Notes: a model not told the origin generated them from the sequence alone. DNA of 64,000 nt from Alphaproteobacteria bacterium (GCA_024640405.1 JAHEFB010000015.1:25622-89621); one strand, 5' to 3'; positions 1 through 64,000 are shown, counted from the first letter of the stretch. Program-made: numbers and translations.

Positions 1-1131
1 CTTGAGGCGCAGTTCGGCCTCCTGGTTGAGCTTGTCGAGGCGCTTTTGTTCGGTGATGTCGATGGCAATGCCGACCAGGTTTGGTGAATCCTGGCCCGGC
101 GCTTCGGAAAGTTCCGCCCGGGCGCGCAGCCACACCCAGTGACCGTCGCAGTGTTTCATGCGGAATTCCTGATCTATGGCAGGCCGGCCACCCCGCAGCA
201 TGACGTCCACGAGCTGGTCAATCGGGTCATCATCCGGGTGCAGGCGTTCTGCCACCTCGCCATAGGACAGGAACTCTCCCTTGGTCTTGAGGCCGAGAAT
301 GTCATACATGGATTTCGACCAGAATATTCTGCCGCGCGCGATATCCCAGTCCCACAGCCCGCAATGACCGCGGTCCAGCGCCTTGTCCATGCGCTCGGTT
401 GCAACAGCCAGAGTCTGGTCTGCTTCAGCAGCCCGCGACGCCTGCCAGTGGAAGGCAGTGCCCAGCAGCACCAGGACTCCCAAGGTGACGACAAACAGGG
501 TCGCGATCTGGGTCACGTCGGAGCGCCAGTCCTGCAGCACCTGGGCTTTGGGGTGGATAACGGCAATCTGACCCAGATAGGGACTGAGTGATCGCAGCCC
601 GATAAAGACTTCCTCGTTGGCCGGTGTAATCGCCATGATGGGCAGACCAAGTTTTTGCGTGGCACTTAATATGCCTTCCTGACCAAACACCGTGGAGAGG
701 TTTACCCCCTTCAGTCCCAGGTCTTCCGGGTAGCTGGTTTGCACGTAGCCTTTCTCGTCCGCCACCACGAACAGTCTGCCGCGCGTACCGGTGTCTGGCG
801 GCAACACTTCTGCCAGATCTTCCGGCACCAGCGCCCGCACCGTTCTGCCACCGGCAAAGCCGGCTCCCAGCGTCGCGCTCAGATCGCTGGCCGCGGCCCG
901 CAACACCAAAGCTGTGTGTTTGGTGGAGGCGCCGATGGAGCGCTCGCGGCTGGCCGACAGTTGCAGGAACAAGGCCGTGGCCAGGGTCATGAGGAACAAC
1001 AGGATCAGGCCGGTGATCAGGTTGCGCAGGATGCGTTCGGAGATTGCGATTGACGGCACACGTGTCGAGCCAACGCCGACCTTCAGCGCTCGCTCCTTGA
1101 AAAACAACTCGCCAAGTTTTGCCTTGGACAC
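1..1131 (-). CDS. PAS-domain sensor histidine kinase, N-terminal part (runs off the left edge)
   Basis: Open minus-strand frame from a GTG at 1131 to the edge (MSKAKLGELFFKERALKVG...): transmembrane segment RNLITGLILLFLMTLATALF, then PAS/PAC (GLWDWDIARGRIFWSKSMYDILGL...GHWVWLRARAELSE...VGIAIDITEQKRLDKLN). Lies next to pepN. Kinase domain not in window. Confidence 0.75.
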   Translation of the reverse strand, partial: MSKAKLGELFFKERALKVGVGSTRVPSIAISERILRNLITGLILLFLMTLATALFLQLSASRERSIGASTKHTALVLRAAASDLSATLGAGFAGGRTVRALVPEDLAEVLPPDTGTRGRLFVVADEKGYVQTSYPEDLGLKGVNLSTVFGQEGILSATQKLGLPIMAITPANEEVFIGLRSLSPYLGQIAVIHPKAQVLQDWRSDVTQIATLFVVTLGVLVLLGTAFHWQASRAAEADQTLAVATERMDKALDRGHCGLWDWDIARGRIFWSKSMYDILGLKTKGEFLSYGEVAERLHPDDDPIDQLVDVMLRGGRPAIDQEFRMKHCDGHWVWLRARAELSEAPGQDSPNLVGIAIDITEQKRLDKLNQEAELRLK

Positions 1132-1525
1132 CTGATCATCCCTAGTTTGGCCGGCTGCGATGCGCAGCGGCCGTACAGGCAACACCCTTCAAGACTGTGA
1201 TGGTCTGCCGCCCCTGACAGTACTCTCACGTGGGCTGATACACCGCCCCCAAACCCCGTCGAATCATTAAACGCCATTGATTCGAATTCAGGCTGATTTG
1301 GCAAGCTCGAAGGATACTTCCGGACCCGAAACGGCTTTAAAATACATGAAAATCGACAATATTGGGACAAAATTCTTATGTCACACAGCGAAATTTTGGA
1401 AATCAACCAGTTTTTCGGAGAAGTTCAGCTTGCTGGGAAAATAAGTGAAAGCCGGTTGAAAATAATATTTCGGAACCGAAATAATTGTGAAATTTGCCAA
1501 TGAATTCATATGCAGGAGCGGCCCG

Positions 1526-4180
1526 TCAGGGCTTTTGCGAATCCAGCATCCTGGACACCATTTCCAGCGTGTCGGCTGACAGGTTCTGCTTGTCCCGGAT
1601 GCCGGCGAGTGCTATCCGGGCCCTGGTCTGACGGGGCTGATCCATCAACTGGTAGGACCGGAAAGCCGCTACCATGCGCGCGGCAACCTGCGGATTGCGT
1701 TCATCCAGTTGCGCGACCACTTCGGCCACAAGATCATACCCGTCGCCGGAAGACGTATTGAAGCCGGTCTGGTTCATGCCGGCAAACGTACCGATCAGCG
1801 CACGAACCCGGTTGGGACGGCTAATGCTGAAATCGGCATGCGCCATCAACTCGCGTACGTGGCCTGCTGCGTGTGGTCCGGTGCGCATGGCATGCAGCGA
1901 GAACCACTTGTCGACAACCAAGTGATCGCCGGAAAATTTTTCGTAGAAACTGTCGAGCGCCTGCTCGCGTTCGGCGACATCCAGATCGGCCAGTATGTTG
2001 AGCGGGCCCATCATGTCAGACATGTGTTGCGCCATCTTGAACCGCTGCAGCGCGACTGCCGCAGTCTCGACCGGGTGCGCCGCAGCCAGCAGGGACAGTG
2101 CAGCCCATGCAAGCGCCCGTTGCCCGGCATCTGCAGCGCTTGCAGAGTAGGGGCCGTTCGGCAGGTCTGCGGCAAGCACTTCAAGCTGATCTGCCAATTG
2201 CAACCCGGCAGTCTTGCGGACGTGACGCCGCGCTTCGTGTATCAGGTCCGGATCGACATTGCGGCCCAGCATGTTGGCTATGTCCGCCTCGCCCGGCAAC
2301 GCAAGCATCTGGGCCTTGAAGGCAGGTTCCAGGTCCGCTGACGCAAGGATACCGGCCAGCGCATCGACATATGCACCAACCGGTTCGGGCTCGGTATTGT
2401 CTCCAATCGCTCGCATTGTGGACATGATGATGGACCGCGATAGTGTCTGACCCGCCTCCCAGCGATTGAACGCATCGCTGTCATTTGCCATCAGAAAAAG
2501 CAGTTCGTTATCACTCTGGGCCGTCGTCAGGTTGATCGGAGCGGAAAACCCGCGGTTGATGGACAGGGTCGGGCGGGCCGTCACGCCGGTGAAGGTCCAG
2601 CTCTGTTTGCTGTCACGCAGTTCAATAATACTGTTGTTGACCCGCCCGCCGCTTTTCAGGACAAGCGGTATATCGGCGCCATCCGGACCAATCAGCCCGA
2701 TGGCCAGCGGCATGTGCATATCGGGTTTTTCAGGCTGGCCCGGTGTAGGTGCCAGTGACTGTGAGACATTCAGGGTTGCAGTTGCCGCATGCCTGTCCCA
2801 GTCAAGCCGGGCTTTTACCGACGGTGTGCCTGCATGATTGTACCAGTTGAAAAACTGGCTCAGATCTTGGCCCGAAGCATCTTCCATGCAGGCTGCAAAG
2901 TCTTCCACCGTGGCCGCATCGCCGTCATGTCTGTCGAAATAGATATTCAGCGCCTGTGCGAACTTGTCCGCGCCCAGCAAAGTCTTGAACATGCGCACCA
3001 CTTCGGCGCCTTTTTCATAGACTGTGGCCGTGTAGAAATTGTTGATTTCGATATACGACTGTGGCCGGACCGGATGCGCCAGCGGCCCGGCATCTTCGGG
3101 AAACTGGTGTGATCTCAAGGTACGCACATCCTGTATTCGCTTGACGGCACGCGACCGTATGTCGGAGGTGAACTCCTGGTCCCGAAACACCGTCAGCCCC
3201 TCTTTCAGGCACAGCTGAAACCAGTCACGGCAGGTAATCCGGTTGCCGGTCCAGTTGTGAAAATACTCATGCGCAATAATGGCTTCGATGTTCACGTAGT
3301 CCTGATCGGTGGCGGTGTCCGGACGCGCCAGAATGTATTTGTCATTGAATACATTGAGCCCCTTGTTCTCCATCGCCCCCATGTTGAAGTCCGAAACCGC
3401 AACGATCATGAAAATATCGAGGTCGTATTCCCGGCCAAAGGCGCGTTCATCCCATCCCATGGATGCCTTGAGGCTCTCCATCGCCCAGCCGCAACGGTCC
3501 TGCTTGCCCTGTTCCACGTAGATGCGCAGCTCCACCTTTCGGCCGGACATGGTGGTGAAATGATCCGTTACGCAGGCAAGGTCGCCGGCCACCAGGGCGA
3601 ACAGATAGGCCGGTTTCGGCCACGGGTCCTGCCACACCGCATAATGCCGCCCGCCGTCCAGCGTTCCTGTCTCAGCCGGATTGCCGTTGGCCAGCAACAC
3701 CGGAACGCTTTCCGCATCGGCCTCCAAGCGAACCTGATAGGTCGCCAGAACGTCCGGCCGGTCGAGAAAATAGGTGATGCGGCGGAAACCTTCGGCTTCA
3801 CATTGAGTGCAGTAGATATCGCTGGACCGGTACAACCCTGAAAGTGCGGTATTGGCGTCCGGATTGCACACGGTCTCCACGGTAATCTCGAACGGGCCTT
3901 CGGGAACATCGGCAATAATCAGCTGTTTTTCCGATACCGAATAGCCGTTGTCGCCAATGACCTCGCCGTTGATGGCAACGGATTTGAGTTCCAGTTCCTC
4001 GCCGTCCAGCTTTAACGGCGCCCCGATTGTCTTCGATGCCGGATTTGGCCGTAATTTCAGGGTCGAGACAACACGGGTTGCCGCTGGATTCAGATCGACA
4101 TCCAGCGACACATGGTCAATCAGATAGTCTGACGGCTTGTAGTCTTTCAGGCGAATGGTTGGTGGGGTCTCGGTGCGCAT
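1526..4180 (-). CDS. pepN: Aminopeptidase N (M1 family)
   Basis: 884 aa; GAMENKGLNVFN and HEYFHNWTGNRITCRDWFQLCLKEGLTVFRDQEF zinc-binding motif. Confidence 0.97.
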   Translation of the reverse strand: MRTETPPTIRLKDYKPSDYLIDHVSLDVDLNPAATRVVSTLKLRPNPASKTIGAPLKLDGEELELKSVAINGEVIGDNGYSVSEKQLIIADVPEGPFEITVETVCNPDANTALSGLYRSSDIYCTQCEAEGFRRITYFLDRPDVLATYQVRLEADAESVPVLLANGNPAETGTLDGGRHYAVWQDPWPKPAYLFALVAGDLACVTDHFTTMSGRKVELRIYVEQGKQDRCGWAMESLKASMGWDERAFGREYDLDIFMIVAVSDFNMGAMENKGLNVFNDKYILARPDTATDQDYVNIEAIIAHEYFHNWTGNRITCRDWFQLCLKEGLTVFRDQEFTSDIRSRAVKRIQDVRTLRSHQFPEDAGPLAHPVRPQSYIEINNFYTATVYEKGAEVVRMFKTLLGADKFAQALNIYFDRHDGDAATVEDFAACMEDASGQDLSQFFNWYNHAGTPSVKARLDWDRHAATATLNVSQSLAPTPGQPEKPDMHMPLAIGLIGPDGADIPLVLKSGGRVNNSIIELRDSKQSWTFTGVTARPTLSINRGFSAPINLTTAQSDNELLFLMANDSDAFNRWEAGQTLSRSIIMSTMRAIGDNTEPEPVGAYVDALAGILASADLEPAFKAQMLALPGEADIANMLGRNVDPDLIHEARRHVRKTAGLQLADQLEVLAADLPNGPYSASAADAGQRALAWAALSLLAAAHPVETAAVALQRFKMAQHMSDMMGPLNILADLDVAEREQALDSFYEKFSGDHLVVDKWFSLHAMRTGPHAAGHVRELMAHADFSISRPNRVRALIGTFAGMNQTGFNTSSGDGYDLVAEVVAQLDERNPQVAARMVAAFRSYQLMDQPRQTRARIALAGIRDKQNLSADTLEMVSRMLDSQKP

Positions 4181-4208
4181 CTTGATCCGTCGGGTTGCTT
4201 GGTTGCGA

Positions 4209-5591
4209 TTACATCTGCCGGTCGATTTGAAACGGTGCAGAGTCGGTATTGCTGCCTTGTTTCGTCATCATGCCGGCAATCATGCGGCCTGTGGTTGGTC
4301 CCCAGCTCAACCCCATGTGACCATGGCCGAATCCATACCACACATTGACCAGTTTTGGAGAAGGCGAAATCACCGGCAGGGAGTCCGGTGTACTCGGCCT
4401 GCGGCCCATCCATTTCGTTTCGGTACCGTTCATGTCCCGCAATTCCGGCAATACACGCTTGGCATAGACATACATCTGGTCCGCCCTGCGCCAGTCCGCA
4501 GGCGCGTCATTGCCGGCGATTTCATCGGATCCGGCAATCTTGATACCGTCATGATGCGGGGTCACGGCGCCGGGTTGTGCCGCATGGGTGACGGCCCGGC
4601 CAATTTTGATGCCCGGGTCCTGCATGATGACATGATAACCGCGCTCTGCTTCCAGCAGCACTTTCGAACCAAGCATTCCGGCCAGTTCATGCGACCACGC
4701 CCCGGCACACACGCACAGGTTTTGAACTGCCTGTTCTCCGGCATTGCGCAGGTACAGCCTTGTGGCGCGGGTGCCGTCCTGATCTATGCGGGTGACTTCA
4801 TCGCAAATTATGCTGCCGCCGTCGCGAACCACCTGTTGCGCCAGGCTTTGCACCATCTGATACGGGTCGGTAATCCGGTGCCAGCCATCCCAGAACACCG
4901 CCTTGTAGATGTCCTTCGTCAGGTCGGGCTCGATCTCACGGGCCTCATCGCCGGTGAGTTCGCGTCCGGCAAAACCGTGTTCGGCGCGAAGCGACCGCCA
5001 GCGGGTATCGCCATAGTACTGCTTTGCGGTGCTGTAAAGGTGCAGGCCGTCATCCATCGCCAGAAGTTCCGGCGCACCTGCATGGGCCAGAATGGTCCGG
5101 TGATCTTCCAGTGCCCGCATGCACATCCGGGCCCGTGACGCGGTAATATTCTTCACCCGGGCAGGTAATGCGTTGCGCCCCACGGCCAGCAGCCACGGCA
5201 GGGCTTTTGGCAGGTGCCGCCAGTTGACGGTGACCGGGCCTTTCGGGTCCAGCAGCCAGCCGGGAATTTTCAACAGCATGCCGGAATGCACCGGCGGCAC
5301 GACGTTTGACACCACAATGCCCCCGGCATTGCCGAAGGACGCCCCTTCGCCGGGAGCCACCTTGTCGATTACCGTGACCGCATAGCCTTCGCGCTGCAGG
5401 AAAATCGCCGTCGACATGCCGATAATGCCGGCGCCGATGATGGTAGCATGCGGTGAGGAGGGGATTGGCTTCGTCACAGTATTCTTTCTGCTTCGGTAAA
5501 ACTTGCTTGTTATGCAGGTTGTTTGTGGAATTAATACACGAATTATCAGGGCCCAGACCCCAATGAGGAGAACCAGCCAATGCCTGTGCAC
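4209..5591 (-). CDS. FAD-dependent D-amino-acid dehydrogenase family oxidoreductase (DadA-like)
   Basis: 460-aa ORF; the true start is probably near 5478 (TKPIPSSPHATIIGAGIIGMSTAIFLQREGYAVTVID Rossmann motif); C-terminal WMGRRPSTPDSLPVISPS...GHGHMGLSWGPTTG typical of DadA-like enzymes. Confidence 0.9.
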   Translation of the reverse strand: MHRHWLVLLIGVWALIIRVLIPQTTCITSKFYRSRKNTVTKPIPSSPHATIIGAGIIGMSTAIFLQREGYAVTVIDKVAPGEGASFGNAGGIVVSNVVPPVHSGMLLKIPGWLLDPKGPVTVNWRHLPKALPWLLAVGRNALPARVKNITASRARMCMRALEDHRTILAHAGAPELLAMDDGLHLYSTAKQYYGDTRWRSLRAEHGFAGRELTGDEAREIEPDLTKDIYKAVFWDGWHRITDPYQMVQSLAQQVVRDGGSIICDEVTRIDQDGTRATRLYLRNAGEQAVQNLCVCAGAWSHELAGMLGSKVLLEAERGYHVIMQDPGIKIGRAVTHAAQPGAVTPHHDGIKIAGSDEIAGNDAPADWRRADQMYVYAKRVLPELRDMNGTETKWMGRRPSTPDSLPVISPSPKLVNVWYGFGHGHMGLSWGPTTGRMIAGMMTKQGSNTDSAPFQIDRQM

Positions 5592-5996
5592 AAACGCATC
5601 AGACCGTTCAATACCAAGGATACCTATCCTGAACAGAATTTGTCCAATGATCTGTCACAGGGTGTGGTGGCGCGCGGCACCATGGTGTTTCTGCGCGGCC
5701 AGGTGGCCCAGGACCTGGACAGCCGAGAGAGCCTGCATGCAGGCGATGCCGCAAAACAGACCGCAAAGACCATGGAAAACATCAAGATGCTGCTGGAAGA
5801 AGCAGGCTCCGAGCTCGCCCACATCTGCCGGATAGTCGTTTATGTGACAGACATCCGCTATCGTGAAGCGGTATACCAGGAAATGGGCAAGTGGCTGGCA
5901 GGGGTGTTTCCCTGCTCGACCGGCCTGGTGGTTCCAGCCCTTGCCCGGCCTGAATGGGTCGTTGAAATCGAGGTTACGGCGGTTATTCCTGACTGA
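5580..5996 (+). CDS. RidA family protein (imine/enamine deaminase family)
   Basis: 138 aa; VVARGTMVFLRGQVAQD...QTAKTMENIKMLLEEAGSELAHICRIVVYVTD...PALARPEWVVEIEVTAVI. Confidence 0.88.
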   Translation: MPVHKRIRPFNTKDTYPEQNLSNDLSQGVVARGTMVFLRGQVAQDLDSRESLHAGDAAKQTAKTMENIKMLLEEAGSELAHICRIVVYVTDIRYREAVYQEMGKWLAGVFPCSTGLVVPALARPEWVVEIEVTAVIPD

Positions 5997-6011
5997 TGGG
6001 AGAGTGTTCAC

Positions 6012-7175
6012 ATGGCTCTTTTTGACGCTTTGCAGAAACTGAAGGACACGGCTTCAGGCCCGTTTGAACAGGCAACCGGTTCACCACCGGAACTTTATAC
6101 CAGCCCTGATATGCTGGACCTGGAGCTGCGTGAAATATTTGAACGCGAATGGCATTGCCCGGGCCTGGCGGCCGATATTGCCGGACCCGGAGATTATGTG
6201 ACGTTTTCCATTGCCGGCCAGCCGGTGTTCTCAATCCGGCAGAAAGACGGCTCGATCCGCTCGTTCTCCAATGTCTGCCGTCACCGTATGATGCAGTTGC
6301 TGGAAGGTTCGGGGAACACCAGATCCATCGTCTGTCCCTACCATGCCTGGACCTACGGCCACGACGGCACATTGCGCGGCGCACCGCATATGGAAAAGTC
6401 AAAGGGCTTCAGCAAAAAAGACTTCTGCCTGCCTGAGGTCCGCACCGAAATCTGGAACGGCTGGATTTATATCACCCTCAACCAGGATGCGGCACCGGTG
6501 GCAGAGCTGTTGGCCCCGGTCAACGACCTGGTGGCGCAGTACCGGATGGACAAATACGTTCCGTGTGAAACCCAGGACCATGTCTGGCAGACAAACTGGA
6601 AGCTGCTGACCGAAAATTTCATGGAGGGCTATCACCTGCCTGTCGCCCACAAGGCCACTGTCGGCAAGTGGATCGGGCTTGATGATACGGTGTTTCCCGA
6701 TCAGCCGAACCCGCATTTCACCTGGCAGACCTTTACCAAGGGCGAAACGGCAACCTATGGCCGCGCGGCGGATGCCAACGACTATCTGGAAGGCCGCTGG
6801 CGCTACACCACCTTCATGCCCACGGTTTTTCCGGCACACATGTACATTCTCGCGCCCGACCATGTCTGGTATCTCAGCTTGCGGCCAAAAGGCGTTGGTC
6901 AGGTGCATGTCCGCTTTGGCGTGGCGCTGGCACCGGAACGCCTGGCGGCGTTCCCGAGCAAGGAAGCCGCACTGAGAGATCTGGTCACGTTCTTTGATCA
7001 CGTCAACGAGGAGGACCGGTTTGTGGTGGAGGGCATTTACAAGGGCGCCCATGGGGCGCTGGCCCAGGCCGGACCGTTGAGTTTTCTGGAGCGCGAAATC
7101 CACGATTTCCAGAAATACCTGGCGATCAGGCTGTGTCCGGAAAAATCCGGTGCTGCCAAGGTGGCGGCCGAGTAG
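6012..7175 (+). CDS. Rieske [2Fe-2S] aromatic-ring-hydroxylating/quaternary-amine-type oxygenase, alpha subunit
   Basis: 387 aa; CRHRMMQLLEGSGNTRSIVCPYHAWTYGHDG Rieske motif; NWKLLTENFMEGYHLPVAH mononuclear iron site. Confidence 0.92.
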   Translation: MALFDALQKLKDTASGPFEQATGSPPELYTSPDMLDLELREIFEREWHCPGLAADIAGPGDYVTFSIAGQPVFSIRQKDGSIRSFSNVCRHRMMQLLEGSGNTRSIVCPYHAWTYGHDGTLRGAPHMEKSKGFSKKDFCLPEVRTEIWNGWIYITLNQDAAPVAELLAPVNDLVAQYRMDKYVPCETQDHVWQTNWKLLTENFMEGYHLPVAHKATVGKWIGLDDTVFPDQPNPHFTWQTFTKGETATYGRAADANDYLEGRWRYTTFMPTVFPAHMYILAPDHVWYLSLRPKGVGQVHVRFGVALAPERLAAFPSKEAALRDLVTFFDHVNEEDRFVVEGIYKGAHGALAQAGPLSFLEREIHDFQKYLAIRLCPEKSGAAKVAAE

Positions 7176-7186
7176 GAGCCTGACCA

Positions 7187-7954
7187 TTGGAGCCGCAAAG
7201 CAGAAAACACCAGATATGCGCACTGCTCAAAAGCATCGAGACCGGTGATCCGGAACCGGTCGCCGTGGTCAATCAGGCAAAGTACATCCAGCACAATCCC
7301 CAGACGCAGGAAGGTAGCGAAGGCCTGGAAGCCCTGTTCAAGCGGCTGTCCAAAACCTCGCCACGGGTGAACATCGTGCGGGCATTCGAGGACGGCGACT
7401 ATGTGTTTGCCCACACAGAGTATGATTTTGCCAATTCCAATATCGGATTTGAGGTTTTCCGCTATGAAGGCGACCGGGTTGTTGAACACTGGGACAATAT
7501 CCAGCGCAGGCAGGGCCCGAATGCATCCGGCCACACCATGGTCGATGGCCCGGCGCAAGCAAGCGACCAGGCGCTGACGGAAACCAACCGCGAACGCGTC
7601 CGGTCCTTCGTCGATGAGGTCTTGATAAAGCGCAAGCTGGAGAAAATGGGAAACTACCTGGCCGAGGCAGGCTTTACCCAGCACGACCCGATGTTTGGCG
7701 ACGGCCTGTCAGCCTATCGCCAGGCCCTGGAAGCCCGCTGCGGTGAAGGCTTCGCCATCACCTACCACCGTACCCACCGGGTGCTGGCCGAAGGCAGTTT
7801 CGTCCTTGTGGTAAGCGAAGGCTCGCGCGACGGCGTCCATACCTCGTTCTACGATCTCTTCCGCATAGATGGCGGCAGGCTGGCAGAGCGCTGGAACACC
7901 GTCGAGGCGATACCCCCGCGCAGCGAATGGAAGAACGACAACGGCAAGTTTTGA
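7187..7954 (+). CDS. SnoaL/NTF2-like protein, apparently two tandem SnoaL-like halves
   Basis: 255 aa; YIQHNPQTQEGSEGLEALF...VFRYEGDRVVEHWDNIQ and a second similar half FTQHDPMFGDGLSAYRQALE...LFRIDGGRLAERWNTVEAIPP. Confidence 0.8.
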   Translation: MEPQSRKHQICALLKSIETGDPEPVAVVNQAKYIQHNPQTQEGSEGLEALFKRLSKTSPRVNIVRAFEDGDYVFAHTEYDFANSNIGFEVFRYEGDRVVEHWDNIQRRQGPNASGHTMVDGPAQASDQALTETNRERVRSFVDEVLIKRKLEKMGNYLAEAGFTQHDPMFGDGLSAYRQALEARCGEGFAITYHRTHRVLAEGSFVLVVSEGSRDGVHTSFYDLFRIDGGRLAERWNTVEAIPPRSEWKNDNGKF

Positions 7955-8159
7955 GGGTGGTTGCAACCCTTTCGGTGACGGCAAAGAAAAACCATCGCAG
8001 GCGTCGGTATTGGTGCCAGCCCATGGCTGCCATTCGTTGGTGGCACAGCGAATAGCAGGAGCGAGTTCAAAGTGTGGAGTGCTGCACTATGCATAACTCT
8101 CAGCTTTCGAAATGGCGTAGTATCGGCTCGCCTAAATCTTCTGAGCAGTGAAACCGAAA

Positions 8160-8612
8160 TCACCGCCTGGAATACTCGTCCATGAGCGCCTGTAGCTCTT
8201 CAAGAGACTCTGGATATCGAGCAAAACTATGAACGGCGGGAATGCTTGCCCAAGGTATTTTTTCGTCTGTCATCAATTCAACGAATGGCTCAAACAAAGC
8301 GGCTTCGCTGAGCACCGATGTGCGCAGGTTGATCCGCTGATCTGCTCCTGCGATTTTAGTGAAGACGAAATTCAAGCATGATTTGCAAAAGTAATGCGTT
8401 CGCCCGCTTGAGGCGAGACCGCCTGTGATCAGTTCCCCCGTGTAGGAAAAACCGTCAATCGGGAACATCGCGGTTAGTGAAAACGCGCTTGCTGATAGTT
8501 TCTGACAGTCGCGACAATGGCACGCCATAGTCAGAAGCGGTGATGCAGTCGCTTTGACCTGCACTGATCCACAAAGGCAGGCACCCTTCAGGGGAGGTTC
8601 AGGAAGTACCAT
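8160..8612 (-). CDS. GFA family (CENP-V/GFA domain) zinc protein
   Basis: 150 aa; GACLCGSVQVKATASPLLTMACHCRDCQKLSASAF...RTHYFCKSCLNFVFTK. Confidence 0.9.
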   Translation of the reverse strand: MVLPEPPLKGACLCGSVQVKATASPLLTMACHCRDCQKLSASAFSLTAMFPIDGFSYTGELITGGLASSGRTHYFCKSCLNFVFTKIAGADQRINLRTSVLSEAALFEPFVELMTDEKIPWASIPAVHSFARYPESLEELQALMDEYSRR

Positions 8613-8730
8613 CGGAAGACTTGCAATGTTGGTAATTGCTGAAGGATAGCAGACATCTGAGGTGGAGAGCCAGATGGCAGCAATGTCCGCACTGCCGTTG
8701 ATGCAGTTCGCAACGAAAGCCCGATTCTCA

Positions 8731-8830
8731 CCCCATCTTGCCGCCTGACTGTTGCATCAGTACCGCTTCATGCGCAGGCGGATGGTTTGGAGCATGGGTT
8801 GCTACGCCTCATGTAGCCCGGATTCCCGCC
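8731..8830 (-). pseudogene. Relic of a fadH-like oxidoreductase fragment
   Basis: Ungapped ~79% nucleotide match (hand alignment) to 10629..10728 inside the fadH-like CDS. Minus-strand conceptual translation RAT*GVATHAPNHPPAHEAVLMQQSGGKMG* vs RATWGVGEPAANHPPAHEVVLMQRSGGKMG. Confidence 0.8.
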
Positions 8831-9713
8831 ATTTCAGCAGTTCCAGGGTATCCCGCACCCGTTGGTAGGTAGTGTCATGGAAAGCATCCGGCTGAACCAT
8901 TTCCATCCAGCACACCCAGGCCAGAATGGCATCCAGTTCAGGTACCGTGAACCGGGTAAACCGCGGCCGGAAAAAATCATCCCAGTAGTCTGGTTCGGGG
9001 GACCGGTCCAGACAGCCGATGATCGAGTCAAACGCGTTTGACCCGACATCGTTTTCCCGCAGTCCCGCAAGCAGGAAGCCGGGCAGATAGTAGCAGAAGG
9101 CCTCCGGCGAAAACCAGAACACGGCATCAGCCGCCTGTTCGACATGCGCAAGTTCAATGTCCTGCCAACGCATTTGATCGAACACCATCACCTCATCGTG
9201 TTCGAAGTCCGATAGCTGTTGCGAGTCCGTCAGAAGCGCCGGTGGCGGCCGGTCTGCAAAGGCCGCGGTGACCAGATTTCGCGCCGTGTCTTTTGTTGAT
9301 TTGACCAGCGTTTGGATGGTGCCGGTAAGACCGTTGCCAACCGCCAGATCGAAGGCTGATTTATTGGCAAACCCCGGTGCGCCATGTCCCCTGAGCCGGA
9401 TGTCGGCGTTCGCGGAAACCAGTAACCCGGCCGTGGTTTCGTGATGGTTGATGATCGCCAGCATCAATGCGCTCAAGCCATACTTGGCAGTGATATTCAG
9501 TGCGGCACCGCATTCGATGAGCATTTCCACCGCAGCGTCGTTGCCGTTGGTCGAAGCAAGCATCAGGGCGGTCTGGCCATACTTGTCGAGACTGTCGACG
9601 TCGATGTTCTCGGCAAGGCAGGCACGAAGAGTGTTGCAATCGCCGTCAATTGCCGCCTCACGCCAGTTTTTCTGCATTCGCGTACCGCCTCGCATTTCAT
9701 TGCAGGACAGCAT
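8802..9713 (-). CDS. Ankyrin-repeat domain protein
   Basis: 303 aa; DKYGQTALMLASTNGNDAAVEMLIECGAALNITAKYGLSALMLAIINHHETTAGLLVSANADI repeats. Probable start at an internal Met near MQKNWREA. Confidence 0.85.
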   Translation of the reverse strand: MLSCNEMRGGTRMQKNWREAAIDGDCNTLRACLAENIDVDSLDKYGQTALMLASTNGNDAAVEMLIECGAALNITAKYGLSALMLAIINHHETTAGLLVSANADIRLRGHGAPGFANKSAFDLAVGNGLTGTIQTLVKSTKDTARNLVTAAFADRPPPALLTDSQQLSDFEHDEVMVFDQMRWQDIELAHVEQAADAVFWFSPEAFCYYLPGFLLAGLRENDVGSNAFDSIIGCLDRSPEPDYWDDFFRPRFTRFTVPELDAILAWVCWMEMVQPDAFHDTTYQRVRDTLELLKWRESGLHEA

Positions 9714-9814
9714 ATCAGATTTGCAGCAGCCTTGCGCCCGGGGAGCGCCTGGCCGCCGGTTCGGGTGGCGCAGGTTTTCGGTTTTCCGGGGCGTAATCGC
9801 TGCCTGTAGGCAGC

Positions 9815-10255
9815 CTATTGAATTGACAGGTCCACGTTGTAGCCAACAGTCTTGCCGGCATCCCGGTCATTGCCCATCAGGTAGACCCGAATGGTGTATT
9901 CACCGTTCTCGGGAAGCTGAATTGTAGCCGAACGATCCTCGTCCATCGAACCAATGTAAATGGCTTCGCCTTCGCTTCCCGGCGGTAGAATGTTCAGGTA
10001 TACGGTACCGTCTCCGTTGGTGCCGGAAACAGAAAGCTCTACGAACATCTCCTGATCTGATTTGGCGCCAAGCTTGTAGTCAAAATACTCGTTGCCCGTA
10101 ATTGTGCCGCTGAGCATGGTGCCGTAGTTGCCGGGCGCGAACTTGACGTCTGCCGACATCTGGGCTTGAGCAGCACCAGCGGCTGTCAATACCGCCAGGG
10201 ACAATATCCAGCTAACTGCCTTCATGGATTCTTCTCCGGGTTTTGGGTTTTCCAA
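9815..10255 (-). CDS. Secreted hypothetical protein (signal peptide; PPC-like beta domain)
   Basis: Signal peptide MKAVSWILSLAVLTAAGAAQAQ followed by FDYKLGAKSDQEMFVELSVSG...ENGEYTIRVYLMGNDRDAGKTVGYNVDLSIQ. Confidence 0.7.
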   Translation of the reverse strand: MENPKPGEESMKAVSWILSLAVLTAAGAAQAQMSADVKFAPGNYGTMLSGTITGNEYFDYKLGAKSDQEMFVELSVSGTNGDGTVYLNILPPGSEGEAIYIGSMDEDRSATIQLPENGEYTIRVYLMGNDRDAGKTVGYNVDLSIQ

Positions 10256-10316
10256 GCTAACACGATGCGGTTCGCAGGCAAGTTCGGTGATCTTGTAGCA
10301 GGCGCCACATCACCCC

Positions 10317-12317
10317 TCACAACCGTGACCCCAGCAGCGTGCCTTCCTCAATCGCCCGCTGGGCATCCAGTTCGCCTGCGAAACCTGCCCCGCCGATGAT
10401 GTGAGCCGACCGGCCACCGGCCTTCAGCTCGTCGGCCAGCGCGTTGATTGACACCTGGCCGGAACACAGCACGATACTGTCGCACGCGATCACCCGGTCT
10501 TCATCGCCGACCGAGATGTGCAGGCCGTCATCGTCGATGCTGCGGTAGGTGACGTTGGCGATCATCTCGACCCTGGCGCGATGCAGGACCAGGCGGTGCA
10601 CCCAGCCGGTTGTCTTGCCGGGGCCGCTGCCCATTTTGCCGCCCGAACGTTGCATCAGCACCACTTCATGGGCAGGCGGATGGTTTGCGGCTGGCTCTCC
10701 CACGCCCCATGTAGCGCGGAATTCCGCCGGATCCAGGTGGCTGGTGCCGCCGCGCTCCACCAGGTGCACTGCCACATCAACACCGACCCCGCCGGCGCCG
10801 ATGACGGCAACGCGTTTTCCCGGCTGGCGGGCACCGGACAACAGCTGCTCATAGGTCATGACGCTTGCATGGCCGATACCGTCGATCTCCGGCACCCGCG
10901 GTGCCACACCGGTTGCCACCACAACCTCGTCAAACTCCTCCAGCATGGCGGCGTCTGCCCGGGTGCCCAGTTTCATCGTTATGCCGAACGCGTCAGCCCG
11001 GTTGTTGAAATAGCGCAGCGTCTCGTTGAACTCTTCCTTGCCGGGAATGTGGCGCGCCAGCAGAAACTGACCGCCGATCCGGTCTGCTGCCTCAAACAGC
11101 GTCACCTCATGGCCGCGCTCGGCCGCCGTCGTCGCGCACGACAGCCCGGCGACACCTGCACCGACCACGGCAATCCGGCGGCGGATTTCAGCCGGTTTCC
11201 AGTCCAGAACGGTTTCACGGCAGGCTCTGGGGTTGACCAGACAGGTCGCATCCTTGCCCTTGAAATAATGATCCAGACAGGACTGGTTGCAGGCGATACA
11301 GGTATTGATCTCGTCGGGCCGGCCGTCCCTTGCCTTGGCGGCAAAGTTCGCATCCGCCAGAAACGGCCGCGCCATGGACACCATGTCCGCCTGGCCATCG
11401 GCAATCACGGCTTCAGCTTTTTCCGGCGTGTTGATGCGGTTGGTTGCAATCAGCGGGATTTCCACCGTGCCCGTCAGTTTTGCCGTTGCCCACGTCCATG
11501 CCGCCCTCGGCACGGCCTGCGCAATGGTGGGGATGCGCGCTTCATGCCATCCAATGCCTGAGTTGAGAATATCGGCGCCTGCCGCCTCGGCAAGTTTCGC
11601 CAGTTGGGCAACCTCCTCAAACGGACTGCCGTCTTCCACGATGTCGAGCACCGACAGCCGGTACATGATGATGAACTGCGGGTCGGTTGCCGCGCGCACC
11701 GCCTTGATCACCTGAACCGGAAACCGGGCGCGGTTTTCAAATGACCCGCCCCAGCGATCGTCCCGCTTGTTGGTTCGCGGCGCGGTGAACTCGTTGATCA
11801 GATAACCTTCCGATCCCATCAGCTCGACCCCGTCATATCCGGCAGCCTGGGCAATCTGGGCGGCGCGGGCATAGTCGGAGATGGTGCGCTGGATGTCGTC
11901 CTCGGTCATCTCGCGCGGCGTATTCCGGTTGATCGGCGAGCGGACCGGCGACGGTGCGACGATGTCTGAGTGATAGCCATAGCGGCCTGCATGCAGCAAC
12001 TGCAGCAAGATCCGCGATCCCTGCCGGTGGACCGCGTCCGTCACCTGTTGATGGTGATCCGCATCAGCATCAAGAATAATGCCGCCTTCGGCCCCCAGCC
12101 TGCCGTCCAGGTTGGGTGAAAACCCGCCGGTCACCATCAGCGAACAACCGCCCTTGGCGCGTTCGGCATAAAACGCGGCCAGACGGGCAAGGCCCGGTTC
12201 GCCCTGTTCTTCCAGGCCGGTGTGCATTGACCCCATCAATATGCGGTTGGGCACGGTGTGCCGGCCGATTTTCAAAGGGGTGAACAGGTGGGGGTAGGGA
12301 GAGGTTTGCGAGGTCAC
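10317..12317 (-). CDS. fadH: NADPH-dependent 2,4-dienoyl-CoA reductase / NADH:flavin oxidoreductase (FadH-like)
   Basis: 666 aa; LFTPLKIGRHTVPNRILMGSMHTGLEE N-terminus; 4Fe-4S motif CIACNQSCLDHYFKGKDATCLVNPRAC; C-terminal GAGVAGLSCATTAAERGHEVTLFE. Confidence 0.9.
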   Translation of the reverse strand: MTSQTSPYPHLFTPLKIGRHTVPNRILMGSMHTGLEEQGEPGLARLAAFYAERAKGGCSLMVTGGFSPNLDGRLGAEGGIILDADADHHQQVTDAVHRQGSRILLQLLHAGRYGYHSDIVAPSPVRSPINRNTPREMTEDDIQRTISDYARAAQIAQAAGYDGVELMGSEGYLINEFTAPRTNKRDDRWGGSFENRARFPVQVIKAVRAATDPQFIIMYRLSVLDIVEDGSPFEEVAQLAKLAEAAGADILNSGIGWHEARIPTIAQAVPRAAWTWATAKLTGTVEIPLIATNRINTPEKAEAVIADGQADMVSMARPFLADANFAAKARDGRPDEINTCIACNQSCLDHYFKGKDATCLVNPRACRETVLDWKPAEIRRRIAVVGAGVAGLSCATTAAERGHEVTLFEAADRIGGQFLLARHIPGKEEFNETLRYFNNRADAFGITMKLGTRADAAMLEEFDEVVVATGVAPRVPEIDGIGHASVMTYEQLLSGARQPGKRVAVIGAGGVGVDVAVHLVERGGTSHLDPAEFRATWGVGEPAANHPPAHEVVLMQRSGGKMGSGPGKTTGWVHRLVLHRARVEMIANVTYRSIDDDGLHISVGDEDRVIACDSIVLCSGQVSINALADELKAGGRSAHIIGGAGFAGELDAQRAIEEGTLLGSRL

Positions 12318-12527
12318 AGTCGGGAAAATCCGTTTGTTGGTTTTTTCACAGTCTATCGCGAGTTGGGCTCAAGTGAAGGGGCGTATTGCACAACCGCCGC
12401 TGACACAGGATAGTTTGCTTCACAGGCCCTGCCTGCGATACACACTTTCCCCTGGACACGGGCACCGGCCGAAGGAAGAAACGCATGAGTTCGTCAAACA
12501 CGGTGATTGCAGGGTATGGACGCTGCC

Positions 12528-14321
12528 ATGACCGCCGGTAAGACGCTTGAAATACAACTGGGCGCCGCCGTCGAGGCCTTTCAGGCCGGTGAGGTGGACC
12601 AGGCGCTGGAAATGGTGCAGCTGCTGTGCCGAAGCCATCCCGACAATGCCGTTGTTCACAATGTTCATGGCGTGATCGCTGCCGGTCGCGGTGACCTTCA
12701 GGTTGCCATTGACAGCTACCGCAGGGCGATTGAACTGGATCCGGAAAATTGCGACGTCCATTTCAATCTCGGCAATGTGCTGCGCGACGGCGGCGATCTG
12801 AATGCAGCGCTGGCCAGCTATCGCGTCGCCCTGCAGTTTCGGCCCAACGATGCAGATGTGCTGTTCAATACCGCCGGCGTGCTGCGCGCGCTGGGCGATC
12901 TGCAAACCGCCGGCGATATCTTTCAGGAACTGGTCACAATCTCGCCGGACGATCCCGCCGCTCACAACAATCTGGGCGGTGTGCTGTTTCGCCTCGGCAA
13001 GACCGACGCAGCCACCCGGTGTTTTCGCCGCGCCCTGGAATTGCAGCCGAGGTTCGTAAATGCCCATGACAATTTGTGTGAAGTGCTTGAAAAATCAAAC
13101 CAGATCAAGGAGTTGAGAAAGGCTGTCAGCGACGCCGAGGCCCAGTGCCCGCCGGACAATATGAGGATCGTCATCAGACGGGCCCAGTTGTTGCGCCGTG
13201 ATGAAAAACCCGATGAAGCGCGAAAGGCGCTGGCGAAAATCATCAGGTTCAATCCGGCACAGCCGCAACTGAACTCCGCCTACTGGTATCTGATGGGCGA
13301 TATCTGTGACCGGCTGCAGGATGCAAAGGCCGCCTATGAGGCGTTTGTCAAAGCCAACGGCTGGGCTGAAAAGGCGGCCGGCGCCCGCGGGCTGGAACCG
13401 AAGGATTTCATAACCAGGCTGGACAATCTCCAGACCGCCTACAAGTCCGTGCGCCGGCAGCCGGAAAAGCAGGCATCTGCGGGCCGGGACGGGCCACAGC
13501 TCGTGTTCCTGATTGGTTTCCCGCGCTCCGGCACGACGCTGCTGGACACCGTCCTGCTGAGCCACAGCGCGATATCGGTGGTTGAAGAAAAGCCGATGGT
13601 TCAGGAAATGGTCAGGCGGGTGCAGAGCTGGCAGGCGGGCCGGGCGCCTGACCATGAAGATCTGACGGCTGAGCAGGTTCAGGAATTGCGAGACGCGTAC
13701 ATGACCCGGTTGTTCGAACACCTGCCCGGTGATGTTTCTGAAAATCAGGTGGTAATCGACAAGCTGCCCCTCAACATTGTCGAAGCCGGACTGATCAGCA
13801 AGGTGTTCCCGGAAGCCAGGTTCCTGCTGGTTCTGCGGCACCCGTGCGACTGCGTCCTGAGCTGCTTCATGCAGGACTTCAGGCTCAACAACGCCATGTC
13901 GAACTTCCTGGGTCTGAAAAGCGCAGCGCAGTGTTACGACAAGGTGATGTCCTTGTGGACCACTTACCGCAAAGCGCTGCCGCTTGACGTTCACACGGTC
14001 AAGTATGAGCAGGTGGTGGCGGATCTCGAGACAACCGTCGGCCAGGTCCTCGAATTTCTGGGTCTGGAGTGGCAAGCGGCCATGGCCGACTACAAGACCA
14101 CCGCGCTGGATCGCAAGCGAATTGGAACGCCCAGCTATCATCAGGTGGTGCAGCCGATCTACAGCAGGGCGAAGGACCGCTGGCGGTTGTATCGAGCCCA
14201 CATGATCCCGGTTCTGCCGACTTTGCTCAGATGGGCAGCCATCTACGGATACATAGAGGACGCCGGCAAGAGTTCAGATACTGGCGATACGGCCGGGCCT
14301 GACCAGGCAGCGGATACGTAA
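12528..14321 (+). CDS. TPR-repeat sulfotransferase family protein
   Basis: TPR region IDSYRRAIELDPENCDVHFNLGNVLRDGGDLNAALASYRVAL; sulfotransferase P-loop FLIGFPRSGTTLLDTVLLSH and KVFPEARFLLVLRHPCDCVLSCFMQ. ORF open from 12507; start uncertain. Confidence 0.9.
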   Translation: MTAGKTLEIQLGAAVEAFQAGEVDQALEMVQLLCRSHPDNAVVHNVHGVIAAGRGDLQVAIDSYRRAIELDPENCDVHFNLGNVLRDGGDLNAALASYRVALQFRPNDADVLFNTAGVLRALGDLQTAGDIFQELVTISPDDPAAHNNLGGVLFRLGKTDAATRCFRRALELQPRFVNAHDNLCEVLEKSNQIKELRKAVSDAEAQCPPDNMRIVIRRAQLLRRDEKPDEARKALAKIIRFNPAQPQLNSAYWYLMGDICDRLQDAKAAYEAFVKANGWAEKAAGARGLEPKDFITRLDNLQTAYKSVRRQPEKQASAGRDGPQLVFLIGFPRSGTTLLDTVLLSHSAISVVEEKPMVQEMVRRVQSWQAGRAPDHEDLTAEQVQELRDAYMTRLFEHLPGDVSENQVVIDKLPLNIVEAGLISKVFPEARFLLVLRHPCDCVLSCFMQDFRLNNAMSNFLGLKSAAQCYDKVMSLWTTYRKALPLDVHTVKYEQVVADLETTVGQVLEFLGLEWQAAMADYKTTALDRKRIGTPSYHQVVQPIYSRAKDRWRLYRAHMIPVLPTLLRWAAIYGYIEDAGKSSDTGDTAGPDQAADT

Positions 14322-14329
14322 TCGCGAAT

Positions 14330-15478
14330 TCAGCAAGGTTTGGTCGCGGGTGCGAAGACCGCTTGTAGCTGGTCGACACCCTTAAGTTTGTGCTGCCCCG
14401 TGGTTTGCCATTGACGCGCGGAAAGTTTTGCGAAACCTTCCGACACCAGAAGCGGTTCATCCAGTTGAGAACAAAGCCCCTCGATTCTGCTGGCCATATT
14501 GACCGCAGATCCGATAACCGTGAAATCGAGGCGGGTTCCGCCGCCGATATTGCCGTAAAAAACGCTGCCTGTGTGCAGTGCAATGCCGAATTCAAAGCGA
14601 CCTTCGCCGTCTTCGTGGAGCGTCAGCGCGGAAAACGCCGCTGCCTCGGCCTGGGCGATTGCGGCACTGACGTCGTCACCGTGCGGGAATATGGCCAGCA
14701 CCGCATCGCCGATGAACTTCAGAATTTCACCGCCGTTTGCTTCAATCACCTCGCTGACCAACATGAGATACTGGTTGAGCAGTTCAAGCGTTTCAGCGGC
14801 ACTTCCCTGTTGCGCAAGCCGGGTAAAGCCGCGCAGGTCGGAAAACCAGATGACGGCGTCGATATTTGCACCATCTCCGCGTGAAATCTGGCCGTCCAGC
14901 ACCCGCAGGCCGGCCCGCTTGCCGACATAGGTTTCCATCAGGGTTTGCGCGGTGTTGCGGGCTATGAACCCTTCAAGAACCAGTGTCATCAGGGGAAGCA
15001 ACGATCTCAATTTTCCGAGTTCCTTGTCCGAGAATCCACCAGTTTGTCTGGTGGCTGCGGTAAACACCTTGTTTGAGTCATCGGAGAACTTGAGCGTAAT
15101 GGCGTGATAGTGGGTAAATCCTTCCTGCCACAGTTCTTCTCCGATCGGGAACCGCTTTCGATCTGCCGGTACGGTGAGGTCTACGTGAACATCTTCACCC
15201 TTGGTGTATATGGGATAGATCGGGCTGGCGTGCAGATCCTGCAGATTGTCTGGTGTCCAGACGAACCAGCGCTGCCGTGCTCCGTTTTCCAGGTCCCAAC
15301 CAACAAAGGACGATTGCGCGACAGGGTGTAACAGGGGTGCTCCGACCGAAGCGCGTTCAATCGGAATGCCGGCGGATCGCAATTTATGGCAAAAACCTTC
15401 AATCAGATCGGCCAGCGATGAACAGCGCGGTCCGTCATACGTCAGCCATTGTCGGATTTTTGCTGTTGCGTCGCTCAA
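14330..15478 (-). CDS. Class III adenylate/guanylate cyclase domain protein
   Basis: 382 aa; VIWFSDLRGFTRLAQQGSAAETLELLNQYLMLVSEVIEANGGEILKFIGDAVLAIFP; TVIGSAVNMASRIEGLC. Confidence 0.93.
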   Translation of the reverse strand: MSDATAKIRQWLTYDGPRCSSLADLIEGFCHKLRSAGIPIERASVGAPLLHPVAQSSFVGWDLENGARQRWFVWTPDNLQDLHASPIYPIYTKGEDVHVDLTVPADRKRFPIGEELWQEGFTHYHAITLKFSDDSNKVFTAATRQTGGFSDKELGKLRSLLPLMTLVLEGFIARNTAQTLMETYVGKRAGLRVLDGQISRGDGANIDAVIWFSDLRGFTRLAQQGSAAETLELLNQYLMLVSEVIEANGGEILKFIGDAVLAIFPHGDDVSAAIAQAEAAAFSALTLHEDGEGRFEFGIALHTGSVFYGNIGGGTRLDFTVIGSAVNMASRIEGLCSQLDEPLLVSEGFAKLSARQWQTTGQHKLKGVDQLQAVFAPATKPC

Positions 15479-15497
15479 ATGTTCCTCACTGTCGCCT

Positions 15498-16562
15498 TCA
15501 GGTGCTGTCGGTCAGATCAATCCTGATGCCGTCACGGGCGGAGGTCTTGATGGCTTCGACCACGGCAAGTGATTTCAATCCTTCCCGGCCCGAAACAATC
15601 GGCTGTTCAGTGCCGGCGATCACCCTGCAGAAGTGGTCAATCTGTTCATCCAGCGGATCACGGGCGATAGTATCATAACTGGTGTGGTTGATCGGCCGCC
15701 ACCAACTGCGCTCGCCGCTTTGCGTCCATATCTTGCCCTTGGGAATTTCCAGAGAGCCGCGCGTGCCGCCAATATAATAGCAGGTCTCGTCCGTTACCGG
15801 GTAGGCCGGGTTTTCGGCCGCCGTCAACTCCCAACTCCACGGTGCCACGATGCTGTCGGAAACCGTGACGGTGCCCAGCGCGCCATTTGCAAACCTGACG
15901 ATGATGGCGGCGGTGTCTTCAACGTCGTTGCCGCGCGCATGGCTGGAGTCTGCAGCCTGCACGGAAACGATTTCGCCGGCCAGATAGCGCAGCAGGTCAA
16001 TGTCATGGATCAGGTTGATGAACACCGGCCCGGCGCCTGGCTGGGTCCGCCAGGCCACATTGAAATAGTCGTCCGGCTTGTGCAGCCAGCAGGCGGCATG
16101 AACCGCCACGATATCTCCTACCGCGCCGCTTTCAATTTGCCGGCGGGCGGCCCGAATGAGCGGATTGTGCCGCCTGTGATGACCGACGAGTACCGGCACA
16201 TCCAGCCGGGCAGCTTCGTTCACCAGGCGCGAAGCCGACTGCGCACTGTCGGCAATCGGCTTTTCCACCAGCACTGGAATGCCGGCACGGACGCATTGCA
16301 GCCCGCCTTCAACATGCATCTGGTTGGGGGTTGCGATGATCACGCCGTCGGCGGGCTCAGCGGCAAGCATGTCGGCAATCGAGGCGTATCGTTTGCAGCC
16401 GTTTTGGGAGGCAACATCCTGTGTCGCAGGATCAGGGTCCACGATCGCCGAAACAATCGCTTCATTACAGCGTTCGATAGCTTCCACGTGACGCTTGCCA
16501 ACAAGGCCGGCGCCGGCAACGGCAATACGAACAGGTGTGCCGATAACAGGGCTCACTTGCAA
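15498..16562 (-). CDS. Gfo/Idh/MocA family oxidoreductase
   Basis: 354 aa; RIAVAGAGLVGKRHVEAIERC Rossmann; VLVEKPIADSAQSASRLV signature. Confidence 0.92.
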   Translation of the reverse strand: MQVSPVIGTPVRIAVAGAGLVGKRHVEAIERCNEAIVSAIVDPDPATQDVASQNGCKRYASIADMLAAEPADGVIIATPNQMHVEGGLQCVRAGIPVLVEKPIADSAQSASRLVNEAARLDVPVLVGHHRRHNPLIRAARRQIESGAVGDIVAVHAACWLHKPDDYFNVAWRTQPGAGPVFINLIHDIDLLRYLAGEIVSVQAADSSHARGNDVEDTAAIIVRFANGALGTVTVSDSIVAPWSWELTAAENPAYPVTDETCYYIGGTRGSLEIPKGKIWTQSGERSWWRPINHTSYDTIARDPLDEQIDHFCRVIAGTEQPIVSGREGLKSLAVVEAIKTSARDGIRIDLTDST

Positions 16563-16663
16563 CCTCCAGATAAATCAGAGGCGTTAGTGAGTCCTGATCT
16601 TCAGATTGTCAACCCGTCAGACCCCCGGAAGGATTCCGGGACACGACGTTCATTGTTCTGACT

Positions 16664-17098
16664 CTAGTCTCCCAAAGGCTCCACATTGACGATTTCGCCG
16701 GATGCGCGCGAGACCCGGATGCGCCAGGGTTCGCGGCCCCGCACCGCATCGTACACATAACTGCCATTGCGGCAGTCGACGACTTCAATGTGCCGGAAAC
16801 CGGAATCTTTCAGGTCTTCCACCGCCTGCAGGCAGGACAGTTTGCCGTTGTCGTAGTGATCACGATACTGAGGGCGCCGGTGTTTGTATTCCGGCTCGCG
16901 CTGATAGACCGAATATTCCGGTTCCGGCCGATAGCGGTTCTGCCAGTTTCCGCGATGGTCTTCGCTGTAGCGATCATCATACGATGGTGCAGCGGCATTG
17001 TCATAAAACCAGTGCGGATCGGCGGCGAGGGATGCGTGGCTGGAAAGCGCAGTCAGCATCAGTGCGGCGGTGAGGGCCGCCATAGGGGTACGCAACAT
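16664..17098 (-). CDS. Secreted hypothetical protein (PepSY-like C-terminal region)
   Basis: Signal peptide MLRTPMAALTAALMLTALSSHASLAAD; Tyr/Arg-rich middle; C-term AVEDLKDSGFRHIEVVDCRNGSYVYDAVRGREPWRIRVSRASGEIVNVE. Confidence 0.65.
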   Translation of the reverse strand: MLRTPMAALTAALMLTALSSHASLAADPHWFYDNAAAPSYDDRYSEDHRGNWQNRYRPEPEYSVYQREPEYKHRRPQYRDHYDNGKLSCLQAVEDLKDSGFRHIEVVDCRNGSYVYDAVRGREPWRIRVSRASGEIVNVEPLGD

Positions 17099-17259
17099 AA
17101 CTAACCTCCCTGTCGGGCGAGCCGTCCCGAGGGCAAGCGTCGTCTCTGAATGTGAAAATAACGCGGAGACAATGCGGCGGTATTTCGACCTTGCCGGTCT
17201 GATTAACCGAACTGTTTCAATATGATACACAAATTTGCATTGTTCGGGATTTTGTCGTT

Positions 17260-18417
17260 CTAGCCGGTCAGATCCTGCAGCAGTTTCTCCAGCATTCTGT
17301 CGCAAGCCGCCATTTCGGTTTCCGCAATATATTCATCCGGTTTGTGGGCAACGCCGATGGACCCGGGTCCGCATACAACTGTTGGAATACCAAGCCGGGT
17401 CTGGAACAGGCCGCCCTCGGTTCCGAACGCGATCTTGCCGGTTGAGTTGCCGCCGGTGAGCGATTTCACATAATTCACAACTTCTGCGTCCGGCGCGGTA
17501 TCCAGTGCCGGATAGGAAGTGCCGGGTGTAAAACTGATATCGGACCCGGGGAAAATTTTTTGCGCCTCGCTCACAATATCCTCCGCACTGGCGTGTATGC
17601 GATCCATCAGGACTTGCGGGTCATCGGCGGGCAGATGGCGGATTTCGTACTCGAACTTTGCCAGATTGGGCACGATGTTGAGTGTTTCACCGCCATGCAT
17701 TTTGCCGGCGTGAAGTGTCGTATAGGCCACATCATAATCACCGTCCCTGGTACCGCTCTCAACCACCTCGGCCTGCAGCCGTCTGATTTCATTGATAAGG
17801 TCTATGGCCAGATGCACGGCATTGACAGCGGTGGGTGCCAGGCTTGAATGGGCCTCAAGCCCTGTGCAGGTAACGCGTTCACCTGCCTTGCCCTTATGCG
17901 CGGTTACCACCTGCATCAAAGTGGGTTCGCCGATGATGCAGCATCGTGGTTTCGGCATTACCGGCTCCAGCAGGTCGATGAGGCGGCGCACGCCGACACA
18001 GCCGATTTCCTCATCATAGGAAAATGCGAAATGTATCGGTGCGCTGAGCTTCTCCTTTAGCTCAGCCGCCCTGGGTGCCATCGCAACACAACACGCAATA
18101 AAACCCTTCATGTCAGCTGTGCCGCGGCCATACAGCAATCCCTTGTCGCGACGCATGACGAACGGGTCGGACGACCACGCCTGGCCTTCTGTCGGCACTA
18201 CGTCAGTGTGACCCGACAACACGACGCCTGGCACGTCTTCCGGCCCGATGGAGGCGTACAGATTGGCTTTTTTCCCATCCTCCGATGGCGCCAGAAGAAT
18301 ACGAAAGCCCAGTGGTTCCAGCAGTCCGCTGACATGATCGATCAATTCGAGATTGGAATCCCTGCTGACCGTGTTGAAGGAGATGAGTTTTTCAAGAAGT
18401 GCAATGCTCTGTGTCAT
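17260..18417 (-). CDS. argE: Acetylornithine deacetylase (M20 family)
   Basis: 385 aa; VVLSGHTDVVPTEGQAWSSDPF, GRGTADMKGFIAC, FGTEGGLFQTRLGIPTVVCGPGSIGVAHKPDEYI. Confidence 0.9.
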   Translation of the reverse strand: MTQSIALLEKLISFNTVSRDSNLELIDHVSGLLEPLGFRILLAPSEDGKKANLYASIGPEDVPGVVLSGHTDVVPTEGQAWSSDPFVMRRDKGLLYGRGTADMKGFIACCVAMAPRAAELKEKLSAPIHFAFSYDEEIGCVGVRRLIDLLEPVMPKPRCCIIGEPTLMQVVTAHKGKAGERVTCTGLEAHSSLAPTAVNAVHLAIDLINEIRRLQAEVVESGTRDGDYDVAYTTLHAGKMHGGETLNIVPNLAKFEYEIRHLPADDPQVLMDRIHASAEDIVSEAQKIFPGSDISFTPGTSYPALDTAPDAEVVNYVKSLTGGNSTGKIAFGTEGGLFQTRLGIPTVVCGPGSIGVAHKPDEYIAETEMAACDRMLEKLLQDLTG

Positions 18418-18643
18418 GGGCGCATTGCTAGCACGGAGGTACTCAGCGGAAAAGACAATCTATACGATTTGCCGAAGCACTCATGCTCGTTACACTTTCT
18501 GCTCGCCATCGCAGCGAAGGCTGGAGCCCATGAGCCGGATCAGCCTGCTTCAATCCTGAAAGGGACTGCAGTGAGCCTTCTCTGGAAAAGGGCTTGGGCG
18601 CAAGGTGGCGCTGGATGCAGAGTACAGGCGGTGGCCGATGGCG

Positions 18644-19282
18644 TCAGTCAGCGGCACGCCAGGTTGCGACAGCTGCATCGCGCAACGGGCTTTTTACCCC
18701 GGCCTGCACGGTTGTTTCCGCATAAGGGTGGCGCGCGAACACTTCCCGGATCATCGGCTCGAAAAACTCCAGCGGCAGCGTGTCGTAGTCAGGGTCGAAA
18801 CTCGTCTGATCCCAGAATTCGCAGAAGTCGACACATGACTGGTAATACGGTTCACCGGCAAATTTTTCCCGTTCAAACTGGTTCCAGTCATAGTGATGGG
18901 CGTAGTACACCATCTGAAAAGCGCCATGATGGTGAACACACCAGGTCACTTCCTCCCGCAGGAACGGACGCACGATGGCCGCAGCAAATTCGTCATGGTT
19001 TTGCGGAGCCAGTCCGTCGCCGATATCATGCAGGACGGCTCCGACCACCCAGTCAATGTCGGCACCGTCGCGCCATGCGCGCGTAGCAGACTGCAATCCA
19101 TGTTCAAGGCGGGTAATCCTGTAGCCTTCAATGGTCTCGTCCTGCTGGTCACGCAGGGCCTTCAGAATCCGGTCTGGTGTCAACTTGACGTGGGCTTGCT
19201 CCTTTTCCCGCAACATAAGGTACTCGTCACGCGTGCCGTGCTTCATTTCGGTGAACTTGACAGTGGCTGATTGTTCGTTCAT
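18644..19282 (-). CDS. HD-domain oxygenase/phosphohydrolase family protein, PhnZ/TmpB/MIOX-like
   Basis: 212 aa; ITRLEHGLQSATRAWRDGADIDWVVGAVLHDIGDGLAPQNHDEF...VHHHGAFQ with the H...HD...H...H arrangement of PhnZ-like diiron HD enzymes; 6 bp from the PhyH-family gene. Confidence 0.8.
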   Translation of the reverse strand: MNEQSATVKFTEMKHGTRDEYLMLREKEQAHVKLTPDRILKALRDQQDETIEGYRITRLEHGLQSATRAWRDGADIDWVVGAVLHDIGDGLAPQNHDEFAAAIVRPFLREEVTWCVHHHGAFQMVYYAHHYDWNQFEREKFAGEPYYQSCVDFCEFWDQTSFDPDYDTLPLEFFEPMIREVFARHPYAETTVQAGVKSPLRDAAVATWRAAD

Positions 19283-19288
19283 GGCAAA

Positions 19289-20164
19289 TTACATCCTGCT
19301 GGCGGTTTCGGCATACAACCCGACTTTTTGTGAAGCACCCTGTGTGAGGGCAGCGGCCTGATCACGGCGAATTTGCTCGTACAGAACCAGTGATTCAGCG
19401 CCGAATTCCTCCGATGGGGCGGCAACATTGATCCAGTTCTGCTCAGCATCGAAACCACGCACCAGCATGGCATAATCACGCTCGGCAACCAGTTGCTTGA
19501 CGCCGGGCGTCACATAGCGGATGGCGCACCCGATGCGCCGGTCCTCCGATGTGTTGGGTCCTGAAGCATGAAACATCCGGCCATGATGCAAAGACATCTG
19601 TCCCGGCTGCAATACGATGTCTGTTGCTGTTGCCTCATCGACGTCCACGGCGATTTCCTGACCGCGCGACAGCAAATTGTCCTCATGAAACGTATCTCGA
19701 TGCGGCACGATCCGGTTGTTGTGCGAGCCCGCAACAAACTTCATGCAACCGGATTGCGATGTCGCGGGTGACAGGGCAATCCAGGCGGTCAGCTGCCCGT
19801 CGGTTTCGCCCATGCCCCAGTATGTAAGGTCCTGATGCCAGGATACGATTTTTCTTGTCTTCGGTTCCTTGATGAAGAGTTCGCATGACCAGACCAGCAG
19901 GTTGGGTCCAAGAATGGACTGAACGGCATTCAGCACAGCCGGGTTGCATGCGATTCTCGCCATCTGCGGAATGACGACATGCGCACCAACCCTGAAATAC
20001 TGCGATACCGGTTGCGGCAGCGAACCATCAGGATAGGTTTGTTCGATGGCCTCGACTTCAGACCGCCAGGATGCTGCCTCGCCGCTCGACATGGCATCAA
20101 TTGGGAACAGAAAACCATCTTTTTGGTATGCATCGATTTGAGATGAAGACAAGCTGGCTGGCAT
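19289..20164 (-). CDS. Phytanoyl-CoA dioxygenase (PhyH) family Fe(II)/2OG oxygenase, PhnY-like
   Basis: SSSQIDAYQKDGFLFPIDAMSSGEAASWRSEVE; Fe-ligand motif WHQDLTYWG...SLHHGRMFHASGPN...RRIGCAIRYV. Confidence 0.88.
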   Translation of the reverse strand: MPASLSSSQIDAYQKDGFLFPIDAMSSGEAASWRSEVEAIEQTYPDGSLPQPVSQYFRVGAHVVIPQMARIACNPAVLNAVQSILGPNLLVWSCELFIKEPKTRKIVSWHQDLTYWGMGETDGQLTAWIALSPATSQSGCMKFVAGSHNNRIVPHRDTFHEDNLLSRGQEIAVDVDEATATDIVLQPGQMSLHHGRMFHASGPNTSEDRRIGCAIRYVTPGVKQLVAERDYAMLVRGFDAEQNWINVAAPSEEFGAESLVLYEQIRRDQAAALTQGASQKVGLYAETASRM

Positions 20165-20326
20165 GGCGAACCTCCTGCAAGTATAGAACATTGACAGTCA
20201 GTGGATTTGTGCCGTTCTTGTCAAGCGGATTTGCAACGCTGGCGCCGATACAAAGCGTTGACTAGTCGGGGACCTGCAATCTAGAAGTGTCGGTTCGGTG
20301 TTGCGACGAGCGTAGGGAGAGGCTTG

Positions 20327-21316
20327 ATGTCTGCAGTTGACACGCCGGACAGCTTCGCACAATGGGTGGCGCGGATATCTGATCCATCAGGTGGAAAGCT
20401 GGCCTGGAAGACCCGGAAAACCAGACAGTGCATCATAACCGTGGCAACCGGATATCCGGCTAATTTATTGAAACCGCTGGTTTATTCTCTGCGTGAGCAC
20501 TCTGGCGCACATCTTGTAATTGTCGCCAATGCAGACAGTGAGCTTGAGCAGGATTTCGCGGAACACGATGTGATTGTTTATCCGGTGGACGAGGCACACG
20601 GATACCGGCCTTATCCGGCTCTGGCCCGCCTGGAATACTATCTTGATGTGCTGAAGGATTTGCCGGACCATATCGATCAGCTATTGTTGGTGGACAGTCG
20701 TGATGTGGTTTTTCAGGCGGACCCTTTTGCCGGTTTTCCGCAAGGTGACCTAACGTTTTTTGCTGAAAATGACGACACTTCCAGCTGGAATATGCGCACG
20801 ATTAACGGCCGATGGGCGTGGGCGATGCTGCCGGGAGAGATGCGGCAAAGCCTTGTGGGCAAACCAATCGTCAACGGTGGTGTTATTGCCGGAACGCCTG
20901 CCGGCATAGAACGGATGTGCCTGGCCAAGCTGAAGATTGCACTGACCACGCATGAATGGACAAAACACACGACCGGCCTCGACAACATTTCCACCAATCT
21001 GATCGCCCATTCACAAATGGCCGGTTCCTGCGCGGTGGCGCAGAACCATGGCCTGGTGGCAAATGTCTACCGCGAAACAGACATGGTGATTGATTCAGAC
21101 AAGGGTATCGGACTGCAGGGTGGGCAACCCTGTCCGATTGTTCACATGTATGATCGGCGGGCCGAATTGCTGGCTTATGTCAACCAGCGCTACGGTGTTG
21201 CAACTGATGCATCCCTGGTCGTCGGTCAGGATCGTTCCGTTGGCAAATCGCATCTGCTTGCAGGATTGTTCCACTGGTTGAAGCTGCTTCGGATTTACGT
21301 GGCCGGCAGAGCTTAG
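20327..21316 (+). CDS. Putative glycosyltransferase (GT-A-like fold with DxD-like motif)
   Basis: ITVATGYPANLLKPLVYSLREHSGAHLVIVANAD...IDQLLLVDSRDVVFQADPF...GKPIVNGGVIAGTPAGIERM. Confidence 0.6.
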   Translation: MSAVDTPDSFAQWVARISDPSGGKLAWKTRKTRQCIITVATGYPANLLKPLVYSLREHSGAHLVIVANADSELEQDFAEHDVIVYPVDEAHGYRPYPALARLEYYLDVLKDLPDHIDQLLLVDSRDVVFQADPFAGFPQGDLTFFAENDDTSSWNMRTINGRWAWAMLPGEMRQSLVGKPIVNGGVIAGTPAGIERMCLAKLKIALTTHEWTKHTTGLDNISTNLIAHSQMAGSCAVAQNHGLVANVYRETDMVIDSDKGIGLQGGQPCPIVHMYDRRAELLAYVNQRYGVATDASLVVGQDRSVGKSHLLAGLFHWLKLLRIYVAGRA

Positions 21317-21451
21317 GGTCAGGAAGTTCATGCAACAAATTGCATGACAACAATGAGGGCGAGGGGGCTTGTAAGCGTGCACCGGCAACGCTAACTGTGT
21401 CACATCATCACGTTCTGAATGATTTGATAACGCTCAAAAGGTAGCTTTCAC

Positions 21452-22900
21452 ATGCTTCGCAAGACAGACTTTTATATTGACGGCAAATGGGTTGCACCGG
21501 CCAAAGAACACGATCTCGACGTAATCAACCCGGCTGACGAAACCGCATTTGCGACTATTTCGCTGGGTTCTGCCGCTGATGTGGATGCAGCGGTCGCGGC
21601 AGCACGCAGGGCATTCAAGACGTGGAGCAAGACCAGCCGCGAAGAGCGTCTGGAATATCTTGAAAAGCTGTTGGCCGCTTACGAGAAGCGTTCCGGAGAC
21701 ATGGCGAAGATCATTTCCAGTGAAGTAGGCGCTCCGATTACCATGTCGACCCAGCAACAGGCCGGAGCAGGCTGGGCGCATATCAAGTCCTTTATTCGCA
21801 CACTCAAGAATTTCCAGTTTGACGCTCCTTTGAGCGAAAAGGTTCCGACCGAACACATTGCCCATGAACCCATTGGCGTGTGCGGCCTGATTACACCCTG
21901 GAACTGGCCGATGAACCAGATTTGCCTGAAGGTGGTTCCTGCTGTTGCCGCCGGGTGTACGGTCATTCTCAAGCCTTCGGAAATTTCACCCATGTCCGGC
22001 ATCGTGTTTGCTGAGATCATGGAGGAGGCGGGTTTCCCCGCTGGCGTTTTCAATCTGGTGAATGGCGACGGTCCGAGTGTAGGCGAAGCCATGTCGCGCC
22101 ATCCCGATATCGACATGATGTCGTTTACCGGTTCAACGCGCGCAGGCATTGCAGTACAAAAGGCGGCAGCAGAAACCGTCAAGCGTGTGACACTGGAACT
22201 GGGCGGCAAGTCACCCAACATCGTGTTTGCCGACGCGGATATCCCGAAAGCGGTCAAGCGTGGCACGTTGCATTGCTTCAACAATACCGGCCAGTCATGC
22301 AATGCGCCGACCCGCATGCTGGTGGAACGTTCGGTTTATGACTCTGCCGTGGAAATTGCTGCAGAAACCGCAAACAACTGCAAAGTTGGCGATCCGGCTG
22401 AAGAAGGCAATCACATTGGCCCGCTGATCTCGCAAATGCAGTTCGACAAGGTGCAGGCGCTGATCCAGAAAGGCATCGACGAGGGCGCAAGACTGGTGGC
22501 TGGTGGTACCGGTCGTCCGGAAGGGTTTAACCGTGGGTATTTTGTACGCCCGACCGTGTTTGCCGACGTTAACAACGACATGGCAGTTGCCCGTGAAGAG
22601 ATATTTGGTCCTGTTCTGGCGATGATACCGTTCGAAACCGAAGCAGAGGCGATCGAAATTGCCAATGACACGCAATATGGCCTGGCAGCATACGTGCAGT
22701 CCGGTGACCAGGCGCGCGCTCAGAAGGTTGCCCGCGAACTGCGCGCAGGCATGGTGCTGCTGAACGGTGCACAGCGTCCCGGCGGCAGTCCGTTCGGTGG
22801 TTACAAGATGTCAGGCAATGGCCGCGAAGGCGGTGATTGGGGCCTGGAGGACTTTCTGGAAGTCAAGGCAATCAGCGGTTGGGATGAAAGCGTAGCCTGA
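21452..22900 (+). CDS. NAD(P)-dependent aldehyde dehydrogenase family protein
   Basis: 482 aa; VTLELGGKSPNIVFADADI, FNNTGQSCNAPTRMLV, EEIFGPVLAMIPF. Confidence 0.94.
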   Translation: MLRKTDFYIDGKWVAPAKEHDLDVINPADETAFATISLGSAADVDAAVAAARRAFKTWSKTSREERLEYLEKLLAAYEKRSGDMAKIISSEVGAPITMSTQQQAGAGWAHIKSFIRTLKNFQFDAPLSEKVPTEHIAHEPIGVCGLITPWNWPMNQICLKVVPAVAAGCTVILKPSEISPMSGIVFAEIMEEAGFPAGVFNLVNGDGPSVGEAMSRHPDIDMMSFTGSTRAGIAVQKAAAETVKRVTLELGGKSPNIVFADADIPKAVKRGTLHCFNNTGQSCNAPTRMLVERSVYDSAVEIAAETANNCKVGDPAEEGNHIGPLISQMQFDKVQALIQKGIDEGARLVAGGTGRPEGFNRGYFVRPTVFADVNNDMAVAREEIFGPVLAMIPFETEAEAIEIANDTQYGLAAYVQSGDQARAQKVARELRAGMVLLNGAQRPGGSPFGGYKMSGNGREGGDWGLEDFLEVKAISGWDESVA

Positions 22901-22991
22901 CATTTTCTGGACCGAACAACTTTCTTCGCTTCGCTCAGGTCGTTCCTGAGGATTGAACGGGCGTAGCGGAGAAGCTTCGGCCACAACTGGC

Positions 22992-23543
22992 TTATCCCAA
23001 CGCCGTCACGGTTTTGTTTGCGGAGATCATCCAGCCGCCGCCATAGGGCGTCTGGGTGACCCAGGCATCCCGCACGCCGGCATGATCGAGTACCGCCCGA
23101 ATGACGCCTGCATGGGTGACCACCAGCGTACTGGTGCTGCCGCACCAGGCGTCGGTGGCGTCAAGCACGGCAAGGGCGCGCGCCTGCATCTGGTACACAC
23201 TCTCGCCGCCGTGGGGACGGGCGTGCAGCAGATCGTTGGCCCACTGGTTTAACTCATCCACTGGCACGTCATCCCAGCGCAAGCCTTCCCAGACACCGAA
23301 ATCCATTTCCTTCAGACCATCGTGATATGATGGCTGGGAACCGTGTGCTGCGCTGATGTGATCAGCCAGACTGGCGCACCTGATTAAGGGGCTGGATAGT
23401 ATCTGATCCGCCTTCCAGGGCAGCAGTTTCAGGGCTGCCCCGGCTTCGGAAACAAATTTGGCGCCGGGCTTCAGATCGGTCACGCCGTAACAGGTGCCGT
23501 CGGCAATGTCCGGCTTGGTATGGCGCAGCAGCACTAGACCCAT
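22992..23543 (-). CDS. cobC: Histidine phosphatase family, CobC-like (alpha-ribazole phosphatase)
   Basis: MGLVLLRHTKPDIADGTCYGVTDLKPGAKFV; EMDFGVWEGLRWDDVP; adjacent to and overlapping cobS. Confidence 0.85.
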   Translation of the reverse strand: MGLVLLRHTKPDIADGTCYGVTDLKPGAKFVSEAGAALKLLPWKADQILSSPLIRCASLADHISAAHGSQPSYHDGLKEMDFGVWEGLRWDDVPVDELNQWANDLLHARPHGGESVYQMQARALAVLDATDAWCGSTSTLVVTHAGVIRAVLDHAGVRDAWVTQTPYGGGWMISANKTVTALG

Positions 23544-24307
23544 GCCGCAATCCCCAGATAGAATCCGACTTCGCCCGCCTGTTGCACCGCGCCAAGGCAA
23601 TCGCCGGTATATCCGCCAAGTTTTTGCATGAACAAATGCCGAACCACCAGGGCCATGATTAGCATTCCGGCAATGGCAAATATGATGGCACCTGCCGGCA
23701 GGACTGACAGGCTCACGACCATGATCAATGCAAGTGTTACGCCGGAAGCAATCCAGCTTTCACGGGAGGGTCTTGCTGCCACGGCAGTGGCGGTGCCGCC
23801 TTCCGAACGGGCATATCGTGCCGTGGCCAAAACCCCCAATATTGCTGCGCGGCTGGCTGCATGTGCTCCCACAAGTGCCGCAATCGCGACGGCAGGAGAA
23901 AGGCTCGACAATGCAGATATTTTGGCGCCGATGAACAGGATCAAACCGATTGTGCCGTACGCCCCTATGCGGCTGTCCTTCATGATGGCAAGGGCCCTGT
24001 CGCGGGTTTGTCCCCCGCCAATTCCATCACAGACGTCTGCCAGTCCGTCTTCATGCAGCGCGCCGGTAACCAGAACAGCGGCTGCGACCGCAAGCAGGCT
24101 TGCAAGCGCACCGGCAAACATTTGCGCTGCCAGCCAGTACACCAGCGCCGCGATGATCCCGACAATGACACCTGCCGCCGAATAATATCCGACAGATTCG
24201 CGTTCACGTTCCTCAGTCCAGCCGGAATTGTCCAACCCCGGCAGGCGCGTCATGAACTGCAGCGCAATTGTAAAGCTCGACAGGTGGTTGCGGAAATTGT
24301 GGTTCAT
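23534..24307 (-). CDS. cobS: Adenosylcobinamide-GDP ribazoletransferase
   Basis: 257 aa; FMTRLPGLD..., GALHEDGLADVCDGIGGGQTRDRALAIMKDSRIGAYG motif; ends GGYTGDCLGAVQQAGEV. Confidence 0.95.
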   Translation of the reverse strand: MNHNFRNHLSSFTIALQFMTRLPGLDNSGWTEERERESVGYYSAAGVIVGIIAALVYWLAAQMFAGALASLLAVAAAVLVTGALHEDGLADVCDGIGGGQTRDRALAIMKDSRIGAYGTIGLILFIGAKISALSSLSPAVAIAALVGAHAASRAAILGVLATARYARSEGGTATAVAARPSRESWIASGVTLALIMVVSLSVLPAGAIIFAIAGMLIMALVVRHLFMQKLGGYTGDCLGAVQQAGEVGFYLGIAAWV

Positions 24308-25359
24308 GCCTTGCCCGAAACCCCGGCGCTTTCGAAGCTCGCCATATCACACAACATGGCTGCCGCGCATTTGAGCAATGGCCATGCCAGCAGGGCCCCG
24401 GTGCCCTCACCGAGCCGCAAATCCAGATCAAGCAGTGGCCTGACCTCAAGCGCGGCAATCATGGCCTGGTGACCGGCATCGCCGGACGCATGGGAAAACA
24501 CCAGATACTCACGCACCGCCGGCAACAGATGTGTGGCGGCCATGGCGGCAGCTGTCGCGATGGTTCCATCGACAAGCACAATACGGCCGGTTGAGGCAGC
24601 GCCCAGCATCGCGCCTGCCATCATGTTGATTTCAAAACCGCCATACTCGGCCATAACCTGGCCGGCATTCAACTGACCGGCGGTGCGGGCACTGGCTTTT
24701 TCAAGCACAGCGAGTTTGCGGACAAGGCCTTCATCGTCAACACCGGTGCCGCGTCCCACAAACTGCGCCAGTGGCTGACCCGTCAGCTTGTGTGCCAACA
24801 GTGCTGCAGATGATGTATTGGCAATACCCATCTCGCCAAATGCAACAGCATCGCCTTCGGCTGTCCTGCCCAGTTCAGAGCCGAGATCAAGGCACGACGA
24901 CAACTGCTCGCCGGTCATGGCCGGCCCATCCAGAAAACTGGCCGTACCTGCCGCGATACGTCGCGAAATCAGGTTCTCGTGCGATAGGGGTTCTCCCGCC
25001 AGGCCGGCATCAACCACACGCACCTCAATGTTTTGTGTATTGGCAAATACATTGGCCGCGGCACCGCCGGCGAGAAAGTTCAACACCATCTGGCCTGATA
25101 CTTCCTGCGGAAATGCAGAAACACCAGCATTCGCAATGCCGTGATCTGCGGCAAAAATGGTAAGCGAACAGGTGTTCATGACCGGCGACAGTGTCTTCTG
25201 TACCCGGGCAATCTGCAAAGCCAGGGCTTCGATGCGCCCAAGTGATCCCGGCGGTTTGGTCTTGGTGTCTATTGCATGTGCAATCTGATCATCAAGATGC
25301 GTGCTGACGGGAACGGCTCGTGGCAGGTTCAGGCAGCTCTGGTTTTCTGACTTTGACAT
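24304..25359 (-). CDS. cobT: Nicotinate-nucleotide--dimethylbenzimidazole phosphoribosyltransferase
   Basis: TKTKPPGSLGRIEALALQIA; FAADHGIANAGVSAFPQEVSGQMVLNFLAGGAAANVFA; GEMGIANTSSAALLAHKLTG. Confidence 0.95.
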   Translation of the reverse strand: MSKSENQSCLNLPRAVPVSTHLDDQIAHAIDTKTKPPGSLGRIEALALQIARVQKTLSPVMNTCSLTIFAADHGIANAGVSAFPQEVSGQMVLNFLAGGAAANVFANTQNIEVRVVDAGLAGEPLSHENLISRRIAAGTASFLDGPAMTGEQLSSCLDLGSELGRTAEGDAVAFGEMGIANTSSAALLAHKLTGQPLAQFVGRGTGVDDEGLVRKLAVLEKASARTAGQLNAGQVMAEYGGFEINMMAGAMLGAASTGRIVLVDGTIATAAAMAATHLLPAVREYLVFSHASGDAGHQAMIAALEVRPLLDLDLRLGEGTGALLAWPLLKCAAAMLCDMASFESAGVSGKA

Positions 25360-25546
25360 AGTGCGGACGCTATCCCAGTTCACCGGTCGCTGACAATGCA
25401 CTCACAAACCGGTTCATCACGTTTGCGACATGTTTCTGGTCGTAAACCTTGATTCAGCGTATATCTTGTATGACATGGTGTGTCAGGGGAACAACGGAAA
25501 CCCGGCTGCTGATACGTCATACCGGAATGAAAGTGTTGCGCGTGTA

Positions 25547-26671
25547 ATGTCGATTTTGAGACAACTGCTGGTTTTGATGGTGCTGAGCGCGATCGCCTAT
25601 GGCGGTTATGCGGGCTATGGCCATTGGAAGGCCAGCAATGCGGCAACCTCGCCGGAAGCGGCCGGGAGAGCCGGCGGCAGTCCGGCTGGTGGAAAATCCG
25701 GATCCGGCGGATGGCCAACCATGGTCGAAACCCAAATGGCTGAAACGCGTACCGTTTCGCGTACGGTGGAAGCGGTCGGCAATACCCGTGCGGTGCGTTA
25801 TGTCGACATCAAACCAAAAGCCGACGGGACAATCACCGAGATCCGTTATGCTTCAGGCTCCCGGGTTGAAAAGGGAGCAGTGCTGTTTACTCTCGATGAT
25901 GCCATTGAAAAGGCAGATCTCGCACAGGCCGAGGCCGAGTTTCTGAAAGCCGATCTTGCCCTCAAGCGCGGCGACAAGCTGAGCCAGTCGCGCATCACCG
26001 CGCGAGCATCGGTGGACGAGTTGCAGGCGACAATGTCGGCTGCTGCAGCCCAGGTTGATCGCGCCAGGTCCCGACTGGCGGACCGGACGATTGTGGCGCC
26101 GTTCGCCGGTACTCCGGGTTTTCATGCAGTGGATGCTGGTGCGCGAGTAACCAAGGATACCGTTTTGACCCGGCTGGATGACTTGTCCTCGGTCTTGCTC
26201 GAGTTTGCCGTGCCGGAAGAATATTTCGCCATCGCCCGGATCGGACTGCATGCCAAGGCGGTCACGGTGGCATATCCGGATCGTGTGTTTGATGCAAAAA
26301 TCACCCAGGTTGATACGAGGATTGACCCTGTCAACCGGTCTTTCAGGGTGCGCGCTGAAATTGACAATTCAGACGGTGCGCTGCCGTCCGGCATGTTCAT
26401 GCAACTGACGCTTGAGCTGGACAGTCAGGCAATGGTGATGGTGCCGGAAGAGGCCATAACGGTGGAAGGCGCAAAAACCCATGTGTTCATTGTGGCCGAT
26501 GGCAAGGCCAACAAGCAGAACGTCGTTACAGGAGTGCGTGAACCTGGTTTCGTCCAGATCGTAAGCGGGCTTTCCGAGGGCGACGAGATAGTAACTCACG
26601 GCACCTCGAAGGTACGCCCGGGCTCACCAGTGAAAGTGGTGGATGCCAAGGCGCCGGGCACAACCCAATGA
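25547..26671 (+). CDS. RND efflux periplasmic adaptor (membrane fusion protein)
   Basis: MSILRQLLVLMVLSAIAYGGYAGYG...; TITEIRYASGSRVEKGAVLFTLDDAIEKADLAQAEAEF; APFAGTPGFHAVDAGARVTKDTVLTRLDDLS; overlaps RND permease by ATGA. Confidence 0.93.
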   Translation: MSILRQLLVLMVLSAIAYGGYAGYGHWKASNAATSPEAAGRAGGSPAGGKSGSGGWPTMVETQMAETRTVSRTVEAVGNTRAVRYVDIKPKADGTITEIRYASGSRVEKGAVLFTLDDAIEKADLAQAEAEFLKADLALKRGDKLSQSRITARASVDELQATMSAAAAQVDRARSRLADRTIVAPFAGTPGFHAVDAGARVTKDTVLTRLDDLSSVLLEFAVPEEYFAIARIGLHAKAVTVAYPDRVFDAKITQVDTRIDPVNRSFRVRAEIDNSDGALPSGMFMQLTLELDSQAMVMVPEEAITVEGAKTHVFIVADGKANKQNVVTGVREPGFVQIVSGLSEGDEIVTHGTSKVRPGSPVKVVDAKAPGTTQ

Positions 26672-29600
26672 CATTGTCGGAGCTGTCCATCCGGCGGCCG
26701 GTTCTGGCAGCGGTTGTGTCGCTGCTGATCATCGTGGCCGGTCTGGCTTCATTGAATGCCATTTCAGTGCGCGAGTTGCCGGACGTGGACTCGTCCATCG
26801 TGTCGGTTACAACAACTTATGTCGGTGCCGCGCCGGAGGTCGTCGATACGGATATCACAGAAATTGTCGACAGCGCAGTCGCCGGAATTTCCGGCGTAAA
26901 GACCATTACCTCCACCAGCCAGCGGGGGCGCTCAACGACTACCATAGAATTTGAGCTTGGCCGTGATATCGATCAGGCGGCAAACGATGTGCGGGACGCG
27001 ATCGGCAGAGTTCGCGGCAATCTGCCGGAAGAGGTAGACGAACCGCAGGTGGTCAAGAGCGATTCTGACGCTGATCCGGTGATGCGCCTTGCGGTATATT
27101 CAGACCGGCAAAGCCCGGAAGAAGTTACCGATTATCTGGAGCGCTTTATAAAGGACCGCATCACCACCATAGACGGCGTGGCTGATGTTCGCATCTACGG
27201 GCAGCGCCGCGCGGCGATACGAATTTGGCTGGACCGCAGAGCCCTGGCGGCGCGCAATCTCACGGTGGCTGATGTCGAAGCGGCCCTGCGCCAGAACAAT
27301 GTGGAACTGCCTGCAGGTGAGATCGAGTCCAATACCCGGCTATTCACAGTGCGGCTGGATTCCCGGCTGACCAACCCGCAGCAGTTTCGCGACATTGTCG
27401 TGACAGAAGCAGGTGGTGTACCAATCAGGTTGAGTACGCTGGCACGGGTTGAAAAGGGGGTGGAAGACGACAGCACCATCGTGCGATCCAACGGTCTGAA
27501 CGCCATCGGCATTGCGGTCCTTCGGCAGTCACAGTCCAATACGATCGCCATATCAAATGCAGTGCGCAAGCAACTGGCCACCCTGAATACGCAATTGCCG
27601 GAAGGCATGCAGATTTTCGTCGGTTCGGATGACGCCGTGTTCGTCAGTGCGTCGATCAAGGAAGTGTTGATTGCCCTGGGCCTGTCGCTGATTCTGGTGG
27701 TGCTGGTGATTTTGCTTTTCCTGCGCTCGGTTCGAGCCACGCTGATTCCAGCGATAACAATTCCGGTGTCACTTATAGGATGTTTCTTTCTGATCTACCT
27801 GATGGGCTTTTCCCTCAATGTGCTGACATTGCTGGCATTGCTACTGGCCATTGGACTGGTGGTAGATGATGCCATCGTCATGCTGGAAAACATCGAGCGC
27901 CGGCTGGCGCGCGGCGAGACGAGGCTGCAGGCAGCCGTTCACGGATCGCGGCAGGTGACTTTCGCCATTCTGGCAACCTCGGTTACGCTGATTGCAGTGT
28001 TTATCCCGATTTCTTTCCTGCAGGGCGCTGCCGGCAAGTTGTTCACCGAATTTGGTTTCGTGCTGGCCAGTGCGGTCATCATTTCCACATTCGTCGCGCT
28101 AAGTGCGTGTCCGGCGCTGGCCTCGAAAATACTCAAGGCACGCGACGACATCTCCGCTGGTGAACTGCAGCAAACTGAAGGCATTGTGTACCGCTGGTAT
28201 CGCAGGGCCGTCACCGCCTCGATCCGGGCTCCCTTGATCGTTATCGCTGCATGTCTGGCATTTTCGGGAGCCAGCTATATCGCTTTGCAGAATACACAGC
28301 GCGAACTGACCCCGACCGAAGACAGAAGTCTTGTGTTTGTGCCGATGACCGCGCCGCAGGGCTCCACCCTGGCTTTCACTGATGCTCAGGTCAAGAAGCT
28401 GGAAGAACAGCTGGTCAAGGTCAAGGACGAGCTTGATATCAAGATCATATATTCATTTACCGGTTTTCGCGGCAGGCCGTATCGCTCATTCATGGTGGTT
28501 CGGTTCAAGCCCTGGGATGAACGCGATATTTCAGTGGTCGCCGCACGCCGCCGGATGATTCCGATGGTTGCCGGCATTACCGGCGCCCGCGGTTTTCCGG
28601 TCATGCCATCAGGCCTTGGGCTTCGCGGCAGTTCCACGCCGTTGCGTGCTGTAATCGGCGGACCGGATTACGAAAGCGTCAAGGTGTGGGCTGAGGAACT
28701 CAAGCAGAAGGCGCAAGACAATCCCGGCCTTGCCAATGTGGATATTGACTTTGAGCAGAACCAGCCGCAATTCCGCCTTACCGTTGATCGCAGGAGAGCG
28801 GATGACCTGGGCATTTCAGTGCGCACAATTGCTTCCACTCTGCAAACCATGCTGGCCTCGCGCGAAATCACCAGTTATATCGACCGGGGACGCGAATATC
28901 CGGTAATTGTGCAGGCTGAAGATCGCGATCGGCAATCGCCGGATGACATTTCGAAACTGTTCATTCGCTCCGACGATGGCACATCGCTGGTGCCGCTGTC
29001 CTCCGTGGTAAAGCTGGTGGAAACCTCCGAGGCACCGGCGCTGAAACGCTATAACCGCCTGCCGTCCATCACGTTGTCGGCGGCGTTGAATGAAGGCTAC
29101 GCGCTTGGCAACGCCATTGACTTCATCCGTGAGGAGGCAGCCAAGACATTGCCTCCGGAAGCCAATTTGAGTTTTTCCGGTCATTCACAGCAGTATCTTG
29201 AGACATCATCTGGTGTCGCGGTGACCTTTGCGCTTGCCGTCCTGATCGTGTTCCTTGTGCTGGCCGGTCAGTTCGAGAGCTTCGTTCATCCACTTATCAT
29301 CATGTTGTCTGTGCCATTGGCTGTTGCCGGTGCGCTGTATGCATTGTGGGGCGCTGGTCTGAGCCTGAACATATACTCGCAAATCGGCATAATTCTCCTG
29401 ATCGGGTTGATGGCCAAGAATGGCATCCTGATTGTCGAGTTCGCCAACCAGTTGCGTGATGATGGCATGGAGATACGCGATGCTGTCATAGAGGCATCGG
29501 TACTTCGCTTGCGCCCGATTGTCATGACGGTGATATCAACTGTTCTGGGCGCGGTGCCGCTGGTGCTGGCATCGGGAGCGGGAGCTGAAAGCCGTATTGC

Positions 29601-29781
29601 CATCGGCACGGTGGTCATAGGCGGTTTGCTGTGTGCCGGCGTGCTGACGCTGTTCCTGACCCCGGTTTTATACGACCTGATGGCCCGTTTCACCCGCCCG
29701 CGCGGGTATGTCGAAAAACGGTTGGCAGAGGAGCTGGATGCTCCCCGGCCCGGCGCGGCGATGCCTCAGCCCGGTGAGTAG
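26668..29781 (+). CDS. RND efflux transporter permease (AcrB/MexB-like HAE1 family)
   Basis: 1037 aa; MTLSELSIRRPVLAAVVSLLIIVAGLASLNAISVRELPDVDSSIVSVTTTYVGAAPEVVDTDI; GLVVDDAIVMLENIERRLARGE; GLMAKNGILIVEFANQLRDDG. Confidence 0.97.
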   Translation: MTLSELSIRRPVLAAVVSLLIIVAGLASLNAISVRELPDVDSSIVSVTTTYVGAAPEVVDTDITEIVDSAVAGISGVKTITSTSQRGRSTTTIEFELGRDIDQAANDVRDAIGRVRGNLPEEVDEPQVVKSDSDADPVMRLAVYSDRQSPEEVTDYLERFIKDRITTIDGVADVRIYGQRRAAIRIWLDRRALAARNLTVADVEAALRQNNVELPAGEIESNTRLFTVRLDSRLTNPQQFRDIVVTEAGGVPIRLSTLARVEKGVEDDSTIVRSNGLNAIGIAVLRQSQSNTIAISNAVRKQLATLNTQLPEGMQIFVGSDDAVFVSASIKEVLIALGLSLILVVLVILLFLRSVRATLIPAITIPVSLIGCFFLIYLMGFSLNVLTLLALLLAIGLVVDDAIVMLENIERRLARGETRLQAAVHGSRQVTFAILATSVTLIAVFIPISFLQGAAGKLFTEFGFVLASAVIISTFVALSACPALASKILKARDDISAGELQQTEGIVYRWYRRAVTASIRAPLIVIAACLAFSGASYIALQNTQRELTPTEDRSLVFVPMTAPQGSTLAFTDAQVKKLEEQLVKVKDELDIKIIYSFTGFRGRPYRSFMVVRFKPWDERDISVVAARRRMIPMVAGITGARGFPVMPSGLGLRGSSTPLRAVIGGPDYESVKVWAEELKQKAQDNPGLANVDIDFEQNQPQFRLTVDRRRADDLGISVRTIASTLQTMLASREITSYIDRGREYPVIVQAEDRDRQSPDDISKLFIRSDDGTSLVPLSSVVKLVETSEAPALKRYNRLPSITLSAALNEGYALGNAIDFIREEAAKTLPPEANLSFSGHSQQYLETSSGVAVTFALAVLIVFLVLAGQFESFVHPLIIMLSVPLAVAGALYALWGAGLSLNIYSQIGIILLIGLMAKNGILIVEFANQLRDDGMEIRDAVIEASVLRLRPIVMTVISTVLGAVPLVLASGAGAESRIAIGTVVIGGLLCAGVLTLFLTPVLYDLMARFTRPRGYVEKRLAEELDAPRPGAAMPQPGE

Positions 29782-29835
29782 GTCAAGACAATGACCCTGT
29801 CCCGGCATCACTACCGGGACAGGAAAACCATTGTT

Positions 29836-31434
29836 CTATGTCATCCACCAGCGTTCGATAATCCGGCGGCCGTCGAATGCCCGGCCCCAGGAGACGTCCC
29901 CATGGGCGATCTTCTTGTTGCGGGCGGACACCCCGTTGGCAAACATCGGCACGATTACCCCGCCGTCATCGCGCAGCATTTTCTGCATCTCGTGATACAT
30001 TCCCTTGCGCTTGTCATTGTCCAGTTCGGCTCTGGCAGCTACCAGCAGTTCGTTGAACTTTTCGTCCTTCCAGTGTGTCTCGTTCCATGCAGCCTTCGGC
30101 GCATAGCCGGTCGAGAACATTGTGTCCTCGGTGGCATAACCGCCCCAGTAGCTGGTGCACCACGGCTTTTTCAACCACACGTTGGACCAGTAACCGTCAT
30201 TTGGTTCGCGAACCACATTGATGTTGATACCCGCCTTGCCGGCCGATGCAGCAAACAGCTGTGCAGCGTCAAGGGCGCCGGAGAAGGCTGCGTCGGATGC
30301 GCTGAGGTCAACCGTGATATTGCCCAGGCCTGATTTCTGCATGTGGAATTTCGCTTTGTCCGGATCGTAGGCTGTCTGCTCAAGATCGGCATCGAAATAG
30401 CGATAGGAGGGCCCGATTGGATTGTCGTTGCCGACCCTGCCGTGGCCGTTGAGTATCTTCTTTACCATCTCCTCGCGGTTCATGGCGTACTTAAGGGCCT
30501 TGCGCAGATCAGGATTGTCAAACGGAGCCACATCCATCTGCATGGGCATGACGTAATGCAGTGGCCCGACGCCTTCCTCCACGACAATAGCCGGGTTGCG
30601 CGAGATCAGAGCCACGGTCTTCAGGTCAACCTGATCAATCGCGTCGACTGCGCCTGAGAGCAGGGCGTTGTTCCGCGCCGTGGAATCGATGATGGACAAC
30701 AGTTCAACGCTGTCTGCGTGAGCAGCGCCGTCCTTCCAGTAGTTCGGGTTCCGCTCGAAATCGACCCTGACGCCCGGATCGTTGGTCTTGATGATGTAAC
30801 CACCTGTCCCGCCGGCCTGCCAATCGATTTTTCCGTCCTTTGCCGGATAGATGCCGAAAGTCGCCTCGTTGAAATTGAACGGGAAATCGGCATTGCCGCC
30901 TGAAAGTTCGAACACAACGGTGTCCGGTCCGTCAGCGCGAATATCTGTAACCGGCGCCAGGATGGGTTTGCCGACAGATTTGGTGTCCTTGCCGCGGTGA
31001 TGGTTCATCGATGCGATGACGTCATCGGCGGTCATGGTCTTGCCGTTGTGGAACACGACGCCCTTGCGCAACTTGAATGTCCACACCCTGGCGTCAGGGC
31101 TTGACGACCATTCGGTCGCCAACGATGGCACAAGGTCGCCATTGGGGGCCAGTTCGGTCAGTGTGTTGGCAACCGCATAGGCAACGACCCACTGAAGGCC
31201 GTTTTCGATGACTGCCGGGTCCTGGGTGTCGGTCGTCGCACCGTGACCCATTGCAAGCCGCATGTGACCGCCTTTTTTCGGTCCGTCGGCCAGCGCCTGG
31301 TCAATCAGCGTGGTCCCGATTGTTGCTGCTATTCCCAGCGCTCCGGCCCTGCCGAGAAACTCACGCCGTGACATGCGGCCTCTCTGAAACTGGCCGATAA
31401 GCCATTGTGCGTGTTTTTCATTATCGAAATTCAT
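29836..31434 (-). CDS. ABC transporter substrate-binding protein, family 5 (peptide/nickel-type), Tat-type signal
   Basis: MSRREFLGRAGALGIAATIGTTLIDQALA; LATEWSSSPDARVWTFKLRKGVVFHNGKTMTADDVIAS. ORF open to 31503. Confidence 0.93.
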   Translation of the reverse strand: MNFDNEKHAQWLIGQFQRGRMSRREFLGRAGALGIAATIGTTLIDQALADGPKKGGHMRLAMGHGATTDTQDPAVIENGLQWVVAYAVANTLTELAPNGDLVPSLATEWSSSPDARVWTFKLRKGVVFHNGKTMTADDVIASMNHHRGKDTKSVGKPILAPVTDIRADGPDTVVFELSGGNADFPFNFNEATFGIYPAKDGKIDWQAGGTGGYIIKTNDPGVRVDFERNPNYWKDGAAHADSVELLSIIDSTARNNALLSGAVDAIDQVDLKTVALISRNPAIVVEEGVGPLHYVMPMQMDVAPFDNPDLRKALKYAMNREEMVKKILNGHGRVGNDNPIGPSYRYFDADLEQTAYDPDKAKFHMQKSGLGNITVDLSASDAAFSGALDAAQLFAASAGKAGININVVREPNDGYWSNVWLKKPWCTSYWGGYATEDTMFSTGYAPKAAWNETHWKDEKFNELLVAARAELDNDKRKGMYHEMQKMLRDDGGVIVPMFANGVSARNKKIAHGDVSWGRAFDGRRIIERWWMT

Positions 31435-31499
31435 GATGGTCTCCCTTTGGTTATCTGTTTTGTGCGAAGTATCGGCAACTGACATCACCAAATATTGCC

Positions 31500-33503
31500 T
31501 CACACATGGTCTCTCGGGATTTCTTCATCCCACTCCTTCTCAAACAGCAGTTTGTTCCCTTCAAAGGCCCGCAAATGCCCCTCCAGATGGAAATCGGTGG
31601 CGCTGCTGGTCATGCGGGTCAGGGTTTCAGTGCGAACCTGCCAGTCTCCTCGCTTGAACTTGAACGTCCATGCTCCTTCGGTCCGGGCCGAAAGGGGATC
31701 ATCCGGTTTGATCCAGTAGGAATGCCGTGCCTGACTGTCGCTTATCAGGCCGTTGGCGTCATCAAGCTGGCAGCCGAGGTCATCACGGATCTCCATGAAT
31801 ACTTCACCGGTTCGCTCGTCTTGCTGACACACCCGCTGGTTGCCGGCAGGCCGAAGAACCGTAAATCCATTACCGGGCAACGCAGGTGCCTCTGGCATGC
31901 TCACCTTGCCGCAGGATGGTTGCCTGACCGGCAGGCGGAGGTGGCTGCCTGCAAGGCGAAGACTAAGCGTTGCCGTTTCGGGTGCAGGCCACAGTGCGGG
32001 CCAGTAGGTGGATGACAGCGCCAGCCGGATACGGTGTCCTCTGTGGAACACATAGCCTGCTCCGCAAAGCCTAAACTTGACCTTGTAGAATGTGCCTGGT
32101 TGCAGTTTTTCGGGAAGTTCGTGAGAATCGCGATGAGTGAGATTGAGGGGGTTATGCGATACCCGCGTGCTGGCACCGTCCGGTGCCACATCACACAGAC
32201 GCGCCGCGACAAACCCGACCGGTCTGTCGCAGGCAATCTCAAGTTCAAGTTCGGGAAAACCGAGAATTGTCAATTCGTCTTCAAGAGCCTCGGTTTCAAA
32301 GCATATGGACTTTGCATCATCATGGCGCTGGTCACCCGGCAGTTCGTCATCAACCCGCATGCCTGGGCAAAAATTGCCGAAGGCCAGGCCGGTATCCTGT
32401 TTGGTGGTAATCGTGACTTCGCCATCTTCGCTGGAAGTGGCGGACAGACGTCCGTTTCCTGCCAGATACAATTCAATTGAATTCATGGAAGGAGAAGGCC
32501 ACCTGGCCTCCTCGATCCAGTGTCCTGGACGGCGGCCATTTTTTGCTGACGGCACGTTTGATTCCATGAGATAGGCCCGCAGGGACGCTACCTGATCCAT
32601 GCCATTGTCGATGCCCTTGAGCCAGAAGTCCCACCAGCGTACGGCTTCGGCTAGGAAGTCGAAGCCCGGCGTCACCCGTGCCAGATGAGGGTAACTGTGC
32701 TCCCACGGTCCAATGATGCCTTTGGCTGGTGCCTCCAGTCCTTCAAGCAACCGCAGTATGGCGTTTGTGTAGCAATCGTACCACCCGCCGACAGCAAGCA
32801 CGGCGGCTCTTATGTCCGAATAATTTTCGCAAACCGAGCCGTGTTTCCAGAAATCGTCGCGGCGCTGATGACGCAGCCAGTTGGCCGCCAGCAGCGGCAT
32901 GTTCTCCAGCCGCTCGAGCCATTGATTGCGCCAGTCATCGCCGACCAGCGCGGGATCCGGCGGGCGCGATGAATAGGCCAGCATCTGTTGCGACCAGGTG
33001 GTATTGTCGTTGTTCAGGCATCCGCCCATATAGTGAATGTCGTCCGAATACCGGTCGTCAGTCGAGCAGGATGTGATGATGGCCTTCAATGCCGGTGGCC
33101 GCAGCGCGGCGATCTGCAATCCGTTGAATCCGCCCCATGAGTGGCCAATCATGCCGACATTGCCGTCACACCATGCCTGTTCGGCAATCCATGCGATGAC
33201 GTGTTTTCCATCATCCAGCTCACGCGCGGTGTATTCGTCCTCCATAAGGCCGTCGGACTCGCCGTTGCCGCGAATATCCACCCTGACACCGACATACCCG
33301 GCGCGGGCAAAATGATCGAAGGTGATGTTGTCTCTGCCACCGGTTCCACCGCGTTTGCGATAGGGCAGATACTCCAGAATGGCGGGAACCGGCTGACTGT
33401 GGCACTCGTCGGGTATCCAGATGCGCGCTGCCAGGCGACACCCATCGGGCATGGCAATCCATTGGTTTTCTACAATTCTGTAGCCGTAATTGCGAACATC
33501 CAT
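31500..33503 (-). CDS. CocE/NonD family hydrolase (X-Pro dipeptidyl-peptidase-like)
   Basis: 667 aa; DGCRLAARIWIPDECHSQPVPAILEYLPYRKRGGT; VGMIGHSWGGFNGLQIAALRPPALKAIITSCSTDDRY; GIIGPWEHSYPH. Confidence 0.93.
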   Translation of the reverse strand: MDVRNYGYRIVENQWIAMPDGCRLAARIWIPDECHSQPVPAILEYLPYRKRGGTGGRDNITFDHFARAGYVGVRVDIRGNGESDGLMEDEYTARELDDGKHVIAWIAEQAWCDGNVGMIGHSWGGFNGLQIAALRPPALKAIITSCSTDDRYSDDIHYMGGCLNNDNTTWSQQMLAYSSRPPDPALVGDDWRNQWLERLENMPLLAANWLRHQRRDDFWKHGSVCENYSDIRAAVLAVGGWYDCYTNAILRLLEGLEAPAKGIIGPWEHSYPHLARVTPGFDFLAEAVRWWDFWLKGIDNGMDQVASLRAYLMESNVPSAKNGRRPGHWIEEARWPSPSMNSIELYLAGNGRLSATSSEDGEVTITTKQDTGLAFGNFCPGMRVDDELPGDQRHDDAKSICFETEALEDELTILGFPELELEIACDRPVGFVAARLCDVAPDGASTRVSHNPLNLTHRDSHELPEKLQPGTFYKVKFRLCGAGYVFHRGHRIRLALSSTYWPALWPAPETATLSLRLAGSHLRLPVRQPSCGKVSMPEAPALPGNGFTVLRPAGNQRVCQQDERTGEVFMEIRDDLGCQLDDANGLISDSQARHSYWIKPDDPLSARTEGAWTFKFKRGDWQVRTETLTRMTSSATDFHLEGHLRAFEGNKLLFEKEWDEEIPRDHV

Positions 33504-33586
33504 GACTTAAGCCTCTGGCGGACAACTCAACGCGGCAAGGATCATGGGAAGAGGGCTGCTGACGCAATTTCGCGGCTTCGCACTAG

Positions 33587-33753
33587 TTGACGCGAGTTTA
33601 TGCTATTAACGCAATAGTTCGCTTAAGAACTGAGTTAAATTTCAAGACTCTGCCTGGAAAATTTTGATTTTTGCAGGATTGGTCAGCATGGAAATCGCGC
33701 GGAATCTCAAGCTTTTGCGCGGCATTGGGAAATCCATGTCACAGATACGCCGC
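33587..33753 (+). repeat. Direct-repeat copy A: promoter plus first ~22 codons of an XRE-type regulator (truncated)
   Basis: Ungapped colinear match with 39253..39419 (both 167 bp; ATG at offset 101 in both): TTGACGCGAGTTTATGCT...GCTTAAGAAC...CAGCATGGAAATCGCGCGGAATCTCAAGC. Confidence 0.85.
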
Positions 33754-33849
33754 ACCCGTCAGTGTTGCGGCATGAGTCCGCCACGGGTTTTTCTTACCAC
33801 TGCAGCCAGGGATGATTGGTACTGGCTGTTTGAAAAATTGCGTTCATAG
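33688..33849 (+). pseudogene. 5' remnant of an XRE-family regulator, truncated
   Basis: MEIARNLKLLRGIGKSMSQIRR vs MDIARNLKLLCSFEKSISQICR of the intact gene at 39354; homology stops near 33753, after which the frame is antisense to the glycosyltransferase 3' end. Confidence 0.75.
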
Positions 33850-35051
33850 ACTGAGCGGCCCTTGTGATTGACAGACTGCTTGCCTGCATGCAGACCCAGC
33901 ATGGCATCGGCAAACTGACTGGCATCATGAGCCACGATTATTGCCTGGTCGATGTCTTCCACGCCTTCGAACGCGGGCACCACTGCATCGGATGTCACAG
34001 CGAATTTTCCCATAGCCAATGCCTCAATCAACTTGATCGAGGTACCCGATGCCGCCAGTGTCGGCGCGATCACAAACCGGGAAATGGCATACAAGGCCGC
34101 AACCGACGGCACTTCTCCAAACCATATTGAGGCGTGAGCCGCATGCAGTTCAGGGTTTGCCTGACGAACGGCATGGGCAACCGAACCGGCAATGGCAATC
34201 CGCAATCCGCTGGTTGCCAGCAACGGCATCACATCGCTCAGAAACCACTCAACACTTTTGCAGTTCGCATGATGTTGGTCTCCGATATACACGAAATCGA
34301 TAAGTGGGTTTTGGATCGTAAAGTCTATTTCGTTGGGCTCATCCTTGATTGTCGGCCTTACAATAAAGTTTTGCTTGTCATGAGACGTGCGGCAGAAATG
34401 TTGATAATCCCGATTGGTCAGGTGCAGGAGTACATCGGCCCCTGCGCACAAATCGGCTTCGTCGCGTGTCAAGGCGGCGACATCGTCGAGTTTATTCGTG
34501 AACGGATTGGATACTGCGCTCTTGCGATAACGTTCTGTCTGAACATCATGGGTGTCCAGCACAATCAGCGGCGGGCTTGATTGTGAGCCGGTCGCGAGTT
34601 CTGAAATCCGTGCGGCCAGGCGCATGTTCATACAATGATTGACATGAATGATGCCAATCGAACGGTTTTCCAGTTGTGCCAGCAACTCGGGTGGTATTTT
34701 GGAATGAGCTGCAATGTCGGCGTGAATTGCCATGGCCGAGCGCCGGCCTGTCTCAGTCCATCTGCTGTAGCTCGGCGACCGTGCCGGTTCGAGGTGGTCT
34801 GCAGACCGGGTAAAGAACAATTGTTGCCGGCGCGAGAATGAAAACTTTCCGGCAAGGGTTTCGTAGTCGCCGGGTTGAAGCGAGGCAGACGATTGATCGT
34901 GTGCGACAACCAGCAGGGCTACATCAAAATTCAGGTTCTGGTATGCACGAACCTGCGCTGCGAAAATATTGGCACTTCCGGACAGCGGCCACTGCGGGCA
35001 CAAAATCACGCACATCGGCGTATTCACGTCTGATTTTTCAACCATCGTCAT
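33759..35051 (-). CDS. Glycosyltransferase family 4-like protein
   Basis: 430 aa; LIDFVYIGDQHHANCKSVEWFLSDVMPLL...RFVIAPTLAASGTSIKLIEALAMGKFAVTSDAVVPAFEGV. Confidence 0.85.
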   Translation of the reverse strand: MTMVEKSDVNTPMCVILCPQWPLSGSANIFAAQVRAYQNLNFDVALLVVAHDQSSASLQPGDYETLAGKFSFSRRQQLFFTRSADHLEPARSPSYSRWTETGRRSAMAIHADIAAHSKIPPELLAQLENRSIGIIHVNHCMNMRLAARISELATGSQSSPPLIVLDTHDVQTERYRKSAVSNPFTNKLDDVAALTRDEADLCAGADVLLHLTNRDYQHFCRTSHDKQNFIVRPTIKDEPNEIDFTIQNPLIDFVYIGDQHHANCKSVEWFLSDVMPLLATSGLRIAIAGSVAHAVRQANPELHAAHASIWFGEVPSVAALYAISRFVIAPTLAASGTSIKLIEALAMGKFAVTSDAVVPAFEGVEDIDQAIIVAHDASQFADAMLGLHAGKQSVNHKGRSVYERNFSNSQYQSSLAAVVRKTRGGLMPQH

Positions 35052-35055
35052 ATTC

Positions 35056-35631
35056 TCATTCGATTGGTCGGAACATGATGGTGCTCACTGAAATGCCGGG
35101 CAGGGGTTGGCGGATATCGCCATCAATGGCACCCCCTGATCTTTTGAAATCCTTCAAAGTGATGAAATAGGCAGGCAGTTGTCGAGTAGCCGAAAGCGGT
35201 ACCTCGACACTCAGCAGATACTGGCGTTCCTTCGACTTCGGAGCCTGCCAGCAAAACTGGAAGTGGCCATTGATGTCCAGCGTGAAACTCTCAATCTTTT
35301 GAGCCGGATCGGATTGGCCATCGCAGAAATAGAGTTTCACCTCGACTTTGCCTACCGGTGGCTGTTCCGGGATTATCAGCAACTGGGCGACAGGCCGGTT
35401 CGTCTGTCTTCCCAGCTGGCCGGGCCGTCCCCAGCCGTATTGCAGGTAAACGCCTGCCAGGCCCGGTGAGCGCATGTCGACTGCCAGCGGCAGATTGCCG
35501 GTAGAGGTTCGCCGAGCCCGTGCGAGTTGGGTCAGCACTTGCAGACGCCCGTCTCCGGGACAGCGAGACAGGTCCGTCGTTGTTGCATATCTGAGCTCTT
35601 CAGAGAACGACATTGCTTGATCAGTCTTCAT
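35056..35631 (-). CDS. Hypothetical protein within the glycosyltransferase cluster
   Basis: 191 aa ORF in operon-like spacing (5 bp and overlap with neighbours), no recognised family. Confidence 0.6.
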   Translation of the reverse strand: MKTDQAMSFSEELRYATTTDLSRCPGDGRLQVLTQLARARRTSTGNLPLAVDMRSPGLAGVYLQYGWGRPGQLGRQTNRPVAQLLIIPEQPPVGKVEVKLYFCDGQSDPAQKIESFTLDINGHFQFCWQAPKSKERQYLLSVEVPLSATRQLPAYFITLKDFKRSGGAIDGDIRQPLPGISVSTIMFRPIE

Positions 35632-37666
35632 TACGACCGTTTTCGGACTCTATCTGAACAAGTCGCTCTCGAGCATAATCCGGCAACACAACATCATACT
35701 TTTCCAATCCGCGCAGGAATGGTTGCCAGAACCCGTCTCCTCTGCGCCATTGGGCTTCTACCTGGAAGAGCTCTTCATAACGCCCGGGGTGCTTTTTGAG
35801 CAAGATCGCATCAGCCTGGAAGAGCAGGTCGCGTTCTTCGGTCGACTCACGGGAAAGGCTGCGTTGCCACGGGGGATGATAGACATACGCTTCATCGGAG
35901 AACATTACGTTTCCGATCTCCTGAAGGCGCCAACCCAGGTCCGTATCGTAGCGGAACTGGTCTTCGTCAAACGCCATGTCAAAGCCACCGATTTGATGAA
36001 AGGCCTCGCTGGTCACAAACATATTGCAACTCATGAATCCGATGCCTTCAACGCCATAATTATGGACGGACCTCCAGTCAGGATCATGCATGTAGTCAGA
36101 AAAACAGCGTCCCTCCACACCAACAATGTCCGGATTTTCGAAACAGGCCCGCGCATAAGATAGCCAGGTGTCCGGCGGTTCGCAGTCGTCATCGGTGCAA
36201 ACGATGATCTGACCTCTCGCAACGCTGGCCCCCAGATTGCGGGCATGAACCTGACTTCGAACCGGGCTGTGCACAACCGTGAGGTCAATGGCGCTGTCAC
36301 TGCTGGAGAAAGCGACGGTGCTCTGGTCCACAACGATAATCTCAAAGTCGTCATCGCGCTGCTGGGCCAGCAGATCAAGCAATCGGCGGAGTTTTTCCGG
36401 TCTGTCCAGCGTGGGGACTACGATCGAGAAATATGGCGCCGGTCGGGACTTTGTCCTGTGATGATTGGTCAGCGTGTAACCCAGCCCGGACGAAATGTTT
36501 TCCCAATTGAATTGATGTTCGACGACACGGAGGTTTTGACGGGCATCTGCACTGCGTTTGTCACTGTCTTCAACCAGCTCACCAATTTGCGAAATGAAGT
36601 CGCTGGCGGTCCGCGCGATTGAAAAACACGCACCATCAATACCCCTTGCCCCGAAAGGAGATGTCACAATGGCGAGCCCCGCGGACATGTAGTCGAACAT
36701 CTTTATGTTCGTCCCGGATCCTGAGAACATCGGGTTTATCCCAATATCGGCGGCCTGTAGCCAATTGAGCAATTCGCTTTCTTCCACACCGCCGGTAATG
36801 TGCACATTCTTTGGCAACTTTCCGCGGGTGCCAAGTGCCGAGCCGACGCCGCCAACAATTGCGAAATTTACATGCTCGCAAGCAGGAGCAATCTCGTCGC
36901 AGATAAATTCAGCCGCTTCGATGTTCGGCGGGTATGAGCCACCTATGAAAAGAGCGACAGGCGAAGGGGGAAACGGCTTCCCACCTTTGCCGGCCGTTTT
37001 CGTGACAGGCACCGCAGACAAAACGTCCTTTTGTGATACGCCGTTTGGCGAAACCCGCATTTTCGAGAACGGCACTTCGAATATTTCCGCAAATGACTGA
37101 AGATCCTGATGCGAACATGTGATTATGAGGTCGGCATACTCGCACAGTGCCCGCTCCGTTTTCTCTACCATTCCCGAGATCAACCGGGCAGATTCTGAAT
37201 CACCCAATAGATGGGGCTTCAACAGCGTCTCGACATTGTGTGCGTCATACACCACAAGCTGCCGCTGACGATCCAGCACGCCCTCCATGACCGAGTAAAC
37301 CCATGGATGGGAAAACACCACAACGTCAGATCTGATGGCCTCTTCCCGGGCAAACTCGCAGTACTCCGGAGACAGCTTTCCCAGCATGGGAAATGATGAA
37401 TCCACGACATCATAAGTCCCGGTATTCGACTGCAGAACAGCAACAGCATCCAGGTGGCGACGGCTGAACGGAATAGTGATCTCTTCCAGGCTTTTCCCGT
37501 GACGAAAGCGTCTGAATTCTGGCCCCGGCCAGTGATACGCCCCCACATATTTCACCTCGATGTCCGGGCCAAGCGACTGGTACAAGCCCTTGAGGCGAAG
37601 CCTGCTGCCGCCGTGCGGCGGGTCGATCGGCTCAATATCCAGGACGCATACTTGCAGTTTTTTCAT
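35621..37666 (-). CDS. Bifunctional glycosyltransferase: N-terminal GT4-like, C-terminal GT2
   Basis: MKKLQVCVLDIEPIDPPHGGSRLRLKGLYQSL...NIGINPMFSGSGTNIKMFDYMSAGLAIVTSPFGARGI (GT4), then PYFSIVVPTLDRPEKLRRLLDLLAQQRDDDFEIIVVDQST...GQIIVCTDDDCEPPDTWLSYARACFENPDIVGVEG (GT2). Confidence 0.88.
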   Translation of the reverse strand: MKKLQVCVLDIEPIDPPHGGSRLRLKGLYQSLGPDIEVKYVGAYHWPGPEFRRFRHGKSLEEITIPFSRRHLDAVAVLQSNTGTYDVVDSSFPMLGKLSPEYCEFAREEAIRSDVVVFSHPWVYSVMEGVLDRQRQLVVYDAHNVETLLKPHLLGDSESARLISGMVEKTERALCEYADLIITCSHQDLQSFAEIFEVPFSKMRVSPNGVSQKDVLSAVPVTKTAGKGGKPFPPSPVALFIGGSYPPNIEAAEFICDEIAPACEHVNFAIVGGVGSALGTRGKLPKNVHITGGVEESELLNWLQAADIGINPMFSGSGTNIKMFDYMSAGLAIVTSPFGARGIDGACFSIARTASDFISQIGELVEDSDKRSADARQNLRVVEHQFNWENISSGLGYTLTNHHRTKSRPAPYFSIVVPTLDRPEKLRRLLDLLAQQRDDDFEIIVVDQSTVAFSSSDSAIDLTVVHSPVRSQVHARNLGASVARGQIIVCTDDDCEPPDTWLSYARACFENPDIVGVEGRCFSDYMHDPDWRSVHNYGVEGIGFMSCNMFVTSEAFHQIGGFDMAFDEDQFRYDTDLGWRLQEIGNVMFSDEAYVYHPPWQRSLSRESTEERDLLFQADAILLKKHPGRYEELFQVEAQWRRGDGFWQPFLRGLEKYDVVLPDYARERLVQIESENGRNED

Positions 37667-38718
37667 GCAGGTCCATCGTCCAGGTTCAGCGAATGCACCA
37701 GTGTGGAGCACACGCTATCCCAGCCTATTTGTTCTGCAAACTGCTTTCCCTCGGCTCCCATCTGTTTGGCTTTGGTTGCGTTCTCGAATAGCCAGTCCAG
37801 ACGCTCGGCGATGGTTGCCGGGTCTGGAGGGCAAACGAAACCATTGAGCCTGTCCCTGACAATGCGGGCAGGCTCTCCGGAGTCGCTGCAAGTCACCACG
37901 GGTTTGCCATTCAGGAAAGCTTCGATGGTTATCAAGCCATAATCTTCCCGTATGGGACTGAAAGCCACAGCCAGTGCGCCTGCATACAAGTCGGCCAGGG
38001 TTGCATCGCTAACGTGTCCGAGGAATGTAACGTTGGCCATATCAGCCGCGAGCGATTTTAGTCGTTCCTCATCCTCGCCGGCACCACTGACGATCAGCTC
38101 GATATCGTTGCGGAAATGCCGGGACGCCTCTAGCACCAAATCGACCCGCTTCCAGCGATGTAAGCGTCCGGGCATCAAGACGTAATTGCCTTTGCGCAGG
38201 TCGGGCTGCCCAGCCTGTCTGGTCGGCTGGTTTGTCGGATGGTAAAGAACTTTTGACGCGATACCGTTGTAGATTTGCAATCGCTGTTTCACTTCCCCGC
38301 CCACAACAAAGACATCTCGGATTGCGGATCGTGACAACGCCGCCGTATCAAGGCGGTGAACCAGCTCTCGTTGCGCAATCAGGTCGGCAGAGGGGTGCGA
38401 GAATGTTTCGTCAAACATATCGTAATAAGTACGAATGGTGTGCAGCAGATATACCGCATGATTGCGATGACGGGCTGCGAAACTCGGTGCCTTTGTTGAG
38501 ATCACCCCGTCATAGATGCTCAGGTCCAGATCGTAAAAGCTCAAATACGAGCGCAATATATCGTCAAAGCCGGAAATTTCAGCGGTAACATCAATACAAT
38601 CGGTTTTGATTCCCGCGCTGTTGAGCGCTGCTGTGAGGCCATCATAAAATCGCTCCGCGCCACCAACTTCGCCGGTCGGAGATTTTACTGTCAAAAGTGC
38701 GACTCTAGGAGACATCAC
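37663..38718 (-). CDS. Glycosyltransferase family 4
   Basis: 351 aa; NYVLMPGRLHRWKRVDLVLEASRHFRNDIELIVSGAGEDEERLKSLAADMANVTFLGHVSDATLADLYAGALAVAFSPIREDYGLITIEAFLNGKPVVTCSDSGEP. Confidence 0.93.
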   Translation of the reverse strand: MMSPRVALLTVKSPTGEVGGAERFYDGLTAALNSAGIKTDCIDVTAEISGFDDILRSYLSFYDLDLSIYDGVISTKAPSFAARHRNHAVYLLHTIRTYYDMFDETFSHPSADLIAQRELVHRLDTAALSRSAIRDVFVVGGEVKQRLQIYNGIASKVLYHPTNQPTRQAGQPDLRKGNYVLMPGRLHRWKRVDLVLEASRHFRNDIELIVSGAGEDEERLKSLAADMANVTFLGHVSDATLADLYAGALAVAFSPIREDYGLITIEAFLNGKPVVTCSDSGEPARIVRDRLNGFVCPPDPATIAERLDWLFENATKAKQMGAEGKQFAEQIGWDSVCSTLVHSLNLDDGPA

Positions 38719-38823
38719 CAGCTTCTATCTCCATACGGCTTCATATCGTCAACATTGGTTGACGTGAGATGCGTTCCCGTCGGCAAACGAGGTTAGCATT
38801 ATTTGGTGCCTTGATCACAGAAA

Positions 38824-39006
38824 TCACTGCGCCGAGATTTGTGTAGCGTCCCTGGCTGCTGATCCTGCGGCGGCCGGCTTGGAACTACTGGGTTTCGACA
38901 CCCGGTAGGAATCCAGTTCTTCGCGAATGCAGCGCATCATTTCATCAAATGTCGGCTCATGGGGGTCTGCTCGCTTCAATATTGCCTCCGATGCGGCAAA
39001 GATCAT
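38824..39006 (-). CDS. Small hypothetical ORF
   Basis: 60 aa MIFAASEAILKRADPHEPTFDEMMRCIREELDSYRVSKPSSSKPAAAGSAARDATQISAQ; plausible composition, no other support. Confidence 0.35.
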   Translation of the reverse strand: MIFAASEAILKRADPHEPTFDEMMRCIREELDSYRVSKPSSSKPAAAGSAARDATQISAQ

Positions 39007-39252
39007 GTGCCGTCAATCAAATTTGGTTCTGACGTATTGTGTTGCTGGATCATATCCTCACCCGATCGGGGCCGGTGTTTTGTATGATCGATTATGCCGT
39101 CTGACAAAACACAAACTGATTTGTGACCAGGTGTCAATTTTTTCGTTGCCACGTTCAACCCGGGCGTCAACCGTGGGTAGGCAACAGGAGGCGTTCAGGT
39201 GTTCTTGCTGCATCGGGGTGTCGAACGCATGTGTCTTTCCACTTCGATCCGA

Positions 39253-39419
39253 TTGACGCGAGTTTATGCTGAAAGCGCAAAAATCCGCTTAAGAACCTGA
39301 CGGGTTTGAGGTAACCTGCAAGACAACAATTGATTTTAACATGGCTGATCAGCATGGACATTGCTCGCAATTTGAAGCTGTTGTGCAGTTTCGAGAAGTC
39401 GATTTCGCAGATATGCCGC
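39253..39419 (+). repeat. Direct-repeat copy B: promoter plus 5' end of the intact XRE regulator
   Basis: Colinear with 33587..33753, same length and same ATG offset. Confidence 0.85.
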
Positions 39420-40163
39420 GCAATCGGCATCAATCGTCAGCAATTCAGCAAGTATCTGTCGGGTGCTTCACAGCCGTCGGCGTACAATTTGAACAAGATT
39501 TGCGATCATTTCGCTATTCGTCCCGCAGACCTGTTCCTGCCCGCAGACGAATTTGCCGACCGCATGGAGTATCGTGCAGGTCGCAGCCCTCGTGATTCAG
39601 CCCCGGCGTCAAGTCAGGTGTTCAGGCGCGCGTTCCCTGGCGACCGAAAAGCCCTGGCTCGTTATCTCGGATACTACGTAACCCATTGCCATTCGTTCAG
39701 TTGGGACGGCCTTGTTCTTCGCGCAATCACCCGGATTTACGAGCGAGACGGGCTGGTGTGTTCCAAAACCATCGAACGCACCCATGATCCGGAAGAGGGT
39801 GCTCTTTACCTGTCGAAATACGACGGGCAGGTATCCATGTTGGGCAATCGGATTTTTGTGGTTGAGTATCAGGGTCTGGCACATGATGCGATTGTGGAGT
39901 CAGTGCTTTATCCCTCTGCCCGCAGTCAGGTAACCATGCTTCGCGGTGTCACATTTGGCCTGTCCAGCAAGCAGCGTCATCCGTATGTCTCGCGCAGTGT
40001 GTGGAAGTACATTGGCAGCAATATCGATATCAGGACTGCCCTGAAATCAACCGGGCTCTTTGCGCTGGACAGCGGTCGTATCGATCCGAAAGTATTGCGT
40101 ATTCTGGGTAGCAGACCGTTTCCTAACGAGCTTCTGCACTATGATCTTGAGCCGCATAATTAG
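39354..40163 (+). CDS. XRE-family helix-turn-helix transcriptional regulator
   Basis: MDIARNLKLLCSFEKSISQICRAIGINRQQFSKYLSGASQPSAYNLNKICDHFAIRPADLFLPADEF; ~200-aa C-terminal region of unknown function. ORF open from TTG 39330. Confidence 0.88.
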   Translation: MDIARNLKLLCSFEKSISQICRAIGINRQQFSKYLSGASQPSAYNLNKICDHFAIRPADLFLPADEFADRMEYRAGRSPRDSAPASSQVFRRAFPGDRKALARYLGYYVTHCHSFSWDGLVLRAITRIYERDGLVCSKTIERTHDPEEGALYLSKYDGQVSMLGNRIFVVEYQGLAHDAIVESVLYPSARSQVTMLRGVTFGLSSKQRHPYVSRSVWKYIGSNIDIRTALKSTGLFALDSGRIDPKVLRILGSRPFPNELLHYDLEPHN

Positions 40164-40249
40164 AGTAATTATCGATGTTTGTGTTAGGGTGCAATTTTTT
40201 GCGCCAAACCTTGTGTCGAATAAATACTAATGTGGAAAATGAAGGGCGC

Positions 40250-41155
40250 TCAATTTCCGGTCAGTGTCAAAATCCAGTCGCGAACCTGTTTGGCTTGCGG
40301 GGTCAGGGGTCTGTCCCTAGACCATACCAGATAAAATCCCAATCCGGTTTTCCATGACCAGTCTTCACGGGCGGCCAGCAGGCCTTGCGACAACAGCGGT
40401 TGTGTCAGGTGTTGCCAGCCAAATGCGAACCCTTCACTGGCAATCGCTGCTTGCAGCACCAGTGCGTAGTCATTCAGCCGCAAACCTGCAGTGGGCTCGC
40501 AGTTGGGCACGCCCTGATGGGCGAACCATTGTTTCCACGATGGCCTGTCGCGAATGGGTTCTTCCAGGTGGATCAACCGTTCATGCTGAAGGTTGGGAAC
40601 CGACTTCAGATTGACCGCTGCTGCCATGACGCGGGGACTTGCGATGGGGTATATGACTTCCCTGGCAAGCAAGACAGAATGACAGTCGCTCCAGGTACCA
40701 TCCCCGCGCCTGACCGCAAGGTCTATGTTTTCCGCATCTATGTTCGGTTCGCGATCACTGCTCTGCAGGCGCAGGTCAGTGTCTGGATAAACCTCATGCA
40801 GCTGTTTCAGTTTTGGCATCATCCAGTAGAAATTGAATGCCGAAGAAGCGTTCAGTGTGACCTGATCGCTTTGGCCGAGTATTTGAACCGAGCGGGCTGC
40901 CACCAACAGGTTTTCGAGTACACTGGAAACATCAGCAAACAGTCGCCGGCCGGCGGTGGTCAGCGTTACCTTCTTGTGGTTGCGTTGGAACAACATCGCG
41001 CCGAGTGAGGCTTCCAACTGCTTGATTGAAGCGCTCACGGCTGGCTGCTGCACATTCAGTTCCTCGGCAGCACGGGTGAACGATCCGTGCCGCGCAGCAG
41101 CTTCAAACACTATCAGGTGTCGCGGTGAACTGAGCAGTTTCCAGAGTTTTTGCAT
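40250..41155 (-). CDS. LysR-family transcriptional regulator (GcvA-like)
   Basis: 301 aa; SSPRHLIVFEAAARHGSFTRAAEELNVQQPAVSASIKQLEASLGAMLFQRNHKKVTLTTAGRRL. Confidence 0.95.
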   Translation of the reverse strand: MQKLWKLLSSPRHLIVFEAAARHGSFTRAAEELNVQQPAVSASIKQLEASLGAMLFQRNHKKVTLTTAGRRLFADVSSVLENLLVAARSVQILGQSDQVTLNASSAFNFYWMMPKLKQLHEVYPDTDLRLQSSDREPNIDAENIDLAVRRGDGTWSDCHSVLLAREVIYPIASPRVMAAAVNLKSVPNLQHERLIHLEEPIRDRPSWKQWFAHQGVPNCEPTAGLRLNDYALVLQAAIASEGFAFGWQHLTQPLLSQGLLAAREDWSWKTGLGFYLVWSRDRPLTPQAKQVRDWILTLTGN

Positions 41156-41156
41156 A

Positions 41157-41174
41157 AGTTGAAATTATCCAACT
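41157..41174. promoter_or_regulatory. Possible LysR-type operator (imperfect dyad) in the divergent intergenic region
   Basis: AGTTGAAATTATCCAACT dyad (AGTTG-N8-CAACT) between the divergent LysR and MttB-family genes. Confidence 0.35.
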
Positions 41175-41246
41175 GATCAGATTTATCAAGCATTACACCG
41201 GTTATTCAGTGAGGTAGAGTGGTTTTGCATACTTGGAGGCAATCCC

Positions 41247-42767
41247 ATGGCTCGTCGAAATCGTGTCTCGCGTGGCAGGCAATCAGCACAAAAGGGTGTT
41301 CCGGCATCTCCCTATATTCGCCGCACAATGCCGTTTTTTGATGTGCTGGACGAAGACGCGCTGGTCAAACTGGAGGCCCAGGTCGACTGGATAATTCAGG
41401 ATGTGGGACTGGCATTCAGGGACGATCCCGAAGCGCTTCGCATCTGGAAGAAGGCAGGTGCGAAAGTGAACGGAGATATCATCCGCGCGCCTGCAGACTG
41501 GGTGCGTTCGCTTTGTACCACGGCACCGGCACAATTCACGCAGCTGGCCCGCAACCCGGACCGCTCGGTGGTCATTGGCGGCACCAACCAGGTATTTGCG
41601 CCAATTTACGGAGCGCCTTTCGTGCGGGACCTGCACGGCGGGCGCCGATATGGTGACATCGAGAGTTTTCGCAAGCTTGTAAAACTCAGCTACATGCATC
41701 CGAACCTGCATCATGGCGGATTTGTAACCTGTGAACCCTGCGATGTGCCGGTTTCCAAGCGGCATTTCGACATGCTGCTTGCCCACATGACGCTGAGCGA
41801 CAAGCCGCATCTCGGCGCGATCACCGAAATGTCGCGCGCGCGCGACAGTGTCGACATGGCGGAAATTGTCTTCGGCAAGGACGTGATGGATGAAAACTGC
41901 GTCATCATGGGCAACGTAAACACCAATTCACCCTTGCTGGTCGACAAGGTCGTCACCGAGGCAATCCGGGTTTATTGCGGTCGCGGGCAGGGCATTGTCG
42001 TCGTCCCCTTCATTCTCAGCGGCGCGATGGGGCCCGTATCCACTGCTGCGTCGGTGACCCAGGCGATGGCCGAGGCAATCATGGTTTGCGCGTTTAGTCA
42101 GCTGGTCAAACCGGGCGCGCCTTTCGTGCTCGGAAACTTCCTGTCATCGATGTCGTTGAAATCCGGTGCGCCGACTTTCGGCATGCCGGAGCCGGTCATC
42201 AGCAATTACGTCGTTGGCCAGATGGCGCGCAGAATTGGATTGCCGTTGCGCTGTGGCGGGTCCCTGACAGCGTCCAAGATCGAGGATGCACAGGCGGCAT
42301 ATGAGTCGGCCGATTCCATGCACTCGACCATGTTGGCCGGCGCCAATTATGTGCTGCACGCAGCGGGCTGGCTGGAAGGAGGTCTGTGTACCGGCTTTGA
42401 AAAACTGGTCATGGATGCAGACCGCCTGGGCAGTTACCAGAAGATACTGGATGCAGGGCTCGATACCAGTGAGGAGGCCTTTGCCAGAGACGCCTATGGC
42501 GAAGTGGCGCCCGGAGGGCATTTTCTTGGTTGCGCCCACACCATGCGGAACTACCAGACGGCCTTTTACGAACCGCAGCTGTCGGATAGTGAGAACGTGG
42601 AAAGTTGGGAAGAAGCAGGTTCCAGCGATATGAGGGTGCGTGCGTATGATCGATGGAACGACATGCTGCGGCAATACCAGGCTCCGCCGATCGATGCCGG
42701 CGTCAGGGAGGAACTGGACGCCTATGTTGCCAGACGCAAGGAACAGATACCCGATGCGTGGTATTGA
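41247..42767 (+). CDS. Trimethylamine methyltransferase family protein (MttB-like, non-pyrrolysine)
   Basis: 506 aa; IIQDVGLAFRDDPEALRIWKKAGAKVNGDIIRAPADWVRSL...SGAMGPVSTAASVTQAMAEAIMVCAFSQLVKPGAPFVLGNFLSSMSLKSGAPTFGMPE; no in-frame TAG. Confidence 0.9.
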   Translation: MARRNRVSRGRQSAQKGVPASPYIRRTMPFFDVLDEDALVKLEAQVDWIIQDVGLAFRDDPEALRIWKKAGAKVNGDIIRAPADWVRSLCTTAPAQFTQLARNPDRSVVIGGTNQVFAPIYGAPFVRDLHGGRRYGDIESFRKLVKLSYMHPNLHHGGFVTCEPCDVPVSKRHFDMLLAHMTLSDKPHLGAITEMSRARDSVDMAEIVFGKDVMDENCVIMGNVNTNSPLLVDKVVTEAIRVYCGRGQGIVVVPFILSGAMGPVSTAASVTQAMAEAIMVCAFSQLVKPGAPFVLGNFLSSMSLKSGAPTFGMPEPVISNYVVGQMARRIGLPLRCGGSLTASKIEDAQAAYESADSMHSTMLAGANYVLHAAGWLEGGLCTGFEKLVMDADRLGSYQKILDAGLDTSEEAFARDAYGEVAPGGHFLGCAHTMRNYQTAFYEPQLSDSENVESWEEAGSSDMRVRAYDRWNDMLRQYQAPPIDAGVREELDAYVARRKEQIPDAWY

Positions 42768-42856
42768 AAGGAACAGCTGGAACGGCACGAAATGCAACCG
42801 GCTGTGAATGTTCGGTTGCCGGTGTGGTCTGGACTATATGAGAAGTCCCTGTTCAA

Positions 42857-43345
42857 ATGCGGATCAGCCACTCCAACCTGGGAGATATCCGGTTGTCTCG
42901 TCCGCCATTCAAGATCCGTCAGCTGGGTGAAATAGCCATCCGGTGTTTTGACATGGACGCCATGTTCAAGTTTTACCGCGATATTGTCGGCCTGGAAGTG
43001 TTGAGCGACAACCGCGACGCCGGCATCGTGTTCTTTAAGGTTTGCGAGGGCTTCGGTGGTCACACCACAGTTGTGGCACTGTTTCACGCTTCGGCGGGAC
43101 GCCCGGATCTGCATCCGCGAGGCTCACAAGCACCTGAAACCGGTGCCAGATCATCGTTGCATCACCTGGCTTTGACAGTCGCCTATGACGAACAGGAGGC
43201 CATCAAACAGTGGCTGGACGACAATTCGATTAAGTACAAGGTGCAGATCTTCGACTGGATCGGGTGGCAGGGTATTTTCGTCACCGATCCCGACGGCAAC
43301 ACTGTGGAATTCGTGGCGGCGGATAAGTCGCTTCTTTCCGGCTGA
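42857..43345 (+). CDS. VOC (glyoxalase/bleomycin resistance) superfamily protein
   Basis: 162 aa; AIRCFDMDAMFKFYRDIVGLEVLSDNRDAGIVFFKV...GWQGIFVTDPDGNTVEFVAAD. Likely starts a little downstream. Confidence 0.85.
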   Translation: MRISHSNLGDIRLSRPPFKIRQLGEIAIRCFDMDAMFKFYRDIVGLEVLSDNRDAGIVFFKVCEGFGGHTTVVALFHASAGRPDLHPRGSQAPETGARSSLHHLALTVAYDEQEAIKQWLDDNSIKYKVQIFDWIGWQGIFVTDPDGNTVEFVAADKSLLSG

Positions 43346-43443
43346 CAAGTGCTCTGATTGCGACCTGGCAGGGTCGCTCACTGGCTAGACACCAAAAACA
43401 TTCGCGCTTTTTGTAGATTCATATACATGCGGAGATTTGCCTG

Positions 43444-44688
43444 GTGTTTGACCGTTCATTTACGTTGCGGCTGCGCCGCGCACCGGCTGCTGACGTCAAG
43501 CGGTTCGCCATTCTGTCGGCAATTGAGTCGATGGTTCGCGGCATGCTTCTAACTGTCATGCCGCTGTCGGTGTATCGTGTGTTTCCGGATACCGGAACGG
43601 TTTCGCTCATCTATTTCGCAGTCGGATTGATGTCGCTGTTTGCAGCCATGATGCTGCCCCGTCTGGCTCGTTACATTCCCCGGCGATGGATGTTCTCACT
43701 GGGTGCGGGACTGTTTGTGCTGGGCAATGCTCTGGCAATCGCCGGCGGGAAACTGCTGACGTTGGGGCTGCTGTGCAACGCTGTTGCAACCGTAACCGTG
43801 TTCATTTGCCTGAATGCATATGTCCTGGACTACATTGCCAAGGCGGAACTGGGCCGCTCGGAAACGTTGCGCATGTTCTACAGCGCCCTGGCCTGGACGG
43901 TCGGACCCGTAACGGGCGTATGGCTGATGGAGTTCTGGCAGCCGGCGCCGTTTCTGGTTTCCGCTGCAGCTGCCATCGTGCTTCTGGCAGTGTTCTGGAT
44001 AATGCGCCTTGGTGACGGAAAGATCATTGCAAAGGCCCGTACACCTGCTGCAAACCCGCTCTCGTTTGTTGGCCGGTTTTTTGCCCAGCCGCGGCTGATT
44101 GCCGGCTGGCTGTTCGCCGTTATCCGGTCATGCGGCTGGTGGGTTTATGTTGTCTATCTGCCGATTTTTGCGGTGGAGGCAGGTTTGGGTGACAAGATCG
44201 GCGGGACCATGCTGTCGCTGACCAACTGCCTGCTATTTGCAACCCCGCTGATGTTGCGCTGGATGCAGCACCACGGTGTTCGCACGGCTGTGCGCACCGG
44301 TTTTCTTGTGTGCGGCGTCGCCTTTGTTGCAGCCAGTTTTGCTTCCCCGCTGCCATTGCTGGCAATGGGAATCTTGATGATCGGATCATTTTTTCTGATC
44401 CTGCTCGATATAGCAGCCGGCTTGCCGTTCCTTCTCGCGGTGAAACCGTCGGAGCGCACCGAGATGGCAGCGGTGTATTCCAGTTTTCGTGATGTTTCCG
44501 GCATCGCCACGCCTGGGGTCGCCTGGCTGGTGCTGCAGGTACTGCCGCTTGCCGGTGTGTTTGCCGCGATTGGCCTGATGCTGTTCGGAGCATGGGGACT
44601 TGCTGGCCGCCAGCATCCCCAGATTGGCACCCGTGCAAGTGACCGGGTCCGGAAAAGGTTGTCCGTGGCAGGTCAGACGGAGCAGTAG
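43444..44688 (+). CDS. MFS transporter
   Basis: 414 aa with ~12 hydrophobic segments (TVSLIYFAVGLMSLFAAMMLPRLARYIPRRWMFSLGAGLFVLGNALAIAGG...). Confidence 0.85.
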   Translation: MFDRSFTLRLRRAPAADVKRFAILSAIESMVRGMLLTVMPLSVYRVFPDTGTVSLIYFAVGLMSLFAAMMLPRLARYIPRRWMFSLGAGLFVLGNALAIAGGKLLTLGLLCNAVATVTVFICLNAYVLDYIAKAELGRSETLRMFYSALAWTVGPVTGVWLMEFWQPAPFLVSAAAAIVLLAVFWIMRLGDGKIIAKARTPAANPLSFVGRFFAQPRLIAGWLFAVIRSCGWWVYVVYLPIFAVEAGLGDKIGGTMLSLTNCLLFATPLMLRWMQHHGVRTAVRTGFLVCGVAFVAASFASPLPLLAMGILMIGSFFLILLDIAAGLPFLLAVKPSERTEMAAVYSSFRDVSGIATPGVAWLVLQVLPLAGVFAAIGLMLFGAWGLAGRQHPQIGTRASDRVRKRLSVAGQTEQ

Positions 44689-44689
44689 A

Positions 44690-45622
44690 TCACGCCGCTT
44701 CTCGGCGCAGCGGCTGACACATGCAGTGAACTCCGCCACCGGCCCAGGTGAACATTGTCATGTCAGGGTCGTAGACCTCAAATCCCGCAGCCCGCATTTT
44801 CGCATTCAGATCGCTGGCACCCAGCGTGGACAGGACCCTGTCACCACCCAGCGCCACGACATTGCATCCCAATGCCATGGTTTCCTTGAACGTGGCGGGA
44901 ATGATCTCGATCTTCTTTTCCTTCAACCAGGCGATGATGTCGTCAGGTGTCGTGTCGAGACACACCGCAGCGCAGTTGTCATTGAGCATGCATACCATCA
45001 GGTCGATATGTACATAGAACTGATCGATTGGCGCATACTTGATTTCCCAGCCCTCGGCCTTGAACCAGTTGGCTACCTGGTTGGCAGCAACTTCTTCCGA
45101 CCGGTGGTCGGTATAGCCGACAAGCGCGACACCGTGGCGGATTATGTTGAAATCTCCACCTTCGAAGTTTCCTGCCGACACCATGTCGTAAATCGGAATA
45201 TTATTCTCCAGATAAAATCTCAGTACTGGCGCATACTCACCACGTCTGCGCGGGCTGGCCAACTGGCAGATGACAGCGCCATAAGGTGACATGAACGACG
45301 AATCCCGGGCGTAAATCTGGTAGGGCACCTGTTCATCCGCCGGCAGGAAGTGGCAGGTGACGCCGGCGCTTTCATAGGCATCGACCATTTCACGGTGCTG
45401 GCGCATGGCAAGCTGCTTGTCAAACCTGAGACCCCGGCGCAGGGTGTCGCGAACCAGCGACGACCATGCGGCGTTCTCCAGTCCAAGCCAGCGAAAAGTC
45501 TCTGTTGGACCGAGCAGTACATCCCGCAGGACGCCGGTCTCGGACTTCAGATACCAGTCCGACATTTCAGGCGTGCCGCCACCGTCGATACGGGCGCGCA
45601 AGGGGGGATTGTTGTTGCTCAT
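44690..45622 (-). CDS. Amidinotransferase/dimethylargininase-superfamily protein
   Basis: 310 aa; NFEGGDFNIIRHGVALVGYTDHRSEE; FYVHIDLMVCMLNDNCAAVC; TWAGGGVHCMCQPLRREA with catalytic-type HxC. Confidence 0.88.
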   Translation of the reverse strand: MSNNNPPLRARIDGGGTPEMSDWYLKSETGVLRDVLLGPTETFRWLGLENAAWSSLVRDTLRRGLRFDKQLAMRQHREMVDAYESAGVTCHFLPADEQVPYQIYARDSSFMSPYGAVICQLASPRRRGEYAPVLRFYLENNIPIYDMVSAGNFEGGDFNIIRHGVALVGYTDHRSEEVAANQVANWFKAEGWEIKYAPIDQFYVHIDLMVCMLNDNCAAVCLDTTPDDIIAWLKEKKIEIIPATFKETMALGCNVVALGGDRVLSTLGASDLNAKMRAAGFEVYDPDMTMFTWAGGGVHCMCQPLRREAA

Positions 45623-45775
45623 GTCGGCACTCCTTCAAAATCAGGGAAAGTGAATGACACACAGCATGATGTGACAAAAATTTTCACACAAGTGAATTTT
45701 GATGGGCTTTAGTTGACAAGTTTTACCCAAAACAACAGTGGGCAAAATCGGTTTCCGCGGCTGCAGTGCGCGGAT

Positions 45776-46510
45776 TCAAGGCAAGCTCAGCTTGCTCATG
45801 CGACCGCCGTCGACAGTCCAGACCTGGCCGGTTACGAACCCGGCCTCCGGTGATGCCAGCCATGTAACCAGTGATGCCACCTCTTTGGGTTGGCCTGTCC
45901 GGCCGACCGGGTGGAGTGTTCCGATTTTCCTGCGGAATTCTTCCGGGCTCCCCAGGCTCTCGATGAAGTCAATGTTCAGATCCGTGTCGATCCACCCCGG
46001 AGCTACAGCGTTGCAGCGCACTCCGTCCGACCCGTGATCAACCGCAACCGCACGCGTCAAACCATGTAGACCTGCTTTCGAAGCGCAGTAGGCCGGGTGG
46101 CGCGGGTTTGACCCAAGACCTTCAATTGATCCGATATTGACTATATTGCCCTTACTGGCAATCAGATGCGCGATGGCATGCTTGATACACAGAAACGGTG
46201 CCGTCAGATTGACTTGAAGTGTGTCGGCCCAATCATCGACTGACGTTTCCTGAACCGTACCCTCGCGCATCAAGCCGGCATTGTTCACCAGCACATCAAG
46301 CCGCCCATGACGCGTCATAACGGTTTGGATCACTGTTTCAGGCGCGTTCGGATCGGCGAAATCGGCCTGGATTGAATCAAAGATCTCGTCTTTGCCACGT
46401 TGTTCAGTTATCACTTGAGCGCCTTCAGCAGCAAAGGCTTGCGAACAGGCTTGTCCGATTCCCGAGCGGCCTCCGGTAACCAGGACGACCTTGTCTTGAA
46501 AGCGCTTCAT
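45776..46510 (-). CDS. SDR family oxidoreductase
   Basis: 244 aa; KVVLVTGGRSGIGQACSQAFAAEGAQV; NNAGLMREG; YCASKAGLHGLTRAVAVDHG. Confidence 0.95.
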   Translation of the reverse strand: MKRFQDKVVLVTGGRSGIGQACSQAFAAEGAQVITEQRGKDEIFDSIQADFADPNAPETVIQTVMTRHGRLDVLVNNAGLMREGTVQETSVDDWADTLQVNLTAPFLCIKHAIAHLIASKGNIVNIGSIEGLGSNPRHPAYCASKAGLHGLTRAVAVDHGSDGVRCNAVAPGWIDTDLNIDFIESLGSPEEFRRKIGTLHPVGRTGQPKEVASLVTWLASPEAGFVTGQVWTVDGGRMSKLSLP

Positions 46511-47235
46511 TGCACCGGTTTCCCGCCATTGACCTCAATCAGCGATCCGCACATATACCGCGCTTCATCGGACGCCAGAAACACCACGACATCGGCGATG
46601 TCTTCAGGTTCCGCGATCCGGCCCAGCGGTACCGAGGCATTGAGTTCCTTTATGGCAGTATCCGGGTCGAGGCCGCGCTGTGCAAACCCGGAACGGATCA
46701 TCGGCGTATTCACTTCATTGGGGCACACGGCATTCACCCGGATGTTTTGATGTGCATGTTCCATGCCGAGGCACTGGGTAAGGGCGGCAACGGCTGCTTT
46801 GGAGGTTGCGTACAAAGGGTGGTTGGGGCCCGGGTGCATGCCCCAGCAAGACGAAGTGTTGACAATCGCACCACCACCTGCTGCCGCCAAGATCGGAATG
46901 GCTGCCCGGCATAACCGAAACGGTGCTTCGACATTGATCGCCATTGTGCGCTGGTAATCTCCATCGGTCGCCTGTGTCACGGGGCCGCGCGTAATGATGC
47001 CGGCATTGTTGATCAGAATGTCGAGACCGTCCATCGCCTCTGCTGCGCGGCCCGGCAGACCATCGCAATACTCTGCATTCATGAGGTTGCCCTGGAAGCT
47101 GAAGTCAGCCTGACTGGGCTCCAGATCGGCACCGCCAACCATGACGCCTTCTGATTGCAGACGGGCAACGATAGCCTGGCCAATACCTCCTGCGGCACCT
47201 GTTACCAACGCTTTTTTTCCTTTCAGGTTACGCAT
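46507..47235 (-). CDS. SDR family oxidoreductase
   Basis: KKALVTGAAGGIGQAIVARLQSEG; NNAGIITRGPV; YATSKAAVAALTQCLGMEH; 4-bp overlap with the downstream SDR. Confidence 0.94.
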   Translation of the reverse strand: MRNLKGKKALVTGAAGGIGQAIVARLQSEGVMVGGADLEPSQADFSFQGNLMNAEYCDGLPGRAAEAMDGLDILINNAGIITRGPVTQATDGDYQRTMAINVEAPFRLCRAAIPILAAAGGGAIVNTSSCWGMHPGPNHPLYATSKAAVAALTQCLGMEHAHQNIRVNAVCPNEVNTPMIRSGFAQRGLDPDTAIKELNASVPLGRIAEPEDIADVVVFLASDEARYMCGSLIEVNGGKPVQ

Positions 47236-47334
47236 GTTAATTGTCCTTTTGGTTGGCCTCGTCAAACTCGCAGCGTGGCGCAAATTGACAACTTTGCAGA
47301 AATTTCATTTCCTTCGCCAAATGTATTGTTGATA

Positions 47335-47352
47335 TTTGTATACAATTTGTAT
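47335..47352. promoter_or_regulatory. Putative GntR/FCD-type operator, copy 1 (TTTGTATACAATTTGTAT)
   Basis: 18-bp exact match to 53518..53535; contains the palindrome TTGTATACAA; lies between divergent SDR and GntR genes. Confidence 0.65.
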
Positions 47353-47381
47353 AATCATTTTCCCGTTAAAGGAAGACTGAT

Positions 47382-48092
47382 ATGAAAATCAATAAGAAGC
47401 AGGCGTGCCGGATTGACCTGAAGCAGCGCATTCTGACGCTCGATATCGAGCCGGGAACCGTGCTTGATGAGACCCTGCTTTCTCGCCAGTATGAACTGTC
47501 CCGAACTCCGCTGCGTGAAGTGTTTCAACGCCTGGCAGGCGAAGGATACCTGACCCTGGAGGAGAACAGAGGTGCCAAGGTGTCCTCGATGGATATCGCC
47601 AGCATGCGCAATTTCTTCCAGTCCGCACTCCTGATCTATGCCGCAGTCGGCAGACTGGCTGCTGAAAATGCGACACCCCGTCAGATTGTCGCGCTGAAGA
47701 GTGCCCAGCGTTCTTTCCGCAAGGCCGGGGAAAACAGCGATGTATTCGGAATGGCTATGTTCAACCATTCTTTCCACCAGATAGTCGGTGAAATGGCGGG
47801 CAATGCCTACCTGACCCCGAGCCTCAGCCGCCTGCTGATTGATCACACCAGAATGAGCCAGCTGTTCTACAAGCCAAAAAATACCCAGGAGCAGCAGTTG
47901 ATCTGGACTGCCTGCGACCAGCACGACCAGATCATCGAGGCAATCGAGAAACGTGAACCGGCGATGGTTGTTGAACTGACCCGGGAGCACTGGGCCTTGT
48001 CTCGTGACAGGATCGAAAAATACGTCCGGCCGGATCCACTGCCGAACGATCTGGATGTTGATACGCCGGAGAGCAAAAAACATGCGATTTGA
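47382..48092 (+). CDS. GntR-family (FCD) transcriptional regulator
   Basis: 236 aa; LKQRILTLDIEPGTVLDETLLSRQYELSRTPLREVFQRLAGEGYLTLEENRGAKVSSMD. Confidence 0.94.
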   Translation: MKINKKQACRIDLKQRILTLDIEPGTVLDETLLSRQYELSRTPLREVFQRLAGEGYLTLEENRGAKVSSMDIASMRNFFQSALLIYAAVGRLAAENATPRQIVALKSAQRSFRKAGENSDVFGMAMFNHSFHQIVGEMAGNAYLTPSLSRLLIDHTRMSQLFYKPKNTQEQQLIWTACDQHDQIIEAIEKREPAMVVELTREHWALSRDRIEKYVRPDPLPNDLDVDTPESKKHAI

Positions 48093-49014
48093 GGGCATCT
48101 ATACCCCGTTAGTAACGCCCCACAACGACGACTATTCAATAAACAGAAAGGCGTTTGGCGAAGCTATTGAACATCTGATCGGTTGCGGGGTGCATGGCAT
48201 CATCGTTGCCGGTACAACCGGCGAGTATTATGCGCAGTCAACCGAAGAGCGCATTGAACTTATGGGGCTGGCCAGGCAGATTATCGGCAATCGCATTCCC
48301 CTGATTGTCGGCACCGGCGCCATTCGAACCGAAGACAGTATTGTCTTTGCAGAGGCGGCCAGGAAGATATCCGCCGATGCCCTGCTGATTGCCACGCCGC
48401 CTTATGCATATCCGACCGGGCGTGAAATTGCATTGCACGCGCTGGCCATTGACCGGGCGGCCAATCTTCCCGCCATGTTGTACAATTATCCCGGCCGAAT
48501 GTCGGTCAACATGGATGAAGAAACCCTGGACCGGCTTGGCCGTTCCCCGAATTTCTGTGCCATCAAGGAAAGCTCCGGTGACCCCAACAGGTTGCACATG
48601 CTGGCGCGTGACTATCCTCATATTCAACTGTCATGCGGCATGGATGACCAGGCGCTTGAGTTCTTTGCCTGGGGTGCGCGTTCCTGGGTATGCGCGGGGT
48701 CAAATTTTGCTCCCGAGGCCCATATCGCCCTGTACAGGGCTTGCGCGATCGAGGGAAATTTCACCAAGGGTCGCGCCATCATGTCCGCCATGCTGCCATT
48801 GATGAGTGTGCTGGAGCAGGGCGGCAAGTTCGTCCAGTGCATCAAGCACGGGCTCACATTGCGCGGGATTGCCTGCGGCCCGCCGCGCCGGCCATTGCAA
48901 CCCCTGAATAAGGATGACAAGCGCCAGCTTGCCCAAGTGATTGCCACGATGAATACCGCCATTTCGGCGATTGAGAAGGAAGCGAGAGATGAGCGATCTT
49001 CTGACACGTGCTGA
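48082..49014 (+). CDS. Dihydrodipicolinate synthase (DapA) family protein
   Basis: MRFEGIYTPLVTPHNDDYSINRKAFGEAIEHLIGCGVHGIIVAGTTGEYYAQSTEER; PAMLYNYPGRMSVNMDEETLDRL; FCAIKESSGD catalytic Lys. Confidence 0.93.
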   Translation: MRFEGIYTPLVTPHNDDYSINRKAFGEAIEHLIGCGVHGIIVAGTTGEYYAQSTEERIELMGLARQIIGNRIPLIVGTGAIRTEDSIVFAEAARKISADALLIATPPYAYPTGREIALHALAIDRAANLPAMLYNYPGRMSVNMDEETLDRLGRSPNFCAIKESSGDPNRLHMLARDYPHIQLSCGMDDQALEFFAWGARSWVCAGSNFAPEAHIALYRACAIEGNFTKGRAIMSAMLPLMSVLEQGGKFVQCIKHGLTLRGIACGPPRRPLQPLNKDDKRQLAQVIATMNTAISAIEKEARDERSSDTC

Positions 49015-50491
49015 ATATGCCGCCATTGCCAAGGCAATGGATTTCCCCAAAGCGGCCTTCATAGACGGTAAATACCGTGCTGGCCGCGGCGCGGCGCTCA
49101 AGACCTTCAATCCCGCCACAGGCGAGGTAATTTGTGAAATTGCCGCCGGCAACGGCGCCGATGTAGACCTTGCCGTGTCCAAGGCGCGCGAAGCATTCGA
49201 TCAGGGTCACTGGGCGAAACTGCATCCCGGCAAGCGCAAGGACGTACTGATCCGCTTGTGCAAGCTGATCACCCGAAACCGGCGTGAACTGGCCGTCATG
49301 GAGAGTCTCGACAGCGGCAAGCCAATTCGTGACTGCGAACTCATCGATATTCCTGAAACCATTCAGACCATCAAATGGCACGCCGAGGCAGCAGACAAAC
49401 TATACGACCAGACGGCGCCCGGTGGTGACGATGCCATCGCCATGATCGTTCGCGAACCGGTAGGCGTGGTTGCTGCAATTCTGCCGTGGAACTTTCCGTT
49501 GCTCATCCTGGCCTGGAAAATCGGACCCGCGCTTGCCGCCGGCAACTCGGTCATCGTAAAACCGGCGGAACAAACCTCGCTGACCGCCCTTCGGGTTGCC
49601 GAGCTGGCTGCCGAGGCGGGCATTCCGCGCGGCGTCCTGCAGGTACTTCCAGGCGACGGTCCTTCGGTTGGCGAGCCGTTGGGTTTGCACATGCAGGTGG
49701 ACATGGTCAGCTTTACCGGCTCTACCGAAACCGGCAAACGTTTCCTGCGTTATTCCGCAGACAGCAACCTCAAGAAGGTCGTGCTGGAATGTGGCGGCAA
49801 GAATCCGGCGGTTGTGCTCGAAGATGCCGAGGATCTGGATCTGGTGGCGGAACACCTTGTCAATGCCGCGTTCTGGAACATGGGTGAAAACTGTTCCGCC
49901 AACTCCCGTCTGATCGTGCATGAGGCGGTCAAGAAGCCGCTGCTGAAACATATGCTGGCCCGATTGCGTGACTGGAAAACCGGTGATCCGCTTGACCCGC
50001 AAAACCACCTTGGCGCATTGATCGACAAGGGCCACTGCAAGAAGGTTGCAAGCTATCTGAAGACAACCAGGGGTAAGCTGTTGGCCGGCGGCAAGATTGA
50101 AGGCAGCTTTGCTGCGCCGACGATATTCGATGACGTGAAGCGTCGCGACAAGCTAGCACGCGAAGAAATCTTCGGTCCTGTCCTGTCGGTAATAACGGTC
50201 CGCTCGTTTGACGAGGCAATTGAGATTGCCAATGACACGGACTATGGCCTTGCCGCCAGTGTCTTCACGGCCAACGGTAAAAAGGCTCTGCGGGCTGCCA
50301 GGGCTATCAGGGCCGGTACCGTTACGGTCAACTGTTATGGCGAAGGCGACATCTCCACACCGTTCGGCGGCTACAAGCAGTCCGGTTTTGGTGGCCGCGA
50401 CAATGCCATTCATGCCCACGATCAGTACACCGAAATCAAGACTATATGGGTTGATCTGAGTGATCCTGCGGCCGGAGACAAAGTAACATGA
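48989..50491 (+). CDS. Aldehyde dehydrogenase family protein (PuuC-like)
   Basis: VVLECGGKNPAVVLEDAEDL; FWNMGENCSANSRLIV; PFGGYKQSGFGGRDNAIHAHDQYTEIKTIW. Confidence 0.94.
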   Translation: MSDLLTRAEYAAIAKAMDFPKAAFIDGKYRAGRGAALKTFNPATGEVICEIAAGNGADVDLAVSKAREAFDQGHWAKLHPGKRKDVLIRLCKLITRNRRELAVMESLDSGKPIRDCELIDIPETIQTIKWHAEAADKLYDQTAPGGDDAIAMIVREPVGVVAAILPWNFPLLILAWKIGPALAAGNSVIVKPAEQTSLTALRVAELAAEAGIPRGVLQVLPGDGPSVGEPLGLHMQVDMVSFTGSTETGKRFLRYSADSNLKKVVLECGGKNPAVVLEDAEDLDLVAEHLVNAAFWNMGENCSANSRLIVHEAVKKPLLKHMLARLRDWKTGDPLDPQNHLGALIDKGHCKKVASYLKTTRGKLLAGGKIEGSFAAPTIFDDVKRRDKLAREEIFGPVLSVITVRSFDEAIEIANDTDYGLAASVFTANGKKALRAARAIRAGTVTVNCYGEGDISTPFGGYKQSGFGGRDNAIHAHDQYTEIKTIWVDLSDPAAGDKVT

Positions 50492-52047
50492 ATGTGGTGG
50501 AAGAAGCGCCGCGCACGCGTCGTGGCGGACGAGGGTCGAGGCGCGAGCTGCGCAGTGCAATTGATACTACCATGCTGCCTGCACTGCAGCGCAAACTGCC
50601 ACTTGTCGAGCCGATGGACGAAAGTCAGGTCGAGCAGATAGACAACGCATCAATGGACATCCTTGAAGATGTAGGCGTTATCTTCCGTGATCCGCAGGCC
50701 ATCGCCGACTGGAAATCCGTTGGTGCAGATATCCGTGATGAAGACAGGGTTCATCTCGATAGAGGCCTGGTCAGGGAGCTGATCAGGTCTATTCCAGAAA
50801 GTTTCACCTATCACGCACGCAACCCCGCGAACAATTTGCCGTTCGGCAAGGATCACTCGATTTTTGTCCCGATGACCGGTGCGCCGTACCTGCGCGATCT
50901 GGAGGACCGCCGACGCGGCCCGACGCTGCAAGACCTGGCTGATTTTCACAAGTTGTCACACATGTTGCCGGCGATTCACTCGTCCGCACATCATATTGTC
51001 GAACCGATGGATCATGTAGTCGCGCACCGGCATTTGCGCATCACCTACTCATCAATGAAGCACTCCGACAAGACCTTCATGGGCATGACGACAAGCCCGA
51101 GGAATGCTGAAGACGTCATGGACATGTGCGCCATCCTGTTTGGCGATGAATTCATGGAAACCCACCCTGTGGCCACCGGGAATTGCAACGGCAATTCGCC
51201 GCTGGTCTGGGATGAGACCATGCTTGGTGCCATGCGGGCTTTTTGCAAACGCAACCAGCCGGTTTTGTGCTCACCGTTCGTACTGGGTGGCGCCAACACG
51301 CCGGCTTCAACTGCGGCATCGGTTGCCCAGCTGAACGCCGAGGCGCTATCGGCCCTTGCCTATACCCAGGTGGTTCGAAAAGGCTGCCCGGCGATTTATG
51401 GTCACTATCTCTCCACGGTGTCGATGAGGTCCGGGGCGCCGATGGCCGGTACACCGGAAATCAGCCTGATGAACTTCATGATTGGCCAGATGGCCAGATA
51501 CTACAAAGTGCCCTGGCGCACATCCAACACCCTTGGCGGTGCCAAGACATTTGATGCACAGGCTGGATACGAAAGCGCCAGTACCATGATGGCTGTCCTG
51601 ATGGCAGGGGCCAACTATATCTGGCATTCGGCCGGTTGGAACGAAGCCGGCATGCATTGTTCGATGGCCAAGTTTGTCGTTGACGCTGAGCAATGTGCCA
51701 TGGGTTACCGGATGGCACAGGGTGTGAACTGGGGCGACTTCGACGAGGCCCTTGCAGCGGTGCGTGACATCGGTCCCGGTGGCCATTATCTCGGCCATCC
51801 TCATACACAGGCCAATTTTCAGGAAGCGTTCTTCATGCCGCAATTGTTCGACAACAATTCTATTGAGCAATGGATAGCTGACGGATCGCAGGAGATAACC
51901 GAACGAGCCCTCAAGCATGTGCACAAGCTGCTGGCATCCTATGAGGAACCGAAGCTGGACCCGGCAGTGGACGAAGCTCTGCTCGACTATATCGCTAGAC
52001 GCGAGCGTGAGATTCCGGCGGTTGATGCCCTCAACAATGAGCATTAG
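50488..52047 (+). CDS. Trimethylamine methyltransferase family protein (MttB-like, non-pyrrolysine)
   Basis: 519 aa; MDILEDVGVIFRDPQAIADWKSVGADI...LGGANTPASTAASVAQLNAEALSALAYTQVVRKGCPAIYGHYLSTVSMRSGAPMAGTPE; 4-bp ATGA overlap with ALDH; no in-frame TAG. Confidence 0.9.
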   Translation: MNVVEEAPRTRRGGRGSRRELRSAIDTTMLPALQRKLPLVEPMDESQVEQIDNASMDILEDVGVIFRDPQAIADWKSVGADIRDEDRVHLDRGLVRELIRSIPESFTYHARNPANNLPFGKDHSIFVPMTGAPYLRDLEDRRRGPTLQDLADFHKLSHMLPAIHSSAHHIVEPMDHVVAHRHLRITYSSMKHSDKTFMGMTTSPRNAEDVMDMCAILFGDEFMETHPVATGNCNGNSPLVWDETMLGAMRAFCKRNQPVLCSPFVLGGANTPASTAASVAQLNAEALSALAYTQVVRKGCPAIYGHYLSTVSMRSGAPMAGTPEISLMNFMIGQMARYYKVPWRTSNTLGGAKTFDAQAGYESASTMMAVLMAGANYIWHSAGWNEAGMHCSMAKFVVDAEQCAMGYRMAQGVNWGDFDEALAAVRDIGPGGHYLGHPHTQANFQEAFFMPQLFDNNSIEQWIADGSQEITERALKHVHKLLASYEEPKLDPAVDEALLDYIARREREIPAVDALNNEH

Positions 52048-52052
52048 GTGCA

Positions 52053-53396
52053 ATGACGAATATTCATGTCACTCGCCAGGCTTCTGATCCGGGTCGGCCT
52101 GCATGGGACGCCATTTTGCCGCCGGTTCGGGCCTTTCCGCCACTGGACACCGGTATGGTCGCGGACTGGCTGGTGATCGGTGCAGGCTTTGCCGGTCTGG
52201 CAGCGGCTCGCCGCCTGCGGCAACTGCATCCGGCAGATTCCATTGCAGTGCTTGAAGCGCGCCGGATTGCTGAAGGCCCTGCCGGACGCAATTCCGGCTT
52301 CATGATAGATTTGCCGCACAATCTGGTATCGGAAGATTATGCCGGTGCGCTGGATGAGGATTGCAGACAGACGGCCATGAACCGCTCTGCCATCAGCTTT
52401 GCGCGCGAGGCCGCCGGGGAGTACGAAATGTCCCGCGAGACATTTGTTCTCAGCGGCAAGACAAACGCGGCTGCATCAGCGAAAGGCGTAAAGCACAATC
52501 TGGCATATGCGAAGCACCTGCAAACGCTGGGTGAGGATCACGAGCTGCTGGACGACCGGCAGATGAGGGAGGTTTGTGGATCCCCGTACTATCGCAGCGG
52601 GCTTTACACGCCGGGAACAGCAATGCTGCAGCCGGCTTTGTTTGTACGTGGCATGGCTGCCGGTCTCGCAGCTCAAGGTGTGAAGATTTTTGAGAATTCA
52701 TCCGTTATGGAACTTGGGCGATCAGGCGGCACCTGGAATGCCAGGACCGGCAATGGATCAATTCAGTCGCCCAGGGTTGTTCTGGCGGTGAACGGTCACG
52801 TTGAGAGTTTCGGGTTTTTCAAGCGGCGATTGATGCATGTTTGCCTGTATGCCTCGATGACCAGGCCGCTGACGGAAAATGAGCAGCGCGTGCTGGGTGG
52901 CGACAGTCAATGGGGATTTACGCCCGCCGATCCCATGGGTACCACTGTCAGGAAGATTGCCGGCACCGGTGGAACCCGTATCGTTGTGCGTAACCGCTTT
53001 ACATGGAACCCGACAAGGCAGGCGAACGAAGCGGTGCTGGAGTCGTTTGGCCAGTCTCACAGGAAAACTTTCCGGGCCCGGTTTGCCATGCTCGCTGATG
53101 TGGAAATGGAGCACTGCTGGGGTGGGATGCTGTGCCTCAGCCGCAACAATGTTGCAGCATTTGGCGAGATCGATGAAGGGCTTTATTCCGCCTGCTGCCA
53201 GAACGGACTTGGCGCTGCCAGGGGTACCGCTTCCGGCATGCTGGCTGCGGAACTGGCTAGCGGCATGCAATCCGATCACTTAAACCACATGCTCGCACAG
53301 CCGGCACCCCGTCGCTTGCCGCCGGAGCCGATCGCATCGATTGGAGCATTTGCCGCCATGCGGTGGGGTGAATTCAAGGCCGGCTCGGAACTGTAA
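52053..53396 (+). CDS. FAD-dependent oxidoreductase (DAO/PuuB-like)
   Basis: 447 aa; ADWLVIGAGFAGLAAARRLRQLHPADSIAVLEARRIAEGPAGRNSGFMIDLPHNL; GGMLCLSRNNVAAFGEIDEGLYSACCQNGLGAARGTASGMLAAELASG. Confidence 0.92.
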   Translation: MTNIHVTRQASDPGRPAWDAILPPVRAFPPLDTGMVADWLVIGAGFAGLAAARRLRQLHPADSIAVLEARRIAEGPAGRNSGFMIDLPHNLVSEDYAGALDEDCRQTAMNRSAISFAREAAGEYEMSRETFVLSGKTNAAASAKGVKHNLAYAKHLQTLGEDHELLDDRQMREVCGSPYYRSGLYTPGTAMLQPALFVRGMAAGLAAQGVKIFENSSVMELGRSGGTWNARTGNGSIQSPRVVLAVNGHVESFGFFKRRLMHVCLYASMTRPLTENEQRVLGGDSQWGFTPADPMGTTVRKIAGTGGTRIVVRNRFTWNPTRQANEAVLESFGQSHRKTFRARFAMLADVEMEHCWGGMLCLSRNNVAAFGEIDEGLYSACCQNGLGAARGTASGMLAAELASGMQSDHLNHMLAQPAPRRLPPEPIASIGAFAAMRWGEFKAGSEL

Positions 53397-53517
53397 CCGG
53401 TCGCGACCGTTCTTTTTCGGGATATCCCAATCGAGACGGTTTCAATCACCTGTTCACCCCTGGAATTGACCAATATCGGCCAGAAAAGGCTAATTAATCC
53501 ACAATTCGCCATTGTGT

Positions 53518-53535
53518 TTTGTATACAATTTGTAT
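53518..53535. promoter_or_regulatory. Putative GntR/FCD-type operator, copy 2 (TTTGTATACAATTTGTAT)
   Basis: Exact 18-bp copy of 47335..47352, ~105 bp upstream of the SBP start codon at 53640. Confidence 0.65.
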
Positions 53536-53639
53536 TATTTTGCTGTTTCCCCGAGCCGTACCGGCAAGACAAATGCCTGGAATGGATCGGGATTATTTGT
53601 GACAAGAACCTAAAAACCAAACCAGGGTGGAAATATAAA

Positions 53640-55232
53640 ATGGATGACAAGAAACTGCTAAGCAGGATTCTGGGCGAAAGCCGTACAACCAGACGGGAGT
53701 TCATGGTTGGCGCAACGGCCATGGGTCTGACTGTTGCTGCTGCTTCCAACATGTGGACCGAGGCGCGCGCCGCCGAACCGAAGCGCGGCGGACACATGAA
53801 AGCCGGAATGAACGATAGCAACACGACGGATTCGCTGGATCCGGCAAGTTTCAATGCGACCGGAATGATCTGCATAAGCCGGGCATTTCGCGACAGTCTC
53901 GTAGAAGTTGGGCAGGACAATTCTGCAGCGCCTGGTCTTGCGGAAAGCTGGGAGTCGTCAGCGGATGCAAAAACCTGGCGTTTCAAGCTGCGTAAGGGCG
54001 TTACATTCTCAAACGGAAAATCATTGACGACGGAAGATGTGATCAATTCGATCAACGTGCATCGCGGAGACGATTCAAAATCCGGCGCCAAGGGCGTGTT
54101 TTCAGGCATCACCGATGTCAAGGCTGATGGCAGTGATGTAGTCGTGGTTACACTTGCCGAAGCCAATGCCAGCTTCCCGTTTCTGATGACCGATTACCAT
54201 ATGAACGTTGTGCCAACCAAGGATGGCAAGGCTGATGTGCTGTCAACCGATGGCACCGGTTGTTATCTTCTGAAAGAGTTCGATGCTGGTGTCCGCGCCA
54301 CATTCGAGAAGAATCCGAATGCCTGGCAGGGTTCTGATTTCGGCTATGTCGACAGCTGTGAAATCACTACCATTCTCGATGATACGGCACGTCAGACCGC
54401 GCTGAGCACACAGAATGTCGATATTATCAATCGCCCCGCCCTGAAAACCGTTGGGCTTCTCAAGCGCTTGCCGCATGTGAACGTGGTGGCGGTCAAATCA
54501 AACCTCGCCTTTACCCATCCCATGCGAATGGATGTGAAGCCGTTTGACAACAATGATCTGCGTCAGGCGTTGAAGCATGCGCTGCCGCGGCAGGAATTTG
54601 TTGACAAGATTCTGTTTGGCTACGGCTCCGTAGGCAACGATCAGCCGCTCGGCCCTGCCTTTGCATCATATGACGGTGATCTGACAAATGAGTACGATCT
54701 CGACAAGGCCAAGTCGTTGCTCAAGAAGGCCGGCATGGAAGGTATCAAGCTCGATATGCACTCGGCGGAAACTGCCTATGGCGGTGCACTTGACGCTGCA
54801 CAGTTGTTTGCCGAGCACTTTGCCAAGATCGGTGTCAATCTGAATGTTATCCGTGAAGCCAAGGACGGCTACTGGAACAACATCTGGAACAACAAGCCGT
54901 TCTGCTCCTGCTACTGGGGTGCGCGTCCGGTTGAAGACATGATCCTGTCGATTGCCTATCTCAGCGATGCGCCGTGGAACGATACCGTCATCAAGATGGA
55001 AAAGGTCGACCAGCTTGTGAAAGCGGCCCGCGGAGAACTGGATGATGCCAAGCGCAATGCCATGTACAAGGATGTGCAGATGCTCATCTCCCAAAATGGT
55101 GGTACACTGGTGCCGGCGTTCGGTCAGGATGTTGCAGCAACCAACAAGAAGGTCGGTATTGGCCCGAACATCGGCGGTGGCTGGGAAATGGACGGTGGTC
55201 ACTTCATCAAGCGTTGGTGGCTGAACGCCTGA
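53640..55232 (+). CDS. ABC transporter substrate-binding protein, family 5, Tat-type signal
   Basis: TTRREFMVGATAMGLTVAAASNMWTEARAAEPKRGGHMKAGM; RFKLRKGVTFSNGKSLTTEDVINSI; paralogue of the 29836 SBP. Confidence 0.93.
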   Translation: MDDKKLLSRILGESRTTRREFMVGATAMGLTVAAASNMWTEARAAEPKRGGHMKAGMNDSNTTDSLDPASFNATGMICISRAFRDSLVEVGQDNSAAPGLAESWESSADAKTWRFKLRKGVTFSNGKSLTTEDVINSINVHRGDDSKSGAKGVFSGITDVKADGSDVVVVTLAEANASFPFLMTDYHMNVVPTKDGKADVLSTDGTGCYLLKEFDAGVRATFEKNPNAWQGSDFGYVDSCEITTILDDTARQTALSTQNVDIINRPALKTVGLLKRLPHVNVVAVKSNLAFTHPMRMDVKPFDNNDLRQALKHALPRQEFVDKILFGYGSVGNDQPLGPAFASYDGDLTNEYDLDKAKSLLKKAGMEGIKLDMHSAETAYGGALDAAQLFAEHFAKIGVNLNVIREAKDGYWNNIWNNKPFCSCYWGARPVEDMILSIAYLSDAPWNDTVIKMEKVDQLVKAARGELDDAKRNAMYKDVQMLISQNGGTLVPAFGQDVAATNKKVGIGPNIGGGWEMDGGHFIKRWWLNA

Positions 55233-55268
55233 TTTCCGCAACACATTCAGACGGATTGACAAAGACTG

Positions 55269-55296
55269 GAGCGGTCCTCACGGGACCGCTCTTTTT
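55269..55296 (+). terminator. Rho-independent terminator
   Basis: GAGCGGTCC-TCACG-GGACCGCTC followed by TTTTT, 37 bp after the SBP stop codon. Confidence 0.88.
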
Positions 55297-55323
55297 GGGC
55301 GAAAACCGGGATGCCGATCGGCT

Positions 55324-56505
55324 TTGGGAAGGTCAGGCCGGATTCAGCCGCGCAGCAGACAGCCTCTGGCTTATCAAGGGAGTATTGATGTGAAAATAAC
55401 CCGCATTGCGATCTATCAGGTTGACCTGCCCATGAAAGAGGGTTCCTACAACTGGTCAACCCAGTCGTTTTCAGCATTCGACAGTACCGTGATAGCCATT
55501 GAAACAGATGAAGGTATCACCGGCTATGGTGAGACCTGCCCGCTGGGTCCTTCCTATCTGGCTGCTTACGCTGAAGGTGCGCGAACCGGCATTGCCAAAT
55601 TGGCTCCTGACCTGATCGGACAGGACCCGACCGAACTTGACTGTATAAATGATCGCATGGACCTGCTGCTGAAAGGTCATCCTTACGTGAAATCAGCCAT
55701 AGACATGGCGTGCTGGGACATTCTCGGAAAGTCGGTCGGCAAACCGGTATATTCGTTGCTTGGCGGCAAGCGGCAGGATCAGGTCAGGCTTTTCAAGGTC
55801 ATCTCCCGGACCGATCCGGACGTCATGGCGGCGCGTGTCGGCGAATACCGCGAACTGGGTTTCAGCCAGTTCCAGATGAAAGTGGGTGAAGACCCGACAA
55901 CCGACATAGAGCGGTTCAGGAAGGTTGCCGCTGCAATGCAGCCGGGTGAAGTCATGGACGCAGATGCCAATACCGGCTGGCGCCAGCATGATGCCATTCG
56001 TGTTGTCGATGCTGTCCGTTCGCTGGCCGGCGAGCACGATATTCGGCTCTACATCGAACAACCGTGCCTGACCTATGAAGAATGCTTGGTGGTTCGAAGG
56101 CACACCAATCTGCCGATGATCCTCGATGAATGTATGGAAAGCCTCACGGTCCTGCTTAGGGGCTACAATGACCGCGCAATGGATCTGATCAATCTCAAGA
56201 TAAACCGCATGGGCGGGCTGACCCGGGCCCGTCAGGTGCGTGACCTGTGCATTTCGCTGGGAATTGTCATGACAATTGAGGACAGTTGGGGCGGTGAGAT
56301 TGCAACTTCGGCCATCGCCCACCTGGCCCAGTCAACGCCATCCGGTTTTCATTTTCAGTCATCGGCATTCCATGAGTATCACACCCTGGCCATCGCTGAC
56401 GGCGGACCGGTTGTTACCGGCGGTTTCATGCAGGCAACTGACGCGCCTGGCCTTGGCGTCGAACCGATCATGGACATTCTGGGCGAACCGGTGTTTGTCA
56501 CCTGA
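55324..56505 (+). CDS. Enolase-superfamily (mandelate racemase/MLE family) enzyme, cis-3-hydroxyproline dehydratase / hydroxyproline-betaine epimerase-like
   Basis: Likely start 55390 (MKITRIAIYQVDLPMKEGSYNWSTQSFSAFDSTVIAIETDEGITGYGETCPLG); FQMKVGED; VMDADANTGW; LYIEQPCLTYEECLVV; LINLKINRMGGLTRARQVRDLC; EDSWGGEIATSAIAHLA. Confidence 0.88.
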   Translation: MGRSGRIQPRSRQPLAYQGSIDVKITRIAIYQVDLPMKEGSYNWSTQSFSAFDSTVIAIETDEGITGYGETCPLGPSYLAAYAEGARTGIAKLAPDLIGQDPTELDCINDRMDLLLKGHPYVKSAIDMACWDILGKSVGKPVYSLLGGKRQDQVRLFKVISRTDPDVMAARVGEYRELGFSQFQMKVGEDPTTDIERFRKVAAAMQPGEVMDADANTGWRQHDAIRVVDAVRSLAGEHDIRLYIEQPCLTYEECLVVRRHTNLPMILDECMESLTVLLRGYNDRAMDLINLKINRMGGLTRARQVRDLCISLGIVMTIEDSWGGEIATSAIAHLAQSTPSGFHFQSSAFHEYHTLAIADGGPVVTGGFMQATDAPGLGVEPIMDILGEPVFVT

Positions 56506-56510
56506 GTGGC

Positions 56511-56576
56511 TCAAATGCATACCGGAATATGAAGCAGCACAGGACTGATTGAACCTGTGCCGCCTCAAGCATTTGA
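56511..56576. other. Nested inverted repeats between convergent genes
   Basis: TCAAATGC(56511)...GCATTTGA(56569) outer arms and GCACAGG(56537)...CCTGTGC(56554) inner arms. Confidence 0.5.
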
Positions 56577-56596
56577 AATAAAGCGAAAAAATTACC

Positions 56597-57676
56597 CTAA
56601 CTCTGTACGCCTTCGACGTACCAGTTCATCTTGAGCAGCTCCTCGTCGGTCGCGGTTGCACCGGCGGCATATTTCTCGACGCCCTTCTGGTCCTTGATCG
56701 GACCGGTGAACGGGTGCAGCGACCCGTCGGTAATGGCCTTGCGTACAGCTTCGGCGGCCTCAACCACGTTCGCCGGGATCGCCTTGTTGTATTCCGACAG
56801 CTCGACCTCGCCTTCCTTGAAGCCGCCCCAGAACGAAGCCGACTCCCAGGTGCCATCCATAACGTCTTTTGCGCGCTTGACGTAATACGGTCCCCAGTTG
56901 TCGAGGATGGATGTCAGATGCGCCTTGGGGGCGAATTTCGACATGTCCGATGCCTGGCCGAAGGCATACATGCCTCGCTGTTCGGCTGCCTGAAGGGCTG
57001 CCGGCGAGTCGGTGTGCTGGGTGATGATGTCACAACCTTGATCCATCAACGCCTTGGCAGCATCGGATTCTTTCGGTGGATCGTACCAGCTCGACACCCA
57101 CAATACCTTGGTCTTGAAGTCGGGATTTATCTTCTGTGCCGCCAGCGTGAAGGCATTGATGCCCATCACAACTTCCGGGATCGGGAACGAGGCGATATAG
57201 CCGGCAACACCTGTCTTGGACATGTGGCCTGCTATGGTGCCGATGACCGCCCGGCCTTCGTAGAACCGCGCATTGTAGATCGACATATTGGCCGATTGCT
57301 TGAATCCGGTTGCGTGCTCGAACTTGACATCCGGGAACAGTTTGGCGACCTTCAGTGTCGGGTCCATATAGCCAAACGAGGTGGTGAAGATCAGCTTGTT
57401 GCCGTCCTGCGCCAACTGGCGAATGACGCGTTCGGCGTCGGGACCTTCCTTGACGTTTTCAACAAACGTGGTTTTCACCTTGTCGCCGAGTTCCTTTTCG
57501 ATCATCAGGCGGCCCTGGTCGTGGGCGTAGGTCCAGCCATGGTCACCGACCGGGCCGACATAGACAAAGCCGATTTTCAGTGGCTCAGCAGCAAACGCTG
57601 CGGCATCGAGCAGCGACAGTGCCGCGGCCGATGCGCCGGTCAGTTTCACGAATTCACGTCTGTTGAATTTACTCAT
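56597..57676 (-). CDS. BMP-family ABC transporter substrate-binding protein, Tat-type signal
   Basis: MSKFNRREFVKLTGASAAALSLLDAAAFAAEPLKIGFVYVGPVGDHGWTYAHDQGR; FTTSFGYMDPTLKVAKLFPDVKFEHATGFK. Confidence 0.94.
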   Translation of the reverse strand: MSKFNRREFVKLTGASAAALSLLDAAAFAAEPLKIGFVYVGPVGDHGWTYAHDQGRLMIEKELGDKVKTTFVENVKEGPDAERVIRQLAQDGNKLIFTTSFGYMDPTLKVAKLFPDVKFEHATGFKQSANMSIYNARFYEGRAVIGTIAGHMSKTGVAGYIASFPIPEVVMGINAFTLAAQKINPDFKTKVLWVSSWYDPPKESDAAKALMDQGCDIITQHTDSPAALQAAEQRGMYAFGQASDMSKFAPKAHLTSILDNWGPYYVKRAKDVMDGTWESASFWGGFKEGEVELSEYNKAIPANVVEAAEAVRKAITDGSLHPFTGPIKDQKGVEKYAAGATATDEELLKMNWYVEGVQS

Positions 57677-57781
57677 TGGGTTCTCCCGGAAAATGTTGCT
57701 CCATCTGCAACAGAATATGACGTGCAAGTTGGTACGCAAGTCAAACCGGCAACTGTCCACGTCAGTTTTAGGCTATTTTCG

Positions 57782-58582
57782 CTATAATTTGCCGGTTTTC
57801 CAGCCAAGTCTGGATTGCAGCGTCGCGAGATCGGCGAAATACGGCAATCGCTGACGGGCAACGGCAACCCGGGACGCCTCCAGATTGGCCGAAATGAGTT
57901 GCGGACCATCGCCGGCGCGAACGACGTCACGACCGTCCGGGCCAACAATGCAACTGGCGCCTGCATACGTGATATCGCCTTCGATGCCGGCATGATTGGC
58001 GTAAAGTGCATAACAGCCGTTCTCAAACGCCCGCGCCGGTACGACCCGGTGCGCGACCTGATCCCATTGTGCACCAAGCGCGGTTGGCACAATAACCACC
58101 TCCGCACCGGCCACACAGGCAGCGCGCACGATCTCCGGAAACTCGACATCATAGCAGATCACGAGCGCACACTTCACGCCGCCCAGTTCGAAATGGGTGA
58201 GCTGATTACCAGGTGCGAAAAAGTCTTCTTCGAACCCCGGCGGAATGGCAAGCTTGCGGTGGTTGGCAACCGGTTTGCCCGCACACGACACGACCAGCGC
58301 GGAATTATACACCGTCTGGTCATCACGTTCCGGGTACCCATAACAAATTGCAGTGCCGGTCTGCCGGGCGAGGTCTGCGACGGCACGGGCAAATGCCCCA
58401 TCTGCAGGTTCGGCAAGATTGTGCAGGTCGCTGCCGACATTGTAGCCCGACATGAACAGCTCCGGGCATACCACCAGATCGAGTTGCTGATCTGCAATGG
58501 CGTTGGCGAGCCCGGCAAACCTCTGCTTAGGGCTTAGACCGGCGCCGTCACTCTGGAAAATGCCGGCCCTGATCCGGCTCAC
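57782..58582 (-). CDS. Carbon-nitrogen hydrolase (nitrilase superfamily)
   Basis: 266 aa; LDLVVCPELFMSGYNVG (Glu), HRKLAIPPGFEEDFFAPG (Lys), KCALVICYDVEFPEIVRAACVAGAEVVIVPTAL (Cys). Confidence 0.95.
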   Translation of the reverse strand: MSRIRAGIFQSDGAGLSPKQRFAGLANAIADQQLDLVVCPELFMSGYNVGSDLHNLAEPADGAFARAVADLARQTGTAICYGYPERDDQTVYNSALVVSCAGKPVANHRKLAIPPGFEEDFFAPGNQLTHFELGGVKCALVICYDVEFPEIVRAACVAGAEVVIVPTALGAQWDQVAHRVVPARAFENGCYALYANHAGIEGDITYAGASCIVGPDGRDVVRAGDGPQLISANLEASRVAVARQRLPYFADLATLQSRLGWKTGKL

Positions 58583-59736
58583 CGGTCAACAACCAGCAAC
58601 TGGCGCGGATATTCGGTCAGATAATCGCAACCGGTCTCGGTAACAACGATACTGTCGCCAATGCGCCCGCCGAGTTCGCCATCGACACTGATGCCCCCGT
58701 CAACGGCGAAGGTCATGCCGGCCCTCAGGATTGTCTTGTCGCCATGTTTCAGTTCGGGGCTCTCCAGATACGCCATGCCGATGGAGCGTCCGGTGCGGTA
58801 ACCGGTGGCATAACCACGCTCGCCGTAGACTTCGTCGGCGGCCTCGGCGATGGATTCCGCCGTCACGCCGGGGCGGATGGCGGCGATGGCCGCCTGCTGC
58901 GCATCAATTGCGGCCTGCTGGATTCTCGCGGCTTCGTCGGATACTTCGAGAATGTGGAACATGCGGTCAAAGCCCAGCTTGTATTGTTTGAACTGCGCCA
59001 TGTTGCAGAAGCAGAAATACACCGGGTCTCCGCGCTGCAGCTGTTTTACGCTGGCCCGGCGATGTACCATCGACGTGTCGCGGCCAGATTGCATGACCTG
59101 CAGATTGTGGATCATCGGCGAGACAAACTGTTCCCAGCCCTTTGCGGTCAGAAAACCCGCCGCCTTGCGGGTACCCGCGTTGATCACCGCCAGGGCAGCT
59201 TCATATTCAGGCGCGTTTTCCGCCAGAGCGCCTTCAGCAGCCGCCATCATGGCACCGGCAATCTGGCCTGCCTGTTTCATGATTTCGATTTCCATCGGTG
59301 ACTTGATCATGCGCATGGCTCCGACCAGCGGCGTGATGTCGGATAATTCAACACCGGAAAGCTGATCGTCGATCCAGTTACGCACGATGATCGGCAAGCC
59401 ATTGCGTTCGATACCGATTGTCCTGTGCGAACTGCCCAGGGTGCGGGCAAGGACATTTTCCCAGCGATTGTCGCCGGCATCTTCCCAGGTGCGCACATCG
59501 GTCACCCACGTCATCGCGCTCACCATTTCGCTTTCCATAAGCGGCGTGATCACGATGGGTTCATCGTCGGCCCGTATGATCAGGAAGGTCGGGCGGCCGA
59601 ACTCCACCGAAAGGTAACCCCAGAAACCGGCGAAATAGGCAATGGTGCTTTCGTCTGTGATCACCGCGATCTCAAGCCCGGCGTCTTTCATGCGGGTCTG
59701 GAACCGGGTAGTGCGGGCACGGGCTTCTTCGAGCAT
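58579..59736 (-). CDS. M24-family peptidase-like protein (Xaa-Pro peptidase/creatinase-like fold)
   Basis: TRFQTRMKDAGLEIAVITDESTIAYFAGF; KSPMEIEIMKQAGQIAGAMM; RPGVTAESIAEAADEVYGERGYATGYRTGRSIGMAYLESPELKHGDKTILRAGMTFAVDGG; 4-bp overlap with the nitrilase gene. Confidence 0.9.
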   Translation of the reverse strand: MLEEARARTTRFQTRMKDAGLEIAVITDESTIAYFAGFWGYLSVEFGRPTFLIIRADDEPIVITPLMESEMVSAMTWVTDVRTWEDAGDNRWENVLARTLGSSHRTIGIERNGLPIIVRNWIDDQLSGVELSDITPLVGAMRMIKSPMEIEIMKQAGQIAGAMMAAAEGALAENAPEYEAALAVINAGTRKAAGFLTAKGWEQFVSPMIHNLQVMQSGRDTSMVHRRASVKQLQRGDPVYFCFCNMAQFKQYKLGFDRMFHILEVSDEAARIQQAAIDAQQAAIAAIRPGVTAESIAEAADEVYGERGYATGYRTGRSIGMAYLESPELKHGDKTILRAGMTFAVDGGISVDGELGGRIGDSIVVTETGCDYLTEYPRQLLVVDR

Positions 59737-59863
59737 ATGAATTTTCCTGACTGCAGATTGCCTGAAGCTTGAACCTATTGTACCCGCCACCAAAGTCTTT
59801 GCCGAAAACGACATTTCTGGCATAGGATTGTACTCTGCGCGTCAACTCGCCAGGGGAATGTCA

Positions 59864-60628
59864 ATGGCTCAGGCAGCGGTCCGGTCACAAGTTTACAGCG
59901 TCGAGTTTGATGCAGGCAGGCATCACCGCGCCAAGATCGGCTATGTGCTGCTTGCCACCGAGCAAACCATTCAGGACGATGTGATGACCCTGCGGCCAGA
60001 CGGTGTCGGCATTCACATCGCGCGTGCCGCCATTCCCGACAGCATCACCAGTGAGACACTGGCTGCACAGGCGGACCTGCTGGCCGATGCCGCTGCAACA
60101 CTGTTACCGGACGGATCGCTGGATGTTGTGTGTTACGGCTGCACGTCCGGCTCGCTGGTGATTGGCGAAGCAAGAGTGATGGAAGAACTGAACAGGGGGC
60201 AGCCACAGGCCACGGCCACCTCGCTGATTACCGGCGTGATGCGCGCCCTGCGCGCTGTCGGCGCAAGGAAAATCGTCGTTGGCACGCCCTATCTTGACGA
60301 GGTCAACCAGCGAGAAGCGGAATACATGGCGGCTGCCGGCTTCGACATATTGGCAATCGAGGGGCTGAACCTTGAAAAGGACAGCGACATGGTCCGCGTT
60401 ACGCCTGCCTTCATTCGCGACTTTGCAGTATCACTGGACCGGCCGGACGCAGATGCCGTGTTCGTATCATGCGGTGCGCTCAGGACGCTGGACGTGATCG
60501 GCGAAATAGAAGCAGCCATAGGCAAACCTGCCATCTGCTCCAATCAGGCGATGATCTGGGACACGTTGCGGCTTGCCGGCATCGAAGACCGGTTCGACGG
60601 TTATGGGCAACTGCTGGCCGGGCACTGA
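59864..60628 (+). CDS. Aspartate/glutamate racemase superfamily, maleate isomerase/arylmalonate decarboxylase-like
   Basis: KIGYVLLATEQTIQDDV; two active-site cysteine motifs DVVCYGCTSGSLVIG and AVFVSCGALRTLDVI. Confidence 0.85.
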   Translation: MAQAAVRSQVYSVEFDAGRHHRAKIGYVLLATEQTIQDDVMTLRPDGVGIHIARAAIPDSITSETLAAQADLLADAAATLLPDGSLDVVCYGCTSGSLVIGEARVMEELNRGQPQATATSLITGVMRALRAVGARKIVVGTPYLDEVNQREAEYMAAAGFDILAIEGLNLEKDSDMVRVTPAFIRDFAVSLDRPDADAVFVSCGALRTLDVIGEIEAAIGKPAICSNQAMIWDTLRLAGIEDRFDGYGQLLAGH

Positions 60629-60730
60629 TTTCAGACCCTGAAGCAGAAACAAAACAGTTTACGGTTGCGATCACTCCTGTATTGGCCTTCAACTTCATTC
60701 TTAGGCTTCTAATTGAAGGTCCGGACTCCC

Positions 60731-61333
60731 ATGACAATTGAACATCTGATCGCGTTCAACATTGCGCTGCTGGCTGCCATTGCCAGCCCCGGACCTGCAT
60801 TACTGGTCGCAATTCAGACAACACTGAGTTCCGGCCGGGCCTCAGGCATCGCCATCGGCTGCGGAATGGGCCTGATGGCGGCGGTCTGGACATTGATGGC
60901 ATTGCTTGGGCTGGAAGCGGTTTTCCAGTTCGTTCCCTGGGCCTATGCGCTCGTCAGAACAATTGGTGCCTGTTATCTTCTTTAAATTGCATGGGGTATG
61001 TGGCGTGGCGCCCGCAACAAGCTGAAACCAGCGATAAAACCCGCCCGCCAGGCTTTTCGCCAGGGCGTTCTGATCAATGCGACAAACCCCAAGTCGGTGT
61101 TGTTTGCAGCGGCGGTTCTGATTGTCATTTTTCCTGCCGACATGACACTGGCGGCAAAGGGGCTGGTCGTGCTGAACCATCTTGCAATCGAGGTGTTGTT
61201 TTATGCTGCGCTGGCTGTCGGGATGAGTACCAGCGCCGTCAGCAACGGATACCTGAAGGCCAAACTGTATATCGACCGCGCCGCCGCCATTGTGCTGGGC
61301 ACATTGGGGTTACGGCTGTTGGCCGGTCGCTGA
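60731..61333 (+). pseudogene. LysE/RhtB-family transporter gene with an in-frame TAA (60983..60985)
   Basis: MTIEHLIAFNIALLAAIASPGPALLVAIQTTLSSGRASGIAIGCGMGLMAAVWTL...IGACYLL*IAWGMWRGARNKLKPAIKPARQAFRQGVLINATNPKSVLFAAAVLIVIFP...; both halves are in the same frame. Confidence 0.85.
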
Positions 61334-61348
61334 ACGAGGAGCTGAACA

Positions 61349-61504
61349 GTGATAGACCAGGCGACGCTGATTGCCTACCTGGCCATCGTGACCGGATTTG
61401 TATTCATTCCGGACCCTGCAACGGTGCTGACCGTTGCCCGGGCCACGGCGTCAGGAGCCCGGCTAGGGCTGGCAACCGGATTGGGTATGACCGTCGGCGG
61501 CTAA
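61349..61504 (+). pseudogene. Second LysE-family gene, N-terminal 51 codons only (truncated)
   Basis: GTG start: MIDQATLIAYLAIVTGFVFIPDPATVLTVARATASGARLGLATGLGMTVGG*, matching the LysE-family N-terminus, then stop and no continuation. Confidence 0.75.
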
Positions 61505-61659
61505 TACCAGATCTCAGTAATAGCGACTCATTTCATGGGATCATGGCGGTTCACTCGGGCAGTTCAGGGTGGCTTTTGGTTGTCTCAACCAAAAAGCATC
61601 CTGATCTTGTGGGCCAAATCCGTCCATCGTCGGTGTTGCGCCTCTCGCGGGATGCACCG

Positions 61660-61932
61660 CTACTCCTCATACGCCTTGCGGGTGATCTGCAGGCCGTAGC
61701 GCTGGATGAACTTGCGCTTGATCTGGCGCACCAGATTGGGCTCATTGTCGGGTTTCAGACCCTCTGCCTCCAGCACTGCCCTGGTGAAATCAATCGCCGT
61801 CACCGGAGACTTTTTTGCAATCAGCTCTTCGCCGCTGAGTTCGTTGCGATAATGCCATTTCGCACAAAGCTCATCGAGCAACATGTCGAGGTCTTCATCC
61901 AGCGTTTTAGCGCGTTGCTGCTTTTTCGGCAT
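61660..61932 (-). CDS. Hypothetical protein
   Basis: 90 aa MPKKQQRAKTLDEDLDMLLDELCAKWHYRNELSGEELIAKK...; 12 bp downstream of the methyltransferase gene, same strand. Confidence 0.65.
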   Translation of the reverse strand: MPKKQQRAKTLDEDLDMLLDELCAKWHYRNELSGEELIAKKSPVTAIDFTRAVLEAEGLKPDNEPNLVRQIKRKFIQRYGLQITRKAYEE

Positions 61933-61944
61933 GTCGGGCGTTTC

Positions 61945-62751
61945 CTAAGCCGCTTTTGCCAGCACCAGGTGGCCAGGCTGCGGTGTGCCTTCTTCATGGC
62001 GCACAGTAATATCGCTGGCATGCACCATGGTAAAGCCCGCCGCTTCCAGTGCCGATCTTACATAGGTCAGCGTGTGCACGAAACGCTGGTGCGGACCGAC
62101 CATGAATTCGCGGCCCGCCATGACGTCGTCCGGCAGCACTTCCGTTGAAAACCCGAACACGGCGTCAGGCGTGCTGATACGGCGGACGCCGGCAAACAGC
62201 GCAGCCACATCACCGAGGTACGGCAATACATCCGTGGCTACCACAAGGTCCCAGGGCTCATCATCCACCTCTTGGGCAAAGTTGACAGCATCGCCCACAT
62301 AAAGCTCGTCATACAGTTCATGCTCTGCCGCCAGATCGATCATGTTGGCGGACAGGTCGATGCCGGTGCGGTGGCTGGACATGTCGGACAGCGCAACACC
62401 GGCCAGCCCGGTGCCGCAGCCCAGGTCGAGCAACCGTCGATAGGGTCCCGGCGCGTGGTCCAGCAAAACCTGGCGCACCAGAATCGGCACATGATAGCCA
62501 AGCTGATCGACCAGAATGTCGTCAAACACGCTGGCATGCTGGTCGAACAGCATTTCCACGTAAGCCTCAGGTGCGCGCACGGGCGTATCACCCAGCCCCA
62601 TGGCTGCCAGCCGCACCGCCGCACCGCCATGATCATCCGGGTCCAGCGCCAGCACCCTGGTGTAGGCTTCTGCAGCAGCGGCAAAATCGCCGGCCTTTTC
62701 CAGCGCCAGGGCGGCATTGTAGGCTTCCGCCAGTTCGTCGTCCGTTTTCAT
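61945..62751 (-). CDS. Class I SAM-dependent methyltransferase with N-terminal TPR-like segment
   Basis: 268 aa; AYNAALALEKAGDFAAAAEAYTRVLALDPDD; RRLLDLGCGTGLAGVALSDMSSHRTGIDLSANMIDLA. Confidence 0.92.
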   Translation of the reverse strand: MKTDDELAEAYNAALALEKAGDFAAAAEAYTRVLALDPDDHGGAAVRLAAMGLGDTPVRAPEAYVEMLFDQHASVFDDILVDQLGYHVPILVRQVLLDHAPGPYRRLLDLGCGTGLAGVALSDMSSHRTGIDLSANMIDLAAEHELYDELYVGDAVNFAQEVDDEPWDLVVATDVLPYLGDVAALFAGVRRISTPDAVFGFSTEVLPDDVMAGREFMVGPHQRFVHTLTYVRSALEAAGFTMVHASDITVRHEEGTPQPGHLVLAKAA

Positions 62752-62838
62752 GTAGTCGCCACGTCTTGGTTATTTGCGCAATTATGCAACACTGCCCATA
62801 TAGGTCGATCCTGGAATATTCGGAAAGCACCAACCACA

Positions 62839-63744
62839 TTGAGCGATGCCAATCAACAAGAAGGCCCGGTCCGGGTTCGCCTGACCGAGGATGGCGAACT
62901 GGCCAGGGCCTATGCGCTGACGCTGGCCGCCATGGAAATGCGCTCGATTCTGGCAACTGAAGAAGGCGGTTACGGGGTTTATGTAGCGCCGGAAGACGAA
63001 TTGCGCGCCACCTGGGAACTTGACCAGTATGACGCGGAAAACACCACCGGGGCGGCAGCAGATCGGGAAGTGCGTGCCAGGCCCGCCATCGTCGTGTCTT
63101 ACACCACTACCGCGCTCGCCTATGCGGCGGTGTTGTTGTTCTTTTTCAGCGCTGCCAGAAGATCAAGCTTCGGCACTGACTGGGCCGGGGAGGGGGCCAT
63201 GGTGGCGCATCATGTTACCTCCGACCTGGAACTCTGGCGCACCGTCACGGCGCTCACCCTGCATCTGGATTTGGGTCACATTGCAGGTAACCTGGCCTAC
63301 GGCATTATATTTGTCTGGCTGCTGGCCAAGGAGACCGGGCCCGGAATTGCCTGGGCCTCGGCCGTGCTGGCAGGCGCTGCCGGCAACTGGCTCAACGCTT
63401 TGTGGCAGGCCCCCGACCATACCTCGATCGGTGCGTCAACGGCGGTGTTTGCCGCTGTCGGTCTGTTGGCGGCGCTCAGACACAAGTGGCGCCCGCCGGA
63501 GTTTTCGCTACGCTACTGGGCGCCGCTGGGCGGTGGTTTCATGCTGATGGCTTGGCTGGGTTTCGGCGAAGGAAACACCGATATCGGCGCCCACATTTTC
63601 GGTTTCCTGGCAGGTCTTGCCGGCGGATACTGGATGTCGCGCAAGGACCGGGCATGGTTTGGCGATGCCCAGCGCCAGATAGACGGCCTCAAGCTGACCG
63701 GGGCGGTGCTGGCAGGAAGCTGGGCCCTGGCGCTAATGTTCTAG
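62839..63744 (+). CDS. Rhomboid-family intramembrane serine protease
   Basis: LHLDLGHIAGNLAYGIIFVWLL; catalytic GASTAVFAAVGLLAAL (G-x-S) and IGAHIFGFLAGLAGG (His). Start uncertain (TTG 62839 or later). Confidence 0.85.
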   Translation: MSDANQQEGPVRVRLTEDGELARAYALTLAAMEMRSILATEEGGYGVYVAPEDELRATWELDQYDAENTTGAAADREVRARPAIVVSYTTTALAYAAVLLFFFSAARRSSFGTDWAGEGAMVAHHVTSDLELWRTVTALTLHLDLGHIAGNLAYGIIFVWLLAKETGPGIAWASAVLAGAAGNWLNALWQAPDHTSIGASTAVFAAVGLLAALRHKWRPPEFSLRYWAPLGGGFMLMAWLGFGEGNTDIGAHIFGFLAGLAGGYWMSRKDRAWFGDAQRQIDGLKLTGAVLAGSWALALMF

Positions 63745-63758
63745 AGATTGGATTAGTT

Positions 63759-63966
63759 TATATCGCTCACGCAAGCAGCTTGACGGCTGCGCTGTTTTAT
63801 TGGTCGAACAGCTTATCCTCGCTTCGCTCGGGCCGTTCTCCGACCTTGAACTACCGTCGTGATGAGCACCTCCCGAAGCACGTCAGTGCCGAGGCAAGGC
63901 CGACCGGCCGTCGCACGAAGTGCGCCCCCGCGGAGCGCAGCCGCAGGCTGCTGGCGTGAGCGATAT
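63759..63966. repeat. ~208-bp element bounded by imperfect terminal inverted repeats
   Basis: Left arm 63759..63793 TATATCGCTCACGCAAGCAGCTTGACGGCTGCGCT; right arm 63933..63966 AGCGCAGCCGCAGGCTGCTGGCGTGAGCGATATA; first 21 bp match at 20/21, the rest with one gap. Confidence 0.75.
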
Positions 63967-64000
63967 AGAACATCCCGGATCAAACCCCTCAATACCTATC

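Follow-up and report, generated by a model that had tools for sequence, protein, structure and literature searches.

Is the first N-demethylation of a proline-type betaine carried out by an MttB-superfamily methyltransferase at this locus, where its gene sits among putative amino-acid degradation genes? The locus lies in the window, a stretch of 64,000 nucleotides (contig C34, positions 25622-89621, of a 4.37-Mb draft genome) from a marine bacterium whose closest named relatives are Anderseniella (Alphaproteobacteria). From gene content and genome comparison, we consider that GntR-DapA-ALDH-MttB-DAO and a divergent SDR pair probably form an aerobic operon for the catabolism of a cyclic amino-acid betaine. 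The most likely substrate would be 4-hydroxyproline betaine, possibly proline betaine too, with the MttB-superfamily enzyme replacing the Rieske monooxygenase in the first N-demethylation.

Gene content and architecture

The first-pass annotation had described seven genes in a row on the plus strand. All seven are present in the order and families that it gave, as recognised with Pfam and NCBIfam models (Table 1). The translational overlaps that it had seen among the first four genes are also there, with 11 nt for GntR/DapA, 26 nt for DapA/ALDH and 4 nt (ATGA) for ALDH/MttB, taking the starts from the sequence. MttB and DAO are separated by 5 nt. Next, gaps of 243 nt between DAO and SBP5 and of 157 nt between SBP5 and the enolase set these last two genes off, so that the tight unit is GntR-DapA-ALDH-MttB-DAO. 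A single seven-gene operon had been proposed; the comparison bears this out for the five-gene unit, and SBP5 and the enolase join the core within Anderseniella only.

The SDR pair is found just upstream of the core, on the opposite strand. A second MttB is present in the window at 41247-42767. Promoter and terminator scans gave nothing better than shuffled sequences.

Table 1. Genes of the locus, with window positions; fractions are the MttB loci, out of 80, in which the gene lies beside MttB.
Gene	Position	Strand	Remarks
SDR1, short-chain dehydrogenase	45776..46510	-	Divergent here; in many relatives within the operon, as MttB-SDR2-SDR1-DAO; SDR2+SDR1 in 18/80
SDR2, short-chain dehydrogenase	46507..47235	-	ATG at 47235; listed TTG ORF extends to 47283
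GntR/FCD-family regulator of the operon	47382..48092	+	Pfam PF00392 and PF07729; 60/80
DapA-superfamily lyase/deaminase	48082..49014	+	ATG start; PF00701; 67/80
Aldehyde dehydrogenase (ALDH)	48989..50491	+	ATG start; PF00171; 68/80
Non-pyrrolysine MttB-superfamily methyltransferase	50488..52047	+	ATG start; PF06253, 709 bits
DAO-family FAD oxidoreductase	52053..53396	+	ATG start; PF01266; 65/80
Family-5 solute-binding protein (SBP5)	53640..55232	+	ATG start; PF00496; genus-specific member
Enolase-superfamily protein, cis-3-hydroxy-L-proline dehydratase type, not HpbD	55390..56505	+	GTG start; NF043002; genus-specific member

Conservation of the core

A scan of genome contigs gave 80 MttB loci with at least 78% identity. 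Neighbours were counted within 10 kb of MttB or up to the contig end, many loci being truncated by the contig (counts in Table 1). The five genes are co-conserved in about 80% of these 80 orthologous loci. Both alpha- and gammaproteobacteria have the unit, and its carriers include many bacteria of ocean and soil, among them the laboratory strain Cereibacter (Rhodobacter) sphaeroides 2.4.1; because of this recurrence the grouping is not a matter of chance. The usual orders are GntR-DapA-ALDH-MttB-DAO and GntR-DapA-ALDH-MttB-(HpbD)-SDR2-SDR1-DAO.

Four Anderseniella genomes share the order core-SBP5-enolase. Outside the genus, close relatives of the window enolase sit elsewhere, on other contigs or far from MttB, and a fixed enolase-MttB partnership was rejected on this ground. 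Genome neighbourhoods that split the genes had been named beforehand as evidence against a common operon: the core five stay together, but SBP5 and the enolase split off outside Anderseniella.

The enolase of the window and HpbD in relatives

An HpbD-type epimerase role had been suggested for the window enolase, and it does not hold. The protein passes the NCBIfam c3LHypD model NF043002 with 537 bits (cut-off 500). Among solved structures it scores 439 bits to 4mgg and 204 bits to HpbD 2pmq/4h2h. We take 4mgg to be the cis-3-hydroxy-L-proline dehydratase of Labrenzia, and 4e8g/4izg/4j1o and 2pmq/4h2h to represent HpbD from Paracoccus denitrificans and from Pelagibaca bermudensis. An assignment to HpbD was rejected at 38% identity, against 54% to 4mgg; no HpbD was found in the window's genome, 38% being the best match there. 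Neither 4-hydroxyproline epimerase nor t3LHyp dehydratase was found at the window locus, and the two proline-racemase-family genes of the genome are on contigs C57 (t3LHypD) and C24.

As for the relatives, operon enolases were scored to solved structures in two cases. Against 4e8g/4izg/4j1o the Pelagibius protein (locus L183) scores 583 bits and the one from C. sphaeroides plasmid pB 671; against 2pmq/4h2h the scores are 476 and 525 bits, respectively. Furthermore, hpbD is the NCBI annotation of a 78% relative in P. pantotrophus.

Linkage of HpbD and MttB

HpbD adjoins or accompanies MttB in Pelagibius L183, C. sphaeroides 2.4.1 pB, Roseovarius L143 and L181, and in L157, L150 and G111. It is present in the operon of L225. 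A scan of 385 genomes of the class gave one HpbD match, and for this reason HpbD neighbourhoods were taken from plasmids. The plasmid survey covered 72,556 records, 35 with an MttB orthologue and 40 with HpbD. With coordinates compared for 30 of the 35 MttB records, at least 20 records carry both genes, where independent placement would give about 0.02. A distance below 80 bp separates the two genes in at least 16 of the shared records, and in all 20 listed they lie within about 7 kb of each other. Seven of these 20 are near-identical Cereibacter plasmids, so the independent cases number about 14, from seven genera.

Two plasmids illustrate the arrangement. On Aminobacter pAA02, MttB, SBP, a B12 protein and HpbD follow one another, and C. 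sphaeroides 2.4.1 pB brings together MttB (WP_011331276), HpbD, SDRs, the core and ProXWV. Against the main reading, HpbD is within 10 kb of MttB in 5 of the 80 loci, and most marine loci are without it.

Transport genes and possible alternative demethylases

Betaine transporter genes of the ProXWV type, or GbdR-like regulators, are found next to the operon in C. sphaeroides, Neorhizobium, Phaeobacter, Pelagibius (L183), Roseovarius (L180) and at locus L176. No betaine ABC transporter is linked in the window, where SBP5 is found instead.

A DapA-ALDH-DAO core without MttB occurs in R. leguminosarum, R. indicum, Paracoccus alcaliphilus and Peteryoungia. These MttB-less cores are accompanied by betaine ABC genes and by a 4-hydroxyproline epimerase or another proline-racemase-family gene. 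In Rhizobium and Paracoccus the core DapA neighbours the 4-hydroxyproline epimerase. Those of R. leguminosarum and Peteryoungia also have a Rieske oxygenase and a hybrid-cluster reductase. The window locus has no Rieske or HpbA demethylase, MttB being in their place. The comparison suggests that MttB and the Rieske enzyme can each perform the first demethylation of a single pathway. The replacement is not strict, since a Rieske pair and MttB are both nearby in Maliponia (L178), and strict exclusivity was not upheld.

The first-pass annotation had further proposed that an MttB homologue may serve as the N-demethylase, in a corrinoid-dependent variant. HpbD beside MttB, the betaine transporters, the GbdR-like regulators and the Rieske-bearing cores without MttB all argue for such a role.

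MttB and the corrinoid system

The window MttB matches PF06253 over residues 11-510, has no in-frame stop or amber codon, and is 37% identical to the glycine betaine methyltransferase MtgB (2qne). It is predicted to be a betaine:corrinoid methyltransferase. In the MttB tree, all core-linked proteins fall in one clade with 100/100 support, whose sister is an Aminobacter protein. HpbD linkage is scattered through this clade.

The window's genome has ten MttB homologues, three RACo activases and three corrinoid proteins. A corrinoid protein, a methyl-THF:corrinoid methyltransferase and a reductive activase are all encoded, on contigs C27 and C5. Among the genes of contig C27 is an MttB 74% identical to the core MttB of the window, accompanied by an HpbA-like flavoenzyme, a GbdR-like regulator, a RACo activase and the methyl-THF:corrinoid methyltransferase (392 bits, cut-off 259). 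The HpbA-like protein is 50% identical to P. pantotrophus HpbA and 70% identical to the product of the HpbA-like gene that directly follows MttB in Nioella (L185 and L171). At another place on C27 an MtgC-like corrinoid protein is encoded; the gene lying between MttB and HpbD in Aminobacter specifies a protein 84% identical to it. It counts against the main reading that the activase and corrinoid genes may work with other MttBs or with a split methionine synthase.

RACo is present in 10 of 12 relatives with an MttB orthologue of at least 70% identity. This supports the reading weakly, since it occurs in 97 of 150 relatives overall. A point against the main reading is that the operon contains no second demethylase, and in most marine MttB loci no HpbA was found within 10 kb.

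DapA, DAO and ALDH

The set of DapA, DAO and ALDH had been likened to the enzymes of hydroxyproline catabolism. At the level of superfamilies the triple is confirmed by Pfam, but orthology is not. Compared with the hyp operon of S. meliloti pSymB, recognised by similarity, the core DapA is 27-28% identical to its counterpart, and no similarity could be detected between the core DAO and the S. meliloti one. The core genes were consequently rejected as orthologues of HypD and HypO, and the analogy applies only at the superfamily level. The window DAO has no PDB relative at E<=0.001.

Alternative explanations

The first-pass annotation had left a polyamine substrate open, citing the PuuB/PuuC-like character of the oxidase and ALDH, and had named a sugar-acid dehydratase with KDG aldolase as the case that would speak against its own view. 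Superfamily resemblance is what both have in their favour, as members of the DapA, ALDH and enolase superfamilies take part in pathways of these kinds. The model scores are far below cut-off, with 99 of 390 bits for KDG aldolase, 97 of 311 for galactonate dehydratase and 527 of 850 for PuuC; the oxidase has no Puu-family match, and the neighbours are betaine and hydroxyproline genes. Both readings were rejected on these scores, and we hold them to be highly improbable. The direct HpbD-MttB adjacency repeated across several plasmid-bearing genera, the HpbA-like neighbours of MttB and the 4-hydroxyproline epimerase beside cores without MttB also make it unlikely that MttB is a corrinoid methyltransferase for some other quaternary or methylated amine (for example carnitine-, choline-sulfate- or glycine-betaine-like), with HpbD and 4-hydroxyproline epimerase in relatives belonging to adjoining pathways. 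Such a substrate would agree with a choline-sulfatase-like gene in the Roseovarius L180 cluster, with the ProV/GbdR-type genes, which are common to choline and glycine betaine metabolism, with the many MttB loci without HpbD, and with a DapA and DAO that are not orthologues of the hydroxyproline enzymes.

It is possible, though less likely than not, that the region is split, and that SBP5 and the enolase in this genus are a separate cis-3-hydroxy-L-proline catabolic unit adjoining the MttB operon; this is compatible with the main explanation for the five-gene core. The gaps before SBP5 and the enolase, the enolase's score above the NF043002 cut-off, its identity to 4mgg and its lack of linkage to MttB outside the genus point this way. 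So does a 57% relative of the enolase, found between 4-hydroxyproline epimerase and trans-3-hydroxyproline dehydratase in another genome (G089). Two observations oppose the split, namely the order conserved in Anderseniella and the fact that no delta1-pyrroline-2-carboxylate reductase was recognised beside the enolase.

Proposed pathway

On the preferred explanation, a catabolic operon for (hydroxy)proline betaine, uptake would be through ProXWV in relatives and perhaps through the SBP5 system here, SBP5 being a predicted uptake component. The C2 stereochemistry would then be adjusted, by HpbD in relatives and conceivably by the c3LHypD-type enolase in this genus. The SDR pair perhaps acts on the ring hydroxyl. 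MttB would pass one N-methyl group to the Co(I) of a shared corrinoid protein, from which the methyl-THF:corrinoid methyltransferase would move it onto THF, with the ATP-dependent activase re-reducing the cobalt; the genes for these steps are present. The second N-methyl group would be removed or bypassed, and an HpbA-type flavoenzyme such as the one encoded beside the 74% identical MttB may have this role.

For the final steps we infer activities from the superfamilies and partners, as there is no orthology to the S. meliloti enzymes. DAO would oxidise the D-configured amine, a (N-methyl-)hydroxy-D-proline product, to a pyrroline. The DapA-type enzyme would open and deaminate this (hydroxy)pyrroline carboxylate, releasing alpha-ketoglutarate semialdehyde, and ALDH, as a putative alpha-ketoglutarate semialdehyde dehydrogenase, would yield alpha-ketoglutarate.

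A more doubtful variant is that MttB takes one methyl only and that a second demethylase is unneeded. DAO would then oxidise N-methyl-4-hydroxy-D-proline to an N-methylpyrrolinium, which the DapA-type enzyme would convert to alpha-ketoglutarate semialdehyde and methylamine. This release of methylamine would explain both the unlikeness of DapA and DAO to the S. meliloti enzymes and the absence of HpbA from most operons.

Comparison with known systems

Where aerobic breakdown of proline-type betaines has been characterised, the methyl groups are removed by oxygen-dependent Rieske and flavin demethylases, with formaldehyde as a product. The HpbD-type pathway for hydroxyproline betaine and proline betaine is described for Pelagibaca and Paracoccus (Zhao et al. 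2013, Kumar et al. 2014, as cited in PMC4113996). The present operon shares with it the DAAO, DHDPS and ALDH superfamilies and GntR, and in many relatives also the betaine ABC transporters and HpbD. It differs in that the first N-demethylation is assigned, as a prediction, to MttB and a corrinoid and not to a Rieske enzyme. In addition, the window has a c3LHypD-type enolase and no HpbD, an SDR pair is added, and neither DapA nor DAO is an orthologue of its S. meliloti counterpart. Kumar et al. 2014 worked on R. sphaeroides (as cited in PMC11337228). We found no report joining hydroxyproline- or proline-betaine catabolism with MttB in a literature search that did not extend to Kumar et al. 2014, where the pB cluster may be mentioned.

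Aerobic, cobalamin-dependent demethylation of glycine betaine has been shown for MtgBCD of Ruegeria pomeroyi (PMC12478193). Both systems have an MttB-superfamily enzyme, a corrinoid protein, a THF methyltransferase and an activase in an aerobic alphaproteobacterium, but the window operon has a different predicted substrate and dedicated downstream genes for amino-acid degradation. MtpB of the anaerobe Eubacterium limosum demethylates proline betaine (as cited in PMC8604678). It is likened here, without comparison of the MtpB sequence, as a non-pyrrolysine MttB acting on a proline-type betaine, a function that is predicted in our case. E. limosum is an anaerobic acetogen, whereas the present bacterium is an aerobe with genes degrading the rest of the molecule. 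In terms of the enolase, the resemblance is to Labrenzia c3LHypD (4mgg), although the window gene follows SBP5 behind the MttB operon and is not placed between 4-hydroxyproline epimerase and t3LHyp dehydratase.

If the proposal is true, dependence on B12 would mean that the methyl group is retained on folate and that betaine use is coupled to the supply of cobalamin. A predicted function would then also become available for a large MttB clade of marine and rhizobial bacteria that is so far uncharacterised. The proposal is directly testable in C. sphaeroides 2.4.1, as ProXWV, the core, the SDRs, HpbD and MttB are all on its plasmid pB. On our best reading of the sequences, each half of the system is known separately, and what would be new is their union in a corrinoid-dependent form of (hydroxy)proline-betaine catabolism in aerobes.

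Genes around the operon

Within the window, about 8 kb separates the first MttB from a second, distant homologue. A 68% relative occurs in another genome (G104, locus L091), together with a LysR gene and about 6 kb from an enolase of the cis-3-hydroxy-L-proline dehydratase type. Two further Anderseniella genomes (L108, L079) likewise have a DDAH-like gene close to the operon, and the cluster from the BMP-type binding protein to the arylmalonate-decarboxylase-like protein is kept across the genus.

Features near the operon in the window and in Roseovarius aestuarii (locus L180)
Feature	Position	Strand	Remarks
LysR	window 40250-41155	-	divergent from second MttB
Second MttB homologue	window 41247-42767	+	39% to first MttB
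MFS transporter	window 43444-44688	+	adjoins SDR pair
DDAH/arginine-deiminase-like protein	window 44690-45622	-	adjoins SDR pair
BMP-type binding protein, carbon-nitrogen hydrolase, M24 creatinase/DoeA-like hydrolase, arylmalonate-decarboxylase-like protein	window 56597-60628		separate cluster
Choline-sulfatase-like gene	L180 5335-6852		TIGR03417, 621 bits (cut-off 433)

Contig C27 of the window's genome (L095, L096) carries four MttB homologues, and also encodes RACo, a methyl-THF:corrinoid methyltransferase, a corrinoid protein, an HpbA-like flavoenzyme and a GbdR-like regulator. This contig is a predicted methylated-amine island.

Variants in other genomes

The S. meliloti AK57 pSymA cluster (L224) looks decayed: its open frames of MttB, DAO and HpbD are only partial. 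In R. aestuarii, the choline-sulfatase-like gene has a betaine ABC transporter on one side and the operon on the other; the substrate of this cluster is possibly a sulfated betaine.

In some roseobacters, the operon has an added gene, either oxygenase-like (2-oxoglutarate/Fe type, assigned by eye) or a cytochrome P450, located upstream of the core (L142, L166, L169, L187) or after MttB (L143, L157, L161, L181). These putative enzymes might hydroxylate proline betaine, feeding the pathway.
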